NCBI RefSeq assembly: GCF_014199615.1
Contig: NZ_JACHOB010000001.1
Location: forward strand, 930,001 to 994,000
Direction: 5' to 3'
Origin: Parvularcula dongshanensis
Lineage (GTDB): Bacteria > Pseudomonadota > Alphaproteobacteria > Caulobacterales > Parvularculaceae
DNA length: 64,000 nucleotides
Below the pieces are notes generated by a model, which was not told the DNA's origin, made no database searches, and saw nothing but the letters and a program-made list of their open reading frames with translations. The first letter of the stretch is position 1, and every line of letters begins with the position of its first letter. The translations under genes and the position numbers were made by a program. Positions 1 through 64,000 of the stretch are shown here, in pieces.

Positions 1-111
1 GTGGCGGAGCAGGGGCGAAACGATGCCGCCCCCGAAACGGCCGGCTTCGTCCAGGAGGACGAGCGCGGCTTCGGCGACACCCTCGTCCGTTTCCTGCGCT
101 ACGGGCGCTAG
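1..111 (+). CDS. C-terminal end of an unidentified protein (partial)
   Basis: Frame 1 is open from the first base to a TAG at 109-111. The last 36 residues are acidic and end in LVRFLRYGR. The start lies outside the window and the tail matches no family I recognise. It converges on the DUF938 methyltransferase, whose stop codon overlaps this one (108-110). The clean convergent stop-stop overlap and GC-biased third positions favour a real gene end, but 37 codons is little evidence. Confidence 0.45.
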   Translation: MAEQGRNDAAPETAGFVQEDERGFGDTLVRFLRYGR

Positions 112-767
112 CCCTTCTCGAACACGACCGAGAGGTTGTTCGCCGGCATCTCGCATATCTCGGCGAGGTGCAGGCCCAGCGACGCGCCGAGCGGCTGCAG
201 CGCGTCGTCGAGGTCGCGGACGCCCCAACCCGGATCGCGCGCCTTGAGCGAGGCGTCGAAGCGCCGGTTGCTCTCGGCCATGACGCCGCGCCGCGAGAAC
301 GGCCCGTAGAGCATCAACCGCCCGCCGGGCCGAAGCAGCGCCGCCGTGCCCCGGAACAGCCCCTCGCAGGCCGAGAAGAGCGCGATGTGGATCATGTTGG
401 CGCAGAAGACGCCGTCGGGCACCTCGGACACGTCTCGCCACCAGCCAGGGACGGTGACGTCGAGATCCGATGGCGCCGCCATGCAGCCGTCAGGAACGCT
501 CTCGGCCCACGCCGCGACGCTCGCGCGGGAGCCTTCGTCGGGTTCGGACGGCAGCCAGCGGAGAGAAGGATAGGCCGAACAAAGAGCGGCCCCATGCTCA
601 CCCGTTCCCGACGCGACTTCTAGGACGACGCCTCCCGTCGGCATGAGCGAGCCGAAGGCGTCGACGATGGCCGCGCGGTTCCGCGCGGCGGACGGGCTGA
701 ACAACCGCCTCTCCTCGCGCTCCCGCTCTTCCAGGGCGAGCGGACGTCTTCCTTCGGACACCAGCAC
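108..767 (-). CDS. DUF938 class I SAM-dependent methyltransferase
   Basis: 219 residues, about 10-15 longer than usual for DUF938 because of an N-terminal extension; translation may begin nearer the conserved FSPSAARNR segment (about residues 24-32). The SAM-binding motif I, VLEVASGTGEH, is at about 48-58, with a post-motif acidic region (SEPDEGS) and CANMIHI at about 120-126, both typical of the family (related to METTL26). Substrate is unknown. It stands alone: the left neighbour is convergent and a tRNA follows on the other strand. Family call is firm, function is not. Confidence 0.85.
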   Translation of the reverse strand: MLVSEGRRPLALEEREREERRLFSPSAARNRAAIVDAFGSLMPTGGVVLEVASGTGEHGAALCSAYPSLRWLPSEPDEGSRASVAAWAESVPDGCMAAPSDLDVTVPGWWRDVSEVPDGVFCANMIHIALFSACEGLFRGTAALLRPGGRLMLYGPFSRRGVMAESNRRFDASLKARDPGWGVRDLDDALQPLGASLGLHLAEICEMPANNLSVVFEKG

Positions 768-814
768 CTCATTGACAGCGCTCGAGCCTCAGCGCACACA
801 ACGCGACCGGGCTA

Positions 815-888
815 GCGGGTATGATGTAATGGTAGCCTGTCAGCTTCCCAAGCTGAACGCGCGAGTTCGATTCTCGCTACCCGCTCCA
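815..888 (+). tRNA. tRNA-Gly (anticodon CCC)
   Basis: A 74-nt cloverleaf with encoded CCA. The acceptor stem GCGGGTA (815-821) pairs with TACCCGC (878-884), discriminator T885, CCA 886-888. The anticodon stem TCAGC/GCTGA encloses loop TTCCCAA, giving anticodon CCC, which reads GGG. The T-arm contains GTTCGATTC. The broken kinase gene on the opposite strand ends inside its 3' strand. Confidence 0.95.
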
Positions 889-3709
889 ACTCGCCGCGTC
901 GCAACAGTGCGTTACGCCGCCTTGCGTCCACTTTCCGATCATCGCGTGGAAGGCGTCGGAGCGGTTTGGTTTGTATAGGTAGTCGTCCATGCCGGCCTCC
1001 AGGCATCGGTCGCGCTGACCGGTCATAGCATGGGCCGTGAGGCAAAGGATGGGCGTTCGGGGCGCGTTCTTCTTCGACTCATGGGCACGAATGTACTTCG
1101 TCGCCTCGATCCCATCCATCTTGGGCATGGAGAGGTCCATCAGCACCACGTCGAACTCTTCCTCTCGGTAGGCATCGTAGGCCGCCGCACCGTCCTCTGC
1201 GAAGGAGGCCGCATACTGATCGCCGTCGAGGAGGTTTTGCAAGACGAGGCGGTTCACCGCGTTGTCCTCCGCCACGAATATGCGCAGGCGGTGATCGTTC
1301 ACGGCGGCAGGCTCGGGCGTCGATGCCGCGGGCGTTTCGGTAGCCTGCAGGCTTGGGGGCGAAGCGCCTTCGGCCTCCGGCTCGGCAGCGGAGATCGCCG
1401 CGAGGCAGTTGTAGAGCTGCTTTGCCCGAACCGGCTTGACCAGGTAGTCCGACGCGCCGGGCGCTCTGAAAGCGGCGACCGAGTTGTCGTTGTCGACCGA
1501 AGACAGAACGACGATCCGAGCAGGATCCAGCAGCTTCGACCGTGCGGCATGTTGCGCGACGGCGAGTCCGTCCATGTCCGGCATGTGATAGTCCAGCAAG
1601 ACCGCATCGTAAGGCGTTCCATCCGCTGCCGCCCGCTCGAGCATCCTGACCGCCTGTCGGCCCCCGTCAACTCTCCGACAACGAAGGCCCCAGCCGCGGC
1701 ATTGCTCCTCGAGGATGTTGAGGTTCACCGCGACATCGTCGACGAGGAGCACAAGGCCTTCCGCCAACGGACGTTCCTGCGTGGCGGGAAGCGTTCTCGC
1801 ATCCGCGAGACTGAAGGGCAGTTCGATCCAGAAGGTCGAGCCCTCGCCAAACTGCGACGTCACACCAATCTCGCCGCCCATCAGGTCGACCAGACGCTGC
1901 GTGATGGCAAGGCCGAGGCCCGTGCCGCCATAGTGGCGGGTCGTCGTCTTTTCGGCCTGGCTGAAATCGTCGAAGATCAGCCCGAGCTTGCCCTTGGGAA
2001 TCCCAATGCCGGTATCGGCGACGCTGATGTGGTTACGGCCTTCGGCGGAGAGTTTCACTTCGATCAGGACGTGGCCCGACGGCGTGAACTTGACCGAATT
2101 GCCGGTGAGGATCGTGACGATCTGGCGCAGGCGCCCCGCATCGCCCTCGACGAGCAGCGGCACTTCCGGCGCGCAGCGTACCGCGATCTCGATGCCCTTC
2201 TCGTGCGCGGCGGTCGCCAGCAGGGTCGCAACGTCCTCGACGGCGCCGCGCAGGTCGAACGGGACAGGGTCGAGTTCGACCTTGCCGGCTTCGATCTTGG
2301 AAAAGTCGAGCACGTCGTTGATCACGGTGAGAAGCGCGTTGCCCGACTGGTGGATCGTCTCTGCGAACATCGGTTCGCGTTGCCCGAGCTCCGCGTTCAA
2401 CAGGATTTCGGACATGCCCAGGATGCCGTTCATAGGTGTACGGATATCGTGAGACATGTTGGCGAGGAAAGCCGACTTCGCCACGCTCGCGGCGCGCGGT
2501 CTCCAGCGCCGCCTCGAGCTCGCGGGAGGTCTCGCGCTGCTCTTCGAGGAGACCTTCGACCTTCTCCTGGCTCGCCTTCTACTCGGTGAACTTCCGCGCG
2601 ATCTTGGCGAAACCGATCAGCGTACCCTCGTGATAGATCGGATCGATGACCACGCTCGCCCAAAAGCGCGTGCCGTCTTTTCGGTAGCGCCAGCCTTGCG
2701 CCTCGAACTTGCCCTTCTCACGCGCCTCGGAAAGGGCTTTGTCCGGCAAGCCTGCCTCGCGGTCCTTCTCGCTGAGAAGCGGGAGAAGTGGTGGCCCACG
2801 ATCTCGGAGGCCTTGTAGCCTTTCGCCCGCTCCGCGCCGGCGTTCCAGTTCTGCCCGTGCCCCTGGGGATCGAGCATGTAGATCGCGTAGTCGGTGACAC
2901 CCTCGACGAGGAGGCGAAAGCCGTCCGCGGTCTCTTGCGCTTCCCTCGCAGTCTCGTTGCGTTCCGTGCAGTCCTTGGTGATCTTCGCGAAGCCCATCAA
3001 CTCGCCGTCCCCGTCGTAGACGGGGTCGATGACCACCATGACCCAGAAGCGGGTTCCGTCCTTGCGGACCCGCCAACCCTCGGCCTCGAACGTTCCTGTG
3101 CGAAGTGCCATCTCCAACGCCTGGGCCGGGTCGCCAGCCGCCTGGCTCTCCGACGGGTAGAAGCATGAGAAGTGGCGTCCGGTGATGTCGTCCGCGGTGT
3201 AGCCCTTGGCCCGCTCCGCGCCCGGGTTCCAACTCGCAACGCGGCCGTCCTTGTCGAGCGTGTAGATCGCGTAGTCGGTCACGCCTTGCACCAGTAGGCG
3301 GAAGCTACGCTCGGAGCGCGCCAGCTGCTCGTTGGCTTCTCTGTCCGCGGTGCAGTCGCGCGTTGATCTTCGTGAACCCGATAAGCTCGTCCTCGTCGCC
3401 ATAGACGGGCGTGATCGAGACCGAGGCCCAGAACAGGCGGCCGTCCGCGCGGATGCGCCATCCTTGCGTGGAGTACTCACCCTCTCTCAGTGCGGTCTCC
3501 AACGCCTTTTGCGGATCGTGCGCGACCTGCCCCTTATGGGGATAAAAGCAGGCGAAGTGCTGACCGATGATCTGATCGGTCGTATAGCCCTTGATCCTCT
3601 CGGCACCAGTGTTTTAGGTCTGAACGATCCCGACCGGATCGAGCATGCGGATAGCGTAGCTCGTGACCGACCGCGTCACGCGCTCGTAGACGCTCTGTTT
3701 GACTGACAT
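877..3709 (-). pseudogene. Multi-PAS hybrid sensor histidine kinase, disrupted by five lesions
   Basis: Read from ATG 3707-3709, three PAS/PAC units are followed by a HisKA domain (H in [12 protein letters not shown], near 2450), a HATPase_c domain (N-box GNSVKFT; G-boxes DTGIG and GGTGLGL) and two receiver domains (from about 1755 and 1287). The frame is broken by TAA at 3614-3616 where PAC repeats normally have Trp, a +1 base near 3358-3362, a -1 base near 2774-2778, TAG at 2579-2581, and a +1 base near 2481-2484 just before [11 protein letters not shown]. The last 535 codons (2484-877) are open, so a PAS-less kinase/receiver protein is still possible. The stop codon lies inside the antisense of tRNA-Gly. 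Sequencing error is a less likely explanation because the neighbouring genes are intact. Confidence 0.8.
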
Positions 3710-3808
3710 GTCCGCCCCAATACTTCCCCGATATTGCCGCGTAGCGAGTACAGACCTAATACAGCCTTCAGACCTGAAGCGGATTCACGGCGCGTTTTGA
3801 GAATTCGT

Positions 3809-3823
3809 ATCACGAACCGTGAT
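3809..3823. repeat. Short inverted repeat ATCACG-aac-CGTGAT
   Basis: A perfect 6-bp dyad with a 3-base centre lies between the antiporter stop (3859) and the start of the broken kinase gene (3709). It could be a weak terminator hairpin for the antiporter operon or an operator upstream of the kinase. No T-run follows on either strand, so the role is open. Confidence 0.3.
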
Positions 3824-3858
3824 GGGGGCCGACTTCGTCCGGTTTGTTTGCTCTAGAT

Positions 3859-5217
3859 TTACAACGAGACGACGAGCCCGCTGATTAGGTAGGCGGCGAG
3901 AGCGGCAGCGCCGGTGGCGAGCGCGTAGGGCAGTTGGGTCGTCACGTGCGAGAGGTGCTCCGTGCCCGACGCGACGCTCGCGATCAGCGTCGTGTCCGAC
4001 AGGGGCGAGCAGTGGTCGCCGAAGACCCCGCCGCCCAGAACTGCCGCAAGGGCGAGGGTCGGCGGCACGCCCAGCGCCGCGGCCAGCGGCATGGCGATCG
4101 GTATCAGCAGGCCGTAAGTCCCCCAACTCGTGCCCGTAGAGAAGCTCGCGACGCCCGCCGCGACGAAGAGAACGGCCGGCGCGAGGAAGGGCGGCAAGGA
4201 CCCTGCCGCGAGGCGCGCCACCATTTCGCCCGTGCCGAGGGCGTTCAAGGAAGCGCCGAGCGCGAGCGCGAGGAGCAGGACGGTGACGAGCGGCACCATC
4301 TCGCCGATCCCGCCGAAGACCGCGCGCCCCACGGCCTGGCCATCCATGACCCGGTCCCGCCTGACCAGAAGCGCGCCGAGCAGGGCCGCGAGGCTGACCG
4401 CCCAGAGGATCGAGCGCGCCCCGTCGCCGTTCACGATCGAACCGCCGCCGGTCAGCGTCATGAAGAGGAGGGCACCGCCTACGAGGACGCCGAGCGGCAC
4501 CCACATGTAGCGCGGCCGCGTCGGCGCCGCGCCGCCTGGCGCCGCGACGGCCTCCGTTCGCGCGTCGGCCGCCCGCATCGGCCCGAAGACGCGGCCCGTC
4601 AGGGCCGTGACGTAGACGAGCCCCACGGTGAGCAAGGCGTAGAAGTTGAGCGGCACCGCGCCGAGCACGACGCCGAAGGGCTGCGCGAGGCCTTGGGCCG
4701 CGACGAGACCCATGGCGTAGGCGCCCCAACCGTTGAAGGGGACGAGGACGCTGACCGGCGCGCTCGTGGAATCGATGATGTAGGCGAGGCGTTCGCGCGA
4801 CAGGCCGTGCGCGTCGTAGAGCGGCCGGCCGAGGACGCCGGAGCCGAGAAGACTGACGTTCGTCTCGACGAAGAGCGCCGTGCCCGTCGCCGCGACCATC
4901 AGTTCGGCGCGGCGAGGCGTGCGGACGATGCCTCGGCCGAGCAGCGCGCGCGCTGTCGCTGCGACGCCGCCCGAGTCACGGGCGAGCGCGATCACCGCGC
5001 CGATCAGCAGGCAGAAGAGCAGGATCTGCGTGTTGTAGGCGCTGCCGAAGACTTCGACGACGCGGTCGAAGCTGGCGGTCAGGCCGCCGACAGGACCGCC
5101 CGCGACGAAGGCTTCGGACAGGAACAGGGCGAGAAGAAGCGCGCCGTAGACGTTGCGGAGGACGATCGCGAAGGCGATCGCGGCGAGGGGCGGGATCAGC
5201 GTCGAAAGCGTGTCCAC
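3859..5217 (-). CDS. Na+/H+ antiporter of the NhaC family
   Basis: 452 residues with about 11-12 hydrophobic segments and no signal peptide, the size and layout of NhaC-type secondary transporters in the inner membrane. Family-like features include the stretch GTSWGTYGLLIPIAMPLA near residue 360, glycine/serine-rich re-entrant segments, and GGGVFGDHCSPLSDTTLIAS near 395, a hallmark of NhaC proteins. GTG start at 5215-5217 lies 3 bases after the stop of the M19 dipeptidase gene, so the two are almost certainly co-transcribed. Such pairs may couple peptide processing with amino acid uptake, but substrate (Na+/H+ or an amino acid) cannot be told from sequence. Confidence 0.85.
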   Translation of the reverse strand: MDTLSTLIPPLAAIAFAIVLRNVYGALLLALFLSEAFVAGGPVGGLTASFDRVVEVFGSAYNTQILLFCLLIGAVIALARDSGGVAATARALLGRGIVRTPRRAELMVAATGTALFVETNVSLLGSGVLGRPLYDAHGLSRERLAYIIDSTSAPVSVLVPFNGWGAYAMGLVAAQGLAQPFGVVLGAVPLNFYALLTVGLVYVTALTGRVFGPMRAADARTEAVAAPGGAAPTRPRYMWVPLGVLVGGALLFMTLTGGGSIVNGDGARSILWAVSLAALLGALLVRRDRVMDGQAVGRAVFGGIGEMVPLVTVLLLALALGASLNALGTGEMVARLAAGSLPPFLAPAVLFVAAGVASFSTGTSWGTYGLLIPIAMPLAAALGVPPTLALAAVLGGGVFGDHCSPLSDTTLIASVASGTEHLSHVTTQLPYALATGAAALAAYLISGLVVSL

Positions 5218-5220
5218 GCG

Positions 5221-6420
5221 TCAGTCGGCCGCCGCTGCGGCCGCATCGAGAAGGCGCAGAAGGTTGCCGCCCCAGATCTTCTCGATCTCTTCGGGCGTAT
5301 AGCCTTCTTCGAGCAGCCGTTCGGTGATCATCGGCAGGTCGCTCACGTCGCGCATCTCGTCGACCCCGCCGCCCCCGTCCCAATCCGCGCCGATGCCGAC
5401 GTGGTCCGGCCCGACGACGGCCAGGATGTGGAGGAGCTGCGCCGTGAAGTCCTCGAAGCTGGCATAGGGACGCGGATAGGCGGCGTCGATCTCGGCGCGC
5501 CGCCGCGCGCGGGTGGCCTCGTCTTCGATGGTCGCTCCGGGACCTTCGCCCAACGCTTCGAGCGCCGCGTCGCGTTCCGGCGTCTCCGGCAGGTCGGCGA
5601 GGTAGCCGCCATAGGCGTTGACCTGGATCAAGCCGCCCGCCGCTGCAAGCTTGCGCAGCCTGTCGTCGTCGATGTTGCGCGGATGATCGTAGATCGCTCT
5701 TGCGCCCGAATGCGACAGGATGATCGGTGTTCTCGACGCCTCCAGCATGTCGTCGAAGGCGGCGTCGCTCGCATGGCTCGCATCGACGATCATGCCGAGC
5801 CGGTTCGCCTCCGCCACGAGTTCGAAGCCGAGGGGCGTGAGTCCCTTGCCGCTTTCGCCCGTCGCGCTGCCCGCGAACTGGTTGTCGCGGAAGTGGACGG
5901 GCCCGACCATCCGTACGCCGCGGCGGTGGAAGCCTTCGAGGCCGAAGACGCTCTCGCCGAGCGGATAGCTGTTCTCGATGCTCATCAGCACGACCCGCCT
6001 GCCTTCGGCCTCGGCCTGCCGCGCGCCCTCAGACGTCGTCGCCAGGGCGAAGTCCGAAGGGTGCTCGCGCACCATGCGCTCGATCGCGGAGGCGCGCTCT
6101 TCGGCCGTCGCCGCCGCCTCGGCGTAGCCTTCTTCGGTCAGTGGTCCTTGCGGCGTGTAGATGACGAAGAAGCCGCCATCGAGGCCGCCTTCCTTCATGC
6201 GGGGCAGGTCGACCTGGCTGTCGTCGCGGCCCGCCTCGTGACGCGCCGTGACGTCGAAGCCGGGGCGGACGAGGGCGGCGGGCGTGTCGAGGTGGCTGTC
6301 GAGGACCAGCGCTTCGTCGTGCACCGCCCGGGCGCTCCGCGTTCCGGCGCCTTGCGGGCTCGCGCAGGCACCGAGCGCCGTCACCGCTGCGAGGAGGCCC
6401 AACCGTACCGCACGTTCCAT
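5221..6420 (-). CDS. Membrane dipeptidase (peptidase M19), lipoprotein
   Basis: 399 residues. The N-terminus is a lipoprotein signal with lipobox ALGAC (Cys19), so the enzyme is likely anchored in the envelope facing the periplasm. M19 zinc-site features are visible: HLD of DSHLDTP near 43-45, the SHSGARAIYDHPRNIDD segment near 235-251 and IGADWDGGG near 350. The family hydrolyses dipeptides, including some with D-residues, and dehydropeptides. It is the first gene of a two-gene operon with the NhaC-type antiporter. Confidence 0.9.
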   Translation of the reverse strand: MERAVRLGLLAAVTALGACASPQGAGTRSARAVHDEALVLDSHLDTPAALVRPGFDVTARHEAGRDDSQVDLPRMKEGGLDGGFFVIYTPQGPLTEEGYAEAAATAEERASAIERMVREHPSDFALATTSEGARQAEAEGRRVVLMSIENSYPLGESVFGLEGFHRRGVRMVGPVHFRDNQFAGSATGESGKGLTPLGFELVAEANRLGMIVDASHASDAAFDDMLEASRTPIILSHSGARAIYDHPRNIDDDRLRKLAAAGGLIQVNAYGGYLADLPETPERDAALEALGEGPGATIEDEATRARRRAEIDAAYPRPYASFEDFTAQLLHILAVVGPDHVGIGADWDGGGGVDEMRDVSDLPMITERLLEEGYTPEEIEKIWGGNLLRLLDAAAAAAD

Positions 6421-6533
6421 TCTCGAACTCCCTCGTTCCGGACCGAGGCATAACCGCAGCCGCCGCCGGTTGGCGAGGGGTGCGGCGCGGCGTGGACCCC
6501 CGCGGCGAGCGTCGCTAGGCCTCGATCCCGGCT

Positions 6534-8345
6534 ATGCATGTCATTCTTCGTCTCTTTCTGTGCCTTTGCGCCGTCCTGACGCTCGGCACCGCGGCCGCCC
6601 AGACGGCCCCATCGTCCGGCGGTGGCTCTGATCGGCCCCCTGCCGATCCCGAATCCGCCTCGGGCGGCGTCTTCTCGGACCTGCTCGAAGCCTTGGAATC
6701 GGGCAGCCGCCTTCTGATCGAGAAGATGCAGCCCGGCGAGGTGCGCGACCTCGTCGACGACCCGCGCTTCAACGGCCAGGACAGCCCCCGCGCCACCATC
6801 ATGACCTTCGTCGAGGCGATGGCGCTCGTCGACCGCGGCTATGACGAGGTTGGTTACGGTCGTGCCCTCGCGAGCCTGCCGGCGGGAGCCTCGCGCGCCC
6901 AAGCCGACACGCTCTACGGCGTCTTCCTGCGCCTGGGCCCCGTCTCGCCCGCGGCTCTGCCGGGCGAAGAGGCGATCGAGGCGGCGGGCGACACGCGCTT
7001 CGTCTTCTTCCCCCGGGCGACCGAACACCTCTGGGTCTGGCAGACGCTGGAGACCCCGCCGGACGGCCAGATCACCGTCGAGAAGGCGGCGGACGGCCGC
7101 TGGACCTTCTCGAGGCGGACGCTGGACGGCCTCCAGGCGCTGTCCGACGCCATGGCGCCCCTGCCGCCGCGCTACGACGAAAGCCAGGAAGGGCAGTACT
7201 TCGTCCGGGTCTTCTCGCCGCTCTTCGAAGAGACGGGCCTCTTGGGCTGGCTCGGCTTCCTCGGGACCTTCACCGTCGGCATCGGCGGCGGCATCCTCTT
7301 CTATCGTCTCCTGCGCTGGGGGGCGGGCCGGGTCGAGGAGGGCGACCACAGCCTTCTTGCCCGCACGCTGCGCGGCCTCGGCGCCTCGGGCGGCCTCGTC
7401 GTCTTCACGATCCTCTTCACCGTCGCCTTCGGCTTCTTGGCGCTGGGACCAGTGCTGCGGCCGCTGCGCTTCGCGATCCCGCAGTTCCTCATGGTGATCG
7501 CGCTCGCGCTCCTGGCCATCTCGCTGATCGACGTCGTCGCCGCCTTCACCAAGCGGCGGATCGAGCGGAAGGGCGAGGGCCACTACGACCGGATGCTGGT
7601 GACCGCCATCCGGCGCATCCTCCGCACGCTCGTCGCGCTCGTCGTCCTTCTCTTCGTCCTCGAAAGCGTGCTGCACGTGAACGTCGGCGCGCTCATCGTC
7701 GGCTTCGGCGTCGTCGGCCTCGCGCTGTCGCTCGCCGCGCAGGACTCGGTGAAGAACCTCTTCGGCGCGGTGTCGATCTTCGTGAACCGGCCCTTCGTCA
7801 TCGGCGACTGGATCAAGTTCAAGGGCCGGTTGGGCACCCATTGGGGCACGATCGAGGACATCCGTCTTCAGTCGACGGACCTTCGCGACCTCGGCGGGAA
7901 CATCATCACCATCCCCAACATGCTGTTCATCGACCGCGAGGTCGAGAACCTCTCCGCGCGCGGCTACATCCGCCGGGAGCTGAACATCGCCATCCCCTAC
8001 CGCCCCGACGCGCGCGAGGCCGAGCGGGCGATGCAGGCGCTGATGGATGTCTTCACCGACGACGAAGTCCTGGAGGATGCCAACGCCAAGGGTCGCGACG
8101 GCGACCCGCATGTCAGCTTCCCGGAGTTCGGCGAGGCCTGGCTGACCATCCGCGGCTACCACTGGTACTTCATGGGCGGTGAGGACGAGGACGCCCAGCG
8201 TGACACGGAGCGCGGCTGGTTCACCTATCTCGAGCACTGCACGTTTGTGAACCGGAAGATCGTCGACCTCTTCGGCGAACGGAACATCGAGTTCGCCTTC
8301 CCGACCCAGACGGTCCAGCTCATCCGCGGCAACGACCGGGCTTAG
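6534..8345 (+). CDS. Mechanosensitive channel, MscS family, with N-terminal signal peptide
   Basis: 603 residues. A signal peptide ending ...AAAQ (about residue 22) precedes a periplasmic region of about 210 residues. Membrane segments lie near 236-266, 285-310 and 315-335, followed by the MscS pore helix and beta domain (NVGALIVGFGVVGLAL from about 382; NRPFVIGDWIKFKG; LRDLGGNIITIPNM). The Gly/Ala-patterned pore helix and the beta-domain signature are diagnostic. It probably releases solutes on hypo-osmotic shock. Its last 4 bases overlap the convergent PIG-L gene of the next operon. Confidence 0.92.
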   Translation: MHVILRLFLCLCAVLTLGTAAAQTAPSSGGGSDRPPADPESASGGVFSDLLEALESGSRLLIEKMQPGEVRDLVDDPRFNGQDSPRATIMTFVEAMALVDRGYDEVGYGRALASLPAGASRAQADTLYGVFLRLGPVSPAALPGEEAIEAAGDTRFVFFPRATEHLWVWQTLETPPDGQITVEKAADGRWTFSRRTLDGLQALSDAMAPLPPRYDESQEGQYFVRVFSPLFEETGLLGWLGFLGTFTVGIGGGILFYRLLRWGAGRVEEGDHSLLARTLRGLGASGGLVVFTILFTVAFGFLALGPVLRPLRFAIPQFLMVIALALLAISLIDVVAAFTKRRIERKGEGHYDRMLVTAIRRILRTLVALVVLLFVLESVLHVNVGALIVGFGVVGLALSLAAQDSVKNLFGAVSIFVNRPFVIGDWIKFKGRLGTHWGTIEDIRLQSTDLRDLGGNIITIPNMLFIDREVENLSARGYIRRELNIAIPYRPDAREAERAMQALMDVFTDDEVLEDANAKGRDGDPHVSFPEFGEAWLTIRGYHWYFMGGEDEDAQRDTERGWFTYLEHCTFVNRKIVDLFGERNIEFAFPTQTVQLIRGNDRA

Positions 8346-9049
8346 GCGAGGTAGGTCTCGGACTGGATGCCGGCGAGCCGCTCCCGAAGCGCCTCCGCCC
8401 CGCCGAACTGAAAGCCGAGCTGCGTTTCGTAGGCGAGGCAGGCGGCGAGCTTCGCGTCCGCTTCGCGCGGTGTCAGCGTGACGGTCTCGGACAGCAGTCT
8501 GCCGTCCTCCGCCGCGAAGGGGGCTTTCGGCGCCTCCCTGTCCGCATAAGGCCAATCGGTCCAGTAGAGGCGGCGCTTCGCGTCGAGGACGCCGCCCGCC
8601 CGCCGGACGACCTCGTGATCGACGTGCCCGCCGATCCCTCGCGGCAAGAGGAGGAGGTCGATGCGCTCCCCGCCGAACGCGCTGCGCAGCGTCTCGGCGA
8701 CCGCGGCCTCCTCGCGATCCTCGGTGCGTACACCGCCGAAGAGGGAGGGGGCGTCCTCGTACCCTCTATGCGGGGCTTCGAGGTGGGGCAGGTGGAGGGG
8801 TTCCGCTCCGAGCGCGGCACAGGCGGCCTCGTCTTCTGCCCGGCGCAACGCCATGTAGTCCGCGTCTGGCGCCAGACCCTTGTCGAGCTGGCAGGCGAGT
8901 GCGAAGCCCGTCGGCCGGGCGACGTTGCCGGTGAAGACCGTTGCGAGGATCACGCGGTCCCCGCCCGCCGCCAACCGCGCGAGGAGGCCGCCCGCCGAGA
9001 ACGCCGCATCGTCGAGGTGCGGCGAGAGCGCGAGGACCGTCCGGCTCAC
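8342..9049 (-). CDS. PIG-L family (LmbE-like) deacetylase, last gene of the YcaO/inositol operon
   Basis: 235 residues. The GTG start at 9047-9049 overlaps the TGA of the glycosyltransferase as GTGA. The zinc motif is SPHLDDAAFSAGG (H11, D13, D14; canonical form HPDDE), with the second zinc/catalytic segment GGHVDHEVV near residue 147. PIG-L enzymes remove N-acetyl groups from GlcNAc-inositol compounds (MshB in mycothiol synthesis, PIG-L in GPI anchors) or from other GlcNAc conjugates. With a GT4 enzyme directly upstream and an inositol-phosphate synthase heading the operon, deacetylation of a GlcNAc-inositol-like intermediate is a reasonable inference. Confidence 0.85.
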   Translation of the reverse strand: MSRTVLALSPHLDDAAFSAGGLLARLAAGGDRVILATVFTGNVARPTGFALACQLDKGLAPDADYMALRRAEDEAACAALGAEPLHLPHLEAPHRGYEDAPSLFGGVRTEDREEAAVAETLRSAFGGERIDLLLLPRGIGGHVDHEVVRRAGGVLDAKRRLYWTDWPYADREAPKAPFAAEDGRLLSETVTLTPREADAKLAACLAYETQLGFQFGGAEALRERLAGIQSETYLA

Positions 9050-10260
9050 AACAGGTGCGGCTCCGCGCGGAAGCGGCACGGGTCGCGGGGCAGGGCAGTC
9101 TCGAAGCCTCGCGCTTGGGTGCGCCCTGCGACCGCTTCGTACTGGTCGGCGATCATCCGGCCGACGACCGCCCAGGAGTAGGTCTCGCGGCACTCGCGCA
9201 GCGCCGCCCCCGCCAGGCGTTCCCTATGCTGCGCGTCGTCGACCAGCCGCGCGGTCTCCCGCGCGATGGCGTTGATGTCGCCCGGTTCGACCAGGATACC
9301 GTTCTCGCCATCCCGCAAGCAGTCGACGATGCCGACCGAGCGCCCCGCCAGGATCGCGTGACGCGACGCCATGGCTTCGAGCACGGTGTTGGAGAACCCC
9401 TCCGCGTAGGTCGGGGACAAGAAGACGTCATGCGCGCGGTAGAGGTCGGGCACGGTCTCGTAGTCGGCGTACCCCGTGAAGCTCACGCGCCCGCCTAGCG
9501 ACAGCTCGTCCGCCAGGGCCTTCGCCGCCGCGAGGTCCGGGCCGATGCCGGACATCGTGCACCGCCAGTCCCGCTTCGTCTCGAGCCGTGCCAGCGCATG
9601 GAGCGTGTCGAGCGCCCCTTTTCGCGCATCGACCCGCCCGTGATAGAGCAGCCGCACCGGACCCTCGCCCGGGCCGTTCCCCGGCGTGAAGCGCTTCGTG
9701 TCCACCGCGCCGGGGATCAGCGTGAACCGCTCCAGCGGCGTGCCGAGCCGTTCGTGGACCTCCGCCGCGAAGCTCTCCCCGCCGATCAGCACGCGGTCGG
9801 CGTGATCCAAGACCCGCGTCATGGCGAGCCTGTGACACTCGCAGCACGAGCCGACCCAGTGCCCGTCCCCGCCCTGGATCGAGACGACGACCGGCAGGCC
9901 CGCCTCGCGCCCCGCGAGCAGCGCTGCCCACCCCGTGGGGTAGCCGTACTGCGCATGGATCACGTCGAAGGGCGCGCTGGCGTGCTCTTCGATCATCGTC
10001 TCCACCATCACCTCGATGTCGCTCTCGAAGTCGCCGGTCGCGGCCTCTCCCGTCTGCGGCAGGCCTACGACGCGGACGCCTGGCACGGCGGGGGGCGGTC
10101 CGCCGCCATAGACCGACTTGCCGTAGTCGTCGTCCCGGTACTGAGAAACCATGGTGACGTCGTGCCCCTGCGCGACCAGCTCGCGCAGCAGGTTCGCCGC
10201 GTAGATCGACATGCCCGAAATCGCGGGGAAGTAGCGTCGGGAGAGGAAGAGGACCCTCAT
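9046..10260 (-). CDS. GT4-family glycosyltransferase (MshA-like fold)
   Basis: 404 residues, GT-B fold. The N-terminal domain opens with the acceptor-side motif MRVLFLSRRYFPAISGMS. The C-terminal nucleotide-sugar domain shows YHGRVDARKG near 210 and SPTYAEGFSNTVLEAMASRH near 290-310, with the E-x7-E motif of family GT4 (EGFSNTVLE). GT4 includes MshA, which joins GlcNAc to inositol-3-phosphate. An unusual cysteine cluster, SCCECH, sits near residue 140. ATGA overlap with the upstream isomerase gene and GTGA overlap with the downstream deacetylase gene. Donor and acceptor are not determinable from sequence. Confidence 0.88.
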   Translation of the reverse strand: MRVLFLSRRYFPAISGMSIYAANLLRELVAQGHDVTMVSQYRDDDYGKSVYGGGPPPAVPGVRVVGLPQTGEAATGDFESDIEVMVETMIEEHASAPFDVIHAQYGYPTGWAALLAGREAGLPVVVSIQGGDGHWVGSCCECHRLAMTRVLDHADRVLIGGESFAAEVHERLGTPLERFTLIPGAVDTKRFTPGNGPGEGPVRLLYHGRVDARKGALDTLHALARLETKRDWRCTMSGIGPDLAAAKALADELSLGGRVSFTGYADYETVPDLYRAHDVFLSPTYAEGFSNTVLEAMASRHAILAGRSVGIVDCLRDGENGILVEPGDINAIARETARLVDDAQHRERLAGAALRECRETYSWAVVGRMIADQYEAVAGRTQARGFETALPRDPCRFRAEPHLL

Positions 10261-11087
10261 GCCTCGACCGCCTTCAGGTAGGCGATCGACTCCGGGATGG
10301 CCGCGTGCGCCCGCGGGCTCTCGCGCGAGAGCTCGACGCTGACGAGACGGCTGAAGCCCACTTCCTTCAACGCGGCCAGCACGGCGGGCACGTCCATGTC
10401 CCCCTCGCCGAAGGGCAAATGCGTGTGGTCCCCTCGCTTCATGTCCTCGATCGCGACCGTGCCGAGGCGGTCGGCGTAGCGCCGTACCGCCTCGTTCGGC
10501 TCGATGTCCTGGGTCACGAGGCAGTGCCCCGTGTCGAGCGCGAGCTTCAGGCGCGGATGGCGCTCGGCCAGCGCTCCGTACTCGCCCGCCGTCTCGATCA
10601 GCATGCCGGGCTCGGGCTCGAACGCCATGTCCATGCCGGCCGCCTCGCCTGCGTCCAGCACGCGCTCGAGGCCGTCGGACAGCCAGCCCCGCGCTTCGTC
10701 CCGGTCCACACCCGGTCGCGGCACCCCGGCCCAGAAAGACACCGCCTCGGACCCTAAGATGCCGCCGATCTCCGCCGCGCGGGAGAGAAAGGCGACGCGG
10801 CGGGCGCGTCCTTCTGCGTCCGGCGTCACCAAGGTCGGTTCGTGCTTCATGCGCGGGTCGAGGAGGTAACGCGCACCCGTCTCGATGACGCTGCCGAGCT
10901 TCAGGTCCTCGAGCCGCCGCGCCACGCGCTCGGCCTCACCCCTCCATCCTTTCGCGAACGGATCGAGGTGATGATGATCGAGCGTCAGCGCGACGCCGTC
11001 ATAACCTGCCTCCGCGATCAAGGTCAGCGCATCGTCCAGCCGGTGCGAGGCCGCACCGTTGGTGTTGTAGGCGTAGCGAAGGGTCAT
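10257..11087 (-). CDS. Xylose-isomerase-like TIM-barrel sugar isomerase/epimerase
   Basis: 276 residues, AP_endonuc_2 (sugar phosphate isomerase/epimerase) superfamily. Metal-ligand segments typical of the barrel are visible: FEPEPGML (about 155-162), ALDTGHCL (about 185), VAIEDMKRGDHTHLPFGEGDMD (about 211-232) and SVELSRESPRAH near the C-terminus. Members epimerise or isomerise sugars and include the inosose dehydratase IolE, which would fit an inositol-derived substrate. ATGA overlap with the YcaO gene upstream and the GT4 gene downstream. Confidence 0.85.
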   Translation of the reverse strand: MTLRYAYNTNGAASHRLDDALTLIAEAGYDGVALTLDHHHLDPFAKGWRGEAERVARRLEDLKLGSVIETGARYLLDPRMKHEPTLVTPDAEGRARRVAFLSRAAEIGGILGSEAVSFWAGVPRPGVDRDEARGWLSDGLERVLDAGEAAGMDMAFEPEPGMLIETAGEYGALAERHPRLKLALDTGHCLVTQDIEPNEAVRRYADRLGTVAIEDMKRGDHTHLPFGEGDMDVPAVLAALKEVGFSRLVSVELSRESPRAHAAIPESIAYLKAVEA

Positions 11088-12574
11088 GCGTCCCGCCGAA
11101 AGATCATCTGGTGCTCCCAGGGCTCGCGGTAGAGGGGGTAGAGGTGCCCTACCGTCCGGTCGACGGCCGCCGTGTCGAGGAGGGGGGGGGCGCCGAGCCG
11201 GTCATAACCGTCGGGCGGCATCCGCACGGGCCTGCGCGTTTCGGTCTCCTCGCCCCAGACGATCAGCGGGCTGTCCGCCTCGATCAGCTTCTTCGCGCCG
11301 CGCTCTCCAATGCGGTAGTAGCTCATGGTCTCGACCTCGAGGCCAGGACAGACGACGCGGACGGCCTGCATCGGCGCGTCCTCCGCCGTGTAGGGAACGA
11401 GGATCGGGTCCATCCCCGCCTCCTGGAGCCGACCCGCCATCACCGCGCCGCGCCCCCCCGGCGTCTGCGTGTCGTCGCGCGGCAGGGCCGAGAAGGCGAC
11501 CGTCTCGCGGACCCGGTACATCGGGTCTTCCAGCAGCGCCTTCAGCTCGGCCCCCGACATCTTCAGCCACTGCCGGAAGCCTTCGACTTGGCGCGCCTCG
11601 GCGTCGTGCGCCTGGGCGCGCACGATCGGCTCGATCCGCGCCCAGTAGCCGTCGGGCAGGAAGGGCGCGACCTGTTCGAGCGTGCCGTGGCTCACCGCCT
11701 TTCGCGCGCGGGCATGGGCGTACTCCAGCAGCGCCTTTCGCAGCGCGCGGGCCGCGTCGATGTCGCAGCCCTCGCCCGTCGCCGTCAGCGCGATCGGCAC
11801 GTGCGGGGCGGAGGGGTCCTCGTCCGGCCCGACGACGTAGACGTTCGCCGTCCCGAACTCCGTCGTCGCGAGCTTCGGGACGACCTCGAGCCCCTTGGCG
11901 CGGAGGTCGTCGTAGAGGCGCCGGACGCCCTCCGGCGCGCTTTCCATGTCGATCGCCAGCCCAGCGTCGAGCGCGCGGAAGCGAAGGCCGTTCCCGTCCC
12001 GCTGCAACAGCTCGAACAGCCCGTGGCTCGCCGCCCACTCCCGCGTCGGCCCCGCGCCGAGGCCGTTGGTGATGAGCGTGGTGAAGGGCTCGTAGCCTTC
12101 CGGCAGCTGATCCTTGGCGAGCGCGACGAGGTCGAGCGGAACCAGCGCTTCCTCCCCCGAGAGCATGCGCTGCCCGCGCGTCCAGGCGAGGGGCGTGGTC
12201 CGTTCCACCGGGCTCCCGGCCGGAAGGCAGAGCCGCAAGGGGTCGGCGACGGCCGCTTCTCCGTGAACGCGGACGAGCTCGTCATAGCTCCCGCGCACGA
12301 CCTCGCGGCCGACGAGGCCCGTCCGTGCGCTGATCCACTCATAGGCCTCGGCGGCGGCGGCGATCATGGCCTGCTCGGGCTCTTCGCCGTAGCCGGTGTT
12401 GATCTGCAGCGGGGTGCAGGCGGCTCCCGGGTCGTCCGGCAGGAAGGCGGCGGCGAAGGCCGGGACGCCCGCCCTATCGATCGGGGCCTGGTCGAAGAAC
12501 CACCAGTCGCCGGGCGGCAGCGCGTCGACATAGGCGCGCGCTGCGGGCGGTAGGGGGAGGGGGCTTCGGATCAC
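11084..12574 (-). CDS. YcaO-domain protein, ATP-dependent amide/carboxyl-activating enzyme, stand-alone
   Basis: 496 residues from the GTG at 12572-12574, which overlaps the upstream TGA as GTGA. All three YcaO ATP/Mg segments are recognisable: TGYGEEPEQAM...AAAEAYEW (about 60-79), GLGAGPTREWAASHGLFELL (about 170-189, ending in QRD) and TGEGCDIDAARALRKALLEY (about 262-281). YcaO enzymes phosphorylate amide backbones to make azolines, thioamides, amidines or, in non-peptide pathways, thioamide-like groups. The C-terminus lacks the PxPxP tail of azoline cyclodehydratases, and no TfuA, E1-like partner, dehydrogenase or precursor peptide lies nearby. A small-molecule substrate therefore seems more likely than a RiPP. 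The substrate is unknown. Confidence 0.88.
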   Translation of the reverse strand: MIRSPLPLPPAARAYVDALPPGDWWFFDQAPIDRAGVPAFAAAFLPDDPGAACTPLQINTGYGEEPEQAMIAAAAEAYEWISARTGLVGREVVRGSYDELVRVHGEAAVADPLRLCLPAGSPVERTTPLAWTRGQRMLSGEEALVPLDLVALAKDQLPEGYEPFTTLITNGLGAGPTREWAASHGLFELLQRDGNGLRFRALDAGLAIDMESAPEGVRRLYDDLRAKGLEVVPKLATTEFGTANVYVVGPDEDPSAPHVPIALTATGEGCDIDAARALRKALLEYAHARARKAVSHGTLEQVAPFLPDGYWARIEPIVRAQAHDAEARQVEGFRQWLKMSGAELKALLEDPMYRVRETVAFSALPRDDTQTPGGRGAVMAGRLQEAGMDPILVPYTAEDAPMQAVRVVCPGLEVETMSYYRIGERGAKKLIEADSPLIVWGEETETRRPVRMPPDGYDRLGAPPLLDTAAVDRTVGHLYPLYREPWEHQMIFRRDA

Positions 12575-13401
12575 GACAGGTCCTTCAAGGCGTAGCGGCG
12601 GACTTTGGGCGTCTCGGACAGCGCGCGGTCGAGCGCGGCGACGCACGCCCCGCGGCCGACATCGGGCGCGTGCTCGAAGGGGGTGCAGACCTCAGTGAAG
12701 TCCAAGGGCGCGATGACGTCCCGGTACCGCTGAAGCTCGCCATGCGTCAGCGGAATGTCCTTGTGAAACGCCTTGTGGCTGCTGATCGCATGGGAGCGTC
12801 CGTCCTCGGTCTGATCGATCTTGAAGACGTCGCCGCAGAAGAGCCGCCCCGCCCCCTCGTCATGGAGGACGGCCTGCCCCTCATAGTGACCGCCCACGTG
12901 GTGCAGCGTCAGGCCGGGCAGGAGTTCGAGCGCGTCGTCATAGGGCAGGGTCACCTTGAACGCCTTCGTCATACGAAGGTCGTCCTTCTGGATCGCGACC
13001 ACCTCGGGGTCGAAGCGTGCCTGGAGCTGCCACAACGCCCCGTAGCCGTGGGCATGGCTTGCGGCCAGGATCTGCACGCCGCCGAGCGTCTCGATCTCGT
13101 CCAGCATGGCGTTCGTGTAGTAGGGCGCGCCCTCGAAGGCGACGTTGACGCCGTCCTTGCGCATCAGCCAGCCTTGACCGTTGAGACCCAAGGGCGGCGA
13201 GGTCCGCGCCGCCCAAAACCCGTCCGAGATCTGACGGACCTCGCCCGTGAAGCGGGCCTCCGCTTCGCGCGCGGGAAGGAAGTCCCACCCATCCTCGGGC
13301 AGATCGTTGCGGACGTCCGTGCAGACGGGGCAGTCCGGCGGGGGAGCGAAGTAGGCCTGCCAGAAGCCGCAATTGGTGCAGGCGTAGTGCGTCAGAGCCA
13401 T
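12571..13401 (-). CDS. Zinc-ribbon/metallo-beta-lactamase fold hydrolase
   Basis: 276 residues. A small N-terminal CxxC...CxxC knuckle (Cys8, Cys11, Cys24, Cys27), like a rubredoxin or zinc ribbon, is fused to a metallo-beta-lactamase-like domain. MBL metal-site segments are SHAHGYG (His116, His118), HHVGGHYEG (about 167-175) and CGDVFK (Asp191). The standard HxHxDH is only partly kept, so the metal centre may be mononuclear or altered. ATG at 13399-13401 overlaps the oxidoreductase gene by 10 bases. Possible roles are hydrolase, thiolesterase or redox/sulfur handling next to YcaO; none is established. Confidence 0.82.
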   Translation of the reverse strand: MALTHYACTNCGFWQAYFAPPPDCPVCTDVRNDLPEDGWDFLPAREAEARFTGEVRQISDGFWAARTSPPLGLNGQGWLMRKDGVNVAFEGAPYYTNAMLDEIETLGGVQILAASHAHGYGALWQLQARFDPEVVAIQKDDLRMTKAFKVTLPYDDALELLPGLTLHHVGGHYEGQAVLHDEGAGRLFCGDVFKIDQTEDGRSHAISSHKAFHKDIPLTHGELQRYRDVIAPLDFTEVCTPFEHAPDVGRGACVAALDRALSETPKVRRYALKDLS

Positions 13402-14387
13402 CGTCGCGCCTCCTCATAGGCGGTGAAGAAACGCCGCATGAGCGCGAGGTCGCGGTGGACGTCGAAGTCGTGCGTCCCGCCCCGTACGCCGGCCATGAAC
13501 GCCCGCGCCTGGCGCGCGAAGGGCGAGGCGGCCCGGTCGAAGTCGACCTCGGCCCGTTCCCCCGTCAGCCCGTCGATGCGGACGAGCCTGCCGCCCGGGT
13601 CCTGGCCCATCGTGTCCGTCGCGACGAGCATCGCCTCGCTGCCGACCACCTCGAGCCTGCGGCGCGGCAGGGCTTCGGGCGTGTTGTAGGCGGTGTGCAT
13701 CGAAAGAAGGATGCCCGACGGCGTGCGCCCCGACAGGACGCCGCCGTCTTCGACCGCGTAAGGGTGTACGCGGTTCTGAAGGCTGATGTGGAGGTCCGTC
13801 ACCTCTTCGCCCAGGACGCGCTGCACGAGGTCGAGGCCGTGCGGCGCCAGGTCCAGGACCGCGCCGCCGCCTGCGGCCTTCGGGTCCGCGCGCCAGTTCT
13901 CGCCCGTCCCCCGGCTCCAGGTCGGATCGACCCAGCAGCAGTAGACGATGCGCACCGCCGCGACCTTGCCGACTGCACCCGCCGCGACCGCTTCGGCGAG
14001 GGCCGCGTGGCCGGGGTGGTAGCGCTGATCGAACGCCGTGCCGTAGAGCGCCGGGGACGCCGCGACCGCCGAAGCGATCGCCTCCGCGCCCTTGAGGGTC
14101 GCGGCCATCGGCTTCTCGCACAGGACTGGCACGCCCGCCGCCGCCGCCAGGCGCACCGCCGCCTCGTGGCGGTCGTTCGGGCTCGCGACGTAGAGCGCCT
14201 CCAGGCGCTCCTCCGCCAGCATCTCTTCGAGGCTCGCAAAGCCCTTCGCGCCGTGTCCCTCCGCGGCGGCGCGGGCCGCTTCGGACGGGTCGGCGACGCT
14301 GACGACCTCGCCGCCCGCAGCCTCGATCCCCGGCGCCATGTAGTCGCGCGCGACCCAGCCATACCCTGCGATCCCCCAGCGCATCAC
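13392..14387 (-). CDS. Gfo/Idh/MocA-family NAD(P)-dependent oxidoreductase
   Basis: 331 residues. The Rossmann motif GIAGYGWVARDY is at the N-terminus. The family signature EKPMA (about residue 95) carries the catalytic-region Lys, and the C-terminal segment GGGAVLDLAPHGLDLVQ (about 173-189) has the conserved Asp/His pair. The family includes inositol 2-dehydrogenases and sugar ketoreductases, so oxidation of the inositol ring or a sugar product is a natural guess. Start is GTG 14385-14387 (GTGA overlap with the methyltransferase stop) or the ATG immediately after it. Confidence 0.88.
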   Translation of the reverse strand: MMRWGIAGYGWVARDYMAPGIEAAGGEVVSVADPSEAARAAAEGHGAKGFASLEEMLAEERLEALYVASPNDRHEAAVRLAAAAGVPVLCEKPMAATLKGAEAIASAVAASPALYGTAFDQRYHPGHAALAEAVAAGAVGKVAAVRIVYCCWVDPTWSRGTGENWRADPKAAGGGAVLDLAPHGLDLVQRVLGEEVTDLHISLQNRVHPYAVEDGGVLSGRTPSGILLSMHTAYNTPEALPRRRLEVVGSEAMLVATDTMGQDPGGRLVRIDGLTGERAEVDFDRAASPFARQARAFMAGVRGGTHDFDVHRDLALMRRFFTAYEEARRWL

Positions 14388-15496
14388 CAGCGCTCCGGCA
14401 GGTCGAGGAGTTCACGTGTACGGACGAACGGCGCGACCCCTTCGGTCATCGCGGCGGTGTTGGGCACGCCCGGGCGGCCGTAGGTCGCGAGGGGTCCGTA
14501 CTCCTCCTCGTAGCGAGGGGAAGGCCAAGCGACGCCCTGATCGGTCAGGAGCGGGTTGCGGCGAAGCGGCGTTCCGTCCTCCGGCCGCAGGAGCGGGCAG
14601 GGCAGCGCGGACGCGCCGAGCGCCGGTCCGCCTATGAGGCTGAACGCGTCCGGCGCGTCGCCCATCTCCGCGCGCACCGGCTTTCCGGCGGCCCCCGCCT
14701 CGGTCAGGCCCGCATCGTCGTAGATCGCCGCGCCCGGGAACAGCGCGCGAAGCTCGTCCAGACGCGCAGCCGCCCCCGCCGAGTGGTTCTCGGCGCCCGC
14801 ATTGTGAACGTGCGGCACGGCGTAGAGGGCCCCCGCGCCTTCGCGCAGGCGCTCCGCGATCGCGGCCTTCTCGCGAAGGAAGTAGAAGGCGTCCGCGCAC
14901 AGCATCAGGTCCGCCGCCGGCGTCGCCGGCCAGGCCGCGTCCGCGTCGAAGCAAAGGAGGTCCGCCTCGGGGCAGACCCAATGGCGGCAGACCCAGAGCT
15001 TGCCGAAGACGACATCCGCCCCGCTGACGCTGCTCACGCCCGCACGCGACAGCGCACGGAGGTAGTGCCCGATCCCGCAGGCGAGCTCGAACGCGCTCTC
15101 CGGTGCGCGCCAATGGGCTTCCAGCAGCGTCAGCCCCGCGAGGAAGGTCGGGTCCGACCAGCGATGCGCGAAGTAGGTGCCGACCCGGCCCCAGCCGAGC
15201 CGGTCCATGACCTCGCGCAAGGAGAGCCGGTCCTTCTCGCGCACCGCGGACAGCAGGACGTCGTGCGGCGGCGGCGCCTCATCCCACCACGGATCGTTCT
15301 CTGCGAGGAGGAGGGCGGTCGCCTCGTCCGCCGCGTCCTCATCGAGCGCGGCGACCGCCTCCGCCGCCAGCGCCTCGCTGCCCGCGCGCAGGTAGGGGAT
15401 GCCGTCAACGACCGGCCAGCGCGCCTCGCCGTCCGTCAGCGAGTGCGGCGTGTCCGCCCGAAGCGTCATGCGCGTGACCGGCGAACGCAAGGTCAC
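14384..15496 (-). CDS. Class I SAM-dependent methyltransferase
   Basis: 370 residues from the GTG at 15494-15496 (GTGA overlap). The N-terminal 35 residues contain PVVDGIPYLR, as in Trm112-like segments preceding some methyltransferases. The SAM-binding core starts at SAFELACGIGHYLRAL (about 133-148), followed by SGADVVFGKLWVCRHW and LMLCADAFYFL. The C-terminal third is not recognised. A WVCRHWVCPEADLLCF cysteine-rich stretch lies near 170-185. Probably a tailoring enzyme of the operon product; acceptor unknown. Confidence 0.8.
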   Translation of the reverse strand: MTLRSPVTRMTLRADTPHSLTDGEARWPVVDGIPYLRAGSEALAAEAVAALDEDAADEATALLLAENDPWWDEAPPPHDVLLSAVREKDRLSLREVMDRLGWGRVGTYFAHRWSDPTFLAGLTLLEAHWRAPESAFELACGIGHYLRALSRAGVSSVSGADVVFGKLWVCRHWVCPEADLLCFDADAAWPATPAADLMLCADAFYFLREKAAIAERLREGAGALYAVPHVHNAGAENHSAGAAARLDELRALFPGAAIYDDAGLTEAGAAGKPVRAEMGDAPDAFSLIGGPALGASALPCPLLRPEDGTPLRRNPLLTDQGVAWPSPRYEEEYGPLATYGRPGVPNTAAMTEGVAPFVRTRELLDLPERW

Positions 15497-16398
15497 GGCA
15501 GGCCGACCGCGCGCAGGACGTCGTCATGGAATCCCTTCACGGGGCCCTCGTGGACCAGTTCGTACTCGCCAAGGACCGTGTCCATCGTCACGGACCGGGC
15601 CTTCACATGGTGTTCGATCTCGAGGACGCGGTCGATCACGTCCGCCGCGTGGAAGGCGCGCGCCTCGGGCGTGCCGTCGCCTCCGATCTCTTCGAAAACG
15701 CCCGCCGCCGCCTCGCGCAGATCGCCCTCGAGCTCGTCCAGCGCCTGGCGCCGTGCCTCCTCGATGACGGCGCCTAGATGCGGCTCCAGCAGCATCTCGC
15801 CGGTGAACCCCGCATCGGGCATCGCCGCGTTGTGCAGGTGATGCACCGTGCCGAACCACCAGCATCGTACCGGGTCCGCGCCGAAGGCGGGCGCCATCAG
15901 GCTCGCGTAGACCGCCACCATGAAGCAGTGGTCGGCGTGGTTCTCCTCGGGCTGCAGCATGATGCGCGGCCGCCCGGGGCAGGTGACGCCCGCGCGCGGC
16001 TGAAGGCCGAGGGCGTGCGCGAAGGCGGGCGCGTCCTCCTCGGCATCGTCCTCATGCAGGGGCACGGCGCGCCGCAGCGTCTCGGTCAGGTCCCTGTCCA
16101 ACGGTCCTGCCACTTCGTCCATGCTCCGCAGGAGGACGCTTCGCGCGGCCTCCTCGTCCAGGCCCAGCTGCGCGAGCTTGTCGCCGTCCATCGCGCCGAG
16201 CCGGGCGGCGGCGAGCGCGCCCGCGACCTGGGCGTGCGCCACCGACACGGCGTCCTCGCCGCGAACGAGCCGCCCCCAGCCGCGCAGGAATCCGCGCGTC
16301 GCGAAGCTGCCGTCCATGTCCGCGCTCCGCACCCGCTTCAGGTCGCCGAGCTCGCGGAGGAGCGGCAGGAGGGCGGGGTCCAGGCCTCCGGCGCTCAC
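15493..16398 (-). CDS. HD-domain-like metal-dependent protein
   Basis: 301 residues from the GTG at 16396-16398, which overlaps the inositol-phosphate synthase TGA as GTGA; upstream codons in this frame are only a shadow of that gene. Candidate HD metal ligands are ENHADHC (about 151-157), VHHLHNAAM (about 182-190) and AADVIDRVLEIEHH (about 252-265). This resembles HD phosphohydrolases, though the spacing is divergent. In this operon it could be the phosphatase that frees inositol from inositol phosphate, or an HD-fold oxygenase like inositol oxygenase. Both are speculation. Confidence 0.62.
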   Translation of the reverse strand: MSAGGLDPALLPLLRELGDLKRVRSADMDGSFATRGFLRGWGRLVRGEDAVSVAHAQVAGALAAARLGAMDGDKLAQLGLDEEAARSVLLRSMDEVAGPLDRDLTETLRRAVPLHEDDAEEDAPAFAHALGLQPRAGVTCPGRPRIMLQPEENHADHCFMVAVYASLMAPAFGADPVRCWWFGTVHHLHNAAMPDAGFTGEMLLEPHLGAVIEEARRQALDELEGDLREAAAGVFEEIGGDGTPEARAFHAADVIDRVLEIEHHVKARSVTMDTVLGEYELVHEGPVKGFHDDVLRAVGLP

Positions 16399-17582
16399 GC
16401 CTCGCCGAGCCAGTCGTCGAGCGTCTGCACCTGCTTTAGGAAGGCGTGCTCGGGCAGCGCGCCGTCCTTGGTCTGCGGCATCTTGAAGAAGACCGAGAGC
16501 TGCTCCTGCACGCCGCCCTGACCGCGGGTCTTGGCGAGGTCGAGCGTCCGCGCGATCTCGATGGCGAGGGGGGCTGCGAGGACCGAATCCTTGCACAGGA
16601 AGTCGACCTTGATCTGCATCCGCTCGCCTAAGAACCCTGAGATGTCGATGTTGTCCCAGGCCTCCTTGTCGTCCCCGCGCGGACGATAATAGTGGATGTG
16701 AACCTGGTGATCCTCGACGGGGTAGCCGAGGATCTGGTCGAGAACGGACAGCTTCGTGCCGACCTTGCTCTTGAGGCTGTTCGGGTCGTCGAGGGCGAGG
16801 CCGTCTCTGTTGCCGAGGATGTTGGTCGAGAACCATCCGTCCACGTGCAGGGCCCGGGCCCGGAGGGCGGGCGCGATCACCGTCTTGAGGAAGGTCTGGC
16901 CCGTCTTGCCGTCCTTGCCCGCGACGGGCACGCCCCGCTCCGCCGCGAGGGCGGCGAGCACCGGCACGTCGGCGGCGACGGACGGCGTGAAGTTGCCGTA
17001 GGGCGTGTCCGCCGTGATCGCCGCGTAGGCGTAGAGCATGGCGGGGCTGATTTCGGGGTCGTCCCTGTCGAGCGCGCGCTCGAAGGCCTCGCGGCTCGAG
17101 AACGCCTCCGCCGACAGGTCCGGCGTCCGCTCGGTCGAGGCGAGGTTCAGCATGACGACGCGGTCGAGGCCCTGCTCCTCCTTGAACATCGACAGGTCGT
17201 CGTGGATGCGCTCGACCGCGCCCCTATGCCCTGCGACCGCGATCTTGTTGCCGCCGGTGACGTTCTTGCAGAAGTCCTCGCTGCCGACGGCGGGCCAGGC
17301 GTGCATGTCCTTGAGCGCGGCGGCGCCGCCCGAAAGGTGCTTCTCGGACAGGACGCCGTGGCCGAGCGCGGCCGTGCCGAGGTCGTCCTCGCAGAGGTCC
17401 CAGCCGCCGAAGACGAGCCCGTCATAGGGTTTCAAACCCCCCACCGCCCTATCCGCGAGCGGCAGGCCGGAAAGGTCGTTCGAGCCCGACTTGATGCTCT
17501 CGATGCCGGCGATGGCCGTGGTCGCGACGGCGCCGCCGAGGCCGACGACCGCGACGCCGAGTCTGTCTTGTGTCTGTGACAT
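16395..17582 (-). CDS. Myo-inositol-1-phosphate synthase family protein, first gene of the YcaO operon
   Basis: 395 residues from ATG 17580-17582, preceded by GCAGGGAC. The N-terminal NAD-binding motif is VVGLGGAVAT. Family signatures follow: LASTER, AMLYAYAAITADTPYGNFTPS, GKDGKTGQTFLKT, GNRDGLALDDPNSLKSK (from about 252) and YYRPRGDDKEAWDNID. The family converts glucose-6-phosphate to inositol-3-phosphate. It heads a nine-gene operon in which every gene overlaps the next. Zwf, which draws on the same substrate, is also in the window. Strict function as an inositol-phosphate synthase is likely but not proven. Confidence 0.88.
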   Translation of the reverse strand: MSQTQDRLGVAVVGLGGAVATTAIAGIESIKSGSNDLSGLPLADRAVGGLKPYDGLVFGGWDLCEDDLGTAALGHGVLSEKHLSGGAAALKDMHAWPAVGSEDFCKNVTGGNKIAVAGHRGAVERIHDDLSMFKEEQGLDRVVMLNLASTERTPDLSAEAFSSREAFERALDRDDPEISPAMLYAYAAITADTPYGNFTPSVAADVPVLAALAAERGVPVAGKDGKTGQTFLKTVIAPALRARALHVDGWFSTNILGNRDGLALDDPNSLKSKVGTKLSVLDQILGYPVEDHQVHIHYYRPRGDDKEAWDNIDISGFLGERMQIKVDFLCKDSVLAAPLAIEIARTLDLAKTRGQGGVQEQLSVFFKMPQTKDGALPEHAFLKQVQTLDDWLGEA

Positions 17583-17667
17583 GAGGGGTGTCCCTGCTTC
17601 GTGAGTTCGGCTGGAGATTGCGCATCCGAGGCCAAAGGCAAGCGGGGACACGCCAACAAAGTCAGTA

Positions 17668-17697
17668 CTTTGCTTTAAAGCAAAGCTGCGACGCAGC
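17668..17697. promoter_or_regulatory. Candidate operator: perfect 18-bp palindrome plus adjacent dyad
   Basis: CTTTGCTTTAAAGCAAAG (17668-17685) is a perfect palindrome. It runs directly into GCTGCG-A-CGCAGC (17685-17697), a second perfect dyad. Both lie in the 227-bp gap between the divergent inositol-phosphate synthase operon (start 17582) and the GST gene (start 17810). The AT-rich palindrome stands out in a GC-rich background. A repressor controlling one or both promoters is likely; the regulator is not in the immediate neighbourhood. Confidence 0.55.
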
Positions 17698-17809
17698 ACG
17701 TCGTGGCAATGCTAACCATCCGTCTACGGTAGAGAAGTGCTGCATCCCGAACTTGCCGCGTTCGGAAGGCCGGTTCACCCTTTCGCGCCGAAGGCGAACA
17801 GGGACCGTC

Positions 17810-18430
17810 ATGCTGGACTTCTATACCAATCCCATGTCGCGGGGTCAGACCGTCAGGTGGATGCTGGAGGAGGTGGGCGCCGACTATCAGGAGCGTCTGA
17901 TGAACTGGGGCCCTTCGATGAAGGGTACTGATTACAAGAAGATCAATCCGATGGGCAAGGTCCCGGCGATCGTTCACGAGGGCCGTGTCGTGACCGAATG
18001 CGCGGCGATCTGCGCCTACCTCGCGGACGCCTTCCCGGACGCGAAGCTCGCGCCTCCGCCCGCCGCGCGGCATGACTACTATCGCTGGCTCTTCTTCGCC
18101 GCAGGCCCGCTCGAACAAGCCGTGACGGCGAAGTCGTTCGGCTGGACTCCGACGAAGGAGCAGAGCGGCGTCGCCGGCTTTGGCACCTACGACCTGGTGG
18201 TCGAAACGATGGAAGGTCTTCTCCTGTCCCGCGCCTATGTCTGCGGCGACGCCTTCACCGCAGCGGACGTCTACTTCGGTGCGCAAGTGCTGTGGGGTAC
18301 CCGGTTCGGCAGCCTGCCAAGCCTCCATGCCTTCACGGACTACGCGGAGAGGCTGAAGGGGCGGCCCGCCTACCAGAAGGCGAAAGCCCGCGACGACGCT
18401 CTGATCGCGGAGGGGCAGGCCTCGACTTAG
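17810..18430 (+). CDS. Glutathione S-transferase family protein
   Basis: 206 residues from ATG 17810. The N-terminal thioredoxin-like domain reads LDFYTNPMSRGQTVRWMLEE, with Ser in the usual catalytic position, then GKVPAIVHEGRVVTECAAIC (the cis-Pro and gamma-glutamyl-binding E-[S/C]-A segment, about 49-68). The C-terminal alpha domain contains YVCGDAFTAADVYFGAQ. Typical GST length. It diverges from the YcaO/inositol operon across the palindromic region, so shared control is possible. Substrate unknown. Confidence 0.9.
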   Translation: MLDFYTNPMSRGQTVRWMLEEVGADYQERLMNWGPSMKGTDYKKINPMGKVPAIVHEGRVVTECAAICAYLADAFPDAKLAPPPAARHDYYRWLFFAAGPLEQAVTAKSFGWTPTKEQSGVAGFGTYDLVVETMEGLLLSRAYVCGDAFTAADVYFGAQVLWGTRFGSLPSLHAFTDYAERLKGRPAYQKAKARDDALIAEGQAST

Positions 18431-19010
18431 CTGGGACTTCAGCCTCGACCGGGCGGCGCCGTCGTCGGTTCGGCTCGAAACTTATCCCCGCCTCGTTTCC
18501 CGATGCCATGCTGCCCCCGTTCTCCCGGACAGGCCGGGCGGTGTGCACGCTACTCATCGGTTCGGGGGACGGTGATCCTAAGGCGAGCGGGCGTAGCGGC
18601 CCGTACCATGAGTGGCTGATCGGGGCTCATGGCTCATCGCTGAAGGACGAGGGTTTCAAGCGCTATCGCGGACCAAGGCGCCGAAAGGTCGCCCCCTGCG
18701 AGGGCCCCTTGGCAAGATCACCGCCGGACGTTCACCGTTCTGGGCTACAGTATCAATCCAACTCCCCGCTCAGCGCGGGGACGTCCGGACACCCGGCGAC
18801 TTCGACACCGACGACAGGTCGGCGCTTCGGCGTGCCCGAAACCCGCCGGCCCAGCGCCGCTGGCGCACAGGCCGAAGGCCCGCGCCGCCAGCCCAGCGCT
18901 CAAGTAGCGAGCGCGAGCGAGCGGTAGCGCCACGAAAGAGACCACCCCTCTCTTCACTTTTTAGTCGTCATCGTTCACCAACATGCCCTGTCGCAGCACG
19001 ATCGGTCACA
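18431..19010 (+). other. 580-bp gene-free stretch with hairpins; possible structured RNA or leader
   Basis: No convincing ORF: the frame continuing into the aminotransferase lacks family similarity here. Visible structure: CCGGACGT (18724-18731) can pair with ACGTCCGG (18781-18788), enclosing a CCCCGC-TCAGC-GCGGGG hairpin (18764-18780). A CCGAC-GTCGG hairpin follows near 18808-18822, and a terminator-like hairpin with T-run ends the stretch at 18962. This looks like an RNA gene or a long leader of the aminotransferase gene. I could not match it to RNase P, tmRNA, SRP or 6S RNA by eye. Confidence 0.35.
18934..18962 (+). terminator. Probable intrinsic terminator upstream of the aminotransferase gene
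   Basis: AAGAGA (18936-18941) pairs with TCTCTT (18949-18954) around loop CCACCCC, followed by CACTTTTT (T-run 18958-18962). The stem is short and AT-rich. It lies 48 bases before the aminotransferase start, so it could end a GST or ncRNA transcript or act as an attenuator. Confidence 0.45.
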
Positions 19011-20195
19011 ATGGAAGACTTCTACGCCATCCGCAGGCTCCCGCCCTACGTCTTCGCGCAGGTCAAGGAACTGGTGGCAGAAGCCGAGGCCGCCGGTCGC
19101 GACGTGATCGACCTCTCCATGGGCAGCCCGGACCTCGGCGCGCCGGAGATCGTCACAGAGACCCTGCGCGAAGCGGTCCTGCGCAAGTCCTGCCACCGCT
19201 ACTCGGAGAGCAAGGGCATCAAGCGCCTGCGCCAGGCGCAAGCGGACTACTACGCCCGGCGTTTCGGCGTGAAGCTCGATCCGGACACCGAGGTCGTGCA
19301 CACGCTCGGCTCCAAGAACGCCTTCGCGAACCTCGCCTTCGCGATGACGGCGCCTGGCGACGTCATCCTGGCGCCGAATCCGTCCTACCCCATCCACATG
19401 TTCGGCTTCGTCATGGTCGGCGGGGTCGTCCGCCCGATCCCGGTCAAGGCGGACGACGGCGTCTTCCGCGCGGCGGAGCGGGCGCTCAAGTACTGCGTGC
19501 CGCGCCCCATCGCGATGGTGCTGAACTACCCCGCGAACCCCACGGCGGAGGTCGCGACCTTGGACTTCTACAAGGAGGCGGTCGCCTTCGCGAAGAAGCA
19601 CGGCATCTTCCTCCTTTCCGACCTCGCCTATGCCGAGATCTACTTCGGCGAGCCGACGCCCTCGATCCTGCAGGTGCCGGGCGCCAAGGACGTGGCGGTC
19701 GAGTTCACCTCCGCGTCCAAGTCCTTCTCCATGGCGGGCTGGCGCGCGGGCTTCGCGGTCGGCAACCCGCGCCTCATCGCGGCGCTGACCCGGGTGAAGG
19801 CCTATCTCGACTACGGCAGCTTCGAGCCCATCCAGGAGGCCTGCGCGGTCGCGCTCGACAATGCGGAGGCCATCACGGCGGAGGTCCGCGCGGCCTACCG
19901 CTCGCGCCTCGACGTGCTCTTGGACGCCTGCGAGGACGCAGGCTGGTCCTTGCCGCGGCCCGAGGCGTCGATGTTCGCTTGGGCGGAGATCCCGGCGGGC
20001 CAAGGCGACGACGCGCTCGCCTTCTGCAAGCGCCTGGTGCGCGAGGCGGGCGTCGCGCTCAGCCCCGGCACGGGCTTCGGCGAGGCGGGCGAGGGCCACG
20101 TCCGCATCGCCCTCGTCCAGGACGAAGACCGCCTGCGCGAGGCGGCAAGGCGCATCGGCACCGTCCTCCGGGGCGAGAAGGCGAAGGCGGCCTGA
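19011..20195 (+). CDS. alaC: Class I/II aminotransferase, AlaC/LL-DAP-aminotransferase-like
   Basis: 394 residues from ATG 19011; codons further upstream in this frame have no family similarity. Fold-type I PLP enzyme: IDLSMGSPDLGAPE near 30-43, NYPANPTAEVA (about 172), and the PLP-lysine motif SASKSFSMAGWRAGF with Lys237. It most resembles the AlaC group (glutamate-pyruvate aminotransferase), often labelled LL-diaminopimelate aminotransferase in databases. Likely role is alanine synthesis or amino-group exchange. It converges on dnaE2 with 7 bases between stops. Confidence 0.85.
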   Translation: MEDFYAIRRLPPYVFAQVKELVAEAEAAGRDVIDLSMGSPDLGAPEIVTETLREAVLRKSCHRYSESKGIKRLRQAQADYYARRFGVKLDPDTEVVHTLGSKNAFANLAFAMTAPGDVILAPNPSYPIHMFGFVMVGGVVRPIPVKADDGVFRAAERALKYCVPRPIAMVLNYPANPTAEVATLDFYKEAVAFAKKHGIFLLSDLAYAEIYFGEPTPSILQVPGAKDVAVEFTSASKSFSMAGWRAGFAVGNPRLIAALTRVKAYLDYGSFEPIQEACAVALDNAEAITAEVRAAYRSRLDVLLDACEDAGWSLPRPEASMFAWAEIPAGQGDDALAFCKRLVREAGVALSPGTGFGEAGEGHVRIALVQDEDRLREAARRIGTVLRGEKAKAA

Positions 20196-20202
20196 GGGCG
20201 CC

Positions 20203-23200
20203 TTACCGGAAGTTCCTCGGCCGGACGCGCAGCTGCGGGGCGTCGGGCTCGCCTAGGATCGTGCGGTGCTGGAAGTCGCGGTTGTAGTCCTCGGTGATGG
20301 GCTGGAGCCGGGCCCCCGACCCCGGCGGCAGGCCTCGGCGGTCCGGGCCGCCGCCCGAGCGGGCCTCGTCGCCGCGGCCGAAGCGTGTCGGCAGGCCGGC
20401 GTCGTCGCCGAGCCGGGCGAGGGCCGAGGACAGGTCCACGAGGCGCCTCGCGACCACGTGCCGGATCTCGCCTTCGCGCTGCAACTGGCCCTCGATGCCG
20501 ATCATGCCGGCGGTGAGCACCGTGCGGCGGTAGCGCTCGAACAGGCTCGGCCAGACGATGACGTTCACGGGGCCGGTCTCGTCCTCCAACGTGAGGAACA
20601 TGACGCCCTTGGCCGAGCCCGGCCGTTGGCGGCTGAGGACGAGGCCTGCGACGCGGACGGAAGACTTGTCGCGTAAGGCGTGCGCCTCGTCGGCGGTCAG
20701 CACGCGCTTCCGGCGCAGGGCGCGCCGCATGAAGACGAGGGGGTGCGCGCGAAGAGACAGCCCCGTCGAGACGTAGTCCTCGACCACCTCTCGACGCGTG
20801 GTCATCGCCGGGAGGTCGAAAGGTTCTTCCCGTGCCTCCGATGCGATCTTCCCCTCGGCATCGTCCGCTGCCTCGAAGAGGGGCAAAGGGGTATCCCGCA
20901 GGGCTGCGGCCTGCCAGCCCGCCCCGCGTCGGGTGAGGCCGCAGGCGGCGAAGGCGTCGCCCTCGACGAGCTTGCGGATGGCCTTGGCCGACAGGCCCGC
21001 CCGGCGCTGCGCATCTTCGGGACCCTGATAGGGCAAGCGCGCGCCGTCCGGCGTCCTGGCGAGGACGAGGCGCGCCGCCTCCGCCTCGGGCAGGCCCGAC
21101 ACCATGCGCAGGCCCATCCGCACGGCGAGCCAGCCTTTCGGCCCGGCCTCCTCTTCGAGCGTGCAGTCCCACCGGCTCGCATTGACGCAAGGCGGCCTTA
21201 CCTCGACGCCGTGGTTCCGCGCGCACCAGACGAGCTGAGCGGGCGCGTAGAAGCCCATGGGCTGCGCGTTGAGGAGGGCGGCGAGGAACACGTCCGGGTG
21301 GCGGCACTTCGCCCAGGACGACACGTAGGCGATCCTCGCGAAGCTCGCCGCGTGGGACATAGGAAAGCCGTAGGAGCCGAAGCCTTCGAGCTGCGCGAAG
21401 GTCCGCTCGGCGAAGTCGCGGGAAAGGCCGTGCTTGACCATCCCCGTAATGAGCTTGTCTCGGAAGTGGCTCACGCCGCCCGTGTACTTGAAGGTCGCCA
21501 TAGCCCTTCGAAGCTCGTCCGCCTCTCCAGGTGTGAAGCCGCCGCACCGAACCGCGATCGACATCGCCTGCTCCTGGAAGAGAGGGATGCCGAGCGTCTT
21601 CTCAAGGACCTCCTTGAACTCTGGCGTGGGATATTCAGTCTTTTCCAGCCCCTCGCGCCGCTTGAGGTAGGGATGCACCATCTGGCCTTGGATCGGTCCC
21701 GGCCTCACGACGGCGACCTCGACGGTCAGGTCGTCGAGGCTTCGCGGCTTCATCCGCGGCAGCATCGCCATCTGCGCCCGGCTCTCGATCTGAAAGACGC
21801 CGAGCGTGTCTGCCTTGCAGATCATCTCGTACACGTCCTCCTGCTTGTCGGGGACGGTCGTGAGGTCGTAATCCTCGCCCTTATGCTCGCGCAGCAGGTC
21901 GAAGAAGCGGCTCATCGCGCCGAGCATGCCGAGGCCGAGGACGTCGACCTTCATGAAGTGCAGGGCGTCGATGTCGTCCTTGTCCCACTCGATCACCTGA
22001 CGGCGCTCCATCGCCGCGGGCTCGATCGGGACGAGGTCGATCAGGGGGTCCTTCGTCAGGACGAAGCCGCCGGGGTGCTGGCTGAGGTGACGAGGCGCGC
22101 CCATCAGCTGCCGCGCGAGGTCGAGCGTCATGCGCAGGCGGCGGTCGGCGAGGTTCAGCTTGAGGGAAGCGGCCTGCGCCTCGGTCACGCCCGCTTCGTC
22201 CCAGGCCCAGGTGAGCTTCGAGAGCTCGGCGGTCACGTCTTCGGGCAGGCCGAGCACCTTGCCCACCTCGCGGATCGCGCCGCGTGCGCGGTAGCGCACT
22301 ACGGTAGCGGTCAAAGCGGCGTGGTCGCGCCCGTAGGTCTCGTAGACCCATTGGATCACCTCCTCGCGCCTGCCTGCGTCGAAGTCGATGTCGATGTCGG
22401 GCGGCTCGCCGCGCTCTTCGGACACGAAGCGTTCGAAGAGGAGGCCCTTGTTCTCGACGGGGTCGATCGAGGTGACGCCGAGCACGTAGCAAACGGCGGA
22501 GTTGGCCGCCGAGCCGCGCCCCTGGCAGAGCACGTTCAGCTGGTTCCGTGCGGCCTCGACGATGCGGTGAACGGTGAGGAAGTAGGGCTCGTAGGACAGC
22601 TTGGCGATGAGCGCGAGCTCCCGCTCGATCAGCACGCGCAGATCGTCCGGGCAGCCGGCCGGATAGCGGCGCGCGATCGCCGCCTCGACGACGCAGCGCA
22701 GCCGCTGCGCCGCGGTCTGTCCGTCCGCTTCCTCGTCCGGGTACTGGTACTGGAGTTCCGACAGGCTGAAGGCGCACGCCGCGGTCAGCGCCTCGGTGTT
22801 CGCCACCGCCTCGGGGTAGTCCTCGAAGAGCCGCGCCATCTCTTCTGGCGGTTTGAGGAACCGCCCTGCCGTCCGCTCCCGCCTGCGGCCCAGCGCTTCC
22901 ACCGTGCAGCCCTCGCGGATCGCGGTGACGACATCCTGGAGCACGCGGCGAGACTCCGCGTGGTAGAGGACGTCGTTCGTCGCGATCGTGCCCACCCGCG
23001 CGGCCCGTGCGAGCCTGACCACGCGAGCCAATCGCTCGCTTTCGTCCGCCAAGAAGCGGCGGGTCAGCGCGATGTAGGCACGATCGCCGAACGTTTCTCT
23101 CAACCGGGCAAGGTCCAGCGTCATCCGCTCGCCGGGATCGTCTTGTATGAGGACGGCCTGCATCCCCTCGCGGTGCTCGGCGACGTCCTCCCACCCAAGG

Positions 23201-23517
23201 TCGCATGCCCCCTTGCCCGCGCGCCGCTTGCCGATCGTCAGAAGGCGGCAGAGGCGGGACCAGGCGGGTTTGTCCTGAGGGTAAACGAGGAGAGAGGTGC
23301 CGTTGTCGAGATCCAGCCGGCAACCGAGCACGGCGCGCACGCCCGTCACCTTCGCCGCCTCGTGCGCACGGACGAGGCCTGCAACCGAGTTCCGGTCCAC
23401 GACGCCGAGCGCTGGCAGGCCGAGCATGGCGGCTTGTGCGAACAGCTCTTCGCAGGACGACGCGCCGCGCAAGAAGGAAAAGTGCGAGGTGCACTGAAGC
23501 TCGCAATAGGTACTCAC
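20203..23517 (-). CDS. dnaE2: Error-prone DNA polymerase ImuC/DnaE2
   Basis: 1104 residues from the GTG at 23515-23517, which overlaps the imuB stop as GTGA; the frame stays open upstream but begins the family match at VSTYCELQCTSHFSFLRGAS. PHP domain (about 1-250), C-family polymerase palm with GRGSAANSAVCYVLG (about 320), the catalytic PDIDIDFDAGRREEV (about 373), helix-hairpin-helix and OB domain (VRVAGLVLSRQRPGSAKGVMFLTLED near 955). It performs SOS-induced translesion synthesis with ImuA and ImuB at the replication fork. Third gene of the LexA-controlled cassette. Confidence 0.97.
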   Translation of the reverse strand: MSTYCELQCTSHFSFLRGASSCEELFAQAAMLGLPALGVVDRNSVAGLVRAHEAAKVTGVRAVLGCRLDLDNGTSLLVYPQDKPAWSRLCRLLTIGKRRAGKGACDLGWEDVAEHREGMQAVLIQDDPGERMTLDLARLRETFGDRAYIALTRRFLADESERLARVVRLARAARVGTIATNDVLYHAESRRVLQDVVTAIREGCTVEALGRRRERTAGRFLKPPEEMARLFEDYPEAVANTEALTAACAFSLSELQYQYPDEEADGQTAAQRLRCVVEAAIARRYPAGCPDDLRVLIERELALIAKLSYEPYFLTVHRIVEAARNQLNVLCQGRGSAANSAVCYVLGVTSIDPVENKGLLFERFVSEERGEPPDIDIDFDAGRREEVIQWVYETYGRDHAALTATVVRYRARGAIREVGKVLGLPEDVTAELSKLTWAWDEAGVTEAQAASLKLNLADRRLRMTLDLARQLMGAPRHLSQHPGGFVLTKDPLIDLVPIEPAAMERRQVIEWDKDDIDALHFMKVDVLGLGMLGAMSRFFDLLREHKGEDYDLTTVPDKQEDVYEMICKADTLGVFQIESRAQMAMLPRMKPRSLDDLTVEVAVVRPGPIQGQMVHPYLKRREGLEKTEYPTPEFKEVLEKTLGIPLFQEQAMSIAVRCGGFTPGEADELRRAMATFKYTGGVSHFRDKLITGMVKHGLSRDFAERTFAQLEGFGSYGFPMSHAASFARIAYVSSWAKCRHPDVFLAALLNAQPMGFYAPAQLVWCARNHGVEVRPPCVNASRWDCTLEEEAGPKGWLAVRMGLRMVSGLPEAEAARLVLARTPDGARLPYQGPEDAQRRAGLSAKAIRKLVEGDAFAACGLTRRGAGWQAAALRDTPLPLFEAADDAEGKIASEAREEPFDLPAMTTRREVVEDYVSTGLSLRAHPLVFMRRALRRKRVLTADEAHALRDKSSVRVAGLVLSRQRPGSAKGVMFLTLEDETGPVNVIVWPSLFERYRRTVLTAGMIGIEGQLQREGEIRHVVARRLVDLSSALARLGDDAGLPTRFGRGDEARSGGGPDRRGLPPGSGARLQPITEDYNRDFQHRTILGEPDAPQLRVRPRNFR

Positions 23518-25025
23518 GCGAAGACCCCATGTACGAACCATGAGGCCGTGCCTGCCGCTTCGTCGCGGGCGCGGAAGAGCCAGTAACGGCCACCCGCTTG
23601 TGTCTCCACGCGGTAGTAGTCGCGTGTTAGTGCGACCTCCTCGTCCGCACGCCACCACTCCGCCATCATGCATTCGGGCCCGTCCGCGCGGGTGACCTGA
23701 TGCTGACATCCTCGCCAGGTGAAGCGGCGGGGCGGGTGGTCGGGCAGGAGGGCAAGAACCTCCACGGGCTCGGGCGGCTCTATCAGGAGGGCGGGGCGGG
23801 GGCCTCGGTCCCAGACGAGAATAGCGGGCGCTGCGAGCGGGCCCGTCCTGCGGCAGGACCGCTCAGGTAGATCGGCCTCGGTCGGCGCCACTCTGTACAC
23901 GTGCCCGGGGCCTACCCGTGCCCCGATCCTGTCGATGAGGGGCTCGAGGGGCGGCGGGTTCTCCTCGCCCGTTACCCGCTGGCGTGCCTCGAGCCTGCCC
24001 GTCCTGACCGCGACGAGGTCCAGCCGCTCGATGCCGAAGCCTGGGTCTATCGTCTCCAGGCTCTCCTTGAACAGACGCCGAAGGTGGATGGGATCACGGC
24101 TCGATGCGGCGGCGCGTGCACGGAGGATCTGGACCTCTCCGTCCACCCGCCGGTAGTGGAGATCGAGGATGCGCACGCCGAGGCCGCGCCGGACGAGCGC
24201 GGCGCAAAGCTCGTCCGTCAGCCGCTCGAGCGCCGCCTCGATGCCGGCCTGATGCGCGATCGGCTCAGCGAGGCGCAAGCGGGCTCGGATGAGCTCGGGC
24301 GCTTCGATGGGCGTCAGGGGCTCCGGCATCCGCGCGTGCAGCCGGTCGAGGCGGCCCGTCAGATCGGGGCCGAACCGCAAGGCGAGGGAGGATCGAGGCG
24401 CCGCCGCGACCTCGCCGATCCGATCGAGCCCCAAGCGGCGCAGGGCGCTGCCCTGTGCCGGTGTCATCCCGAGGGCCGCGACGGGAAGGGGGGCCGCCGC
24501 TTCTTCCTCGCCCCCCGGCGGGACGATGCGGCCAGGCCCGTCCGTCCCTGTGCCGAACCGGGCGAGGGCCCAGGAGAGCGTGTGGCTCGATGACAAGGCG
24601 CCGCGTACTGAGAGCTTCGCCTTGCGCAGGCGTGTCAGCAGGTCGGACAGCAGCGCGGCCTCGCCGCCTGCCAAATGGTCCGCTCCGGTCGTATCGAGGA
24701 CGAGCCCGTCCCGCCCGTCGGGCGCGACGAGCGGGGTGTAGCGCAAGGCCCAGACCGCGAGGCGGGCGAGGGACGCCGCGTCCGCCTCGCGGTCCGCCTC
24801 GAGGACCGTCAGCCCCGGCACGCTCGCTTGGGCCAGCGCGACGGTCTGCCCTTGCGCGACGCCGGCGGCGGCGGCGGCATAGCTCGCACATAGGACGAGG
24901 CGCTTCTGACCCGTTGCCTCCGCCACGACGAAGGGTTCAGGCGGCAAACCGCCGGGCCGTCGGGACAGCCTGTCGGCCGGCCACCGCGTCAGCCAAACGC
25001 AAGCGTAGCGGCGTCCCCGGCTCAC
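23514..25025 (-). CDS. imuB: ImuB, inactive Y-family polymerase homologue of the mutasome
   Basis: 503 residues from GTG 25023-25025 (RRYACVWLTRWPADRL), consistent with ImuB N-termini. Y-family polymerase-like body (APDGRDGLVLDTTGADHL near 100-117, where an active enzyme would carry catalytic acids) and a C-terminal tail. ImuB binds the beta clamp and bridges ImuA and DnaE2 but lacks polymerase activity. The start lies inside imuA: the genes overlap by 89 bp. It couples to dnaE2 by GTGA. Confidence 0.93.
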   Translation of the reverse strand: MSRGRRYACVWLTRWPADRLSRRPGGLPPEPFVVAEATGQKRLVLCASYAAAAAGVAQGQTVALAQASVPGLTVLEADREADAASLARLAVWALRYTPLVAPDGRDGLVLDTTGADHLAGGEAALLSDLLTRLRKAKLSVRGALSSSHTLSWALARFGTGTDGPGRIVPPGGEEEAAAPLPVAALGMTPAQGSALRRLGLDRIGEVAAAPRSSLALRFGPDLTGRLDRLHARMPEPLTPIEAPELIRARLRLAEPIAHQAGIEAALERLTDELCAALVRRGLGVRILDLHYRRVDGEVQILRARAAASSRDPIHLRRLFKESLETIDPGFGIERLDLVAVRTGRLEARQRVTGEENPPPLEPLIDRIGARVGPGHVYRVAPTEADLPERSCRRTGPLAAPAILVWDRGPRPALLIEPPEPVEVLALLPDHPPRRFTWRGCQHQVTRADGPECMMAEWWRADEEVALTRDYYRVETQAGGRYWLFRARDEAAGTASWFVHGVFA

Positions 25026-25674
25026 TCTGCGGCTCCAGCGCGACGTCCCAGCTGCGGGGCTGCCCCCCGCGGCACCGGGTAAGCGCCAACCGCCAGGCAG
25101 CACGCGGCAAGCCGGATGGCGCGCGGGAGGGCAGGGCGGTGACCGTCCAGCGCGTCGCGCACGCCGTGCCCACCGACGGCGCCTGCCCGCGCCGCCAGCG
25201 CCGAAAGGTCAGGCAGGGCACACCGCCCGCCTCGCCTGCAAGCTGCAACCGCCGCGAGGCGGTGAGCGTCAGTCGCGACGCCTCGCACACGACGCCCGCG
25301 AGGCCGCCGTGACGCAGCGCCTCCTCTGCCACTGCCAGCACGTCCTCGTCCCGCCCCGCCTCCGCGAACAGGACACGGGACGGCGATAGCCCCGCCTCGG
25401 CAAGAGCGGGCGGAAACAGCGTCAGCCTCGGCAATACCCAGACCACCGGTCCGCGCGCCTGGCCGAGAAGCCAGGCCGCAAGCTGCACGCAGGCCGCCTC
25501 GTGCGGCAGGTCCGCCCCGCCGGGGCATAGCTCGTGACTGCCGAGCGCCAGCCCGCCGCCGGGCAGCGCCTCGTCGATCGGGGCGGCGCCGAAGGCCAAA
25601 GGCACCGCTTTCGGCACCTCGCTGCCCACGCCGATCTGCGCGCGCAAGGCTTCGATCTGCTGCGAACGAGACAA
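24937..25674 (-). CDS. imuA: ImuA, RecA-like SOS mutagenesis protein
   Basis: 245 residues from TTG 25672-25674, chosen because GGAGG (25684-25688) lies 9 bases upstream and the LexA box is just beyond; no ATG fits the frame between them. Typical ImuA features are SRSQQIEALRAQIG at the start, IDEALPGGGLALGSHEL (RecA-like loop region), a central PVVWVLPRL strand and a basic tail RRFAA. The family works with ImuB and DnaE2 in damage-induced mutagenesis. First gene of the cassette. The 89-bp overlap with imuB suggests tight coupling. Confidence 0.88.
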   Translation of the reverse strand: MSRSQQIEALRAQIGVGSEVPKAVPLAFGAAPIDEALPGGGLALGSHELCPGGADLPHEAACVQLAAWLLGQARGPVVWVLPRLTLFPPALAEAGLSPSRVLFAEAGRDEDVLAVAEEALRHGGLAGVVCEASRLTLTASRRLQLAGEAGGVPCLTFRRWRRGQAPSVGTACATRWTVTALPSRAPSGLPRAAWRLALTRCRGGQPRSWDVALEPQSEPGTPLRLRLADAVAGRQAVPTARRFAA

Positions 25675-25700
25675 GTACGGCGGCCTCCATGGTCCATGAA

Positions 25701-25715
25701 GTTCGCTATATGTTC
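25701..25715. promoter_or_regulatory. LexA box of the imuA-imuB-dnaE2 cassette
   Basis: GTTCGCTATATGTTC is a direct repeat GTTC-N7-GTTC, the alphaproteobacterial LexA recognition site. It lies 27 bp upstream of the chosen imuA start, where promoter blocking is expected. This agrees with SOS induction of the mutasome in Caulobacter and relatives. Confidence 0.9.
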
Positions 25716-25871
25716 TCAATCCCGGCCGAAGGGCGAGTCGAGTCCGCAGGAGTCTGGAAAAGTCGCAAGGTCGAGGGAGAAGGAAGGGCGACCGCAACCG
25801 GGGGAAGTCGGGTCGCTACCTGAACTGCGCTGCGCCCGGGACGGATCGCAGCGCGGCCACGGCAGGGTTGT

Positions 25872-27278
25872 TCAGCCGAGCCGCTCGCGCCACCACACGA
25901 TCTGCGCTCGGGCGCTTTCCGGCGACGTCCCCCCCTCGCTCGTGCGCCGCTTGAGGCTCGCGAGCGGGGTGAGGCCATCGAGCATCTCTTGGCTGACGGC
26001 GGGCGAGACGCTCTGTGCCTTGGCGAGCGGCAGTTCGTGCAGCTTGCAGCCCTCGTCCTCGCACAGGGCGACGAGGGCGCCGACGACGTGATGGGCGTCG
26101 CGGAAGGGCATGCCCGCTTGCGCCAGCATGTCGGCGACATCGGTCGCGGTGGCGAAGCCCTCGCCCGCATCCCGCGCCATCGCTTCGGTGTTCGGCGTCA
26201 TCGTCTCGACCATGCGGGCGGCGATCTCCAGGCACTCTTCGAGGCCGTCGAGCGCGTCCATCAGCGGGCGCTTCGTCTCTTGCAGGTCCTTCGAGTAGGC
26301 CAGCGGCAGGCCCTTGGTCGCGACCGTCAGCGCGACGAAGGCGCCCGCTACCATGCCCGCCTTGCCGCGCAGCAGCTCCGCTGCGTCGGGGTTGCGCTTC
26401 TGCGGCATGATCGAGCTGCCGGTCGAGTAGGCGTCGGACTGCTTGATGTAGCCGAACTGCGGCGTCGCGAAGATGACGAGTTCTTCTGCGAGCCGCGAGA
26501 GGTGCGTGGCGCAGATCGAGGCGGCGGCCACCGCCTCCAAGCAGAAGTCGCGGGCCGAGACCGCGTCGAGGCTGTTGCGCATGGGGCGGTCGAAGTGCAG
26601 CGCCTCGGCCGTCGAGGGCCGGTCGATCGGGTGCGGCGTGCCCGCGAGCGCCGCCGCGCCGAGCGGGCTCTCGTTGAGGCGCGCGCAGGCGTCCGCCATG
26701 CGGCTCGCGTCCCGGCCCAGCATCTCGACATAGGCGAGGCACCACTGCGCGTAGGAGATGGGCTGGGCGATCTGAAGGTGGGTGAAGCCCGGCATCACGC
26801 TCTCCTCATGCCCTTTGGCCTGGGAGAGGAAAGCGCGCTGCGCGTCCTTCAGCGCCTCTTCGATCCTATGGAGCGACGCGCGGGTCCAAAGGCGGATGTC
26901 GGTCGCGACCTGGTCGTTGCGCGAGCGGCCGGTGTGCAGCTTGCCCGCGACCTCGCCGATCAGCTCGCGCAGCCGCCCCTCGACGTTCATGTGCACGTCT
27001 TCGAGGGCAGGCTTCCAGACGAAGGCGCCGGAGACGATCTCTTCGCGGACCCGCGCCAGGCCGTCGACGATCAGGTCGCTCTCGTCGCCCGAGAGGATGT
27101 CCTGCCGAGCCAACATGCGCGCGTGCGCGATCGAGCCCGCGACGTCCTCCATGGCGAGGCGCTTGTCGTCCTCCAAGCAGGCATTGAACCGTTCCATCGC
27201 CTCGGCGGGGCCGGCGCGGAAGCGGCCGCCCCACATGGAGGAGCGGTTGTCGTTGGAGCCATCGGCAGGATCGGTCAT
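25872..27278 (-). CDS. argH: Argininosuccinate lyase
   Basis: 468 residues from ATG 27276-27278 (GTGAGGG upstream). N-terminal SSMWGGRF, LHTGRSRNDQVATDIRLW (about 115-132) and the signature GSSIMPQKRNPDAAEL (about 283-298) identify the fumarase/aspartase-superfamily lyase that splits argininosuccinate to arginine and fumarate in the cytoplasm. An in-frame extension of 27 codons to an upstream ATG is possible but lacks family similarity. It diverges from the argF' operon, unlike in Xanthomonas where argH follows argC on the same strand. Confidence 0.97.
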   Translation of the reverse strand: MTDPADGSNDNRSSMWGGRFRAGPAEAMERFNACLEDDKRLAMEDVAGSIAHARMLARQDILSGDESDLIVDGLARVREEIVSGAFVWKPALEDVHMNVEGRLRELIGEVAGKLHTGRSRNDQVATDIRLWTRASLHRIEEALKDAQRAFLSQAKGHEESVMPGFTHLQIAQPISYAQWCLAYVEMLGRDASRMADACARLNESPLGAAALAGTPHPIDRPSTAEALHFDRPMRNSLDAVSARDFCLEAVAAASICATHLSRLAEELVIFATPQFGYIKQSDAYSTGSSIMPQKRNPDAAELLRGKAGMVAGAFVALTVATKGLPLAYSKDLQETKRPLMDALDGLEECLEIAARMVETMTPNTEAMARDAGEGFATATDVADMLAQAGMPFRDAHHVVGALVALCEDEGCKLHELPLAKAQSVSPAVSQEMLDGLTPLASLKRRTSEGGTSPESARAQIVWWRERLG

Positions 27279-27310
27279 TTTTCGGCCCTCACGTGCAGTT
27301 CGCTGCTTGC

Positions 27311-27338
27311 GGGACGCATGGGTCGCGACTAGCGTCCC
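27311..27338. promoter_or_regulatory. Inverted repeat in the argH/argF' divergent promoter region
   Basis: GGGACGC (27311-27317) and GCGTCCC (27332-27338) are perfect 7-bp arms around a 14-base centre that contains TCGCGA. It sits 33 bp from the argH start and upstream of the leader peptide of the other operon. It could be an operator acting on both directions or a hairpin in the argH leader. No ArgR-type AT-rich box was seen. Confidence 0.4.
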
Positions 27339-27357
27339 GTCAACCATGAGGACGTTC

Positions 27358-27405
27358 ATGCATCTCCGACGTCGATACCGACGAGGCCGCGCGACCGCTC
27401 GCTGA
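27358..27405 (+). CDS. Arginine-rich attenuation leader peptide
   Basis: A 15-codon ORF, MHLRRRYRRGRATAR, with seven Arg codons (CGA x4, CGT, CGC x2), five of them within six codons. GAGG (27348-27351) lies 6 bases before the ATG, an ideal ribosome binding site. An in-frame ATG at 27346 would add MRTF but lacks such a site. The stop is 24 bases before a GC-rich intrinsic terminator, and the codons 27385-27395 can pair with the terminator's 5' arm. This is the layout of trp/his-type leader peptides, here for an arginine operon. Too short for normal gene callers. Confidence 0.78.
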   Translation: MHLRRRYRRGRATAR

Positions 27406-27437
27406 CACGAGTGTTCTCCCTTCCGTCGCGCCCGGCC
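27385..27437 (+). promoter_or_regulatory. Predicted antiterminator of the arg operon attenuator
   Basis: GGCCGCGCGAC (27385-27395, inside the leader peptide) can form 11 base pairs with GTCGCGC-CC-GGCC (27425-27437), with only a 2-base bulge. The pairing uses up 27430-27436, the 5' arm of the terminator. A ribosome stalled at the Arg run would leave 27385-27395 free to pair, giving readthrough. A ribosome reaching the stop at 27403-27405 would cover it, giving termination. The pairing is read directly; the mechanism is inferred. Confidence 0.65.
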
Positions 27438-27458
27438 CCCGTGCCGGGCTTTTGTTTT
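27430..27458 (+). terminator. Intrinsic terminator (attenuator) in the argF' leader
   Basis: GCCCGGC (27430-27436) pairs perfectly with GCCGGGC (27443-27449) around a 6-base loop, followed by TTTTGTTTT (27450-27458). It stands only 15 bases before the argF' start, between the Arg-rich leader ORF and the argF' ribosome binding site (GAGAGAGG, 27461-27468). No gene ends upstream on this strand, so it is not an ordinary operon terminator. Confidence 0.85.
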
Positions 27459-27473
27459 CCGAGAGAGGCTCCC

Positions 27474-28475
27474 TTGCCCCGCTCCTTCCTCACCACCGCA
27501 GACTGGTCTCAGGCCGAACTCCAGGCGCTCCTGGACGACGCCCGCGCGCTGAAGGCGGAGCCGCGTCAGTCGCGCCTCACCGGCAAGACGGCGGCCTTCG
27601 TCTTCTTCAATCCCTCGCTTCGGACCCGGACCTCGTTCCAGGTCGGCTTCGCGCAGCTCGGCGGCACGCCGGTCGTGCTGGACGCGGGCGGCACCTGGCC
27701 CTTGGAGTTCGCCGAGGGCGCGGTGATGGACGGCGATGCGGAGGAGCACGCCAAGGAGGCGGCGCGGGTCCTGTCGGCTTACGTCGACCTCATCGGGATC
27801 AGGGCCTTCCCGAAGTTCCAGGACTGGCAGGCCGAGCGCGAGGACCCGCTCCTGTCCGCCTTCGTGGCGCACGCGACGGTGCCGATCGTCAACATGGAGA
27901 CGATCGTCCACCCCTGTCAGGAACTCGCCATGCTGATGGCGCTGCAGGACGCGCATGGCGAGTTCGCACGCAAGAAGATCACGCTGACCTGGACCTATCA
28001 TCCGAAGCCGCTGAACACGGCGGTGATGAACTCAGGGCTCTTGGCGACGACCAAGATGGGCATGGACGTGACGCTCCTGGTCCCGTCCGAAGCCTACCTC
28101 CTCGACCCCATGTTCATGGAGCAGGGGCAGCGCTTCGCGAAAGAGAACGGCAGCACGCTGACGGTCACGACCGATGTCGAGGCGGCCTATGACGGCGCGG
28201 ACGCGGTCTACGCGAAGTCTTGGGGACGGCTCGACCAGATCGGCCTGCCGATGGAAGAACGCCTGACGCCGCCGGAGTTCAAGCGCTTCATCGTCGACGA
28301 GGCGAAGATGGCGCTGACGAACGACGCGACCTTCTCCCACTGCCTGCCCATGCGGCGGAACGTGAAGGTCACGGACGCCGTCGCGGACAGCCCGCGCAGC
28401 CTCATCATCGAGGAGGCGGAGAACCGCCTTCACGTCCAGAAAGCCGTCATGTCCAAGCTGTTGGGGGCCTTATGA
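27474..28475 (+). CDS. argF': N-acetylornithine carbamoyltransferase
   Basis: 333 residues from TTG 27474, preceded by GAGAGAGG; the alignment with known enzymes begins at RSFLTTADWSQAEL. Carbamoyl-phosphate site FFNPSLRTRTSF (about 44-55), INMETIVHPCQELA-type HPCQ segment (about 143), LTWTYHPKPLNTAV (about 167) and SHCLPMRRNVKVTDAV (about 286) match the Xanthomonas AOTCase rather than ArgF. The DGDAEEH segment keeps the Glu that in that family selects N-acetylornithine. It makes N-acetylcitrulline. First structural gene after the attenuator; ATGA overlap with argG. Confidence 0.95.
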   Translation: MPRSFLTTADWSQAELQALLDDARALKAEPRQSRLTGKTAAFVFFNPSLRTRTSFQVGFAQLGGTPVVLDAGGTWPLEFAEGAVMDGDAEEHAKEAARVLSAYVDLIGIRAFPKFQDWQAEREDPLLSAFVAHATVPIVNMETIVHPCQELAMLMALQDAHGEFARKKITLTWTYHPKPLNTAVMNSGLLATTKMGMDVTLLVPSEAYLLDPMFMEQGQRFAKENGSTLTVTTDVEAAYDGADAVYAKSWGRLDQIGLPMEERLTPPEFKRFIVDEAKMALTNDATFSHCLPMRRNVKVTDAVADSPRSLIIEEAENRLHVQKAVMSKLLGAL

Positions 28476-29665
28476 GCCAGAAGACCGTCGTCCTCGCCTT
28501 CTCTGGCGGCCTCGATACCTCCTACTGCGTCGCGGCGCTACGCGAGCAGGGCTGGCGGGTCGTCACCTACTACGTGCACTCCGGCTCGGTCGATCCGCAG
28601 GCGGAGGAGAGCATCGCCGCCCGCGCGATGGAGCTCGGCGCGGCGGACCACCGCACGCTGAACGCGGGCTCGCTCCTCTGGTCCGAAGTCGTCCTTCCCT
28701 TCTTGTGGGGCGGCGCGCGGCGCCAGGGGCGCTATCCCGTTCTCTGCGCCGACCGCTACGTCATCGCCCGGCTCGGGGTCGAGCTCGCGGACGAGGTCGG
28801 CGCCGACGCCATCGCTCATGGCTGCACCGGCATGGGGAACGACCAGGTTCGCTTCGACGTCACGCTTCAGGCGCTGACGGAGCGCCCGGTCCTAGCGCCG
28901 ATCCGCGACATTCAGGACAAGGACAACGTCCGCGAGTACGAGATGGCGTTCCTCAAGGAGCGCGGCTTCGCCGTGCCGGAGCGGGCGTCGAAGTACTCGG
29001 TCAACGAGAACCTCCTCGGCGCGACGCTGTCGGGCGGCCCCATCGACCAGTGGGAGGTGCCGGGCGAGGACGCGCGCGTCCTGACGGCCGGAGCCCAGGA
29101 TTGGCCGCGAGAGCCCCTGTCCCTGAGCGTGCAGTTCGAGGACGGCGTGCCGGTCTCGGTGGACGGGAAGAAGGCGGAGGGCGCGGCGCTCTTGAAAGCG
29201 CTCAACGACTGCCTCGGCCCTTACGGCGTCGGCTACGAGATCTACACGGGCGACACGCTCGTCGGCCTCAAGGGCCGGATCGTCTTCGAGGCGCCGGGCC
29301 TCGCCGCGCTCGAGGCCGCCCATACGGCGCTCTGCGAGGCGGTCAGCAGCCGTGAGCAGAACGGTTTCCGCCGCACGGTGGGCGAGGCGTGGTGCGACCT
29401 CGTCTATGACGGCCGCTACTACGACCCCCTGCGTGACGACCTCGAAGCCTACCTCTCCTCGAGCCGCAGGCGGACGACCGGCGAGGTCGAGCTGCGCGCG
29501 GCGGGCGGCACCGTCCACGCCGTGGCGGTGCGCTCCGACAACATCCTGAAGCGCCCCGGCGCGGTCTATGCACAGAAGGCGGCATGGACCGGCGAGGTGG
29601 CCGAAGGTTTCACCGGCCTCTTCGGCCAGTCCACGGTTCTGTGGCGGAGGAGAGATCGGGAATGA
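28472..29665 (+). CDS. argG: Argininosuccinate synthase
   Basis: 397 residues. ATP-pyrophosphatase P-loop VLAFSGGLDTSYC (about 7-19), Asp/citrulline-site segments AHGCTGMGNDQVRFDV (about 111-126) and KYSVNENLLGATLSG. It condenses citrulline with aspartate using ATP. The ATG overlaps the argF' stop (ATGA), and its own stop overlaps the next start. Sequence details (for example DNILKRPGAVYAQKAAWTGE near the end) are of the type found in acetylcitrulline-pathway clusters. Confidence 0.97.
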   Translation: MSQKTVVLAFSGGLDTSYCVAALREQGWRVVTYYVHSGSVDPQAEESIAARAMELGAADHRTLNAGSLLWSEVVLPFLWGGARRQGRYPVLCADRYVIARLGVELADEVGADAIAHGCTGMGNDQVRFDVTLQALTERPVLAPIRDIQDKDNVREYEMAFLKERGFAVPERASKYSVNENLLGATLSGGPIDQWEVPGEDARVLTAGAQDWPREPLSLSVQFEDGVPVSVDGKKAEGAALLKALNDCLGPYGVGYEIYTGDTLVGLKGRIVFEAPGLAALEAAHTALCEAVSSREQNGFRRTVGEAWCDLVYDGRYYDPLRDDLEAYLSSSRRRTTGEVELRAAGGTVHAVAVRSDNILKRPGAVYAQKAAWTGEVAEGFTGLFGQSTVLWRRRDRE

Positions 29666-30108
29666 ACAAGGCAACTACGACTGGCTTCGGTGCGGCGCTC
29701 GCCGTGCTTGGCCTCACGGCGCTCGGCGCCTGCGCGTCGAACGCGCCCTACGCGTCGCCGCGCGCCATGCTCGACTGCCAGACGCCGGCCCCCGAAGGGC
29801 TCGACGCGGCGGCGGGCGAGCGGATCGCGGTCTACAAGCTGACGGGCGAGAAGGCCCGCAAGCTCGCCGAGCGCAACCAGCGCGACGGCTTCTACCGCTA
29901 CGGCGACGGGCGCTACTCCTACGTGGTGAAGCCCTGCGCCGCGGGCTCGATGACCGCGTTCGACGCGACTTATTACGGGACCGAGCGCCTGCTCGTCGTC
30001 TCGGGCTTCGCTATGGGCAACGTGATGCCCGCCGAGCGTCAGGCCCTTCTGGTCGAGACGCCGGGCGAGGTCGAGCGCGTCGCCTACGTCTTCTCGACGG
30101 CGGAATGA
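29662..30108 (+). CDS. Small lipoprotein embedded in the arginine operon
   Basis: 148 residues, unrecognised. Signal sequence with lipobox ALGAC (Cys24), so probably an envelope lipoprotein. The mature part has two further Cys (in MLDCQTP and VVKPCAAG), many charged residues (EKARKLAERNQRDGFYRYGDGRYSY region) and no repeats. ATGA overlap with argG upstream and 16 bp to argE' downstream place it firmly in the arg operon. An envelope protein in a cytoplasmic amino-acid pathway operon is unexpected; no function is claimed. Confidence 0.82.
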   Translation: MNKATTTGFGAALAVLGLTALGACASNAPYASPRAMLDCQTPAPEGLDAAAGERIAVYKLTGEKARKLAERNQRDGFYRYGDGRYSYVVKPCAAGSMTAFDATYYGTERLLVVSGFAMGNVMPAERQALLVETPGEVERVAYVFSTAE

Positions 30109-30124
30109 TCATGGGGCGGGGCGG

Positions 30125-31180
30125 ATGACGGAGCGGCTAAACCGCATCTTAAGCCGGCTCGCCCCGCTGATCGCCGCGGACACGCAGAACCCGCCGCGTA
30201 CGATCGCGTCGGATGGCCCCCTCGCTGCTGCCGTGCGCGAAGGGCTGCCGGGCTTCGACCTCGACGTGACCGATCTCGGGAACGGCTCGGTCATCTTCGA
30301 CGCCGTGCGAGGGCGCCCGTCCGTCCTCTTCAACGTTCACCTCGACACCGTACCCGCCGCCCAGGGCTGGTCGCGGAACCCGCACGAGCTGCTGAGAGCC
30401 GAGGACCGCGCGATCGGCCTCGGCGCCTGCGACATCAAGGGAGCGGCAGCCGTCCTCATGGCGCTCGCCGCAGAGACGGACGCGCCCATGCGCCTCGTCC
30501 TCACCACGGACGAGGAGGCGGGGAAGTCCTGGTGCGTGCGCCGCTTCTTGGAGACGCCGCCGGACGTGGACTTCGCGGTCGTCGCCGAGCCGACCGAGGC
30601 GCGGGCGGTGACCCGGCACCGAGGCCTCGTCAGCGCCTCGGCCCGGTTTTCGGGGCGCAGCGCGCACGCGTCCGAAGCCGTCACGCAGTCCGCTGTCCAC
30701 GACGCCGCGCGATGGATCGGGGCGTGCCTCGAAACCGAAATCGGTCCGCAGAACCGGCTGAACTTCGGCCGGATCGAGGGCGGGGTGAAGCCCAACATGG
30801 TCGCGGCCAGCGCCGAGGTCCTCTACGGCTTCCGCGCACAGCCCGGCACGGACCACGAGGCGGTCCTCGCCGAGCTTCGCGCGCTCGCACCCGATGCCGA
30901 GCACACGACGCGCTTCACGGGCCCGGCCCTGCCTTCGGACGCAGGAGGGCCGGCCACGAAGGCGCAGGCCCTAGCCGCGGACCACGTTCGTCGTTATGGC
31001 CTCGCGCCTGGCGAGCCGGTGCACTTCTTCACCGAGGCCGCGCTCTTCGCCGCGGCGGGCGTGCCGGTCGCGGTCCTTGGGCCCGGCAGCATCGCTCAGG
31101 CGCACACGGCGGACGAGTGGGTGTCCTATGACAGCCTGCTCGCCACTTACGAGGCTTACGAACGGATCGTGACCGGATGA
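30125..31180 (+). CDS. argE': N-acetylcitrulline deacetylase (M20 family, ArgE-like)
   Basis: 351 residues. M20 di-metal site: NVHLDTVP (His72, Asp74), CDIKGAAA (Asp103), TTDEEAG (Glu130, Glu131), an AEPTEA segment with a further ligand, and a His near the C-terminus (AQAHTADEW). A dimerisation domain lies at about 160-270. In clusters with argF', this enzyme removes acetate from N-acetylcitrulline to give citrulline for ArgG; that assignment rests on context. ATGA overlap with the next gene. Confidence 0.9.
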   Translation: MTERLNRILSRLAPLIAADTQNPPRTIASDGPLAAAVREGLPGFDLDVTDLGNGSVIFDAVRGRPSVLFNVHLDTVPAAQGWSRNPHELLRAEDRAIGLGACDIKGAAAVLMALAAETDAPMRLVLTTDEEAGKSWCVRRFLETPPDVDFAVVAEPTEARAVTRHRGLVSASARFSGRSAHASEAVTQSAVHDAARWIGACLETEIGPQNRLNFGRIEGGVKPNMVAASAEVLYGFRAQPGTDHEAVLAELRALAPDAEHTTRFTGPALPSDAGGPATKAQALAADHVRRYGLAPGEPVHFFTEAALFAAAGVPVAVLGPGSIAQAHTADEWVSYDSLLATYEAYERIVTG

Positions 31181-32484
31181 CCGAGCCCAGCTTCCGCGAC
31201 CAGGCGAGCCTTTTGCTCGCGAACCTGCGCGAGGGGCGGGAGGTCCGCGCCTACCTCGACCAGTTCTCGGCGGCGGATGAGGGCTGCTTCGCCGTCGTCA
31301 AGGTCGGCGGCGCGCTGATGGCGCAGGAATTGGAGACGCTAGCCGACAGGCTAGCGCTTCTGCAGGCGCTGGGCTTGCGCCCCGTCATCGTCTTCGGCGC
31401 CGGCCCGCAGCTCGACGGGCGCCTCGGCGCGGCCGGCATCGGGACCGAGCGGCGGGACGGGCTGCGGGTGACGCCCGCCCCGGCCATGCCGATCGTCGCG
31501 GCGGAGACCGCGCGGACCGGCCTCCTTCTGGTCGAGGCGATGCGTGCCAGGGGCGGGAACGCCGTCCTCGTCCCGCCCGGCACGATCACGGCGCGCCTCC
31601 TCGATGCCGAGCGCTACGGCCATGTCGGCGAGGTCGCGGGCATCGACGAGGAGGCGCTTCGCGGCCTCCTCGCCTCGGGCATGGTGCCGCTCATCGGCTG
31701 CGCGCACCTCGATGCGGAGGCGCGGCTCCTCAACGTCAATGCCGACGACGTCGCGCGGCAGGTCGCCCTCGCGCTGCGGCCGCAGAAGATCGTCTTCCTC
31801 ACAGGCACGGGCGGCATGCTCGACGGCGAGGGGCGGATCGTCGACTCGATCAACTTGGCGACCGATCTCGAGGGTTTGCGCGCGGCCGACTGGGTCCATG
31901 GCGGGATGGCGCTCAAGCTCGATCAGATCGCGCAGCTCCTCTCCGAGCTTCCCCTATCGAGCTCGGTCTCGATGACCGACGCGAACAACCTCGTGCGCGA
32001 ACTCTTCACCCATGGCGGGGCGGGCACGCTGATCCGTCAGGGCGAGCGGATCCTGACCGAGGAAGGCGCCGACGCCCGCGCGCTGACCCCGTTGATCGAG
32101 CGCGCCTTCGGGCGGCGCCTGCGGCCGGACTACTGGCAGCGGCTCGACGCGGCCTACTCGATCAGGACCGAGAACACCCGCGCCGCCGCGATCGTGACCG
32201 ACCTCGGTCCCATGCACTGCCTCGACAAGTTCGCCGTCGACCCCGACGCCCGGGGGGAGGGCCTCGCCAAGGCGGTATGGGCACGGCTCAAGGCGCGCTC
32301 GCCGCGCCTCGTCTGGCGCAGCCGGGCACGCAACCCGTTCAACGCCTTCTATGCGAGCGAGGCCGACGGCTTCCTCCGCCGGGGTTTCTGGCACGTCTAC
32401 TGGTATGGCGACGCGGACCTCGCCGCGATCGAACTCGGCGAGAAGCTGGCGAGCCTGCCACCCGACTTCGAGGAGGCGGCATGA
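31177..32484 (+). CDS. argAB: Bifunctional N-acetylglutamate synthase/kinase (NAGS-K)
   Basis: 435 residues. The N-terminal amino-acid kinase domain (about 1-280) shows VVKVGGALM, VFGAGPQLDGRL and LNVNADDVARQVALAL. A linker at about 281-300 is followed by a C-terminal GNAT-like domain (VTDLGPMHCLDKFAVDPDARGEGLAKAVW, then WRSRARNPFNAFYASEADG). The architecture matches the fused enzyme of Xanthomonas and Maricaulis that both makes and phosphorylates N-acetylglutamate, usually the point of arginine feedback. ATGA overlaps on both sides. Confidence 0.95.
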   Translation: MTEPSFRDQASLLLANLREGREVRAYLDQFSAADEGCFAVVKVGGALMAQELETLADRLALLQALGLRPVIVFGAGPQLDGRLGAAGIGTERRDGLRVTPAPAMPIVAAETARTGLLLVEAMRARGGNAVLVPPGTITARLLDAERYGHVGEVAGIDEEALRGLLASGMVPLIGCAHLDAEARLLNVNADDVARQVALALRPQKIVFLTGTGGMLDGEGRIVDSINLATDLEGLRAADWVHGGMALKLDQIAQLLSELPLSSSVSMTDANNLVRELFTHGGAGTLIRQGERILTEEGADARALTPLIERAFGRRLRPDYWQRLDAAYSIRTENTRAAAIVTDLGPMHCLDKFAVDPDARGEGLAKAVWARLKARSPRLVWRSRARNPFNAFYASEADGFLRRGFWHVYWYGDADLAAIELGEKLASLPPDFEEAA

Positions 32485-33401
32485 AGACGGTCGGCCTGAT
32501 CGGGGCGCGCGGCTACGTCGGACGAGAGGTCGTACGGTTGGTCGAAGCCGATCCCGGCTTCTCCCTCGCGCTCGCGACGTCCCGCGAGCTTTGCGGGAAG
32601 ACCCTGGGTGAGGCGTTCGAGGGCGCGACGGGCAGCCTGACGATCGAGCAGCTCGGACCGGAAGAGGTCGCCGCACGCCGCTGCGACGCGTATGTCCTAG
32701 GCCTACCGAACGGTCTGGCCGCCCCGTACGTCGAAGCGATCGAAGCGGCTTCGCCGGACAGCGTCATCGTCGACCTCAGCGCGGACTACCGGGACACGCC
32801 GGGGTGGACCTACGGTCTGCCGGAACTCGGGCGGGCGCCGATCCGCGCGGCGAAGCGGATCGCGAACCCCGGTTGCTACGCGACGGCGGCCATACTCGCT
32901 CTGTGGCCGGTGCGGGACCTCTTCGTCGGCATACCGTCCGCCTTCGGCGTCTCGGGGTACTCCGGTGCGGGAACGACGCCGGGGCCGAAGAACGATCCCG
33001 CGCGACTGCGTGACAACGTGCTGCCCTACGGCTTCGGCGGACATGGGCATCAGCACGAGATCACACGCGCAGTCGGCCATCCCGTCGCCTTCGCGCCGCA
33101 CGTGGCGCAGTTCTTCCGTGGGCTCATCGTGACCTGCACCGCGCCGCTGGCGCTCGGTCATACCCTCGCCGAGTTGAAGGGGCGGTACAGGGCGTCCTAC
33201 GCCGACAGTGCCGTCGTACGCCTGCAGGACGAGCCGCCGGAGCCTGCGCAGGTCGCAGGGACCGCCGCGGCCGTCATCGGCGGCATGGCGCTCGACGAGG
33301 ACACGAACGTCCTGACCGTCGCTTGCGCACACGACAACCTGCTCAAGGGCGCGGCCAGCCAAGCGATGGAGAACCTCCGCCTGGCCTTCGGTATGACCTG
33401 A
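32481..33401 (+). CDS. argC: N-acetyl-gamma-glutamyl-phosphate reductase
   Basis: 306 residues from ATG 32481 (ATGA overlap with argAB). NAD(P)-binding GLIGARGYVGREVV, catalytic Cys132 in RIANPGCYATAA, substrate segment GVSGYSGAGTTPG, and PHVAQFFRGLIVT. It reduces the acyl phosphate to N-acetylglutamate semialdehyde. The next step, acetylornithine aminotransferase (argD), is not in the window. Last gene of the arg operon; its stop abuts the convergent ugd stop with no spacer. Confidence 0.96.
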   Translation: MKTVGLIGARGYVGREVVRLVEADPGFSLALATSRELCGKTLGEAFEGATGSLTIEQLGPEEVAARRCDAYVLGLPNGLAAPYVEAIEAASPDSVIVDLSADYRDTPGWTYGLPELGRAPIRAAKRIANPGCYATAAILALWPVRDLFVGIPSAFGVSGYSGAGTTPGPKNDPARLRDNVLPYGFGGHGHQHEITRAVGHPVAFAPHVAQFFRGLIVTCTAPLALGHTLAELKGRYRASYADSAVVRLQDEPPEPAQVAGTAAAVIGGMALDEDTNVLTVACAHDNLLKGAASQAMENLRLAFGMT

Positions 33402-34718
33402 TCAGCTTCGTCCGATCGAACGGTAGGTGAACCCTGCTTCGCGCATGATCTGAGGCGTATAGACGTTCCTGAGGTCGACCAGCACCGGCGAGGCCATCAG
33501 CTTGGACACCCGGTCCATGTCGAGGGCACGGTAGGCGTCCCACTCCGTCACGAGCACTGCGGCGTCCGCGCCCTCCAACGCTTCGTAAGGGCCCGAACAA
33601 TAGGTCAGGTCTGGAAGGTGCTTCTTCGCCTCGTGCATTCCTTCGGGGTCGTGCGCCTTCACGGTCGCGCCCATCTTCTGAAGCGCCGGTACGATGTCGA
33701 GCGCGGGGCTGTCGCGCATGTCGTCCGTGTTGGGTTTGAAGGTCAGGCCTAGGACCGCGACCGTCTTGCCCTTCAGGCTTCCGCCTGCGGCGTCGGCGAT
33801 CCGCGCCGCCATGGACCGCTTCCGGGCGTCGTTGATTTCGACCACCGCCTCGACGATGCGGGTCGGTGCGCCGACGGACTGTGCGGTCCTGGCGAGGGCG
33901 AGCGTGTCCTTGGGGAAGCAGGAGCCGCCATAGCCGGGGCCGGCATGGAGGAACTTCTTCCCGATGCGGCCATCGAGGCCGATGCCCTTGGCGACCTGCT
34001 GGACGTCCGCGCCGACCTTCTCGCAGATGTCGGCGATCTCGTTGATGAAGGTGATCTTGGTCGCGAGGAACGCGTTGGCTGCGTATTTGGTCAGCTCGGA
34101 CGTCGTCCGGCCGGTGAACAGGATCGGCGTCTCGTTGATGAAGAGAGGACGGTACAGCTCGCGCATCACGTCGCGCGCCTTCTCGTCCTCGGCGCCGACG
34201 ACGACCCGATCCGGACGTTTGAAGTCCGAAATGGCTGCGCCCTCGCGAAGGAACTCGGGGTTGGAGGCGACGGAGAAGTTATCACCCGGGACGAGGTCCG
34301 GCCGCGCTTCCCGAATGATCTTCTCGACCTCGGCGCCGGTGCCGACGGGGACGGTGCTCTTCGTGACGACGACCACGTAGTCGCCGATCAGCTTCGCGAC
34401 CTCTTCGGCCGCGGCGTAGACGTAAGAAAGGTCGGCATGGCCGTCGCCGCGTCGCGAGGGCGTACCGACCGCGATGAAGACCGCGTCCGCGCCCGGCATG
34501 GCCTCTTCGAGGGAAAGGGTGAAGGACAGGCGCCCCGCCTCAACGTTGCGCGCGACGAGCGTGTCGAGGCCGGGCTCGTAGATCGGCATCTCGCCTTTCA
34601 GGAGGCGGTCGATCTTGCCCGCGTCCTTGTCGACGCAGACGACCTCGTGACCGAAGTCCGAGAAGCAGGCGCCCGAGACGAGGCCGACATAGCCCGTTCC
34701 GATCATCACGATGCGCAT
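33402..34718 (-). CDS. ugd: UDP-glucose 6-dehydrogenase
   Basis: 438 residues. Rossmann motif MIGTGYVGLVSGACFSDFGH, AVGTPSRRGDGHADLSYV, SNPEFLREG, and the catalytic Cys267 in GPGYGGSCFPKDT; a C-terminal UDP-binding domain follows (GLTFKPNTDDMRDSPAL). It oxidises UDP-glucose to UDP-glucuronate for surface polysaccharide or glycolipid. The GT2/PIG-L/NodS-like operon ends 57 bp upstream on the same strand, so it may supply a sugar for that pathway; this is inference from position. Confidence 0.96.
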   Translation of the reverse strand: MRIVMIGTGYVGLVSGACFSDFGHEVVCVDKDAGKIDRLLKGEMPIYEPGLDTLVARNVEAGRLSFTLSLEEAMPGADAVFIAVGTPSRRGDGHADLSYVYAAAEEVAKLIGDYVVVVTKSTVPVGTGAEVEKIIREARPDLVPGDNFSVASNPEFLREGAAISDFKRPDRVVVGAEDEKARDVMRELYRPLFINETPILFTGRTTSELTKYAANAFLATKITFINEIADICEKVGADVQQVAKGIGLDGRIGKKFLHAGPGYGGSCFPKDTLALARTAQSVGAPTRIVEAVVEINDARKRSMAARIADAAGGSLKGKTVAVLGLTFKPNTDDMRDSPALDIVPALQKMGATVKAHDPEGMHEAKKHLPDLTYCSGPYEALEGADAAVLVTEWDAYRALDMDRVSKLMASPVLVDLRNVYTPQIMREAGFTYRSIGRS

Positions 34719-34775
34719 AGCGGTCCCTCTTGCTCGCGTTGGCTGCTTGTCGCGTCAGCGAAGCGCGCTGGCAAC

Positions 34776-35357
34776 CTATCGGCGGCGATAGAGGTCCGCG
34801 CGCCACGACGCACCGTTCACGCGGCGCCGCGATGGGCCGAAGGCGGCGGCCAGCTCCGCCGTTAGCCGATCGACGTTCACCTCTGCGTCGTCGAAGCGCT
34901 TCAGATGATTGACCGTGACGAACCGCCCACCCGGCTTGAGGGCGGCGGCAAGGCTTCCGATGAGATCGCGGCGGGCCCGATCCGGCAGGTAGTAGAGCAC
35001 CTCGCTCGCTATGGCGGCATCGAAGGCGGCGCGGGGCAGAGCGCAGGGCAGGATCGCTCGCCGGACTTCTACGTGGCGCTCGGCACGAAGACGTCTCTTC
35101 GCGATCTCCACCGCGCGGCTCGAGCCGTCCAAGGCGAGAAGGCGCAGAAAGCGCGGGGCTAAGGCAAGGGTCGAAACGCCCGGACCACACCCGATCTCGA
35201 GCCCGCAGGCGAGGCGGTGGGACCCTAGAAGGGTGCCGACGACGCGCCGCTTGTGCTCTTCGGTCCAGAGGCTCCGGTAGCGCCACGGATCATCGCTCGC
35301 CGCGTAGAGCGTCTCGAAGTGGCGAAGGTGACCCGAGACCTTGTCTTCACAAGACAT
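34776..35357 (-). CDS. NodS-like SAM-dependent methyltransferase
   Basis: 193 residues. FETLYAASDDPWRYRSLWTEEHKR at the N-terminus is typical of the NodS family, followed by motif I LACGLEIGCGPGVST (about 49-63) and ASEVLYYLP (about 116). NodS N-methylates deacetylated chitooligosaccharide in Nod-factor synthesis. Here it closes a four-gene operon with a PIG-L deacetylase, so methylation of a freed amine is a plausible role. It overlaps the deacetylase gene by 11 bp. Confidence 0.85.
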   Translation of the reverse strand: MSCEDKVSGHLRHFETLYAASDDPWRYRSLWTEEHKRRVVGTLLGSHRLACGLEIGCGPGVSTLALAPRFLRLLALDGSSRAVEIAKRRLRAERHVEVRRAILPCALPRAAFDAAIASEVLYYLPDRARRDLIGSLAAALKPGGRFVTVNHLKRFDDAEVNVDRLTAELAAAFGPSRRRVNGASWRADLYRRR

Positions 35358-36060
35358 AGGTTTCGTGCGGTCCGGTCATCGTGCGTCGCTGCGGCGAGGT
35401 CAGGGCGAAACCTTCGGGATCGTCGCCGACGACCGCGCCGAGCTGGCTGAGGTGCGCGTCGAGGGCGAATTGCTTTTGCAGGCGGGCGGCGCCGAGACGA
35501 AGGCGGACGCTCCGTCCCTCGCCAGGCAAAGGGTCGTCGCCCGCCGCCCCTAAGAGCGGCGTCCAGACCAGATACTCGGCAAGGCGGGCGCCGGTCCGGT
35601 CGCAAGCGGCCCGTCCGAGCGCGTAGGCGGTCTGGTGATCGCAATGCGGCTCCCGCCGCCAGGTCGTCAGAACCAGGCCCGGTCGGACCCGCACGATCAG
35701 TGCCGCCAAGCGCCGAAGGGCCGTGTCGCGCTGGCTTAAAGGGATGCCGAGCGTTCCGGCGTCCGGAAGTCCGAGGAGGAGGGGCGGCGTGTCGACGCCG
35801 AGCCTTGCGAGCGCACGCCGAAGTTCGGTCGTTCGGAGCCTGGCTAGCCTTCGCGGCGGCCAATCGCGGCTTTGCGGGTGCGATGCGGCGCCGTCGGTAA
35901 GGAGCGCGACGTGAACGGGAACGCCGCGCTGGCGAGCTTGAACGATCAGGCCCCCGCAGCCGAGCGTCTCGTCGTCGGGATGCGGCGCGATCGCGACGAT
36001 ACCGCGCCCCGCGCCCGACAGGCGGGCGAAGGCGGCCCAATCGACCGGTCGGTCAATCAT
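35347..36060 (-). CDS. PIG-L family deacetylase, second copy in window
   Basis: 237 residues from ATG 36058-36060. Textbook zinc motif APHPDDETLGCGG (His27, Asp29, Asp30) and EPHCDHQTAY near 150. The family removes N-acetyl groups from GlcNAc-type conjugates. It starts 8 bp inside the acyl-CoA dehydrogenase gene and overlaps the NodS-like gene. It differs clearly from the PIG-L of the YcaO operon, which has SPHLDDA. The context of GT2, deacetylase and N-methyltransferase echoes Nod-factor logic. Confidence 0.9.
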   Translation of the reverse strand: MIDRPVDWAAFARLSGAGRGIVAIAPHPDDETLGCGGLIVQARQRGVPVHVALLTDGAASHPQSRDWPPRRLARLRTTELRRALARLGVDTPPLLLGLPDAGTLGIPLSQRDTALRRLAALIVRVRPGLVLTTWRREPHCDHQTAYALGRAACDRTGARLAEYLVWTPLLGAAGDDPLPGEGRSVRLRLGAARLQKQFALDAHLSQLGAVVGDDPEGFALTSPQRRTMTGPHETYVL

Positions 36061-37132
36061 CGAAGACGGGCCTGTACGATCCCTGCGCCGCGGCGCTGCC
36101 CGCCCGGACCAAGGCGGCATCGGGCGCAGGCTGGCGAAGGTAGACGGTGAGATCCCGCACGGCGCGTTCGAGGTCGTGCCCGGCCATGAGGCCGCTGCAA
36201 CCCACCGAGCGGATGGCGAGGTCCGTGACCCGGCTTCCCGCCTGCACGGTCAGGGTCCGGGCCGCGTCGGCGATCAGGGCGTCCTCGGCAACGCCTTCTG
36301 ATTCTGTCCAGGCGATTGCCCGGGCGAGGCGGGCATAGGCCGTGCGCACGCCGCCATAGGCTGCCTCGCACTCGGCCAGCATCTCGCCGAGCCGGGCGGC
36401 CTGATGCGGGTCCGCCTCGCGTCCGGTTCTGGCGAGGTGCGAGCACGCCGCGTCCCAGACGGCGAGGATGCCGCCTAGCTGAACGGCGACGAAGCGCACC
36501 GCGCCGCCGCCGAAGTAGGGTTGCGCGAGGTACGCGTTTCGTCCGCTGAGCCGGTCCGGGCCGCCGACCTCGATCCCGTCGATCTCGACTGCGAAGCTGT
36601 CGGTCGTCGCCATGCCGAGCGGCCGCCACCAGGCCGGATCGAACCGCCCAGCGAGACGTTCCGCCTCCAAGACGAAAGCGTGCGTGTCTCCTTCCTCGTC
36701 CTTGACGATGATGATGGCGGCGGAGAGCGCGCTCGCGCCGGAGGCGTAGGTCTTGCGCCCGCGCAGAACGTTCCCCTCGATCCGCCCTGGCCGGGCGAAG
36801 TCGTCGGCGCCCCAAACGCCGAGGAGGCCGCCTTCCTCGGCGAGCCCCCTCGCCCAACTCTTCTGATCCGGCGTACCGAGCCGTTCGATCAGGCCAAGCG
36901 CGTTGACGTGCCCCTCATAGAGGCGACCGAGGGCAAGGTCGCCCCGGCCGACCGCCACGAGCACGTCGAACATACCAGGTGGGACCTCTCGGCTGCCCGG
37001 CGCCGATAGCTCTTCGATCGTCTCGGCGCGAAGGTAGCTGCCTTCTGCGAGCACGTTCACGCCATCCGCCGGAAAAGCGTCCGTCCGCGCCCCCCGAAGG
37101 CGTTCGGTCAACGCGGTAAGCGCGGCGCTCAC
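36053..37132 (-). CDS. Acyl-CoA dehydrogenase-like flavoprotein
   Basis: 359 residues from the GTG at 37130-37132, which overlaps the GT2 stop as GTGA; upstream codons in this frame are a shadow of GT2. Acyl-CoA dehydrogenase-like segments: GLLGVWGADDF, LRGRKTYASGASALSAAIII, PLGMATTDSFAVEIDG and a helical C-terminal domain (DLAIRSVGCSGLMAGHDLERAVRDLTVYLRQ, split here as DLAIRSVGCSG and LERAVRDLTVYL). The usual catalytic Glu is not obvious. It may act on a non-CoA substrate or be a monooxygenase-like relative. Confidence 0.75.
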   Translation of the reverse strand: MSAALTALTERLRGARTDAFPADGVNVLAEGSYLRAETIEELSAPGSREVPPGMFDVLVAVGRGDLALGRLYEGHVNALGLIERLGTPDQKSWARGLAEEGGLLGVWGADDFARPGRIEGNVLRGRKTYASGASALSAAIIIVKDEEGDTHAFVLEAERLAGRFDPAWWRPLGMATTDSFAVEIDGIEVGGPDRLSGRNAYLAQPYFGGGAVRFVAVQLGGILAVWDAACSHLARTGREADPHQAARLGEMLAECEAAYGGVRTAYARLARAIAWTESEGVAEDALIADAARTLTVQAGSRVTDLAIRSVGCSGLMAGHDLERAVRDLTVYLRQPAPDAALVRAGSAAAQGSYRPVFDD

Positions 37133-38094
37133 GCCGTTCCTGCCACGGGTCTCGCCGCGTAGCGCGCCATGGCGGCGTCGAGGCCGTGGATCGCGGCCTC
37201 GACCGGCTCGAGCGCCGCAGGCTCGTCCGTGAAGGCGCTGGCATGGGACGGATCGCGCAGCAGGCGCGCCAGGGTCATGTCGTGCCGCTCGACGAGGCAG
37301 GGCGCGTTCTGCGCCGCGCGTAGCACGTTCTGGGCAAGGGCAGTTGCCATGCCGCCTACGGCGCGGCCGGTCATCCGGGTGTAGACCGAGACGGCGAAGC
37401 CGCAGGCGCGGTCCACTCGCAGACCGGCTCGATCGGCCGCGAGGACGAGGCGCTTGTCCTCGTCGAAAGGGACCGAGGCGAAGCCGCCAAGCGCATCGTA
37501 GGCCGCGAAGCGGATCGCGATGCCCGCCCCTCCATAATCGTCGTGAAGCGGGGGGTAGGGAACCTGGCCCGTCCTTACCGTCTCGGCGAGCGTCCGGACC
37601 TTGTGTCGCCACAGGACCGCGGGCGTACCCCAGGCCAGAGCCGCTTCGGGGGCGGGGTCGAAGGGGTCGGCGATGCAGTCGATGCGGGCGAGGACGAGGT
37701 CCGCGGCCCCGTCGAACGCGCCTTCGGCGAGGCGGAAGGCGTCCTGGGCCAGCTGCGCGTCCGCGTCCGTCGTGAAGAGGAGGTCCTGCGGGTGCGCCCC
37801 GAAAACGTGCCGGGCGGCTTCGACCGAGGCGCGGCGGGCCCCGCCCGCGTGGTTGTCCTGGCTGGGCAGGTCGGCTTCGACGACGGCGAGGTCGATCCGC
37901 GAAAGATCGCATGCCATCCGGCGCGCGATTGCGGCCGTGTCGTCCTCGCACCCATTGGCGAAGACCAGAACGCCGACCTGGGCTCGCGCTCCCGCCGCGG
38001 CCAGATCCAGCGCACAAAGCGCAGCCGGCAATCGCTCCGCCTCGTTGCGTGCCGGCAGCGCGACGATCCAGCGGGGCGATAGGAAAGCGGTCAT
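37129..38094 (-). CDS. Family 2 glycosyltransferase
   Basis: 321 residues, GT-A fold. WIVALPARNEAERLPAALCA at the N-terminus, FANGCEDDTAAIARR, and the DxD-type motif LLFTTDADAQLAQDA near 107-121. There is no membrane segment. First gene of the minus-strand operon GT2, acyl-CoA dehydrogenase, PIG-L, NodS-like; all junctions overlap. Donor sugar unknown. Confidence 0.85.
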   Translation of the reverse strand: MTAFLSPRWIVALPARNEAERLPAALCALDLAAAGARAQVGVLVFANGCEDDTAAIARRMACDLSRIDLAVVEADLPSQDNHAGGARRASVEAARHVFGAHPQDLLFTTDADAQLAQDAFRLAEGAFDGAADLVLARIDCIADPFDPAPEAALAWGTPAVLWRHKVRTLAETVRTGQVPYPPLHDDYGGAGIAIRFAAYDALGGFASVPFDEDKRLVLAADRAGLRVDRACGFAVSVYTRMTGRAVGGMATALAQNVLRAAQNAPCLVERHDMTLARLLRDPSHASAFTDEPAALEPVEAAIHGLDAAMARYAARPVAGTA

Positions 38095-38112
38095 GGGCGC
38101 CTAACACCTTAA

Positions 38113-38137
38113 TGAGGCGGCGGTTTCCTCCGCCTCA
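38113..38137 (-). terminator. Hairpin downstream of edd, weak terminator
   Basis: TGAGGCGG (38113-38120) pairs perfectly with CCGCCTCA (38130-38137) around 9 bases, 5 bases past the edd stop. Only a short T-containing tail (CATTAAGG on the minus strand) follows, so termination strength is doubtful. It also precedes the GT2 operon promoter. Confidence 0.5.
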
Positions 38138-38142
38138 CGGGG

Positions 38143-39930
38143 TTAAGCAAAGAGCGTGCAGGCCCCCTCGTCGGCGGGACCGACCTTGGAACGCAACCCG
38201 CCGAAGAGTTCCCTTCCAAGACCATCATGCGTGTTCGCGACGTAGACCTCGGGCGCACGGTCCATCAGGTCCCCGACCTTGGCTTCGAGGGTGCCGGCGT
38301 TCGCGTCGAGCCGGATGACGTCGCCGTCGCGGACGCGGGCGATAGGGCCACCGTGGATCGCCTCGGGCGTGACGTGGATCGCCGCCGGCGTCTTGCCAGA
38401 CGCACCGGACATGCGGCCGTCGGTAACAAGCGCGACCTTGCGTCCGCGGTCCTGAAGCACGCCGAGCTGCGGAGAGAGCTTGTGAAGCTCCGGCATGCCG
38501 TTCGCGGCGGGCCCCTGAAAGCGCAGCACGGCGACGAAGTCCCGGTCGAGCTCGCCTGCCTTGAACCGTGCGAGGAACTCGTCCTGGGTGTGGAAGACGA
38601 TCGCCGGCGCCTCCACCACGCGGTGTTCGGGCGCGACGGCGGAGGTCTTGATGACCGAGCGGCCGAGGTTGCCCTCGAGGAGCTTGAGGCCGCCTTGCGC
38701 AGCGAAGGGCTTCTCCACGGTACGGACGATATCGGTGTTCAGCGAGTGTTCCGTCCCCTCCCGGAAGACGAGCTCGCCGTCCTTGAGGATCGGCTCTTTC
38801 GTATATTCCGATAGGCCCGGGCCCATCGCGGTGACGACGTCGTCGCAGAGAAGGCCCGACTTCAGAAGCTCGCGCGTGACGAAGGCGAGGCCGCCCGCCG
38901 CGTGGAAGTGGTTCACGTCGGCGGGGCCGTTGGGATAGACGCGCGCCAGAAGGGGCACGACGCTCGACAGCTCGGCGATGTCGTCCCAGGTGAGGATCCA
39001 GCCTGCGGCCCTGGCCATCGCGACGAGGTGCAGCGTGTGGTTGGTCGAGCCGCCCGTCGCGTGAAGGCCTGCCACGGCGTTGACGAACGCGCCTGCGCTG
39101 CAGACCTCCGCCATGCAGAGCTCGGGACCCATCTTCACGACCCGCTTTGCCGCCTCGCGGGTCAAGGCGTTCCGAAGCGGCGTGCCCGGATTGACGAAAG
39201 CGGCGCCCGGCAGGTGAAGCCCCATCAGCTCCATCAGCATCTGGTTCGAGTTCGCCGTGCCGTAGAAGGTGCAGGTGCCGTGGGAGTGGTAGGAGTCCAT
39301 CTCGCCCTGAAGCAGCTCCTCGCGGCCGATCTTGCCCTCGGCGTAGAGCGCGCGGATGCGGGCCTTCTCCTTGTTGGGCAGGCCGGAGGTCATCGGGCCG
39401 CCCGGCACCATCAACGTCGGCAGGTGGCCGAAGGACAAGGCGCCGATCGTCAGGCCAGGAACGATCTTGTCGCAGATGCCGAGGCACAGGACCGCGTCGA
39501 ACATGTCGTGGCTAAGACCGATCGCGGTCGCCATCGCGATGACGTCACGGCTGAACAGTGACAGCTCCATGCCGTCCTGGCCTTGCGTGACGCCATCGCA
39601 CATCGCGGGAACGCCCGAGGCGACCTGCGCCGTCGCGCGGACCTCTCGCGCGGCCTCGCGGAGAATCTTGGGATAGTCCTCGTAAGGCGCGTGCGCCGAC
39701 AGCATGTCGTTGTAGGCGGTGATGATGCCGATGTTCTTGACCCCGGCCTTCAGGGCCATCTGGTCTTCTCGGCTCTGCGCACCGGCGAAGCCGTGGGCGA
39801 GGTTGCCGCAGGCGAGGTGATCGCGGCGGCCGCGGCCGCGCATGGACGCGACCTTCTCCATGTAGGCGGCGCGGGTGTCGCGGCTGCGCTCTTCGATCCG
39901 GTCGCGGACGGATTTGACGGTCGGGTGCAT
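38143..39930 (-). CDS. edd: 6-Phosphogluconate dehydratase
   Basis: 595 residues, full length for Edd of the IlvD/Edd Fe-S dehydratase family. Cluster ligands lie in [25 protein letters not shown] and [16 protein letters not shown]-type segments (about 110, 150 and 215). C-terminal [22 protein letters not shown] supports the family. It converts 6-phosphogluconate to KDG-6-phosphate in the Entner-Doudoroff pathway. Third gene of zwf-pgl-edd, 8 bp after pgl. The aldolase eda is not in the window. Confidence 0.97.
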
Positions 39931-39938
39931 GGGGTATC

Positions 39939-40601
39939 CTAGTCGGCGTAAAGGACGCGCAACGGGGCGCCGTCCGCATGGAGGATCGCGCGGACCGGCA
40001 TGTCCTCCACCTGGCCAGCGCGCATCGCCTCTTCAAGCACGGCGCGCTTCTTTTCTCCCGTTACGAGGAGGAGGATCGAACGCGCCCCGAGGAGGCCTGC
40101 GCGGCTGAGCGTGAGGCGGGCGTAGGGCGCGCCGGGGGGCAGGGGGTCCGGGGTGACCTTGAAGACTTCGTCCGCGGGGCCTTCGAGCGCTTCTTTCAGC
40201 CCCGGCGAGTTCGGGAACAAGCTCGCCGTGTGCCCGTCGTCGCCCATGCCGAGAACGATCAGGTCGAGCGGCGAGAAGGCGTCCGGCAGGTGGTCGAGCC
40301 CTACCATCGGCGTCAGCTTCGCCGCGGACGCGTAGTCCTTCAGAAGATGTTCCCGAAGCAGCTTGTCGTTGCGCGCGGGCGTGTCGTCCGGCGCGTCGCG
40401 CTCGTCGGCGAGGGTGACGTGAACCTTGTCCCAGTCGAACTCGGTCTCCGACAGCGCCTCGTAGAGCGGCACCGGGGTCGAGCCGCCGGACAGGGCACAG
40501 GACGCCGCGCCGCGCTCCTCGACGCCTGCACGCAGCGCGTGCAGGCACGCGGTCTTCGCCGCTTCGGTCATCGCCTCGCGGCTTTCGAAGGTCTCGATCA
40601 T
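39939..40601 (-). CDS. pgl: 6-Phosphogluconolactonase
   Basis: 220 residues from ATG 40599-40601, preceded by a strong GGGAGG. DevB/Pgl-type family: [17 protein letters not shown] (about 36-52), [18 protein letters not shown] (about 63) and [18 protein letters not shown] (about 125-142). It hydrolyses 6-phosphogluconolactone between Zwf and Edd. 19 bp downstream of zwf on the same strand. Confidence 0.96.
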
Positions 40602-40620
40602 GGTTTCCTCCCGCGTGCGG

Positions 40621-42069
40621 CTACTCGTACCAGGAGTGGCCGTTGCGCTCCGTAAGGGAATGCTTCGACGAGGGGCCGGTTCCGCCCGAGCGGTAGGACT
40701 TCGGCCGCATGCCGCGTGCTTGCCAAGCATCGATGATGCCGTCGATCCAGCGCCAGGCGGCTTCCTGCTCGTCCCGCTGGACGAAGAGCGCCGGGTTGTC
40801 GTTGAGCGCGTCGAGGATCAGCTGCTCATAGGCGATGCGGCGGCGCGCCGTGTGGTGCTCGGCGAGCGACAGGTTCAGCCCCAGCTCCTGAAGCGGCATG
40901 CCCTCCGCCGTCAGGCCCGGCTTCTTGTTCATGATCTGCAGCGTGATGCGCTCTTCGGGCTGCAGGTTGATGATGAGCTCGTTCGGGTTGGTCTCCGCCC
41001 CGAAGATCGAGTGCGGCACCTCGCGGAAGCGGATGACGATCTGCGTGTTGCGCTCGGCCATGCGCTTGCCGGTCTCGAGGTAGAAGGGCACGCCGGCCCA
41101 GCGCCAATTCTCGACCTCCGCGGCGATCGCGACGTAGCTCTCGGTGTCCGAGTCTTCGTTCTCGACATCTTCCTTGTAGGAGGAGGCGGGGGCGCCCTGC
41201 TCGGCGTAGCCGCCTTCGTACTGGCCACGCACCGTCTTGTGTTCGACGTTCTCGGGCGTGATCGGGGCGAGGGACTTGAGGACCTTCACCTTCTCGTTGC
41301 GCACGCTGTCGGCCGAGAGGCTGGTGGGCGGCTCCATCGCGACGAGGCAGACGAGCTGGAGAAGGTGGTTCTGCACCATGTCGCGGATCGCGCCGTACTC
41401 GTCGTAGTAGCCGCCGCGCCCCTCGGCACCGACCGTCTCCGCGATGGTGATCTGCACGCTCTCGATCGCCTGAGCGTTCCAGAGCGGCTCGAATATCCTG
41501 TTGCCGAAGCGCAGCGCGATGAGGTTCTGGACGGTCTCCTTGCCGAGGTAGTGGTCGATCCTGAACGTCCGGTCCTCCGAGAACGCCTCGGCGACCGTCT
41601 CGTTGATCTCGATGTTCGAGGCGAGGTCCGAGCCGATGGGTTTCTCGACGACGATCCGGTTCGGCGCCTTGGAAAGGCCGTTGGCCTTCAGGCCCTGGCA
41701 AACCGCCCCGAAGATCGACGGGCTCGTCGACAGGTAGAAGACGATCTCGTCCTGACAGTACGCCTTGAGATGCTGAGCGAGGTTCTCGAAGCTCTGAGGC
41801 TCGCTCGCATCGACCGAAACGTAGGAGATACGCTGGGCGAAGGCGTCGAAGACGTCCGGGTCGTAGCGGTCCCCCGCACGCTCCTGCACCCACTCGCGGA
41901 CCGCCTCGCGGAACTCGGCGTCCTCGCGCTCGGACCGCGAAGTCGCGACGATCTTCTGCTCCTCGGCGAGGAAGCCCTCGAGGTGCAGGAAGTAGAGGCT
42001 GGGGAACAGCATGCGCCGGGCGAGGTCGCCGGTGGCGCCGAAAAGGACGAAGGTGCAGGCGGTGCTCAA
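40621..42069 (-). CDS. zwf: Glucose-6-phosphate 1-dehydrogenase
   Basis: 482 residues from TTG 42067-42069, chosen because GGGAG lies 8 bases upstream and homologues begin near TFVLFGATGDLA; an in-frame GTG at 42112-42114 would add 15 residues but has no visible ribosome binding site. NAD(P) motif FGATGDLARR, substrate and catalytic segment RIDHYLGKETVQNL, and NEKVKVLKSL. It oxidises glucose-6-phosphate, the entry to the Entner-Doudoroff route here. First gene of zwf-pgl-edd. Confidence 0.95.
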   Translation of the reverse strand: MSTACTFVLFGATGDLARRMLFPSLYFLHLEGFLAEEQKIVATSRSEREDAEFREAVREWVQERAGDRYDPDVFDAFAQRISYVSVDASEPQSFENLAQHLKAYCQDEIVFYLSTSPSIFGAVCQGLKANGLSKAPNRIVVEKPIGSDLASNIEINETVAEAFSEDRTFRIDHYLGKETVQNLIALRFGNRIFEPLWNAQAIESVQITIAETVGAEGRGGYYDEYGAIRDMVQNHLLQLVCLVAMEPPTSLSADSVRNEKVKVLKSLAPITPENVEHKTVRGQYEGGYAEQGAPASSYKEDVENEDSDTESYVAIAAEVENWRWAGVPFYLETGKRMAERNTQIVIRFREVPHSIFGAETNPNELIINLQPEERITLQIMNKKPGLTAEGMPLQELGLNLSLAEHHTARRRIAYEQLILDALNDNPALFVQRDEQEAAWRWIDGIIDAWQARGMRPKSYRSGGTGPSSKHSLTERNGHSWYE

Positions 42070-42223
42070 GAGACGGGCTCCCGGGGAGTGAGGGTTCGGG
42101 GCCGCCTTACCCACGATGCATGGCGGCGCTCAAGTCCGGGGCGCGGGAGGGTACGGTTTCGCACGCTTGTCGGCCGGAGGCGGGCGGGGATAGGCTTCCT
42201 TCGGGAAGAGAAGGAGGGGTCTT

Positions 42224-43861
42224 ATGGGATCGGGAAGCAGAGTCGCGGTCGCCGCATTGCTGCTCGCCGCATGCGCGAGCGATAGCGAGGAGTCGAAGGG
42301 GCCCTCGAAGGCGACCCCGACCGTCCAAGAAGAGCCTGAATTCTCTGACTCCATCGTCGTCACCGGCGTGCGTTCTGAAAGCGCGGCGGCGCGAGCATAC
42401 GCACCGATGCCGCCCCCGGGCGGTTACTACGAACAACCCGCCGACACATCCCGCTTCGACAATGGCGAGCCGAGCGGCATCCTCCGCGTCGCCGACGCCC
42501 CCGTCAGCACCTTCTCGGCGGACGTCGACACCGCTTCCTACTCCATCGTCCGCCGCTTCTTGAACCAGCAGGCCCTGCCGCCCTCCGAGGCCGTGCGGAT
42601 CGAGGAGATGATCAACGCCTTCGACTACGACTACTCAGCTCCGAAGAGCGCGGACGAGCCCTTCGCCGCGGACGTCTCGGTGTTCGGGACGCCTTGGAAC
42701 GAGAAGACCGAGCTCATCCGCATCGGCGTGCGCGGCTACGACCTCGAGCCCGAGGAGGTGCCGGACAGCAACGTTGTCCTGCTGCTCGACGTGTCGGGCT
42801 CGATGAACGCCCCCGACAAGCTGCCGCTTCTCAAAGAGTCGATGAAGCTCCTGGCGGGCGAACTCGGCGAAGACGACACCCTCGCCGTCGTCGTCTATGC
42901 GGGTGCGGCGGGCGTCGTGCTCGAACCGACCGGGGGCAACGAGAAGCTCGCGATCCGCGAGGCCCTGGACCGCTTGAGCGCCGGCGGCTCGACCGCGGGG
43001 GGAGAGGGCATCGAACTCGCCTACGACCTCGCCGAGCAGAATTTGCGGAAGGATGCGGTCAACCGCGTGATCCTCGCGACCGACGGCGACTTCAACGTCG
43101 GCGTCACTTCGGACGAAAGGCTCGAAGACCTCGTCGCGCGCAAGCGCGAGACCGGCATCTACCTCTCGGTCCTGGGTTTCGGAGCCGGGAACCTCAACGA
43201 CACGATGATGCAGCGCATCGCGCAGAACGGGAACGGCGTTGCAGCCTACATCGACGACCTTGCCGAGGCGCGACGGGTCCTCGTGCGCGAGTTCACCTCG
43301 TCGATGTTCCCGATCGCCGAGGACCTGAAGTTCCAAGTCGAGTTCAACCCGTCGGCGGTCTCCGAGTACCGCCTGATCGGCTACGAGACGCGGGCCCTGC
43401 GAGAAGAGGACTTCGACAACGACCGCATCGATGCCGGCGACATCGGCTCCGGCCACACGGTCACCGCGCTCTACGAGGTGACGAGGGCGGGGGAGGCCGG
43501 GAGCCTGCCGGACCGCCGCTACGACGAGAAGGACGCGGCCCCTTACGACCCGGACGCTGAGCTCGCCTTCCTGAAGATCCGCTACAAGCGTCCGGGCGAG
43601 GACGACAGTCGCCTGATCACACGGCCGATCACGCCTGCGGACAGGACGGACGCGCCAAGCGAGGACGCCCGCTTCGCCGCCGCGGTCGCGGCGCTCGGCG
43701 AGAAGCTCGGCCGGTCGGGCCGTGCCGACGGGCTCTCCTACGACGCGCTGATCGAGATGGCGAACGGGGCCAAGGGGCGCGACGAGTACGGCGACCGCGC
43801 GGGCTTCGTGCAGCTGGTGCGAATCGCCGAGAGCCTGGACAGGCCTGGCGAGGGGGACTGA
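42224..43861 (+). CDS. von Willebrand factor A domain lipoprotein (YfbK-like) with TonB-box-like motif
   Basis: 545 residues; AAGGAGGGG lies just before the ATG. Lipobox LLAAC (Cys17). A low-complexity stretch follows with SIVVTGVRS at 43-51, like the N-terminal motif of TonB-dependent receptors. VWF_A_N-type region (FSADVDTASYSIVRRFLNQ), VWA domain with MIDAS DVSGSM at about 189-194, and a C-terminal DUF3520-like region (EFNPSAVSEYRLIGYETR). Likely anchored in the outer membrane; ligand unknown. A GTG-started membrane protein gene follows after 8 bp. Confidence 0.88.
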   Translation: MGSGSRVAVAALLLAACASDSEESKGPSKATPTVQEEPEFSDSIVVTGVRSESAAARAYAPMPPPGGYYEQPADTSRFDNGEPSGILRVADAPVSTFSADVDTASYSIVRRFLNQQALPPSEAVRIEEMINAFDYDYSAPKSADEPFAADVSVFGTPWNEKTELIRIGVRGYDLEPEEVPDSNVVLLLDVSGSMNAPDKLPLLKESMKLLAGELGEDDTLAVVVYAGAAGVVLEPTGGNEKLAIREALDRLSAGGSTAGGEGIELAYDLAEQNLRKDAVNRVILATDGDFNVGVTSDERLEDLVARKRETGIYLSVLGFGAGNLNDTMMQRIAQNGNGVAAYIDDLAEARRVLVREFTSSMFPIAEDLKFQVEFNPSAVSEYRLIGYETRALREEDFDNDRIDAGDIGSGHTVTALYEVTRAGEAGSLPDRRYDEKDAAPYDPDAELAFLKIRYKRPGEDDSRLITRPITPADRTDAPSEDARFAAAVAALGEKLGRSGRADGLSYDALIEMANGAKGRDEYGDRAGFVQLVRIAESLDRPGEGD

Positions 43862-43869
43862 CGGGCGGG

Positions 43870-44625
43870 GTGCGGAGCGCTCTGGCAGCGGCCTTCGATC
43901 ACGATCTGCGCTTTCGCTGGCGCGGCGAGCAGGTCACGCGCATCGAGAACCTCTCCGACATCGTCTTCGCGCTCGCGCTCGGCATGATCGTCGCGGCGGA
44001 TGGGGCGGTCGGAACGGTGGGTGCGTTGAACGCTTACGTCGTCGGACTCGTTCCGATCACGGGCGCATTCGCGACGCTCCTCGCGGTGTGGAACGCCCAC
44101 TTCGTCTTCTTTCGGCGTTACGGCCTCGCGGACAGCCGGATCGTCGGCCTCAACGCCTGCCTCCTCCTGATCGTCCTCTTCACGGCCTATCCCCTCCGCT
44201 TCGTCTACGAAGCGCTCTACGCCTACGTCCTCGCCTCATTCGGAGAGATGAGCAGAGCCGAGGCGATGGGCCTCGACTGGAAAGGCGCTCAGACGATCGC
44301 GGCCTACTTCGGCGCAGGCTACGCCCTCGTCTATGCCTGCCTGGCGGCCATGTACGGCCATGCCAGTAAGCGCACCGAACTCTTGGTGCTGACGCCGACC
44401 GAACACCAGCTCACGCTTCGGGCGCTGTGGCGCTACCGGGTAGCGGCGATGCTCGGCTTTGCGGTCGTGCCCGCGGCGCTGCTCCTGCCCCGCCTGGGCG
44501 CCTTCGCGGGCTTCCTTACGCTCCTCGTGACGCCGATCGGCTTCATCCTTGCCCGCCGCTTCCCCCTGCCTGGGGCGGCGGGCGCTGACTACCAGCGCAG
44601 CCCGACGCCCGCTCGAAGCGTGTAG
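43870..44625 (+). CDS. TMEM175-like (DUF1211) membrane protein
   Basis: 251 residues from GTG 43870, 8 bp after the VWA gene. RIENLSDIVFALALGMIVA resembles the R-x3-FSD motif of the first helix of TMEM175-family K+ channels, though Phe is replaced by Leu. About six hydrophobic segments follow, with WNAHFVFFRRYGL near 80-92. Its last 37 bases overlap the convergent autotransporter gene. The family call is moderate; channel activity is not claimed. Confidence 0.6.
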   Translation: MRSALAAAFDHDLRFRWRGEQVTRIENLSDIVFALALGMIVAADGAVGTVGALNAYVVGLVPITGAFATLLAVWNAHFVFFRRYGLADSRIVGLNACLLLIVLFTAYPLRFVYEALYAYVLASFGEMSRAEAMGLDWKGAQTIAAYFGAGYALVYACLAAMYGHASKRTELLVLTPTEHQLTLRALWRYRVAAMLGFAVVPAALLLPRLGAFAGFLTLLVTPIGFILARRFPLPGAAGADYQRSPTPARSV

Positions 44626-47600
44626 ACTTCCGTCACGTCGCCCACCGTCGCGGAGACGCCCACCGAAAGCTTCGCGTACTCGTTCTGATAGGCGATGTCC
44701 CCGCCGAGGATCGCGGCGCCGTCTTCCTTCTGCTGCGTCAGCGTGAAAGGATCGCCCTCCCCGAAGCGGTAGGTCGCGGTCAGGTCGTCCTCGTCGAGCT
44801 CCTGGCTCCACGCCACCGTGAGGCGCGGCTCGATGATGCCGGGAATGCTGGTGTCGTAGCTCGAAGGCCGCAAGTCGAAGCGGCGCCCGACGGTCACCCC
44901 GAGGTTCCCCCGCAGGCTCGTCGCGCTGCGGTCGTCCGCCGTCAGCGCGATGACCGCGCCTTGGGGGCCCTCCTCGGCGTAGCCGTCCTCGTCGAGCTTG
45001 AGGTAGTCGACGCTGGCGAAGGGCTCAATGTTCCACGCACCGGCGCGACCCTCGTAGCGCACTCTTCCGTAAGCGGACAGCTGCGTGCCGTCCCAGTCCG
45101 CGATGACGCTTCGGTTGAGCGTGTTGCCTTGCTCGTCGGTGACGATCTGGACGGTGCGTTCGGATTCCGTCTTCGTCATGCCGTAGGCGACGCGCCCGTC
45201 GATCGCGATCGGGCCCAGGACGTCGGCAGCGTACACGCTGCCGGCATAGGTCAGCTGGTCGAAGGGGAAGTCCTCGCCGGACTTCTCGTCGAACCGCCCC
45301 GAGGCGATCGAGGCGCTGACACCGACGACGTCGATCGGGCCGAACGGCATGTCCGCGCCGAGCGCGACGACGAAGCCACCGCCGTCGAAGCCGAGCGAGC
45401 CTTCGTCCGCATCGCGGTTGACGAACAAGGTCTCCTCTTGAAGCCAGGCCGTCCGTTGCCGCGCACCGCCCTGACGCAGCGCTTCGACGCGTTGCGTGAC
45501 GATCGAGGTGACCGAGGCGTTCTGCGCGCGAGCGTAGGTAAGCGGACCGTCGAGCGGCGCGGGGAGGAACTGCGAGAAGGCCTCGGAGAACTGTTCTTGC
45601 GGCGTGAGCACGGTCTCGCCGCGGCGGCGCTCGAACGTGCCGATGTTGAAGACGGCGGCGCCGAGTTGCGGGTCCGTCGAACCGGCCGCGGCGAGCGCCG
45701 AGATCACCGCCGGGTAGGCGGGGGCGAAGGCATCGCCGATCCCGACTTCTGCGGCGCCCTTGCGGCGCAAGGTCAGATCGATGCCCTGGCCGTCCTCCGT
45801 GAGGGCGATGTCCTGATCGAACAAGAAGGCGTTGCTGCTCACCGTCCCCTCTCGCAGGGCGGCGATGTCGGCGTTGAACGCGCCGCCCGCGCGTAGGATC
45901 GTCGTCGTGAGGTCTCCGTCGAAGGCGGAGGCGAACCGCGTCGCGATCACCGTGTCATCGGACAAGGTGATGTCGCCCGATGCGCTCAGTGAACTGAACG
46001 TCGATCCTTCTCCGGCGACCGAGAACAGCAAGGTGCCGCCGTCCGATGTCAGGCTCTGGACCTGAGCCGGCGCCGCTCCGACCAGCGACAGCTCGCCCCC
46101 GTCGCGAACGTCCACTGAGAGGTTCTGGGCACCTGTCAGCGTTCCGGCGAAACCAGCGGTGCCCGCGATGCTGAGCGTATCAGCCGTGCCGCCCCCGAAG
46201 TCGGCATTGCCGATGAAGCGGGAGTTCAGCAGGGTCAACGTATCGTTGCCGGCGCCGAAACGCAGGGCTGGGCTCGTGACCGTGCTGCCGCCGCTCAGCG
46301 CGAGGACGTCGTCGCCGTCGCCGAGATCGATCAGGCCGGAGACCGAGCCGGTCGTCACGGTGAAGCGGTCCGCCCCGGCGCCCAACAACACGTCGCCGCG
46401 GATCGCGCCCGCCGTCGTGGTAGAGCCGTCATTGATCAGCTCGATACCCGTCGGGCTCGCGCGGAAGTCGATCGCGATCGCCTGTCGCGCCGTCAGCGCG
46501 CCATCGTCCGCCCCCGTCGTGTCGTTTGTGTCGACGTAGTCGCTAACCGATGCGCTGATCGTTCCGGTGTTGACGAAACGGCTGAGGGTGGGAGAGGCGT
46601 TCCTTACCGCGACGGCCTGCCCGGTGTCGGTCGTCGCCGTGGCGCTGATCGTGCCGGCGTTGGACACGCGGGAAAGCTCGGCGCCGGAGCCGAGGTCCAG
46701 GGCGACCGACCCGACATCGAGGCCGTTCGTGGTCGCGGTGATGCCGCCAGCGTTCCGGAAGCCGCCCTCGACGACTGCGTCGCCGATCACGACCGCACGC
46801 GCGTCGGTGCCGAGAACCGGGCTGAACGAGCCCCCACTCGTGACGACCCGTCCGTCGCCGGCAATCGTACCACCGTTGACGATGCCGTAGCCGTCCGCCG
46901 CGGGCGCGCCGATCTCGGCGCCGTCGCCAACGTAGAGCGCGCGCCCACTACCGTTCGCGACGAGGACGGCCGCATTGGTCGTCGAGGTCGCAGCCGCGGT
47001 GGTCACGCCACCCGCGACCGAACCCGTGATCCGAACGCCGTCGCCGCTTGCGAGCGCGGTCTGGTCGATGGGAGCGGCGTCGCCCGTTCCGCTGCCCTGC
47101 GTGGTGAAGGCGCTGGAGCCGATGGTCCCGCCGATCACGACGCCGCCCCCGACGGAGCCGGAAAGATCGAGCCCGGTGGCGCCTATGCCGGCCGCTTGAA
47201 AAGTGCTGCCGGCGCTGAGGGTGACGTCGCCGGTGACGGTGCCGCCGATGCGAAGCGCGCTGGCATCCTCACCGGCTGCGCGAAGCGCGCCTGCATTGCT
47301 GAACGAACCAGTCAACGTGCCCTCGAGCGACACGGCCGCGCCGCCAGCCGACTCGACGCTGATGCTCGATCCGGAACCCAGGCTGACGTCCCCGGTCAGC
47401 GCGGCGTCTTCGGTGAGCAGGAGGCCGTACCGGTCCGCGGGGAACACGGCAGGCGCCTGGTTCCGCACGGTTTCGACCGCGCTTTGAATGGTGATGTCGC
47501 CGGCCTGGGTGTAGCTGCCTGCCTGGGCCCCGGTGATCAGCACGCCCCGTGCGCCCACGGCTTCGCCCGAGACGTCGATCGTTCCGTCCATGACGACGTC

Positions 47601-47813
47601 GGCGTCCGAATCGATCGTCAGCGCGGTTCCGCTGGGCACCGTGATGCTGCCCCCTTCGGTCACCGTGACGTCCCCCGCCGCAGAAGTCGCGATCGGCGTC
47701 GTGCGCTCGTTCGCGATTTCGGTCTGCGCCACGGCGCTCGCTGCCATCAGCCCGCTCGCCGCGCCGCTCAACAGGGCAAGGCGGAGCCTCCGCCGGTTCG
47801 CCGTTTGCGTCAT
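44589..47813 (-). CDS. Autotransporter (type V secretion) outer-membrane protein
   Basis: 1074 residues from ATG 47811-47813 (AGGAG upstream). Signal peptide with basic start (ANRRRLRL) ending AVAQ. The passenger (about 35-770) is rich in Gly, Thr, Ser and Ala with repeated NAGTI/N-G-G strands typical of a beta-helix. The C-terminal beta-barrel (about 800-1074) ends in VGLRW, a terminal aromatic as the BAM complex requires. No Cys is seen in the passenger. Probably an adhesin or surface protein. Convergent 37-bp overlap with the TMEM175-like gene. Confidence 0.9.
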   Translation of the reverse strand: MTQTANRRRLRLALLSGAASGLMAASAVAQTEIANERTTPIATSAAGDVTVTEGGSITVPSGTALTIDSDADVVMDGTIDVSGEAVGARGVLITGAQAGSYTQAGDITIQSAVETVRNQAPAVFPADRYGLLLTEDAALTGDVSLGSGSSISVESAGGAAVSLEGTLTGSFSNAGALRAAGEDASALRIGGTVTGDVTLSAGSTFQAAGIGATGLDLSGSVGGGVVIGGTIGSSAFTTQGSGTGDAAPIDQTALASGDGVRITGSVAGGVTTAAATSTTNAAVLVANGSGRALYVGDGAEIGAPAADGYGIVNGGTIAGDGRVVTSGGSFSPVLGTDARAVVIGDAVVEGGFRNAGGITATTNGLDVGSVALDLGSGAELSRVSNAGTISATATTDTGQAVAVRNASPTLSRFVNTGTISASVSDYVDTNDTTGADDGALTARQAIAIDFRASPTGIELINDGSTTTAGAIRGDVLLGAGADRFTVTTGSVSGLIDLGDGDDVLALSGGSTVTSPALRFGAGNDTLTLLNSRFIGNADFGGGTADTLSIAGTAGFAGTLTGAQNLSVDVRDGGELSLVGAAPAQVQSLTSDGGTLLFSVAGEGSTFSSLSASGDITLSDDTVIATRFASAFDGDLTTTILRAGGAFNADIAALREGTVSSNAFLFDQDIALTEDGQGIDLTLRRKGAAEVGIGDAFAPAYPAVISALAAAGSTDPQLGAAVFNIGTFERRRGETVLTPQEQFSEAFSQFLPAPLDGPLTYARAQNASVTSIVTQRVEALRQGGARQRTAWLQEETLFVNRDADEGSLGFDGGGFVVALGADMPFGPIDVVGVSASIASGRFDEKSGEDFPFDQLTYAGSVYAADVLGPIAIDGRVAYGMTKTESERTVQIVTDEQGNTLNRSVIADWDGTQLSAYGRVRYEGRAGAWNIEPFASVDYLKLDEDGYAEEGPQGAVIALTADDRSATSLRGNLGVTVGRRFDLRPSSYDTSIPGIIEPRLTVAWSQELDEDDLTATYRFGEGDPFTLTQQKEDGAAILGGDIAYQNEYAKLSVGVSATVGDVTEVYTLRAGVGLRW

Positions 47814-47828
47814 GAAGTACTCCTGCTT

Positions 47829-47848
47829 GGGCCGGGCGCCCCCGGCCC
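47829..47848 (-). repeat. Strong GC hairpin just upstream of the autotransporter ribosome binding site
   Basis: GGGCCGGG (47829-47836) pairs perfectly with CCCGGCCC (47841-47848) around a 4-base loop. On the minus strand it ends a few bases before AGGAG, with no T-run. It could end the sugar dehydrogenase transcript inefficiently or restrict ribosome access to the autotransporter mRNA. Confidence 0.45.
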
Positions 47849-47912
47849 GTCGTTGGGGCCGCATCTAGCCCGATCGGGCCTCACGGCGAAGTGACGGTGT
47901 GTGAAGGTCTGT

Positions 47913-49061
47913 TCAGCGCGAAGGGGTGACCCTGACGAGCCGGCCGCCGCGGCCTTCGTCCGCTTCCAGAGCGAGCCAGACCGAGCCATCCGGGGCGACG
48001 GCCACGTCCCGCACGCGGCTGCCGAGCTCACCGAAGAGCTCCTCCTGCCGGATAGGATCGTCGGGGTCGATGAGGCGGACGTGCCGATAGGCGAGCGCAC
48101 TCATCAGGAGCTGGCCGCGCCACGCAGGAAAGAGGACGCCGTCGTAGACGGTGAGCGATGAGGGCGCGATCGACGGCGTCCACTGGACGAGAGGCTGTTC
48201 AGTGCCTTCCCACGTCGCGAAGGGCGTGATGAACGCGCCCGAATAGTCCATGCCATAGCTCGCTGCGGGCCAACCGTAGTTCGCGCCGCGCTCGATGAGG
48301 TTGAGTTCGTCGCCGCCGCGCGGGCCGTGCTCGGCTTCGAACACGCCGCCGCGCAAGGTCGTGATGGCTTGGGGGTTCCGGTGCCCGTAGGACCAGATCT
48401 CGGGCAGAACCCCCGGTACGCCCTGGAACGGATTGTCGGCGGGGGCCCGCCCGTCCCGGTCGAGCCGGAGCACCTTGCCGAGGTGGCTGTCCATCGCCTG
48501 CGCCTGATGACGGTAGGCGTAGCCTTCGCCCGACGTCAGCAACAGCGTGCCGTCGCCGAGCCAGGCGATCCGGCCGCCGTAATGGGCGTCGGTCTCCCGG
48601 TGGGGCACTGCCTCGAACAGCACCTCCAGCGCTTCCAAGCGCCCCCCTTGCGGCGTCGGCACGTACCGGGCGCGGGCAAGAGCGAGCGTGTTGTCGCCCG
48701 TCATTCCCGCCGCATAGGTCAGGTAGAGGAGGCCGGTGCGGGCGAAGTCCGGCGAGGGGCTGACCTCGAAGAGGCCCGCTTGTCCCGCTTCGTAGACCTC
48801 CGGCAGCCCGGTGACGGGTTCTTCCAAAAGGCGTCCGTCCCTTACGATCCGCAAGCGGCCGGGACGCTCGCTGACCAACACGTCGCCGGCGCCCGGACCT
48901 TCGGGCAGGAAGGCGATAGACCATGGGTGATCGAGCGCGTCGGTAATCGTCTCGACCGTGTAACGAGACGGGTCGGCGCTGGGGGCTTCGCCGATCGTGG
49001 GCGCGGGCCCTTGAGGCGGGAGAGCGAGGCTGGCGGCGAGGAAAAGAAGGACAGGCGTCAT
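47913..49061 (-). CDS. PQQ-dependent soluble sugar dehydrogenase (Asd/YliI family)
   Basis: 382 residues with a short signal peptide. Six-bladed propeller of the glucose/sorbosone dehydrogenase family: LDHPWSIAFLPEG, AGQAGLFEVSPSPDFA, DAHYGGRIAWLGDGTLLLTS (with the expected active-site His), YGHRNPQAI, and EAEHGPRGGDELNLIERGANYGWP. The periplasmic enzyme oxidises aldose sugars using PQQ. It lies 99 bp upstream of the autotransporter gene on the same strand, so the two could be co-transcribed. Confidence 0.92.
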   Translation of the reverse strand: MTPVLLFLAASLALPPQGPAPTIGEAPSADPSRYTVETITDALDHPWSIAFLPEGPGAGDVLVSERPGRLRIVRDGRLLEEPVTGLPEVYEAGQAGLFEVSPSPDFARTGLLYLTYAAGMTGDNTLALARARYVPTPQGGRLEALEVLFEAVPHRETDAHYGGRIAWLGDGTLLLTSGEGYAYRHQAQAMDSHLGKVLRLDRDGRAPADNPFQGVPGVLPEIWSYGHRNPQAITTLRGGVFEAEHGPRGGDELNLIERGANYGWPAASYGMDYSGAFITPFATWEGTEQPLVQWTPSIAPSSLTVYDGVLFPAWRGQLLMSALAYRHVRLIDPDDPIRQEELFGELGSRVRDVAVAPDGSVWLALEADEGRGGRLVRVTPSR

Positions 49062-49193
49062 GCGGTCGAGGGGGTCTTCCGGTCGGCGGCGGTGAGAGTG
49101 TTCTTTGCCCCTTAGCCGCCTTGCTTGCCTTTCGGAACGCAGGCGTCCACCTCAGAAGACGCCGCACGGGGCGGCGGTCAAGCTTACGGTCTC

Positions 49194-49682
49194 ATGCGCT
49201 TTCTCGGAACCATCGTCGCCTGGCTCGCCGCGAGCGTGATCGCCTACGTCCTCGCCTCGATCGCTTCGACGCAGGTCGTCCTGTCCGGCGTCGAGAGCGT
49301 CGGGCGCGACGTCCCCTTGAACGTGAACATCGACACGACGGTCGCCGACATCGCGGGGCTGCGAAGCTACTTCGTCGTGATCCTGATCGGCTTCGCGATC
49401 GCCTTCTTCGTCGCGAACCTGGTGGCGGCCATGCTTCCGGCGCTCGCGCCGATCGCGTATCCAGTCGGCGGCGGCATGGCAGTCGCCGTCGCGCTCTTCA
49501 TCATGAAGAGCCGTTACGGCGTCATGCCGATCTTGGGCGCGCAGACGGAGTTGGGGCTGTGGCTTCAGATCGCGGCAGGCGTCCTCGGTGGGCTTGCCTT
49601 CGAGCTGTTTCGGCCTCGAACCGAAGAAGAACGGGCGCAGCGGCTGGATGGTCGCCTGGCCCGTAGGCGCCGGTCGGTCTGA
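49194..49682 (+). CDS. Hypothetical four-helix inner-membrane protein
   Basis: 162 residues from ATG 49194. Hydrophobic segments near 3-24, 58-82, 85-105 and 118-140, and a highly charged Arg-rich tail (RPRTEEERAQRLDGRLARRRR). MRFLGTIVAWLAASVIAYVL at the start resembles a plain first membrane helix rather than a cleaved signal. No family recognised. It converges on the following lipoprotein gene with 4 bp between stops. Confidence 0.7.
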   Translation: MRFLGTIVAWLAASVIAYVLASIASTQVVLSGVESVGRDVPLNVNIDTTVADIAGLRSYFVVILIGFAIAFFVANLVAAMLPALAPIAYPVGGGMAVAVALFIMKSRYGVMPILGAQTELGLWLQIAAGVLGGLAFELFRPRTEEERAQRLDGRLARRRRSV

Positions 49683-49686
49683 CGGC

Positions 49687-50148
49687 CTAACCTTGAAGGG
49701 TCGAAGCGACCGAGTTGGCGTCGTAAGTCTGCGGATCGGAGGGGCGTTCGCCCCGCCCCATCACCACTTCCAGGCTGACGGCCGTCTCGCTCGAGCCTCC
49801 GCCGCCTAGAGGCAGCTGCACGCCGAGGCCGACGCCCGAGCTTCGCCCGCCCTTGCCGGCTCCGAGGCCGATCGACGGACCACTCCTGTAGCCGCCCTCG
49901 CTCTCTGCCGCCCGGCTGACCACGGTGAACCAGTCATAACCGTCGGCGAGAGCGAGCTCTGCGGCTCGGCGGAGCGCGCCGTCCTCGGCAACCTGCAGGC
50001 TCTTGCCCCGATAGACGACGCGGTAGCGCCCTGCCTCGATCGGCTGCTCGCGGTACCCGAGCGCGGAAGGGCTGCTGGCAGGGCCGTAGGCGGCGCCGCT
50101 GGCGCAGGCCGCAAGAAGAAGGACGGGGAGAAGACGGGAAGGGCGCAT
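49687..50148 (-). CDS. CC0125/CC1285-type lipoprotein
   Basis: 153 residues. Lipobox LLAAC (Cys15). The segment ALGYREQPIEAGRYRVVYRG, then ALADGYDWFTVVSR, matches the pattern of Caulobacter CC0125/CC1285 lipoproteins. A Gly-rich stretch (SIGLGAGKGGRSSGVGLGVQ) follows near 92-111. Probably in the outer membrane; no function known. It stands alone. Confidence 0.8.
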   Translation of the reverse strand: MRPSRLLPVLLLAACASGAAYGPASSPSALGYREQPIEAGRYRVVYRGKSLQVAEDGALRRAAELALADGYDWFTVVSRAAESEGGYRSGPSIGLGAGKGGRSSGVGLGVQLPLGGGGSSETAVSLEVVMGRGERPSDPQTYDANSVASTLQG

Positions 50149-50232
50149 GGGGCGACACTAGCGCGAAGCCGCGCAGCGGCGAAGCACATTCCTCTTCTGT
50201 CTCAAGCGCTACGCCTGGTCGCGCCGTCCCGC

Positions 50233-51492
50233 TTACGCCTCGCTCGCGAGCCTCGCGAAGAGCGCCGCGCGCTCCGCATAGCTCGCATGCGGCGCTCCCG
50301 ACGGCGCTGCGGGGGAGAAGAGGACGACGCCGCCCGAAGGGCAGTCGGCGCGCGCCGCCGCCACCGCTTCCTCCATGGAGCCGAAGACGGGCCAACCGAG
50401 GCTCGCGATCTTCGGCCCCACCTCGCCGAAGCCGAAGACCCTGACGTCGAACGCTGCCATCTCGTCCGCGAGCGCGCGGTAGTCTTGTCCCCGGTCCTTA
50501 CCGCCGAGGATCAGCCTGACGGGCCGGTCGCGGAACCGGACCAAGGCCTGACGCGTCGCTTCGGGCACCGTGGCGAGGGCGTCGTCGATCCAGAGCCGGC
50601 CATCCCTACTCGGCACTCGCGCCTGACGCGAGGGCAGGCCCTCCCAACTCGGCAGGACGGTAAGCAGGGCTGCCAAGACGCCGGACGGACCGAGAGCGGG
50701 AAGGGCGGCGGCCGCGGCGATCCTTACGGCCTGCTGGAGGCCGGGGCTCGCGAAGGCGTCACCGTAGGCCGACGGCTCGAACGCCTCCCCGCCAATGCGC
50801 AAGCGGCCATCGTCGAGTGGTACGACCGCTTCGGTCGGCACGGTAGTGCCCGGCAGGCCGGCCGCTTCGATGACGGCGGAAGGCGCGACCCCGGGGCAAG
50901 GTGGCGTCCACCGGTAGGGCCGGAGCTTCGCTTCCCGATAGGCTGCCTCGCCGCCGTGCCAGTCCGTATGCTCCTTGTAGAGGTTGGTCACGACGTGGCG
51001 CCACCGGCGGCCTTCTTCCGGCGCTTGGAGGTCGTGCATCATGTAGGACGACAACTCGACGACGGGCGCCGTCTCCCCCGGTAGAGCCCGGTCCAAGACG
51101 GGCCGCCCGATATTGCCGTAAGGCGCGCTCGAGACTCCGCCGGCGGTCAGTAGGGCCGACAGTAGCGCCGTCGTCGAACTCTTCCCCTTCGTCCCGGTCA
51201 CCGTGACCGTCCCGGTCGGGGCGAGGTTGGCGAGCCAGTAGCCGGTAGGCGTCGTCACCGTCGCGCCGGCATCGAGCGCGGCGCGGTGAAGCGCGTCCTC
51301 GGGGGGGACGCCAGGAGAGCGTAGGTAGAGCGTGTCGGGGCCGAGGAGGGATATCGCTTCCTCGATCGTCTCGCTGCCCTCGGCCTTCACGTCGAACAGG
51401 CGGACGGGCAGAGCCGTATGACTTTCGAAGTAGCGCTTCGCGGCCTGCCCTTCGACGCCGAGGCCGTGCAACAGGACGTGAGTGACGCTCAC
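50233..51492 (-). CDS. murD2: MurD2-like Mur ligase (adds L-Glu to UDP-MurNAc-L-Ala)
   Basis: 419 residues from the GTG at 51490-51492, overlapping the murL stop as GTGA. Mur-ligase ATP loop GTKGKSST at about 100-107, central VELSSYMMHDL and the conserved NLYKEHTDWH segment with the usual His, then a C-terminal domain with LILGGKDRGQDY typical of MurD. In Xanthomonas oryzae a divergent MurD (MurD2) adds L-glutamate and MurL inverts it. The tight pairing with murL supports the same activity. Confidence 0.85.
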   Translation of the reverse strand: MSVTHVLLHGLGVEGQAAKRYFESHTALPVRLFDVKAEGSETIEEAISLLGPDTLYLRSPGVPPEDALHRAALDAGATVTTPTGYWLANLAPTGTVTVTGTKGKSSTTALLSALLTAGGVSSAPYGNIGRPVLDRALPGETAPVVELSSYMMHDLQAPEEGRRWRHVVTNLYKEHTDWHGGEAAYREAKLRPYRWTPPCPGVAPSAVIEAAGLPGTTVPTEAVVPLDDGRLRIGGEAFEPSAYGDAFASPGLQQAVRIAAAAALPALGPSGVLAALLTVLPSWEGLPSRQARVPSRDGRLWIDDALATVPEATRQALVRFRDRPVRLILGGKDRGQDYRALADEMAAFDVRVFGFGEVGPKIASLGWPVFGSMEEAVAAARADCPSGGVVLFSPAAPSGAPHASYAERAALFARLASEA

Positions 51493-52817
51493 AGGCGCTC
51501 TGCCGCCCGGCGGTAGCGCTCGGGAACGCTGGTGACGTCCGGCAGCGGCGTGCGTGCCCTCGCCCAGGCCTGCTCGAGCGAGGCCTCGCTCTCCTGAGCG
51601 AGCACCCTCGGCAGGAAGCTCCGGGTCGCCAGCCGCGCCCGGCCCCACTCGGTAGTCGAGAGCGTCCAAAGCGTCGCGCGGCTCTCCTCGATCGTGCCGA
51701 CGCAGTCCCACGGCTTGATGTCCGTCAGGCCGAGGAGCTGTTCGTAGTAGGGCTGGAGGGCGGGGCGGTCGAGGAAGACGCCGCCGAATGCCGTCTCCGT
51801 CTCCTCGGGGGTGAGGTGCGGGCCGAGGATGAGGCTCGTGAAGGCGCACTTCGCGCACGCCCCGCACCAACGGGCGCTCGCATCGCCTGCGAGCCGGAAG
51901 TTCCGGTTGCAGCTCGTGAAGCGTGGGAAGGCTTCCTTCAGCGTCGCGAACGTCTCGCCGATCCAGACCTCGGAGTAGGGGCGGAGGATCGAGAAGGGCA
52001 GGGGCGCGCCGGGGGCCGCTTCGGCGACCGCGGTGTCGAGCAGCGCCTCGAAGCGGGACGACTTCGAGTCCTGGTGGTTCGCTTCGATGCGCCCGAGCCG
52101 CATGGTCGGCTCGTCCGCCGAACGCTCGTTGGCGAACACGACGGCGCCGTGACCCGTCAGCATCGCATAGACCGTAAGGACCAGCATGTTGATGGCGGTG
52201 ATGGGGACGTGGCCGTTGAAGGCGCTTTCCAGTGCCGAGAGCTTCGGGTCGAGGCGCCGGTGAAGCAGCGTGACGGGGGCCGGCGCGGTCGCCTGGATCG
52301 CGTTCCCGACCGCATCGGAGAGGATGACCGCAGCGAGGTGCACGTCCTCGCCTGCCGCCTGCACGATGGCGCGCGCGACGTGCGAATCCTTGCCGCCGCC
52401 GAAGGCGACCAAGGCCGGCCCCTCGGCGGGGGGCGCCGGGGCGAGGGCGGGGGGCGCCGGAGCGAACTTCATCTCGGTATCGGGCGGAAAGTCGAGCCCG
52501 GCTCTCACGAAGAACTCGGCGAGACCGTCCGCGTAGAGACGGCGCGCCATGCCGCGCCCGGCCGGTCCCAGCGCGGGGAAGGTGATCCTCTTCGCCGCCG
52601 CCGCCTTGTAGGTGCTGACGCCGAGGGCGACGTGCAGCAGGGTAAGCAGGCGCGAGAGGGCCTCGCCGGGGTCGGCCGGCATGGGGGTGTCCGGAAACCA
52701 GACCCGTTCCTCGAACCGGCCGAAACGTCCGCATTCGAAGGCGAAGACGGCCGTGCCGTCCTCGATCCGCCAGTCGGCGAAGGCGAAGTTCTCGGTGCGG
52801 GGTAGGCTGTTCGGCAC
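51489..52817 (-). CDS. murL: MurL, UDP-MurNAc-L-Ala-L-Glu epimerase
   Basis: 442 residues from GTG 52815-52817. PP-loop-like VAFGGGKDSHVARAIV (about 137-152), ANERSADEPTM (about 228), ANHQDSKSSRFE and a CxxC-type cluster WCGACAKCAFTS (about 316-327) are the marks of the MurL family. MurL converts the terminal L-Glu of UDP-MurNAc-dipeptide to D-Glu with ATP, replacing glutamate racemase. Reported first from Xanthomonas. Here it precedes murD2 in one transcription unit. Confidence 0.88.
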   Translation of the reverse strand: MPNSLPRTENFAFADWRIEDGTAVFAFECGRFGRFEERVWFPDTPMPADPGEALSRLLTLLHVALGVSTYKAAAAKRITFPALGPAGRGMARRLYADGLAEFFVRAGLDFPPDTEMKFAPAPPALAPAPPAEGPALVAFGGGKDSHVARAIVQAAGEDVHLAAVILSDAVGNAIQATAPAPVTLLHRRLDPKLSALESAFNGHVPITAINMLVLTVYAMLTGHGAVVFANERSADEPTMRLGRIEANHQDSKSSRFEALLDTAVAEAAPGAPLPFSILRPYSEVWIGETFATLKEAFPRFTSCNRNFRLAGDASARWCGACAKCAFTSLILGPHLTPEETETAFGGVFLDRPALQPYYEQLLGLTDIKPWDCVGTIEESRATLWTLSTTEWGRARLATRSFLPRVLAQESEASLEQAWARARTPLPDVTSVPERYRRAAERL

Positions 52818-52872
52818 GCCCTGCGCTTAGAGCCCGCCGCCCATCGAGGGAAGCGGTCGCGTCGCGAACCGC

Positions 52873-53484
52873 TCAGTGAAAGCGGACCGACGCGATCACC
52901 CGGCCGAGCGCGAGGCCGGTCTCTCCTTCCTGCCACCGATGGAGGACGGGCCCGCCCGCATCTTCGAGCAGCACGAGTTCGCCGCTCAGGGGGCGCCGCC
53001 GCTCCGTGTCGAGGACGAAGAGCGTCTCGGAAGGAATGCCGGATCGGGGTTCCGCCTCCGGCAGGAAGACAGCCACGAGCCTGCCGCCGCCATAGGTGAT
53101 CGGCACGTAGTCGGTCGCGACCTCATGCGGATCGAGCTGGCCGGTCACGACGCGGGACAGGCTGTTGGGCGTCAGGATCGGTACGTGCTGCAACGGTCGT
53201 CGCAGGTAGGGCGCGCCGGGGCTCGTGTCCTGCTCGCGCCCGGACCGCTCGCCACCCGCGAGCCAGCCGAGCGAGACGCTAAGCGCGTCGGCGATCTTGG
53301 CGAGCATGAGCTGGCGGGGGTCATGGACTCCCGCCTCCCAATTGGCCACGGTCGGTTGGGTCACGCCGAGCCGCTTGGCGAGCGCGCCTTGGTTGAGGCC
53401 GAGCGCCTTGCGGGCCGTTCGGATCCGAAGACCGATAGTGCCGCCCTCTGCGGACGTGGACGCTAGAGGCTTGCCAGCACTCAC
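52873..53484 (-). CDS. XRE/Cro-CI-type transcriptional regulator
   Basis: 203 residues from GTG 53482-53484. HTH domain at about 17-75 (RIRTARKALGLNQGALAKRL, then TQPTVANWEAG as recognition helix). The C-terminal half is all-beta in character (VPITYGGGRLVAVFLPEA, LSGELVLLEDAGG) and may be an S24-like or sensor domain; no Ser/Lys protease dyad is clear. It diverges from a small ORF across a gap holding CTATAG-type repeats, which it may bind. Confidence 0.85.
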   Translation of the reverse strand: MSAGKPLASTSAEGGTIGLRIRTARKALGLNQGALAKRLGVTQPTVANWEAGVHDPRQLMLAKIADALSVSLGWLAGGERSGREQDTSPGAPYLRRPLQHVPILTPNSLSRVVTGQLDPHEVATDYVPITYGGGRLVAVFLPEAEPRSGIPSETLFVLDTERRRPLSGELVLLEDAGGPVLHRWQEGETGLALGRVIASVRFH

Positions 53485-53523
53485 TGAATCTCCTCCGGCA
53501 CCGTGTCTTTTCGTCCTGCGCCT

Positions 53524-53641
53524 CTATAGGACAAGGTTATAGGGACGGGTCCGGCGTAGCACAGACTTCCACAGATCACGCGTTTGTTAAGCTATTGGCG
53601 TCCCGAAATCGGACTTCCTACAAGGCCGTCCTATAGACAAG
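53524..53641. promoter_or_regulatory. Candidate operator repeats of the XRE regulator
   Basis: CTATAGGACAAGG (53524-53536) recurs as CTATAGACAAG (53631-53641). The first copy is also part of a dyad CTATA-N9-TATAG (53524-53542). Both lie between the divergent XRE gene (start 53484) and a small ORF (start 53690) in an AT-richer gap, as expected for a regulator that controls itself and its neighbour. Confidence 0.5.
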
Positions 53642-53689
53642 TTCCGAAGGCAGCGCTTACAAAGTCACAGCCGCAGCAGGGAGATTCGC

Positions 53690-53890
53690 ATGTCGGATTA
53701 TTGTTCTTCGGACGGTGCGAACCGTCTTCAAGTACTAATCGCGGACTACTGGCGGAAGAAGGGCTTCGACGTGAACGTCGAGCTCGTTCAACAAGGCTTC
53801 GTCTCGACCATGCGGTCGTCCCGCTATGACGTTCGCAGCGACATGGTCAACGGCATGCCTCGCCGAAACATGTCGGGCGAGACTGCCTAA
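53690..53890 (+). CDS. Small conserved-looking hypothetical protein
   Basis: 66 residues with GGGAGATT before the ATG. Charged and soluble: ADYWRKKGFDVNVELVQQGF, then MRSSRYDVRSDMVNGMPRR. The second stretch reads like a conserved motif, but I cannot name a family. Codon use is less GC-rich than that of its neighbours. Divergent from the XRE regulator across its probable operators. Its stop overlaps the convergent gph stop by 4 bases. Confidence 0.7.
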   Translation: MSDYCSSDGANRLQVLIADYWRKKGFDVNVELVQQGFVSTMRSSRYDVRSDMVNGMPRRNMSGETA

Positions 53891-54600
53891 GAAACGTCCC
53901 CGGTTCGTCCGCCCAGCGACCGGATCTTCTCGAACAGCGCTTCGAAGTCCTCGAAGCGCTGTTCGTCCTTCACGGCGTGGCTCGTTTCGAAGCTGCCATA
54001 GCCGAACTCTGCGAGCAGCACCGGCATGCCTGCGGCCCGGCCCGCCGCAAGGTCGGTCGGCGTATCGCCGATCATCACGCCCCGCGCGCGCCCCGTCCTG
54101 CGCTGGATCTCGATGAGCGGTGCCGGGTCGGGCTTGCACCGATCGAGGCTGTCGCGAGCCAGGACGACATCGAACCACTTCGTCAAATCGAGGGCATCCA
54201 GGAGCGGGAAGGCGAGCTTCTCCACCTTGTTCGTGCAGACCGCGAGCGCTGCGCCCGCCTCGGCCAGCTGCGCGAGGGCATCCTCACAACCGCCGAAGGG
54301 GCGGGTGCGTTCGGCGATCCGCGCCGCGTAGCGATCCACGTAGCGGGTGACCAACACGTCGCCCTCCTCGCCCTCGGGGAAGCGGCGGCCATGCTCTGCG
54401 TAGCCGCGTCGCAGGAGCGCCCGCGCGCCTTCCCCGACGAGGTGACGCACCTCCCTCTCGGGCAAAGGCGCCATTCCCTCCTCGCCGAGGATTACGTTCA
54501 TCGCCTCGGTAAGGTCCGGCGCGCTGTCGACGAGCGTGCCGTCGAGGTCGAAGATGACGACGAGATCCGAGAACGGGCGGTCGGGGGGAGTGGTGGCCAT
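53887..54600 (-). CDS. gph: Phosphoglycolate phosphatase (HAD superfamily)
   Basis: 237 residues from ATG 54598-54600. HAD motif I VIFDLDGTLVDS (about 15-26) with the nucleophile Asp, motif II VCTNK (about 121), motif III Lys in RCKPDPAPL and motif IV GDTPTDLAAGRAAGM. The cap domain is of the Gph type. It dephosphorylates 2-phosphoglycolate formed in DNA repair or photorespiration-like metabolism. It diverges from glmU. Confidence 0.88.
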   Translation of the reverse strand: MATTPPDRPFSDLVVIFDLDGTLVDSAPDLTEAMNVILGEEGMAPLPEREVRHLVGEGARALLRRGYAEHGRRFPEGEEGDVLVTRYVDRYAARIAERTRPFGGCEDALAQLAEAGAALAVCTNKVEKLAFPLLDALDLTKWFDVVLARDSLDRCKPDPAPLIEIQRRTGRARGVMIGDTPTDLAAGRAAGMPVLLAEFGYGSFETSHAVKDEQRFEDFEALFEKIRSLGGRTGDVS

Positions 54601-54663
54601 GGGCCCCCCTAGAGGCGGTGGACCTCCGGCGCTACAGGCGGAACGCAACCGTCAGGAGTCCGC

Positions 54664-55998
54664 ATGACCGCGATCGCCAGCGTCGTCCTCGCCGCAGGCC
54701 AGGGCACGAGGATGCGTTCCTCCCTGCCCAAGGTCCTCCACGAAGTTGGCGGCCTCCCCATGCTCGGCCACGTCCTGAACGCCGCGGCGGCGCTTGGCGC
54801 GGCCCGGCAGGTCGTCGTGGTCGGTGCTATGTCGCCTCGGGTCGGTGCGGCGGCGGGGGATCTGGCCGAAGGCGTCGAGATCGCCGTGCAGGATCCGCCC
54901 CGCGGCACGGCCGATGCGGTCTCCGCCGCCCTGCCGAAGCTGGAGGGCTTCGAGGGCATCGTCCTCGTCCTCTACGCGGACACGCCGCTCGTGACGGCGG
55001 AAACGCTGGGCCGAATGGCGAGGGCGATCGACGACGGGGCAGCGCTCGCCGTCCTCGGCTTCGAGCCGGACGAGCCCGGCGCCTATGGTCGCCTGGTCAC
55101 GGACGGGTCGGGCGCGCTCGATCGGATCGTCGAGGCGAAGGACGCGAGCGCCGACGAGCTCGCGGTTCGGCTCTGCAATGCAGGCGTGATGGCGGTGCGT
55201 TCGGACGTCCTGCGGGCGCTTCTTCCGCGGATCGGGAACCGGAATGCCAAGAGCGAGTTCTACCTCACCGACCTGGTCGGCCTGGCGCGAGGCGCCGGGG
55301 AGCGCGCGGCGGTCGTTAAGGCTTCCGCCGAGGAGGTTTCGGGCGTCAACGACCGGGCCGAACTCGCCGCGGCCGAGGGCGTGTTCCAACGGCGTGCGCG
55401 GCTTGCCCTCGCCCTCGCGGGGGTCACCCTGCGTGATCCGGCGACGCTATACCTCTCGCACGACACGCAAGTGGGCCAGGATGTCGTGATCGGACAGAAC
55501 GTGGTGGTCGGCCCTGGCGTCAGGATCGAGAGCGGCGCCCGGGTCGAGGCCTTCTGCCATCTCGAAGGCTGCGTGATCGAGGCCGGCGCAAGCGTCGGGC
55601 CCTTCGCCCGTCTTCGTCCGGGCACGAAGGTCGGAAAGGGCGCAAAGGTCGGTAACTTCGTCGAAGCGAAGAAGGCCGTCCTCGGCGAAGGCGCCAAGGT
55701 CGGCCACCTCACCTATCTCGGCGACGCCGAGGTAGGCGCGGACGTCAACATCGGCGCTGGCACCATCACCTGCAACTATGACGGCTACGAAAAGCATGTC
55801 ACGCGGATCGGTGCGCGCGCCTTCATCGGGTCGAACTCGTCCCTCGTCGCCCCGGTCACGGTCGGGGAGGGGGCTTATGTCGGCTCCGGATCCGTGGTGA
55901 CCGACGACGTGCGGAGCGATGCGTTGGCTCTCGCTCGAGGGCGCCAGGTCGAGAAGCCCGGATGGGCGGTTTCGTTCCGCGAGCGGAAGGAGAAGTAG
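54664..55998 (+). CDS. glmU: Bifunctional GlmU (GlcN-1-P acetyltransferase/GlcNAc-1-P uridyltransferase)
   Basis: 444 residues. Uridyltransferase domain VVLAAGQGTRMRSSLPKVLH (about 7-26) with the L-x2-G-x-G-T-x-M-x-S motif. A left-handed beta-helix of hexapeptide repeats runs from about 250, including NYDGYEKHVTRIGARAFIGS near 370. It makes UDP-GlcNAc for peptidoglycan and lipid A. glmS follows after 2 bp, so the last two dedicated enzymes of the pathway are co-expressed. Confidence 0.97.
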   Translation: MTAIASVVLAAGQGTRMRSSLPKVLHEVGGLPMLGHVLNAAAALGAARQVVVVGAMSPRVGAAAGDLAEGVEIAVQDPPRGTADAVSAALPKLEGFEGIVLVLYADTPLVTAETLGRMARAIDDGAALAVLGFEPDEPGAYGRLVTDGSGALDRIVEAKDASADELAVRLCNAGVMAVRSDVLRALLPRIGNRNAKSEFYLTDLVGLARGAGERAAVVKASAEEVSGVNDRAELAAAEGVFQRRARLALALAGVTLRDPATLYLSHDTQVGQDVVIGQNVVVGPGVRIESGARVEAFCHLEGCVIEAGASVGPFARLRPGTKVGKGAKVGNFVEAKKAVLGEGAKVGHLTYLGDAEVGADVNIGAGTITCNYDGYEKHVTRIGARAFIGSNSSLVAPVTVGEGAYVGSGSVVTDDVRSDALALARGRQVEKPGWAVSFRERKEK

Positions 55999-56000
55999 CC

Positions 56001-57857
<1,857 letters not shown>

Positions 57858-57997
57858 CACGCCAGACGTGCAAGTCCAGCGCGGTATCGCGCCGTAACAC
57901 AGCGTGACTTCGGCTTTCCGGCGCCCGAAACCATATTGCAACCGCGAACGCTCAGGTCCGGTACCGCTGTGTCGGCCTGGGACGCGAAGGTGAGGTC

Positions 57998-58948
57998 ATG
58001 GTGATCGCAGTTGCACAGGCGAGAACGGTCCGCGCGTCGGTCGCGTGCGAAGGCATTGGCCTTCACAGCGGCCGAGCGGTCGCGCTTGCCCTTCGGCCTG
58101 CGCCCGCCGGTACGGGTGTCCTCTTCCGCCGGATGGACCTGCTCGAAGGCGGCGCGGGTGATCAGTCGGAGCGGCTCTCCCGCGTGACGATCCCGGCGAC
58201 GCCCTTCCACGTCGCGTCGACGACCCTCGGGACCGTGCTCTCGAACGTTCACGGTGCCTCCGTCTCGACGGTCGAGCACTTGATGGCTGCGCTGGCTGGC
58301 TGCGGCATCGACAACGCGATCGTCGAGCTCGACGGTCCCGAAGTCCCGATCATGGACGGCAGCGCCGAACCCTTCCTCGAGGCGATCGAACGTGTCGGCG
58401 TCAGGTCTCTGCCCGCCCCCCGCCGCGCGCTGCGCGTCACCGCGCCGATCCACGTCGGTCACGGAGACGCCATGGCCGTGGTCGAGCCGCTGGACGCGGA
58501 CGAGGCTCCTGCCTTCCGGGTCGACGTCACCGTCGACTATCCCGACCAGTTGATTGGCCGCCAGCAGCTGACGCTGAAAGGTTCGGCGGACGCGTTCCGC
58601 CGCGACGTCGCGGCGGCGCGGACCTTCTGCTACCTCTCCGACGTCGAAGCCATGCGGGCGCAAGGATTGGCGCTCGGCGGATCGCTCGACAACGCCATCG
58701 TCGTCGCGGACGGCGCGGTCCTCAACGAAGAAGGGCTGCGGTTCGACGGCGAGTTCGTCCGGCACAAGACCCTCGACCTGATTGGCGACCTGCATCTTCT
58801 CTGCAAGCCCGTCATCGGTCGGGTGACGGCCTACAAGCCGGGCCACACGCTCAATACCATGCTCGCTGCGGCCATCGCGGCCTCCACCGACGTGGAGGTC
58901 GTGACCCTGCTCGATGCGGACCAAGCCCGCGGCCGCATCCTGGCCTGA
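57998..58948 (+). CDS. lpxC: UDP-3-O-acyl-N-acetylglucosamine deacetylase
   Basis: 316 residues. RASVACEGIGLHSGRAV near 12-28, VSTVEHLMAALAGCGIDNA (zinc His in EHLMAAL), AARTFCYLSDVEAMRAQGLA (split as given) and the zinc/catalytic motif RHKTLDLIGDL with His256 and Asp260. It performs the committed step of lipid A synthesis from UDP-GlcNAc derivatives. Unusually it is not next to ftsZ here; it follows glmS after a 140-bp gap and precedes bamD. Confidence 0.96.
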   Translation: MVIAVAQARTVRASVACEGIGLHSGRAVALALRPAPAGTGVLFRRMDLLEGGAGDQSERLSRVTIPATPFHVASTTLGTVLSNVHGASVSTVEHLMAALAGCGIDNAIVELDGPEVPIMDGSAEPFLEAIERVGVRSLPAPRRALRVTAPIHVGHGDAMAVVEPLDADEAPAFRVDVTVDYPDQLIGRQQLTLKGSADAFRRDVAAARTFCYLSDVEAMRAQGLALGGSLDNAIVVADGAVLNEEGLRFDGEFVRHKTLDLIGDLHLLCKPVIGRVTAYKPGHTLNTMLAAAIAASTDVEVVTLLDADQARGRILA

Positions 58949-59067
58949 ACAGGGTTTCACCTGCCAGCGCGGCGTCGCCATTTGCGTCCCTGCGCATCGC
59001 TTCATACAAACGTGACCGACGACAAGACCGGGCGGGGCAGGGGCCCCGCCGCCCCGAGGATCCGTTC

Positions 59068-59940
59068 ATGCTCAAAGCCGCCCCGCTCCTGGCCCTCGTG
59101 CTGACGACGACGCTCGCTTCCTGTGCGTCTCGCGGTGACGAAGAGCGCTTCGCCTACGTCGAGGAGCCGGTCGAGAAGCTCTACGGCGAGGGCGCCGAGC
59201 AACTCGAGCGCAAGCGCTACGAAGAGGCGATCGCCTACTTCGCCGAAGTGGAGCGGCAGCACCCCTACTCGGCATGGGCGCGCCGCGCGATGCTGATGAC
59301 GGCCTACGCCCAGTACCGAACCAACGACTACGAAGACTCGATCGCCTCGATCGAGCGCTTCCTCGCGATCCACCCCGGCAACAAGGACGCCGCTTACGCC
59401 TACTACCTCAAGGCGATGAACTTCTACGAGCGGATCAGGGACGTGGGCCGCGACCAGGACATCACGCGCAACGCGCTCACGGCGCTCGAAGACGTCATCC
59501 GCCGCTACCCGGAGAGCGAGTACGCCCGCGATGCCCGGCTGAAGATCGACCTCACCCGCGACCACCTGGCCGGCAAGGAGATGGACGTCGGGCGCTGGTA
59601 CCTGCGGGAAGGCCAGCTGGTCGCGGCGCTCGGCCGGTTCAACACGGTGATCGAGCAGTACCAGACGACGAGCCAAGTGCCCGAAGCGCTTCACCGCTCG
59701 GTCGAGGCCTACCTTCAGCTCGGCATCGTTCCCGAGGCTAAGCGTTACGCCGCGCTTCTGGGGCACAACTTCCCCGATTCCGCCTGGTACCGCGACACCT
59801 ACCGCCTGTTCGAATCGCGCGACCTGCAGCTCGTGGCGGAGAGCCCGAAGGCCCGCCCGGAGCTGCCAAGCGCGACGCCGGCAGCGAAGGACGAAGAGAC
59901 GCCCGAGGTCAGCGCCGCGCTCGCCCCGCCGACACGGTGA
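59068..59940 (+). CDS. bamD: Outer membrane protein assembly factor BamD
   Basis: 290 residues. Lipobox TLASC (Cys19). TPR repeats follow: EKLYGEGAEQLERKRYEEAI (about 34), QHPYSAWARRAMLMTAYAQY, DYEDSIASIERFLAIHPGN and beyond, as in ComL/BamD. It is an essential lipoprotein of the BAM complex that inserts barrel proteins such as the autotransporter and TonB receptor of this window. It lies 119 bp after lpxC, a common alphaproteobacterial order. Confidence 0.95.
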   Translation: MLKAAPLLALVLTTTLASCASRGDEERFAYVEEPVEKLYGEGAEQLERKRYEEAIAYFAEVERQHPYSAWARRAMLMTAYAQYRTNDYEDSIASIERFLAIHPGNKDAAYAYYLKAMNFYERIRDVGRDQDITRNALTALEDVIRRYPESEYARDARLKIDLTRDHLAGKEMDVGRWYLREGQLVAALGRFNTVIEQYQTTSQVPEALHRSVEAYLQLGIVPEAKRYAALLGHNFPDSAWYRDTYRLFESRDLQLVAESPKARPELPSATPAAKDEETPEVSAALAPPTR

Positions 59941-59944
59941 GACG

Positions 59945-60187
59945 TCAGCTTTCGAGGTCGATCCGGTAGGTCTCCATCACCGGATTGGCGAGCAGACGCT
60001 GGCACATCCGCTCTGCCTCGGCGCGGGCTTCGGCCTCGTCGGTCTGCGGCAGGTCGAGCTCGATCATCTTGCCCTGACGCACGCCCGACACGCCCTCGAA
60101 ACCGAGGCCGTGAAGCGAGCTCTCGATCGCCTTGCCCTGCGGGTCGAGGACGCCGGATTTGAGGGTGATGGTCACGCGTGCCTTCAC
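59945..60187 (-). CDS. purS: Phosphoribosylformylglycinamidine synthase subunit PurS
   Basis: 80 residues, the usual PurS size. [20 protein letters not shown] at the start, [14 protein letters not shown], and [13 protein letters not shown] at the end are family signatures. It is a small structural subunit of the PurSQL complex of purine synthesis. GTG start overlaps the purC stop as GTGA. purQ and purL do not follow within the window, where a convergent bamD lies next. Confidence 0.95.
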
Positions 60188-60972
60188 TTCGGCTCTCCGT
60201 CGTTCGAGCTGACGAGAACGGGACCGTTCGCCTTGCCCGGCTTGTCGTCGTCGCGAAGTACGCCGAGGCGCCGCGCGACTTCTCTATACCCCTCGACGAC
60301 ACCGCCCAGATCCTTGCGGAAGCGGTCCTTGTCCATGATCTCGCCGGTCTTGTCGTCCCAGAGGCGGCAGCAGTCCGGGCTGATCTCGTCGGCGAGGATC
60401 AGCCGGACCATCTCGCCCTCGTACTGGCGGCCGAACTCGAGCTTGAAGTCGACGAGGCGGATGCCAGCGCCCGCGAAGAGGCCCGACAGGTAGTCGTTCA
60501 CGCGGAGCGCATAGGCCATCATGTCGTCGATCTCCTGGGGGCTGGCCCAGTTGAACGCCGTGATGTGGTCCTCGGAGACCATCGGATCGCCGAGCTTGTC
60601 GTCCTTGTAGTAGAACTCGACGACCGAACGGGGCAGGGCGTCGCCCTCCTGCAGGCCGAGGCGTTTCGCGATCGAACCGGCAGCGACGTTGCGGACAACG
60701 ACCTCGAGGGGGATGATCTCGACGTGGCGGATCAGCTGCTCGCGCATGTTGATGCGGCGAATGAAGTGCGTCGGCACGCCGACCCGCTCAAGGCCCGACA
60801 TGATGAACTCGGAGATTCGGTTGTTGAGGACGCCCTTGCCTTCGAGCACGGCGTGCTTCTGGTTGTTGAACGCCGTCGCGTCGTCCTTGAAGTGCTGGAT
60901 CAGGGTGCCGGGTTCCGGGCCCTCGTAGAGGATCTTCGCCTTCCCCTCGTAGATCTGCTTACCGCGCGCCAT
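60184..60972 (-). CDS. purC: SAICAR synthetase
   Basis: 262 residues. [20 protein letters not shown] at the start, [20 protein letters not shown] (about 92-111), and [20 protein letters not shown] near 173 identify PurC. It joins CAIR and aspartate in purine synthesis. First gene of purC-purS. A DUF1476 gene diverges from it across 135 bp, a neighbourhood often seen in alphaproteobacteria. Confidence 0.97.
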
Positions 60973-61107
60973 GCGGGGCTCCTGTCGTCGGTCGTCTCGT
61001 TCTCTTTGGAAGCCCGGGCGCTAGCACGCAGGGGGGAGGGGCGCAAAGCCGTTTGCACCCCGCGCGAGCTGGCCTAGTCTTACGGTCTTACTGCCGGAGC
61101 CTTGCCC

Positions 61108-61419
61108 ATGACCACCTTCGACGATCGCGAGCGCCAGTTCGAAGCCAAGTTCGCTCACGACGCGGAGGCGCGCTTCAAGATCGAGGCGCGCCGCGACAAG
61201 CTGCTCGGCGCCTGGGCGGCCGAAGTGCTGGGTCTCGAGGGGGACGCGGCGACGGACTACGCGCGTAGCGTCGTGCGTGCCGACCTCGAGGAGCCGGGCC
61301 CCGAGGATGTCTTCCGCAAGCTGCGGTCCGACCTCCCGAAGAAGCTGTCCGATCACGACATCCGCAAGAAGATGGCGGAGTGCCTCGACCAGGCGATGAA
61401 GCGCGAGGCGCAGTCGTAG
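61108..61419 (+). CDS. DUF1476 protein, F1Fo-ATP synthase zeta-type inhibitor
   Basis: 103 residues from ATG 61108. TTFDDRERQFEAKFAHDAEA at the N-terminus, then RRDKLLGAWAAEVLGL, and DLPKKLSDHDIRKKMAECLD match DUF1476. The zeta subunit of Paracoccus and relatives inhibits ATP hydrolysis by F1. The family is essentially alphaproteobacterial and supports the taxon. Divergent from purC. Confidence 0.92.
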   Translation: MTTFDDRERQFEAKFAHDAEARFKIEARRDKLLGAWAAEVLGLEGDAATDYARSVVRADLEEPGPEDVFRKLRSDLPKKLSDHDIRKKMAECLDQAMKREAQS

Positions 61420-61425
61420 GGGCGA

Positions 61426-63615
61426 TCAGAACGACAGTTCGGCGCTGAGGCCCCAAGTCCGGGGGGGCGACCGGAAGGTGTCGTAGCCGATGAAGCCGTA
61501 GCCGGAGACGGCGACGTCCTCGTTCGTCAGGTTGCGGCTCCAGAGCGAAACGCGTGCGCCCCGCGGCAAGGTCAGGCCGACCTCGGCGTTGAGCATGGTG
61601 TAGGCCTCCTGGCGCCGTTCCGTCAGGCCTTCCGCGTCCAGGTAGAAGCCGCTCGAATGCTTCGCGTCGGCGCGGGCGAAGAGACCGAATCCTTCCGCAA
61701 GCGGTCTTTCGTAGGATGCGGCGAGGACTGCCGTGACGTCCGAAGCGAAGGGCAAGGAGTTGCCGCCGAACGCCTCGTTGGCGCCGGCGCCTTGCTGGAT
61801 CTCGGTATCGAGCAGCGTCACGCTGCCCTCCACCTCGAAGCCTTCGAAGAGCCTCAGCGCCGCGCTCGCCTCGGCGCCCCAGACCTCGGCCGCGTCGAGG
61901 TTCGACAGCGAGTTCGAGACGATGACGCCGCCGTCCGGCTGGGGGAAGTCGACGAAGATGCGGGCCTGCGGATCGTCATAGTCCTGATGGAACAAGGCGC
62001 CCTCGATCCGCGCGACGCCGACGCGCCCTTTGTAGCCGAGCTCCAGCGCGCCCACCGTCTCGGCACCGAACAGGCCCTCGTCTTGGTAGTGGCCCGCATT
62101 GTTCGCGACCTCGCCGTTGAAGCCGCCCGACTTGTAGCCCGTCGCGTAGGACAGGTAGACGGTCTGCGACGGCGCCACCCGCCAGCGCAGGGCCCCGTTT
62201 CCGGTCAGCCGGTCGTCCTCGATCACGTTCGAGCCCACCGCCGCGCCGAGTCCGTCACGGTCGTTATAAGCGCGCGTGCCGTCGGCGAAGAGGTGGATGC
62301 CGAAGCCCTCGCCCTCGATCCGCTCGTAGGTCCAGCGCCCGCCCAGGGTTAGCGTCAGAGTGTCCGTCACCATCACGTCGTTGCTCGTGAAGACGGCCGC
62401 GGTCCGGCGATCCTGATTGATTCGCGTCAGCAGGCTGAGGACTTGTGAATCCGAGGCCGGGGTCGGCCCGACCCGGCCCGGCGCACCGACGTACGGGCAG
62501 GTGCCCGTTTGCGCCGCGCGGTCGAGCGCGCCGCACCAGATCAGGTAATCCTGGGCGAAGTCGTCAGCCGATCCGTGGAGGCCGATCATGGTGGACAGTC
62601 GGCCGAAGGTCCGACTGCCGCGCAACTCCTCGCTCCACTGAAAGAAGTTCCGGTCGTAGGACAGGTTCGCGTTGAGATTCGGATCGCCGTAAGGCGCGGG
62701 CGTCCCGTCGAAGTCGAAGCCGTAATCCTGACTGTAGGCTTCGTAGGCGGTCAGCGAGAAGAGGTCCCAGCCGCCCGCTTCGCCGGAGAGCTCGAGCCGT
62801 CCGCCCCAGAAGTCGTTGTCCGTGTCCCGCACACCGTCGGCGCCGACGGCGATCTCGTGGTCCGCAAGATCAAGCGTGTCGTTGCGCGGCGAGGCGTTGA
62901 CGCCGCCCTCGTGCTCGTAGTGGCCGGAGAGAAGGACCTCGACGCCGCCCTCGCGTAGAACGCTGCCGCGCAGGCCGAACGCCTCGCGGACGCCGCCCGC
63001 CTCGCGCGGACCTGCGACGTTGTCGAGGAACGGCCCCTGTCGCAGGACCCGGCCTGCGAGCCGGCCGTAGACGCCCTCCGCCAGCTGCGTCCCGCCGGCG
63101 GCTTCGACGTCCGCGTAGCCTTTGTTGCCCGCCCCAACGCGGAGTGAGCCAGGCTGGTCCGGTCCCGGCCGGACGCTGACGAAGTCGATCGCGCCGCTCG
63201 AGGCGTTGCGGCCGTAGAGCGTGCCCTGCGGTTCTTTCAGGACCTCGGCCCGGGCGAGATCGTAGAGCAGAAAGCCCGTCTGTACGTTGGTCGCGAGGAA
63301 GACGCCGTCGCGATAGACCGCCGCCGCCCCGGGGGTCAGCGCCTGGTGATCCACCGCGCCGATGCCGCGGATCTGGAAGACGGGCTGGCTGCCGTTCGCT
63401 ACCGCGACCTGCACGCCGGAGAGAAGGCTCGCCACGTCCTCGGCACCGCGCAGCCTGCCTGGCTCCTCACCGAGCGTAAGGACGTCCACGCTGGCGGGGA
63501 TATCTTCGATCGCAGCGGCCGTCTTCGTCGCGGTGACGACGATGGTGTCGGCTTCTTGCGCGAGGGTCGGCGTAGCGAGAAGAGCGAAGGCGAGCGGCGG
63601 CAAGCGTCGGAGCAC
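61426..63615 (-). CDS. TonB-dependent outer-membrane receptor
   Basis: 729 residues. Signal peptide (LAFALLATPTLAQ) and TonB box TIVVTATKT at about 23-31. Plug domain with ASVDVLTLGEEPGRLRGAED and GAVDHQALTPGAAAVYRDGVF near 85-105, then a 22-strand barrel ending in LSAELSF with terminal Phe. The plug and GRNASSGAIDFVSVRPG (about 138) resemble receptors for sugars or terpenoid-like compounds, but the ligand cannot be set. No transporter partner lies adjacent. Confidence 0.93.
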   Translation of the reverse strand: MLRRLPPLAFALLATPTLAQEADTIVVTATKTAAAIEDIPASVDVLTLGEEPGRLRGAEDVASLLSGVQVAVANGSQPVFQIRGIGAVDHQALTPGAAAVYRDGVFLATNVQTGFLLYDLARAEVLKEPQGTLYGRNASSGAIDFVSVRPGPDQPGSLRVGAGNKGYADVEAAGGTQLAEGVYGRLAGRVLRQGPFLDNVAGPREAGGVREAFGLRGSVLREGGVEVLLSGHYEHEGGVNASPRNDTLDLADHEIAVGADGVRDTDNDFWGGRLELSGEAGGWDLFSLTAYEAYSQDYGFDFDGTPAPYGDPNLNANLSYDRNFFQWSEELRGSRTFGRLSTMIGLHGSADDFAQDYLIWCGALDRAAQTGTCPYVGAPGRVGPTPASDSQVLSLLTRINQDRRTAAVFTSNDVMVTDTLTLTLGGRWTYERIEGEGFGIHLFADGTRAYNDRDGLGAAVGSNVIEDDRLTGNGALRWRVAPSQTVYLSYATGYKSGGFNGEVANNAGHYQDEGLFGAETVGALELGYKGRVGVARIEGALFHQDYDDPQARIFVDFPQPDGGVIVSNSLSNLDAAEVWGAEASAALRLFEGFEVEGSVTLLDTEIQQGAGANEAFGGNSLPFASDVTAVLAASYERPLAEGFGLFARADAKHSSGFYLDAEGLTERRQEAYTMLNAEVGLTLPRGARVSLWSRNLTNEDVAVSGYGFIGYDTFRSPPRTWGLSAELSF

Positions 63616-63687
63616 GGGCGGAAGCGTCCTGGTTGGCGGAATGGGATCATGCCCGGTAGGGCGCGCCGCCTTGTCTGTGAACCCTTG

Positions 63688-64000
63688 CTACGCCTGTTCT
63701 TTCCGGTCCCAGCGCTCGATCCGCGCGTCGTGGTCGTTGCGCCCGTCCGAAGCGACGCGGCGCAGAGGGGTGACCGTCCAGTCCGCCTCGTCCAGGGGCG
63801 GGAAGCGCGTGTCGCCCTCGACCTCGGCTTCGATCACGGTGAGGTAGATCCGGTCCGCTCTCGGCAGGGCCTCGGCGTAGACCGCGCCGCCGCCGATGAC
63901 GCAGACCTCGTCCGCGCCCGTCTCCGCGCCCCATTCGTTCGCGAGGGCGAGGCCGTCCTCGATCGTGCTCGCGACCTGGACGCCGCCCGGGGCGAAGTCC
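63688..64000 (-). CDS. folA: Dihydrofolate reductase, C-terminal part (runs off window)
   Basis: The last 103 codons end at TAG 63688-63690; the start lies beyond base 64000. DEVCVIGGGAVYAEALPRAD followed by RIYLTVIEAEVEGDTRFPPL is the FolA signature in the second half of the enzyme, and ERWDRKEQA forms the tail. It reduces dihydrofolate to tetrahydrofolate with NADPH. 72 bp upstream of the TonB receptor on the same strand. Confidence 0.92.
   Translation of the reverse strand, partial: DFAPGGVQVASTIEDGLALANEWGAETGADEVCVIGGGAVYAEALPRADRIYLTVIEAEVEGDTRFPPLDEADWTVTPLRRVASDGRNDHDARIERWDRKEQA

Follow-up and report, generated by a model that had tools for sequence, protein, structure and literature searches.

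Mycothiol and bacillithiol are made by the MshA-D and BshA-C gene sets, which draw on inositol phosphate, GT4 glycosyltransferases and PIG-L deacetylases. In the synthesis of mycosporine-like amino acids, a cyclitol-derived enolone undergoes ATP-dependent amine condensation, carried out by ATP-grasp ligases. MJ1094 of M. jannaschii, presumably one of the YcaOs that thioamidate the McrA glycine, and the TOMM YcaO cyclodehydratases act on peptides or proteins, as does, to our knowledge, every YcaO with a known function; we know of YcaO enzymes solely from peptide and protein chemistry. The MIPS-type ebo clusters, present in Streptomyces and Gemmatirosa, pair a myo-inositol-phosphate synthase (MIPS) with a TIM-barrel protein, alongside a UbiA-type prenyltransferase, EboA, a TatD hydrolase, EboE and a phosphodiesterase (PMC5133447; PMC6282210). 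An isoprenoid-cyclitol has been put forward as the ebo product. The nine-gene operon of Parvularcula dongshanensis described here shares enzymes with these systems, and is neither a mycothiol pathway nor an ebo cluster. It probably encodes a complete, horizontally mobile pathway to a small polar aminosugar-cyclitol (pseudo-disaccharide-like) metabolite, rather than peptide modification. An earlier sequence-only reading knew of no described counterpart, and none was found in the open-licence full-text literature.

The window, a stretch of 64,000 nucleotides, carries the nine genes at 8342-17582, all on the minus strand (Table 1). From MIPS to PIG-L, successive genes overlap by 4, 4, 4, 10, 4, 4, 4 and 4 bases, and each 4-base overlap (seven of the eight junctions) reads GTGA or ATGA. 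Re-checked gene calls, coordinates and strand all agree with the single operon first read here, which is thus supported.

Table 1. Genes of the operon in transcriptional order, with their Pfam matches (above cut-off unless marked).
Gene product	Position	Strand	Pfam match
Myo-inositol-phosphate synthase (MIPS)	16395..17582	-	PF07994 3.5e-56, PF01658 2e-33
HD-fold protein, phosphohydrolase-like, altered metal motif (HH for HD)	15493..16398	-	HD_3
SAM methyltransferase-like protein, accessory	14384..15496	-	Methyltransf_25 0.00052 (below cut-off)
Gfo/Idh/MocA oxidoreductase	13392..14387	-	PF01408 3.2e-21
Four-cysteine zinc-ribbon and MBL-fold protein, incomplete metal motif, accessory	12571..13401	-	Lactamase_B 0.00018, RUBY_RBDX 0.0044 (both below cut-off)
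Stand-alone YcaO enzyme	11084..12574	-	PF02624 3.6e-47
TIM-barrel isomerase/epimerase/dehydratase-like protein, subfamily common to MIPS-type ebo clusters	10257..11087	-	PF01261 (AP_endonuc_2) 5.7e-38
GT4 glycosyltransferase	9046..10260	-	PF00534 1.2e-30
PIG-L/LmbE-type N-deacetylase	8342..9049	-	PF02585 1.1e-16

Relatives of the operon were ranked by similarity of the TIM protein, a sampling that puts more distant relatives out of view. Among the best 80 of 482, gene order and strand are preserved in 80/80, so the arrangement is not a product of chance and the genes are not scattered. Contig ends cut 10 of these loci; of the 70 that are uncut, 35 hold all nine genes and 35 lack the MBL gene only, every one of the latter being titled Methylobacterium. 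Order and strand are also kept, minus missing accessory genes, in L004, L005-L008, L100, L101 and L108-L112. The same order spans three phyla, Bacteroidota and Actinomycetota included, and MIPS heads every locus that is not cut ahead of it. Across 16 loci, the pairwise identities of the nine genes are positively correlated in all 36 gene pairs (Spearman 0.42-0.92), some of which the common ancestry of the genomes would also produce. A methyltransferase match is absent from the Hymenobacter locus L008, which keeps the order, and from L112. The core is therefore MIPS, HD, Gfo/Idh, YcaO, TIM, GT4 and PIG-L, with the methyltransferase and MBL genes accessory. Of the glycosylated, methylated inositol-derived metabolite proposed from the sequence, the enzymes favor the inositol-derived and aminosugar-bearing parts, and methylation falls away as a core feature. 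The operon was also read as having no regulator; 18/76 relatives have an upstream Crp/Fnr-type regulator, which the P. dongshanensis window lacks. Nearby genes (glycosyltransferase, Crp/Fnr, MFS and CopA-like) were considered as a tenth member and rejected, as each was present in only some of the lineages. No viral relative was confirmed when viral_contigs was scanned for the YcaO, which yielded 2 pattern matches, and a defense system was discounted when PADLOC matched none of the 7 proteins (of 9) submitted to it.

Conserved residues were read from alignments of 14-22 sequences per gene, drawn from 41-85 extracted. MIPS, whose nearest solved structures are 7nwr and 1u1i, has lysines 223, 226, 233, 273 and 325, presumably catalytic, invariant in 14/14 aligned sequences, and scores 41.7 bits against the mycothiol-type model TIGR03450 (cut-off 638). 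The Gfo/Idh protein is nearest to 1,5-anhydro-D-fructose reductase (1.1e-53) among solved structures, with D179 and H183 in 19/19 sequences and EKP 91-93 in 18/19. PIG-L has H11, D13, D14, H142, D144 and H145 in 19/19, and both proteins retain their catalytic residues. The solved structures nearest to PIG-L are deacetylases of glycopeptide antibiotics (Dbv21, teicoplanin), with Dbv21 at 1e-33 and MshB at 9.1e-5. The glycosyltransferase matches another GT4 first (4.7e-29), then BshA (2.9e-26) and two further entries that we take to be MshA (6.4e-26 and 1e-25); with 73.6 bits against an MshA model whose cut-off is 462.5, it is, as judged by comparison with solved structures, a generic GT4.

The likeness to MshA and MshB drawn earlier is upheld for the enzyme set and is weak for the proteins themselves. 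Having MIPS, GT4 and PIG-L together, with a GT4 that resembles BshA and MshA among others, would suit a mycothiol- or bacillithiol-like redox or thiol cofactor, in which YcaO stands in for the cysteine ligase. This is unlikely, given that the operon lacks a cysteine ligase, has an extra oxidoreductase, TIM protein and YcaO, and encodes a PIG-L closer to glycopeptide deacetylases than to MshB. We know of no role for Gfo/Idh and TIM enzymes in mycothiol synthesis, and these organisms are expected to be glutathione users. The absence of MshC noted from the sequence extends to the genome, where the sole match to the MshC model TIGR03447 reaches 214.8 bits (cut-off 485.1) and is taken to be a cysteinyl-tRNA synthetase.

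The closest shared logic, as far as gene content and sequence indicate, is that of the MIPS-type ebo clusters. The TIM protein is 46-50% identical to ebo-cluster TIM proteins and shares E157, D185, H188, H221, H223 and E252 with them, so that the operon has a MIPS and TIM-barrel pair in the style of the Streptomyces ebo variant. The five ebo-type loci examined, out of 29 lower-identity TIM records, match the nine genes through MIPS and TIM, with additional weak matches to Gfo (L092) and a second, weak match to TIM within the EboE region (L091). On the other hand, Pfam detects no EboA, EboB (TatD), EboC (UbiA), EboE or EboF among the nine proteins, and YcaO, Gfo/Idh, GT4, PIG-L and HD take their place. 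Since the ebo relatives of the TIM protein co-occur with MIPS and have the same pocket residues, and since MIPS comes first in the operon, there is evidence that the TIM protein acts on a MIPS-derived compound. In 20/20 sequences of the TIM protein, alanine or serine replaces the canonical metal-binding histidine, so the enzyme may depart from ordinary epimerase or dehydratase activity.

The YcaO, present in a single copy in the whole genome, gives a predicted model (pLDDT 94.0) whose nearest fold is MJ1094 (6peu), with a TM-score of 0.78 by target length and 0.61 by query length; MJ1094 is also the nearest solved YcaO by sequence. E76, E79, N170, E188, Q191, R192, D193, E284 and R291 are conserved in 22/22 sequences and include the presumed ATP-binding residues. 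By its fold and conserved ATP/Mg residues, the protein belongs to the ATP-using YcaO superfamily, as MJ1094 and the TOMM cyclodehydratases do. Unlike them, it sits among sugar and cyclitol genes with neither a local peptide nor a partner protein. The operon has no gene space for a precursor peptide, and no convincing candidate recurs across lineages among the ORFs (20-100 aa) that lie up to 1.2 kb from 76 MIPS ends and 83 PIG-L ends, in keeping with the earlier remark that the operon holds no precursor. The sole small-ORF cluster found in two lineages (19 Methylobacterium loci and L043) is arginine-rich and resembles an out-of-frame reading. Among the nine proteins, Pfam and NCBIfam scans detected no ThiF/E1-like or TfuA partner, and Pfam models alone no RiPP recognition element. 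A RiPP cluster whose precursor is encoded elsewhere in the genome, giving an azoline, thioamide or amidine peptide, would accord with the peptide and protein substrates of characterized YcaOs and with the best NCBIfam match, the peptide-maturing SagD (101.5 bits, below cut-off), but is very unlikely with no such ORF or partner and with sugar and cyclitol enzymes as constant companions of YcaO. As far as tested, the operon is not a peptide-modifying system, and a thioamide, heterocycle or amide is a possible YcaO product.

The likeness to MJ1094 and a match of 85.1 bits to the McrA-glycine thioamidation model would also fit a metallophore or metal (copper) ligand of the thioamide type with an aminosugar-cyclitol scaffold. 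Downstream of the operon, 34 Methylobacterium loci have a CopA-like ATPase from about 2.2 kb onward and 16 have a MerR-like regulator from about 5.3 kb onward, both assigned by eye. However, a metallophore is improbable: the neighborhood occurs in a single genus and could simply reflect synteny, the thioamidation model scores lower than the SagD model with both below cut-off, and the operon has no gene for sulfur delivery.

The HD protein has an HD fold, with a modest structural match on a Z scale whose background is high for helical proteins. Histidines stand at both 186 and 187 in 22/22 sequences and H157 and D253 are retained, leaving the H...HD...D metal motif, at its presumed positions, incomplete. 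Asparagine or serine occupies what is presumably the site of the YfbR catalytic glutamate. These two changes make phosphatase activity doubtful. A MIOX/PhnZ-like diiron oxygenase was set aside, as no histidine is invariant in the aligned stretch between 190 and 249; such folds are not among the structural matches listed, though that list may miss them. The methyltransferase has C140, G141, G143 and D161 in 19/19 sequences. In the zinc-ribbon/MBL protein, C8, C11, C24, C27, H116, H118, H172 and D191 are found in 16/16, and the D and H of HxHxDH are replaced by Y/F and G, also in 16/16.

From the observed gene set, its order, conservation and distribution, and the conserved residues of YcaO and PIG-L, we infer the following reactions, the sequence in which they would run, and a product and role. 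MIPS would convert glucose 6-phosphate to inositol phosphate, the phosphate of which could be removed by the HD-fold protein or by one of the seven IMPase-family proteins that the genome encodes. Gfo/Idh would then oxidize a ring hydroxyl to give a keto-inositol, and the TIM-barrel enzyme may isomerize or dehydrate it to an enolone-type ring. GT4 is proposed to add N-acetylglucosamine or a similar sugar, whose amine PIG-L would free by deacetylation. At the expense of ATP, YcaO could transfer phosphate to a carbonyl or enol oxygen (amide-like or vinylogous-acid), which a nitrogen or sulfur nucleophile would replace. The methyltransferase and MBL protein would be accessory. The most likely role is protection against a stress encountered on exposed surfaces, and among specific candidates a UV absorber leads.

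Prevalence was taken from the HD gene alone, the full operon being read only in fetched loci. By this marker, it occurs in 108/111 Methylobacterium genomes, compared with 20/201 of Sphingomonas and 3/385 of the class. Pathways of the kasugamycin and fortimicin sort employ inositol, a glycosyltransferase and a deacetylase, yet such an aminocyclitol antibiotic is highly doubtful here: Pfam finds no aminotransferase, resistance or export genes in the operon, and the near-universality of the marker in Methylobacterium fits a protective metabolite better. One research paper and one review attribute the production of UVA-absorbing compounds or 'methylobamine' to Methylobacterium. As a specific form of the small-molecule pathway, the operon might tentatively be assigned to these absorbers, as an inositol-derived mycosporine-like cyclohexenone or imine for which YcaO would perform the ATP-dependent amine condensation. 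The skewed distribution is consistent with this assignment, as are record titles naming leaf isolates (4/80 loci) and lichen MAGs (2/80; both among the best 80 of 482), a Hymenobacter carrier isolated from air, and, on the Roseomonas plasmid L007, a pair of genes with spore photoproduct lyase annotations one gene away from the operon. The HD gene is also missing in 2/3 nodA-bearing Methylobacterium genomes compared with 1/108 others (Fisher 0.0015, post hoc), though these genomes may be close kin and the losses then not independent; moreover, the nodA-bearing G494 retains the gene and G468, without nodA, lacks it. In Sphingomonas (n=201), on the other hand, there is no positive link to photolyase (19/20 carriers, 153/181 non-carriers, p 0.32), which is near-universal and makes the test uninformative, and the photosynthetic reaction centre runs in the opposite direction (0/20 and 30/181, p 0.049). 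The methyltransferase also lies outside the core. Likeness to mycosporine-like amino acids is a possible chemical analogy only, as the nine proteins include neither a dehydroquinate-synthase-type sugar-phosphate cyclase nor an ATP-grasp ligase. In its full form, the proposal is more speculative still: the operon may be the gene set for a genus-wide Methylobacterium UVA absorber and kindred sunscreens of surface bacteria, an inositol-born mycosporine-like analogue with a glucosamine-type sugar, in which YcaO would use ATP to create the chromophore by putting an amine in place of an enol oxygen on the ring.

Near-universality of the marker gene in a common leaf genus, together with an intact order in Bacteroidota and Actinomycetota, means that the pathway must be worth having. 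Through the operon, UVA absorption by Methylobacterium becomes a question about a single gene set, and the shared MIPS-TIM pair ties it to the incompletely understood ebo clusters. If true, a stand-alone YcaO in a sugar and cyclitol pathway would broaden the chemistry of the YcaO family.

The nine genes that the sequence-only reading had grouped into one operon were all called where it had placed them: myo-inositol-phosphate synthase (MIPS), an HD protein, a methyltransferase, a Gfo/Idh oxidoreductase, a zinc-ribbon/metallo-beta-lactamase-fold protein (MBL), YcaO, a TIM-barrel isomerase-like enzyme (TIM), a GT4 glycosyltransferase and PIG-L. Its description of the junctions also holds in the gene calls, with 4-base overlaps at seven and a 10-base overlap at one. 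The Parvularcula dongshanensis genome (3.13 Mb, 16 contigs) carries one YcaO. An SOS mutagenesis cassette lies ~2.6 kb upstream of the operon start and comprises an error-prone DnaE2 polymerase (NF004225, 1310.7 bits), an ImuB-like protein (PF00817, 4e-11) and a third ORF that is ImuA-like by eye. Within the operon, the C-terminal tail of the GT4 family is nearly invariant across 15 aligned members, which is unusual for a glycosyltransferase.

Features of the operon, its surroundings and related loci (L-numbers)
Record	Feature	Position	Strand	Remark
Window	Nine-gene operon	8342-17582	minus	MIPS first, PIG-L last
Window	Convergent ORF	6534-8345		Abuts PIG-L end; MscS-like by eye
Window	GT4 C-terminus	9049-9078		CRFRAEPHLL tail
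Window	GST gene	17588-18430		Divergent, close to MIPS start
Window	SOS mutagenesis cassette	20203-25797	minus	
L007, Roseomonas haemaphysalidis plasmid p546-2	GT2 glycosyltransferase annotated MdoH, then two spore photoproduct lyase family genes	17005-20676		After operon
L008, Hymenobacter plasmid	Two-frame Gfo/Idh	10853-11901		Pseudogene or sequencing error
L008, Hymenobacter plasmid	Two-frame GT4	15122-16353		Pseudogene or sequencing error
L101 (G409)	Two-frame HD	5433-6313		Pseudogene or sequencing error

Among 60 relatives searched, a related YcaO (34% identity) was found in only one other genome, G003, whose locus L004 has these nine genes in an order identical to that of the window. Searching genome-wide with the TIM alignment gave 482 confirmed relatives, of which the best 80 were retained; they include Sphingomonas, Methylobacterium, Erythrobacter, Polymorphobacter, Belnapia, Dankookia, one Mycobacterium species, Rubrobacter marinus and others. 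Scattering of the genes in relatives, which would have told against an operon, was not seen, as the genes present share one order and one strand in 80/80 of these best loci. By content, 35 of the 80 are complete with nine genes, another 35 lack only MBL and are all titled Methylobacterium, and in the other 10 a contig end truncates the locus. In plasmid records, all nine genes are present in Roseomonas haemaphysalidis, MBL is absent in Methylobacterium aquaticum and M. bullatum, and Hymenobacter volaticus, of another phylum, has no methyltransferase, with Gfo and GT4 each split over two frames. The HD gene occurs in 6/296 sampled genomes of the Rubrobacter phylum, centre genome counted; order is kept in all five further loci, of which four are complete with nine genes and the fifth, L112, truncated by its contig end, is missing the methyltransferase. 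Since loci without MBL or without the methyltransferase exist, these two genes are accessory to a core of MIPS, HD, Gfo/Idh, YcaO, TIM, GT4 and PIG-L. Gene identities covary across 16 loci, all 36 pairs of the nine genes being positive (Spearman 0.42 to 0.92), part of which common descent of the genomes would yield. We read the operon as a travelling unit.

The operon is further read as a small-molecule pathway. Inositol phosphate would be made first and converted to a keto-inositol, the ring of which would be rearranged; an amino-sugar would then be joined to the ring and deacetylated, and an ATP-driven substitution by YcaO would be the last step. The solved structure nearest to YcaO is Methanocaldococcus jannaschii MJ1094, both by sequence (2.7e-27) and by fold (TM 0.78, target length), and the positions that we take to form its ATP site are invariant in 22/22 aligned sequences. 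Among NCBIfam models, SagD (101.5 bits) scores above McrA-glycine thioamidation (85.1 bits), both below cut-off, and therefore the chemistry is not fixed by family models. Pfam and NCBIfam scans of the nine operon proteins revealed none of the partners that accompany YcaO in peptide-modifying systems. Likewise, when ORFs of 20-100 aa were collected up to 1.2 kb beyond the operon ends (76 upstream and 83 downstream flanks), no convincing precursor peptide was found; the one small-ORF cluster shared between two lineages, present in 19 Methylobacterium loci and in L043, is arginine-rich and apparently out of frame, and was thus not counted. The YcaO of L024, L025, L026 and L038 is 55-57% identical to that of the window, versus about 43-48% in the other Sphingomonas and in the Methylobacterium loci; most other genes differ less. 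We take these as two YcaO subtypes, which may correspond to two products. The record titled Mycobacterium among the four is likely a horizontal acquisition.

The TIM protein matches 33 plasmid records, comprising four operon carriers and 29 of lower identity, mostly Streptomyces. Five of the 29 were inspected; they are MIPS-type ebo clusters, and their TIM belongs to the subfamily of the operon TIM. Four Streptomyces plasmids (L089, L090, L091, L093) have the order MIPS, SCO3242-type prenyltransferase, TIM, EboA, TatD, EboE, phosphodiesterase, and a ScyD/ScyE-family gene lies upstream in L089 and L090. In Gemmatirosa (L092), MIPS and TIM are adjacent, beside proteins that by eye are UbiA-like and phosphodiesterase-like. 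Identity to the operon proteins is 36-41% for MIPS and 46-50% for TIM. Both groups of TIM share N10, D37, H40, an ETGAR segment, EPEPG, D185, H188, H221, H223 and E252; however, at the position of the canonical metal histidine the operon TIM has A or S and the five ebo proteins have Q or H, and E256 of the operon TIM is H in the ebo proteins. Because these residues are shared and MIPS is present in both, we infer that TIM would catalyze an identical or very similar step in both pathways, which otherwise differ, acting on a compound that derives from MIPS. Inositol is absent from the main text of the 2016 ebo paper (PMC5133447), and a 2018 paper links ebo to the sunscreen scytonemin (PMC6282210).

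The operon neighbours inform little on its role. In 18/76 loci with MIPS (L009-L020, L022, L023, L025, L027, L038, L052), a Crp/Fnr-type regulator precedes the MIPS match by ~150-253 bases in the same orientation; none was seen in the window. A CopA-like gene (by eye) is downstream in Methylobacterium. The spore photoproduct lyase annotations in Roseomonas, odd for a non-spore-former, begin one gene away from the operon; one gene was checked (PF20903, 1.1e-73).

With HD profile matches alone as marker, the gene is in 3/385 genomes of the class (Parvularcula counted), 20/201 Sphingomonas and 108/111 Methylobacterium genomes. The three Methylobacterium negatives have genomes of 6.9, 8.8 and 7.7 Mb, sizes suggestive of root-nodule species, and NodA was therefore searched for and found in 3/111. 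G473 and G493 have NodA and are missing HD, G494 has both, and G468 has neither. HD is thus missing in 2/3 nodA-bearing versus 1/108 other genomes (Fisher p 0.0015), an association treated as a hint because the test was picked post hoc, on genomes that may be closely related to one another.

Protection against UV is the leading specific idea for the role of the operon, as UVA-absorbing products of Methylobacterium are recorded in a research paper and a review, and the marker is nearly universal in exactly that genus. In Sphingomonas, however, photolyase is not significantly enriched (19/20 carriers versus 153/181 non-carriers, p 0.32), and a photosynthetic reaction centre is present in 0/20 carriers versus 30/181 non-carriers (p 0.049). 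Only Methylobacterium was reportedly positive in a UVA-absorber screen, and its compound is said to be highly polar.

The suggestion that the operon has no described counterpart stands among the papers found in an open-licence library, none of which links YcaO to inositol synthase, to mycosporine-like compounds or to these genes as a set. The gene combination also fails defining tests for mycothiol, ebo and local RiPP systems. For these two reasons the operon is one that we call categorically new as a predicted pathway.
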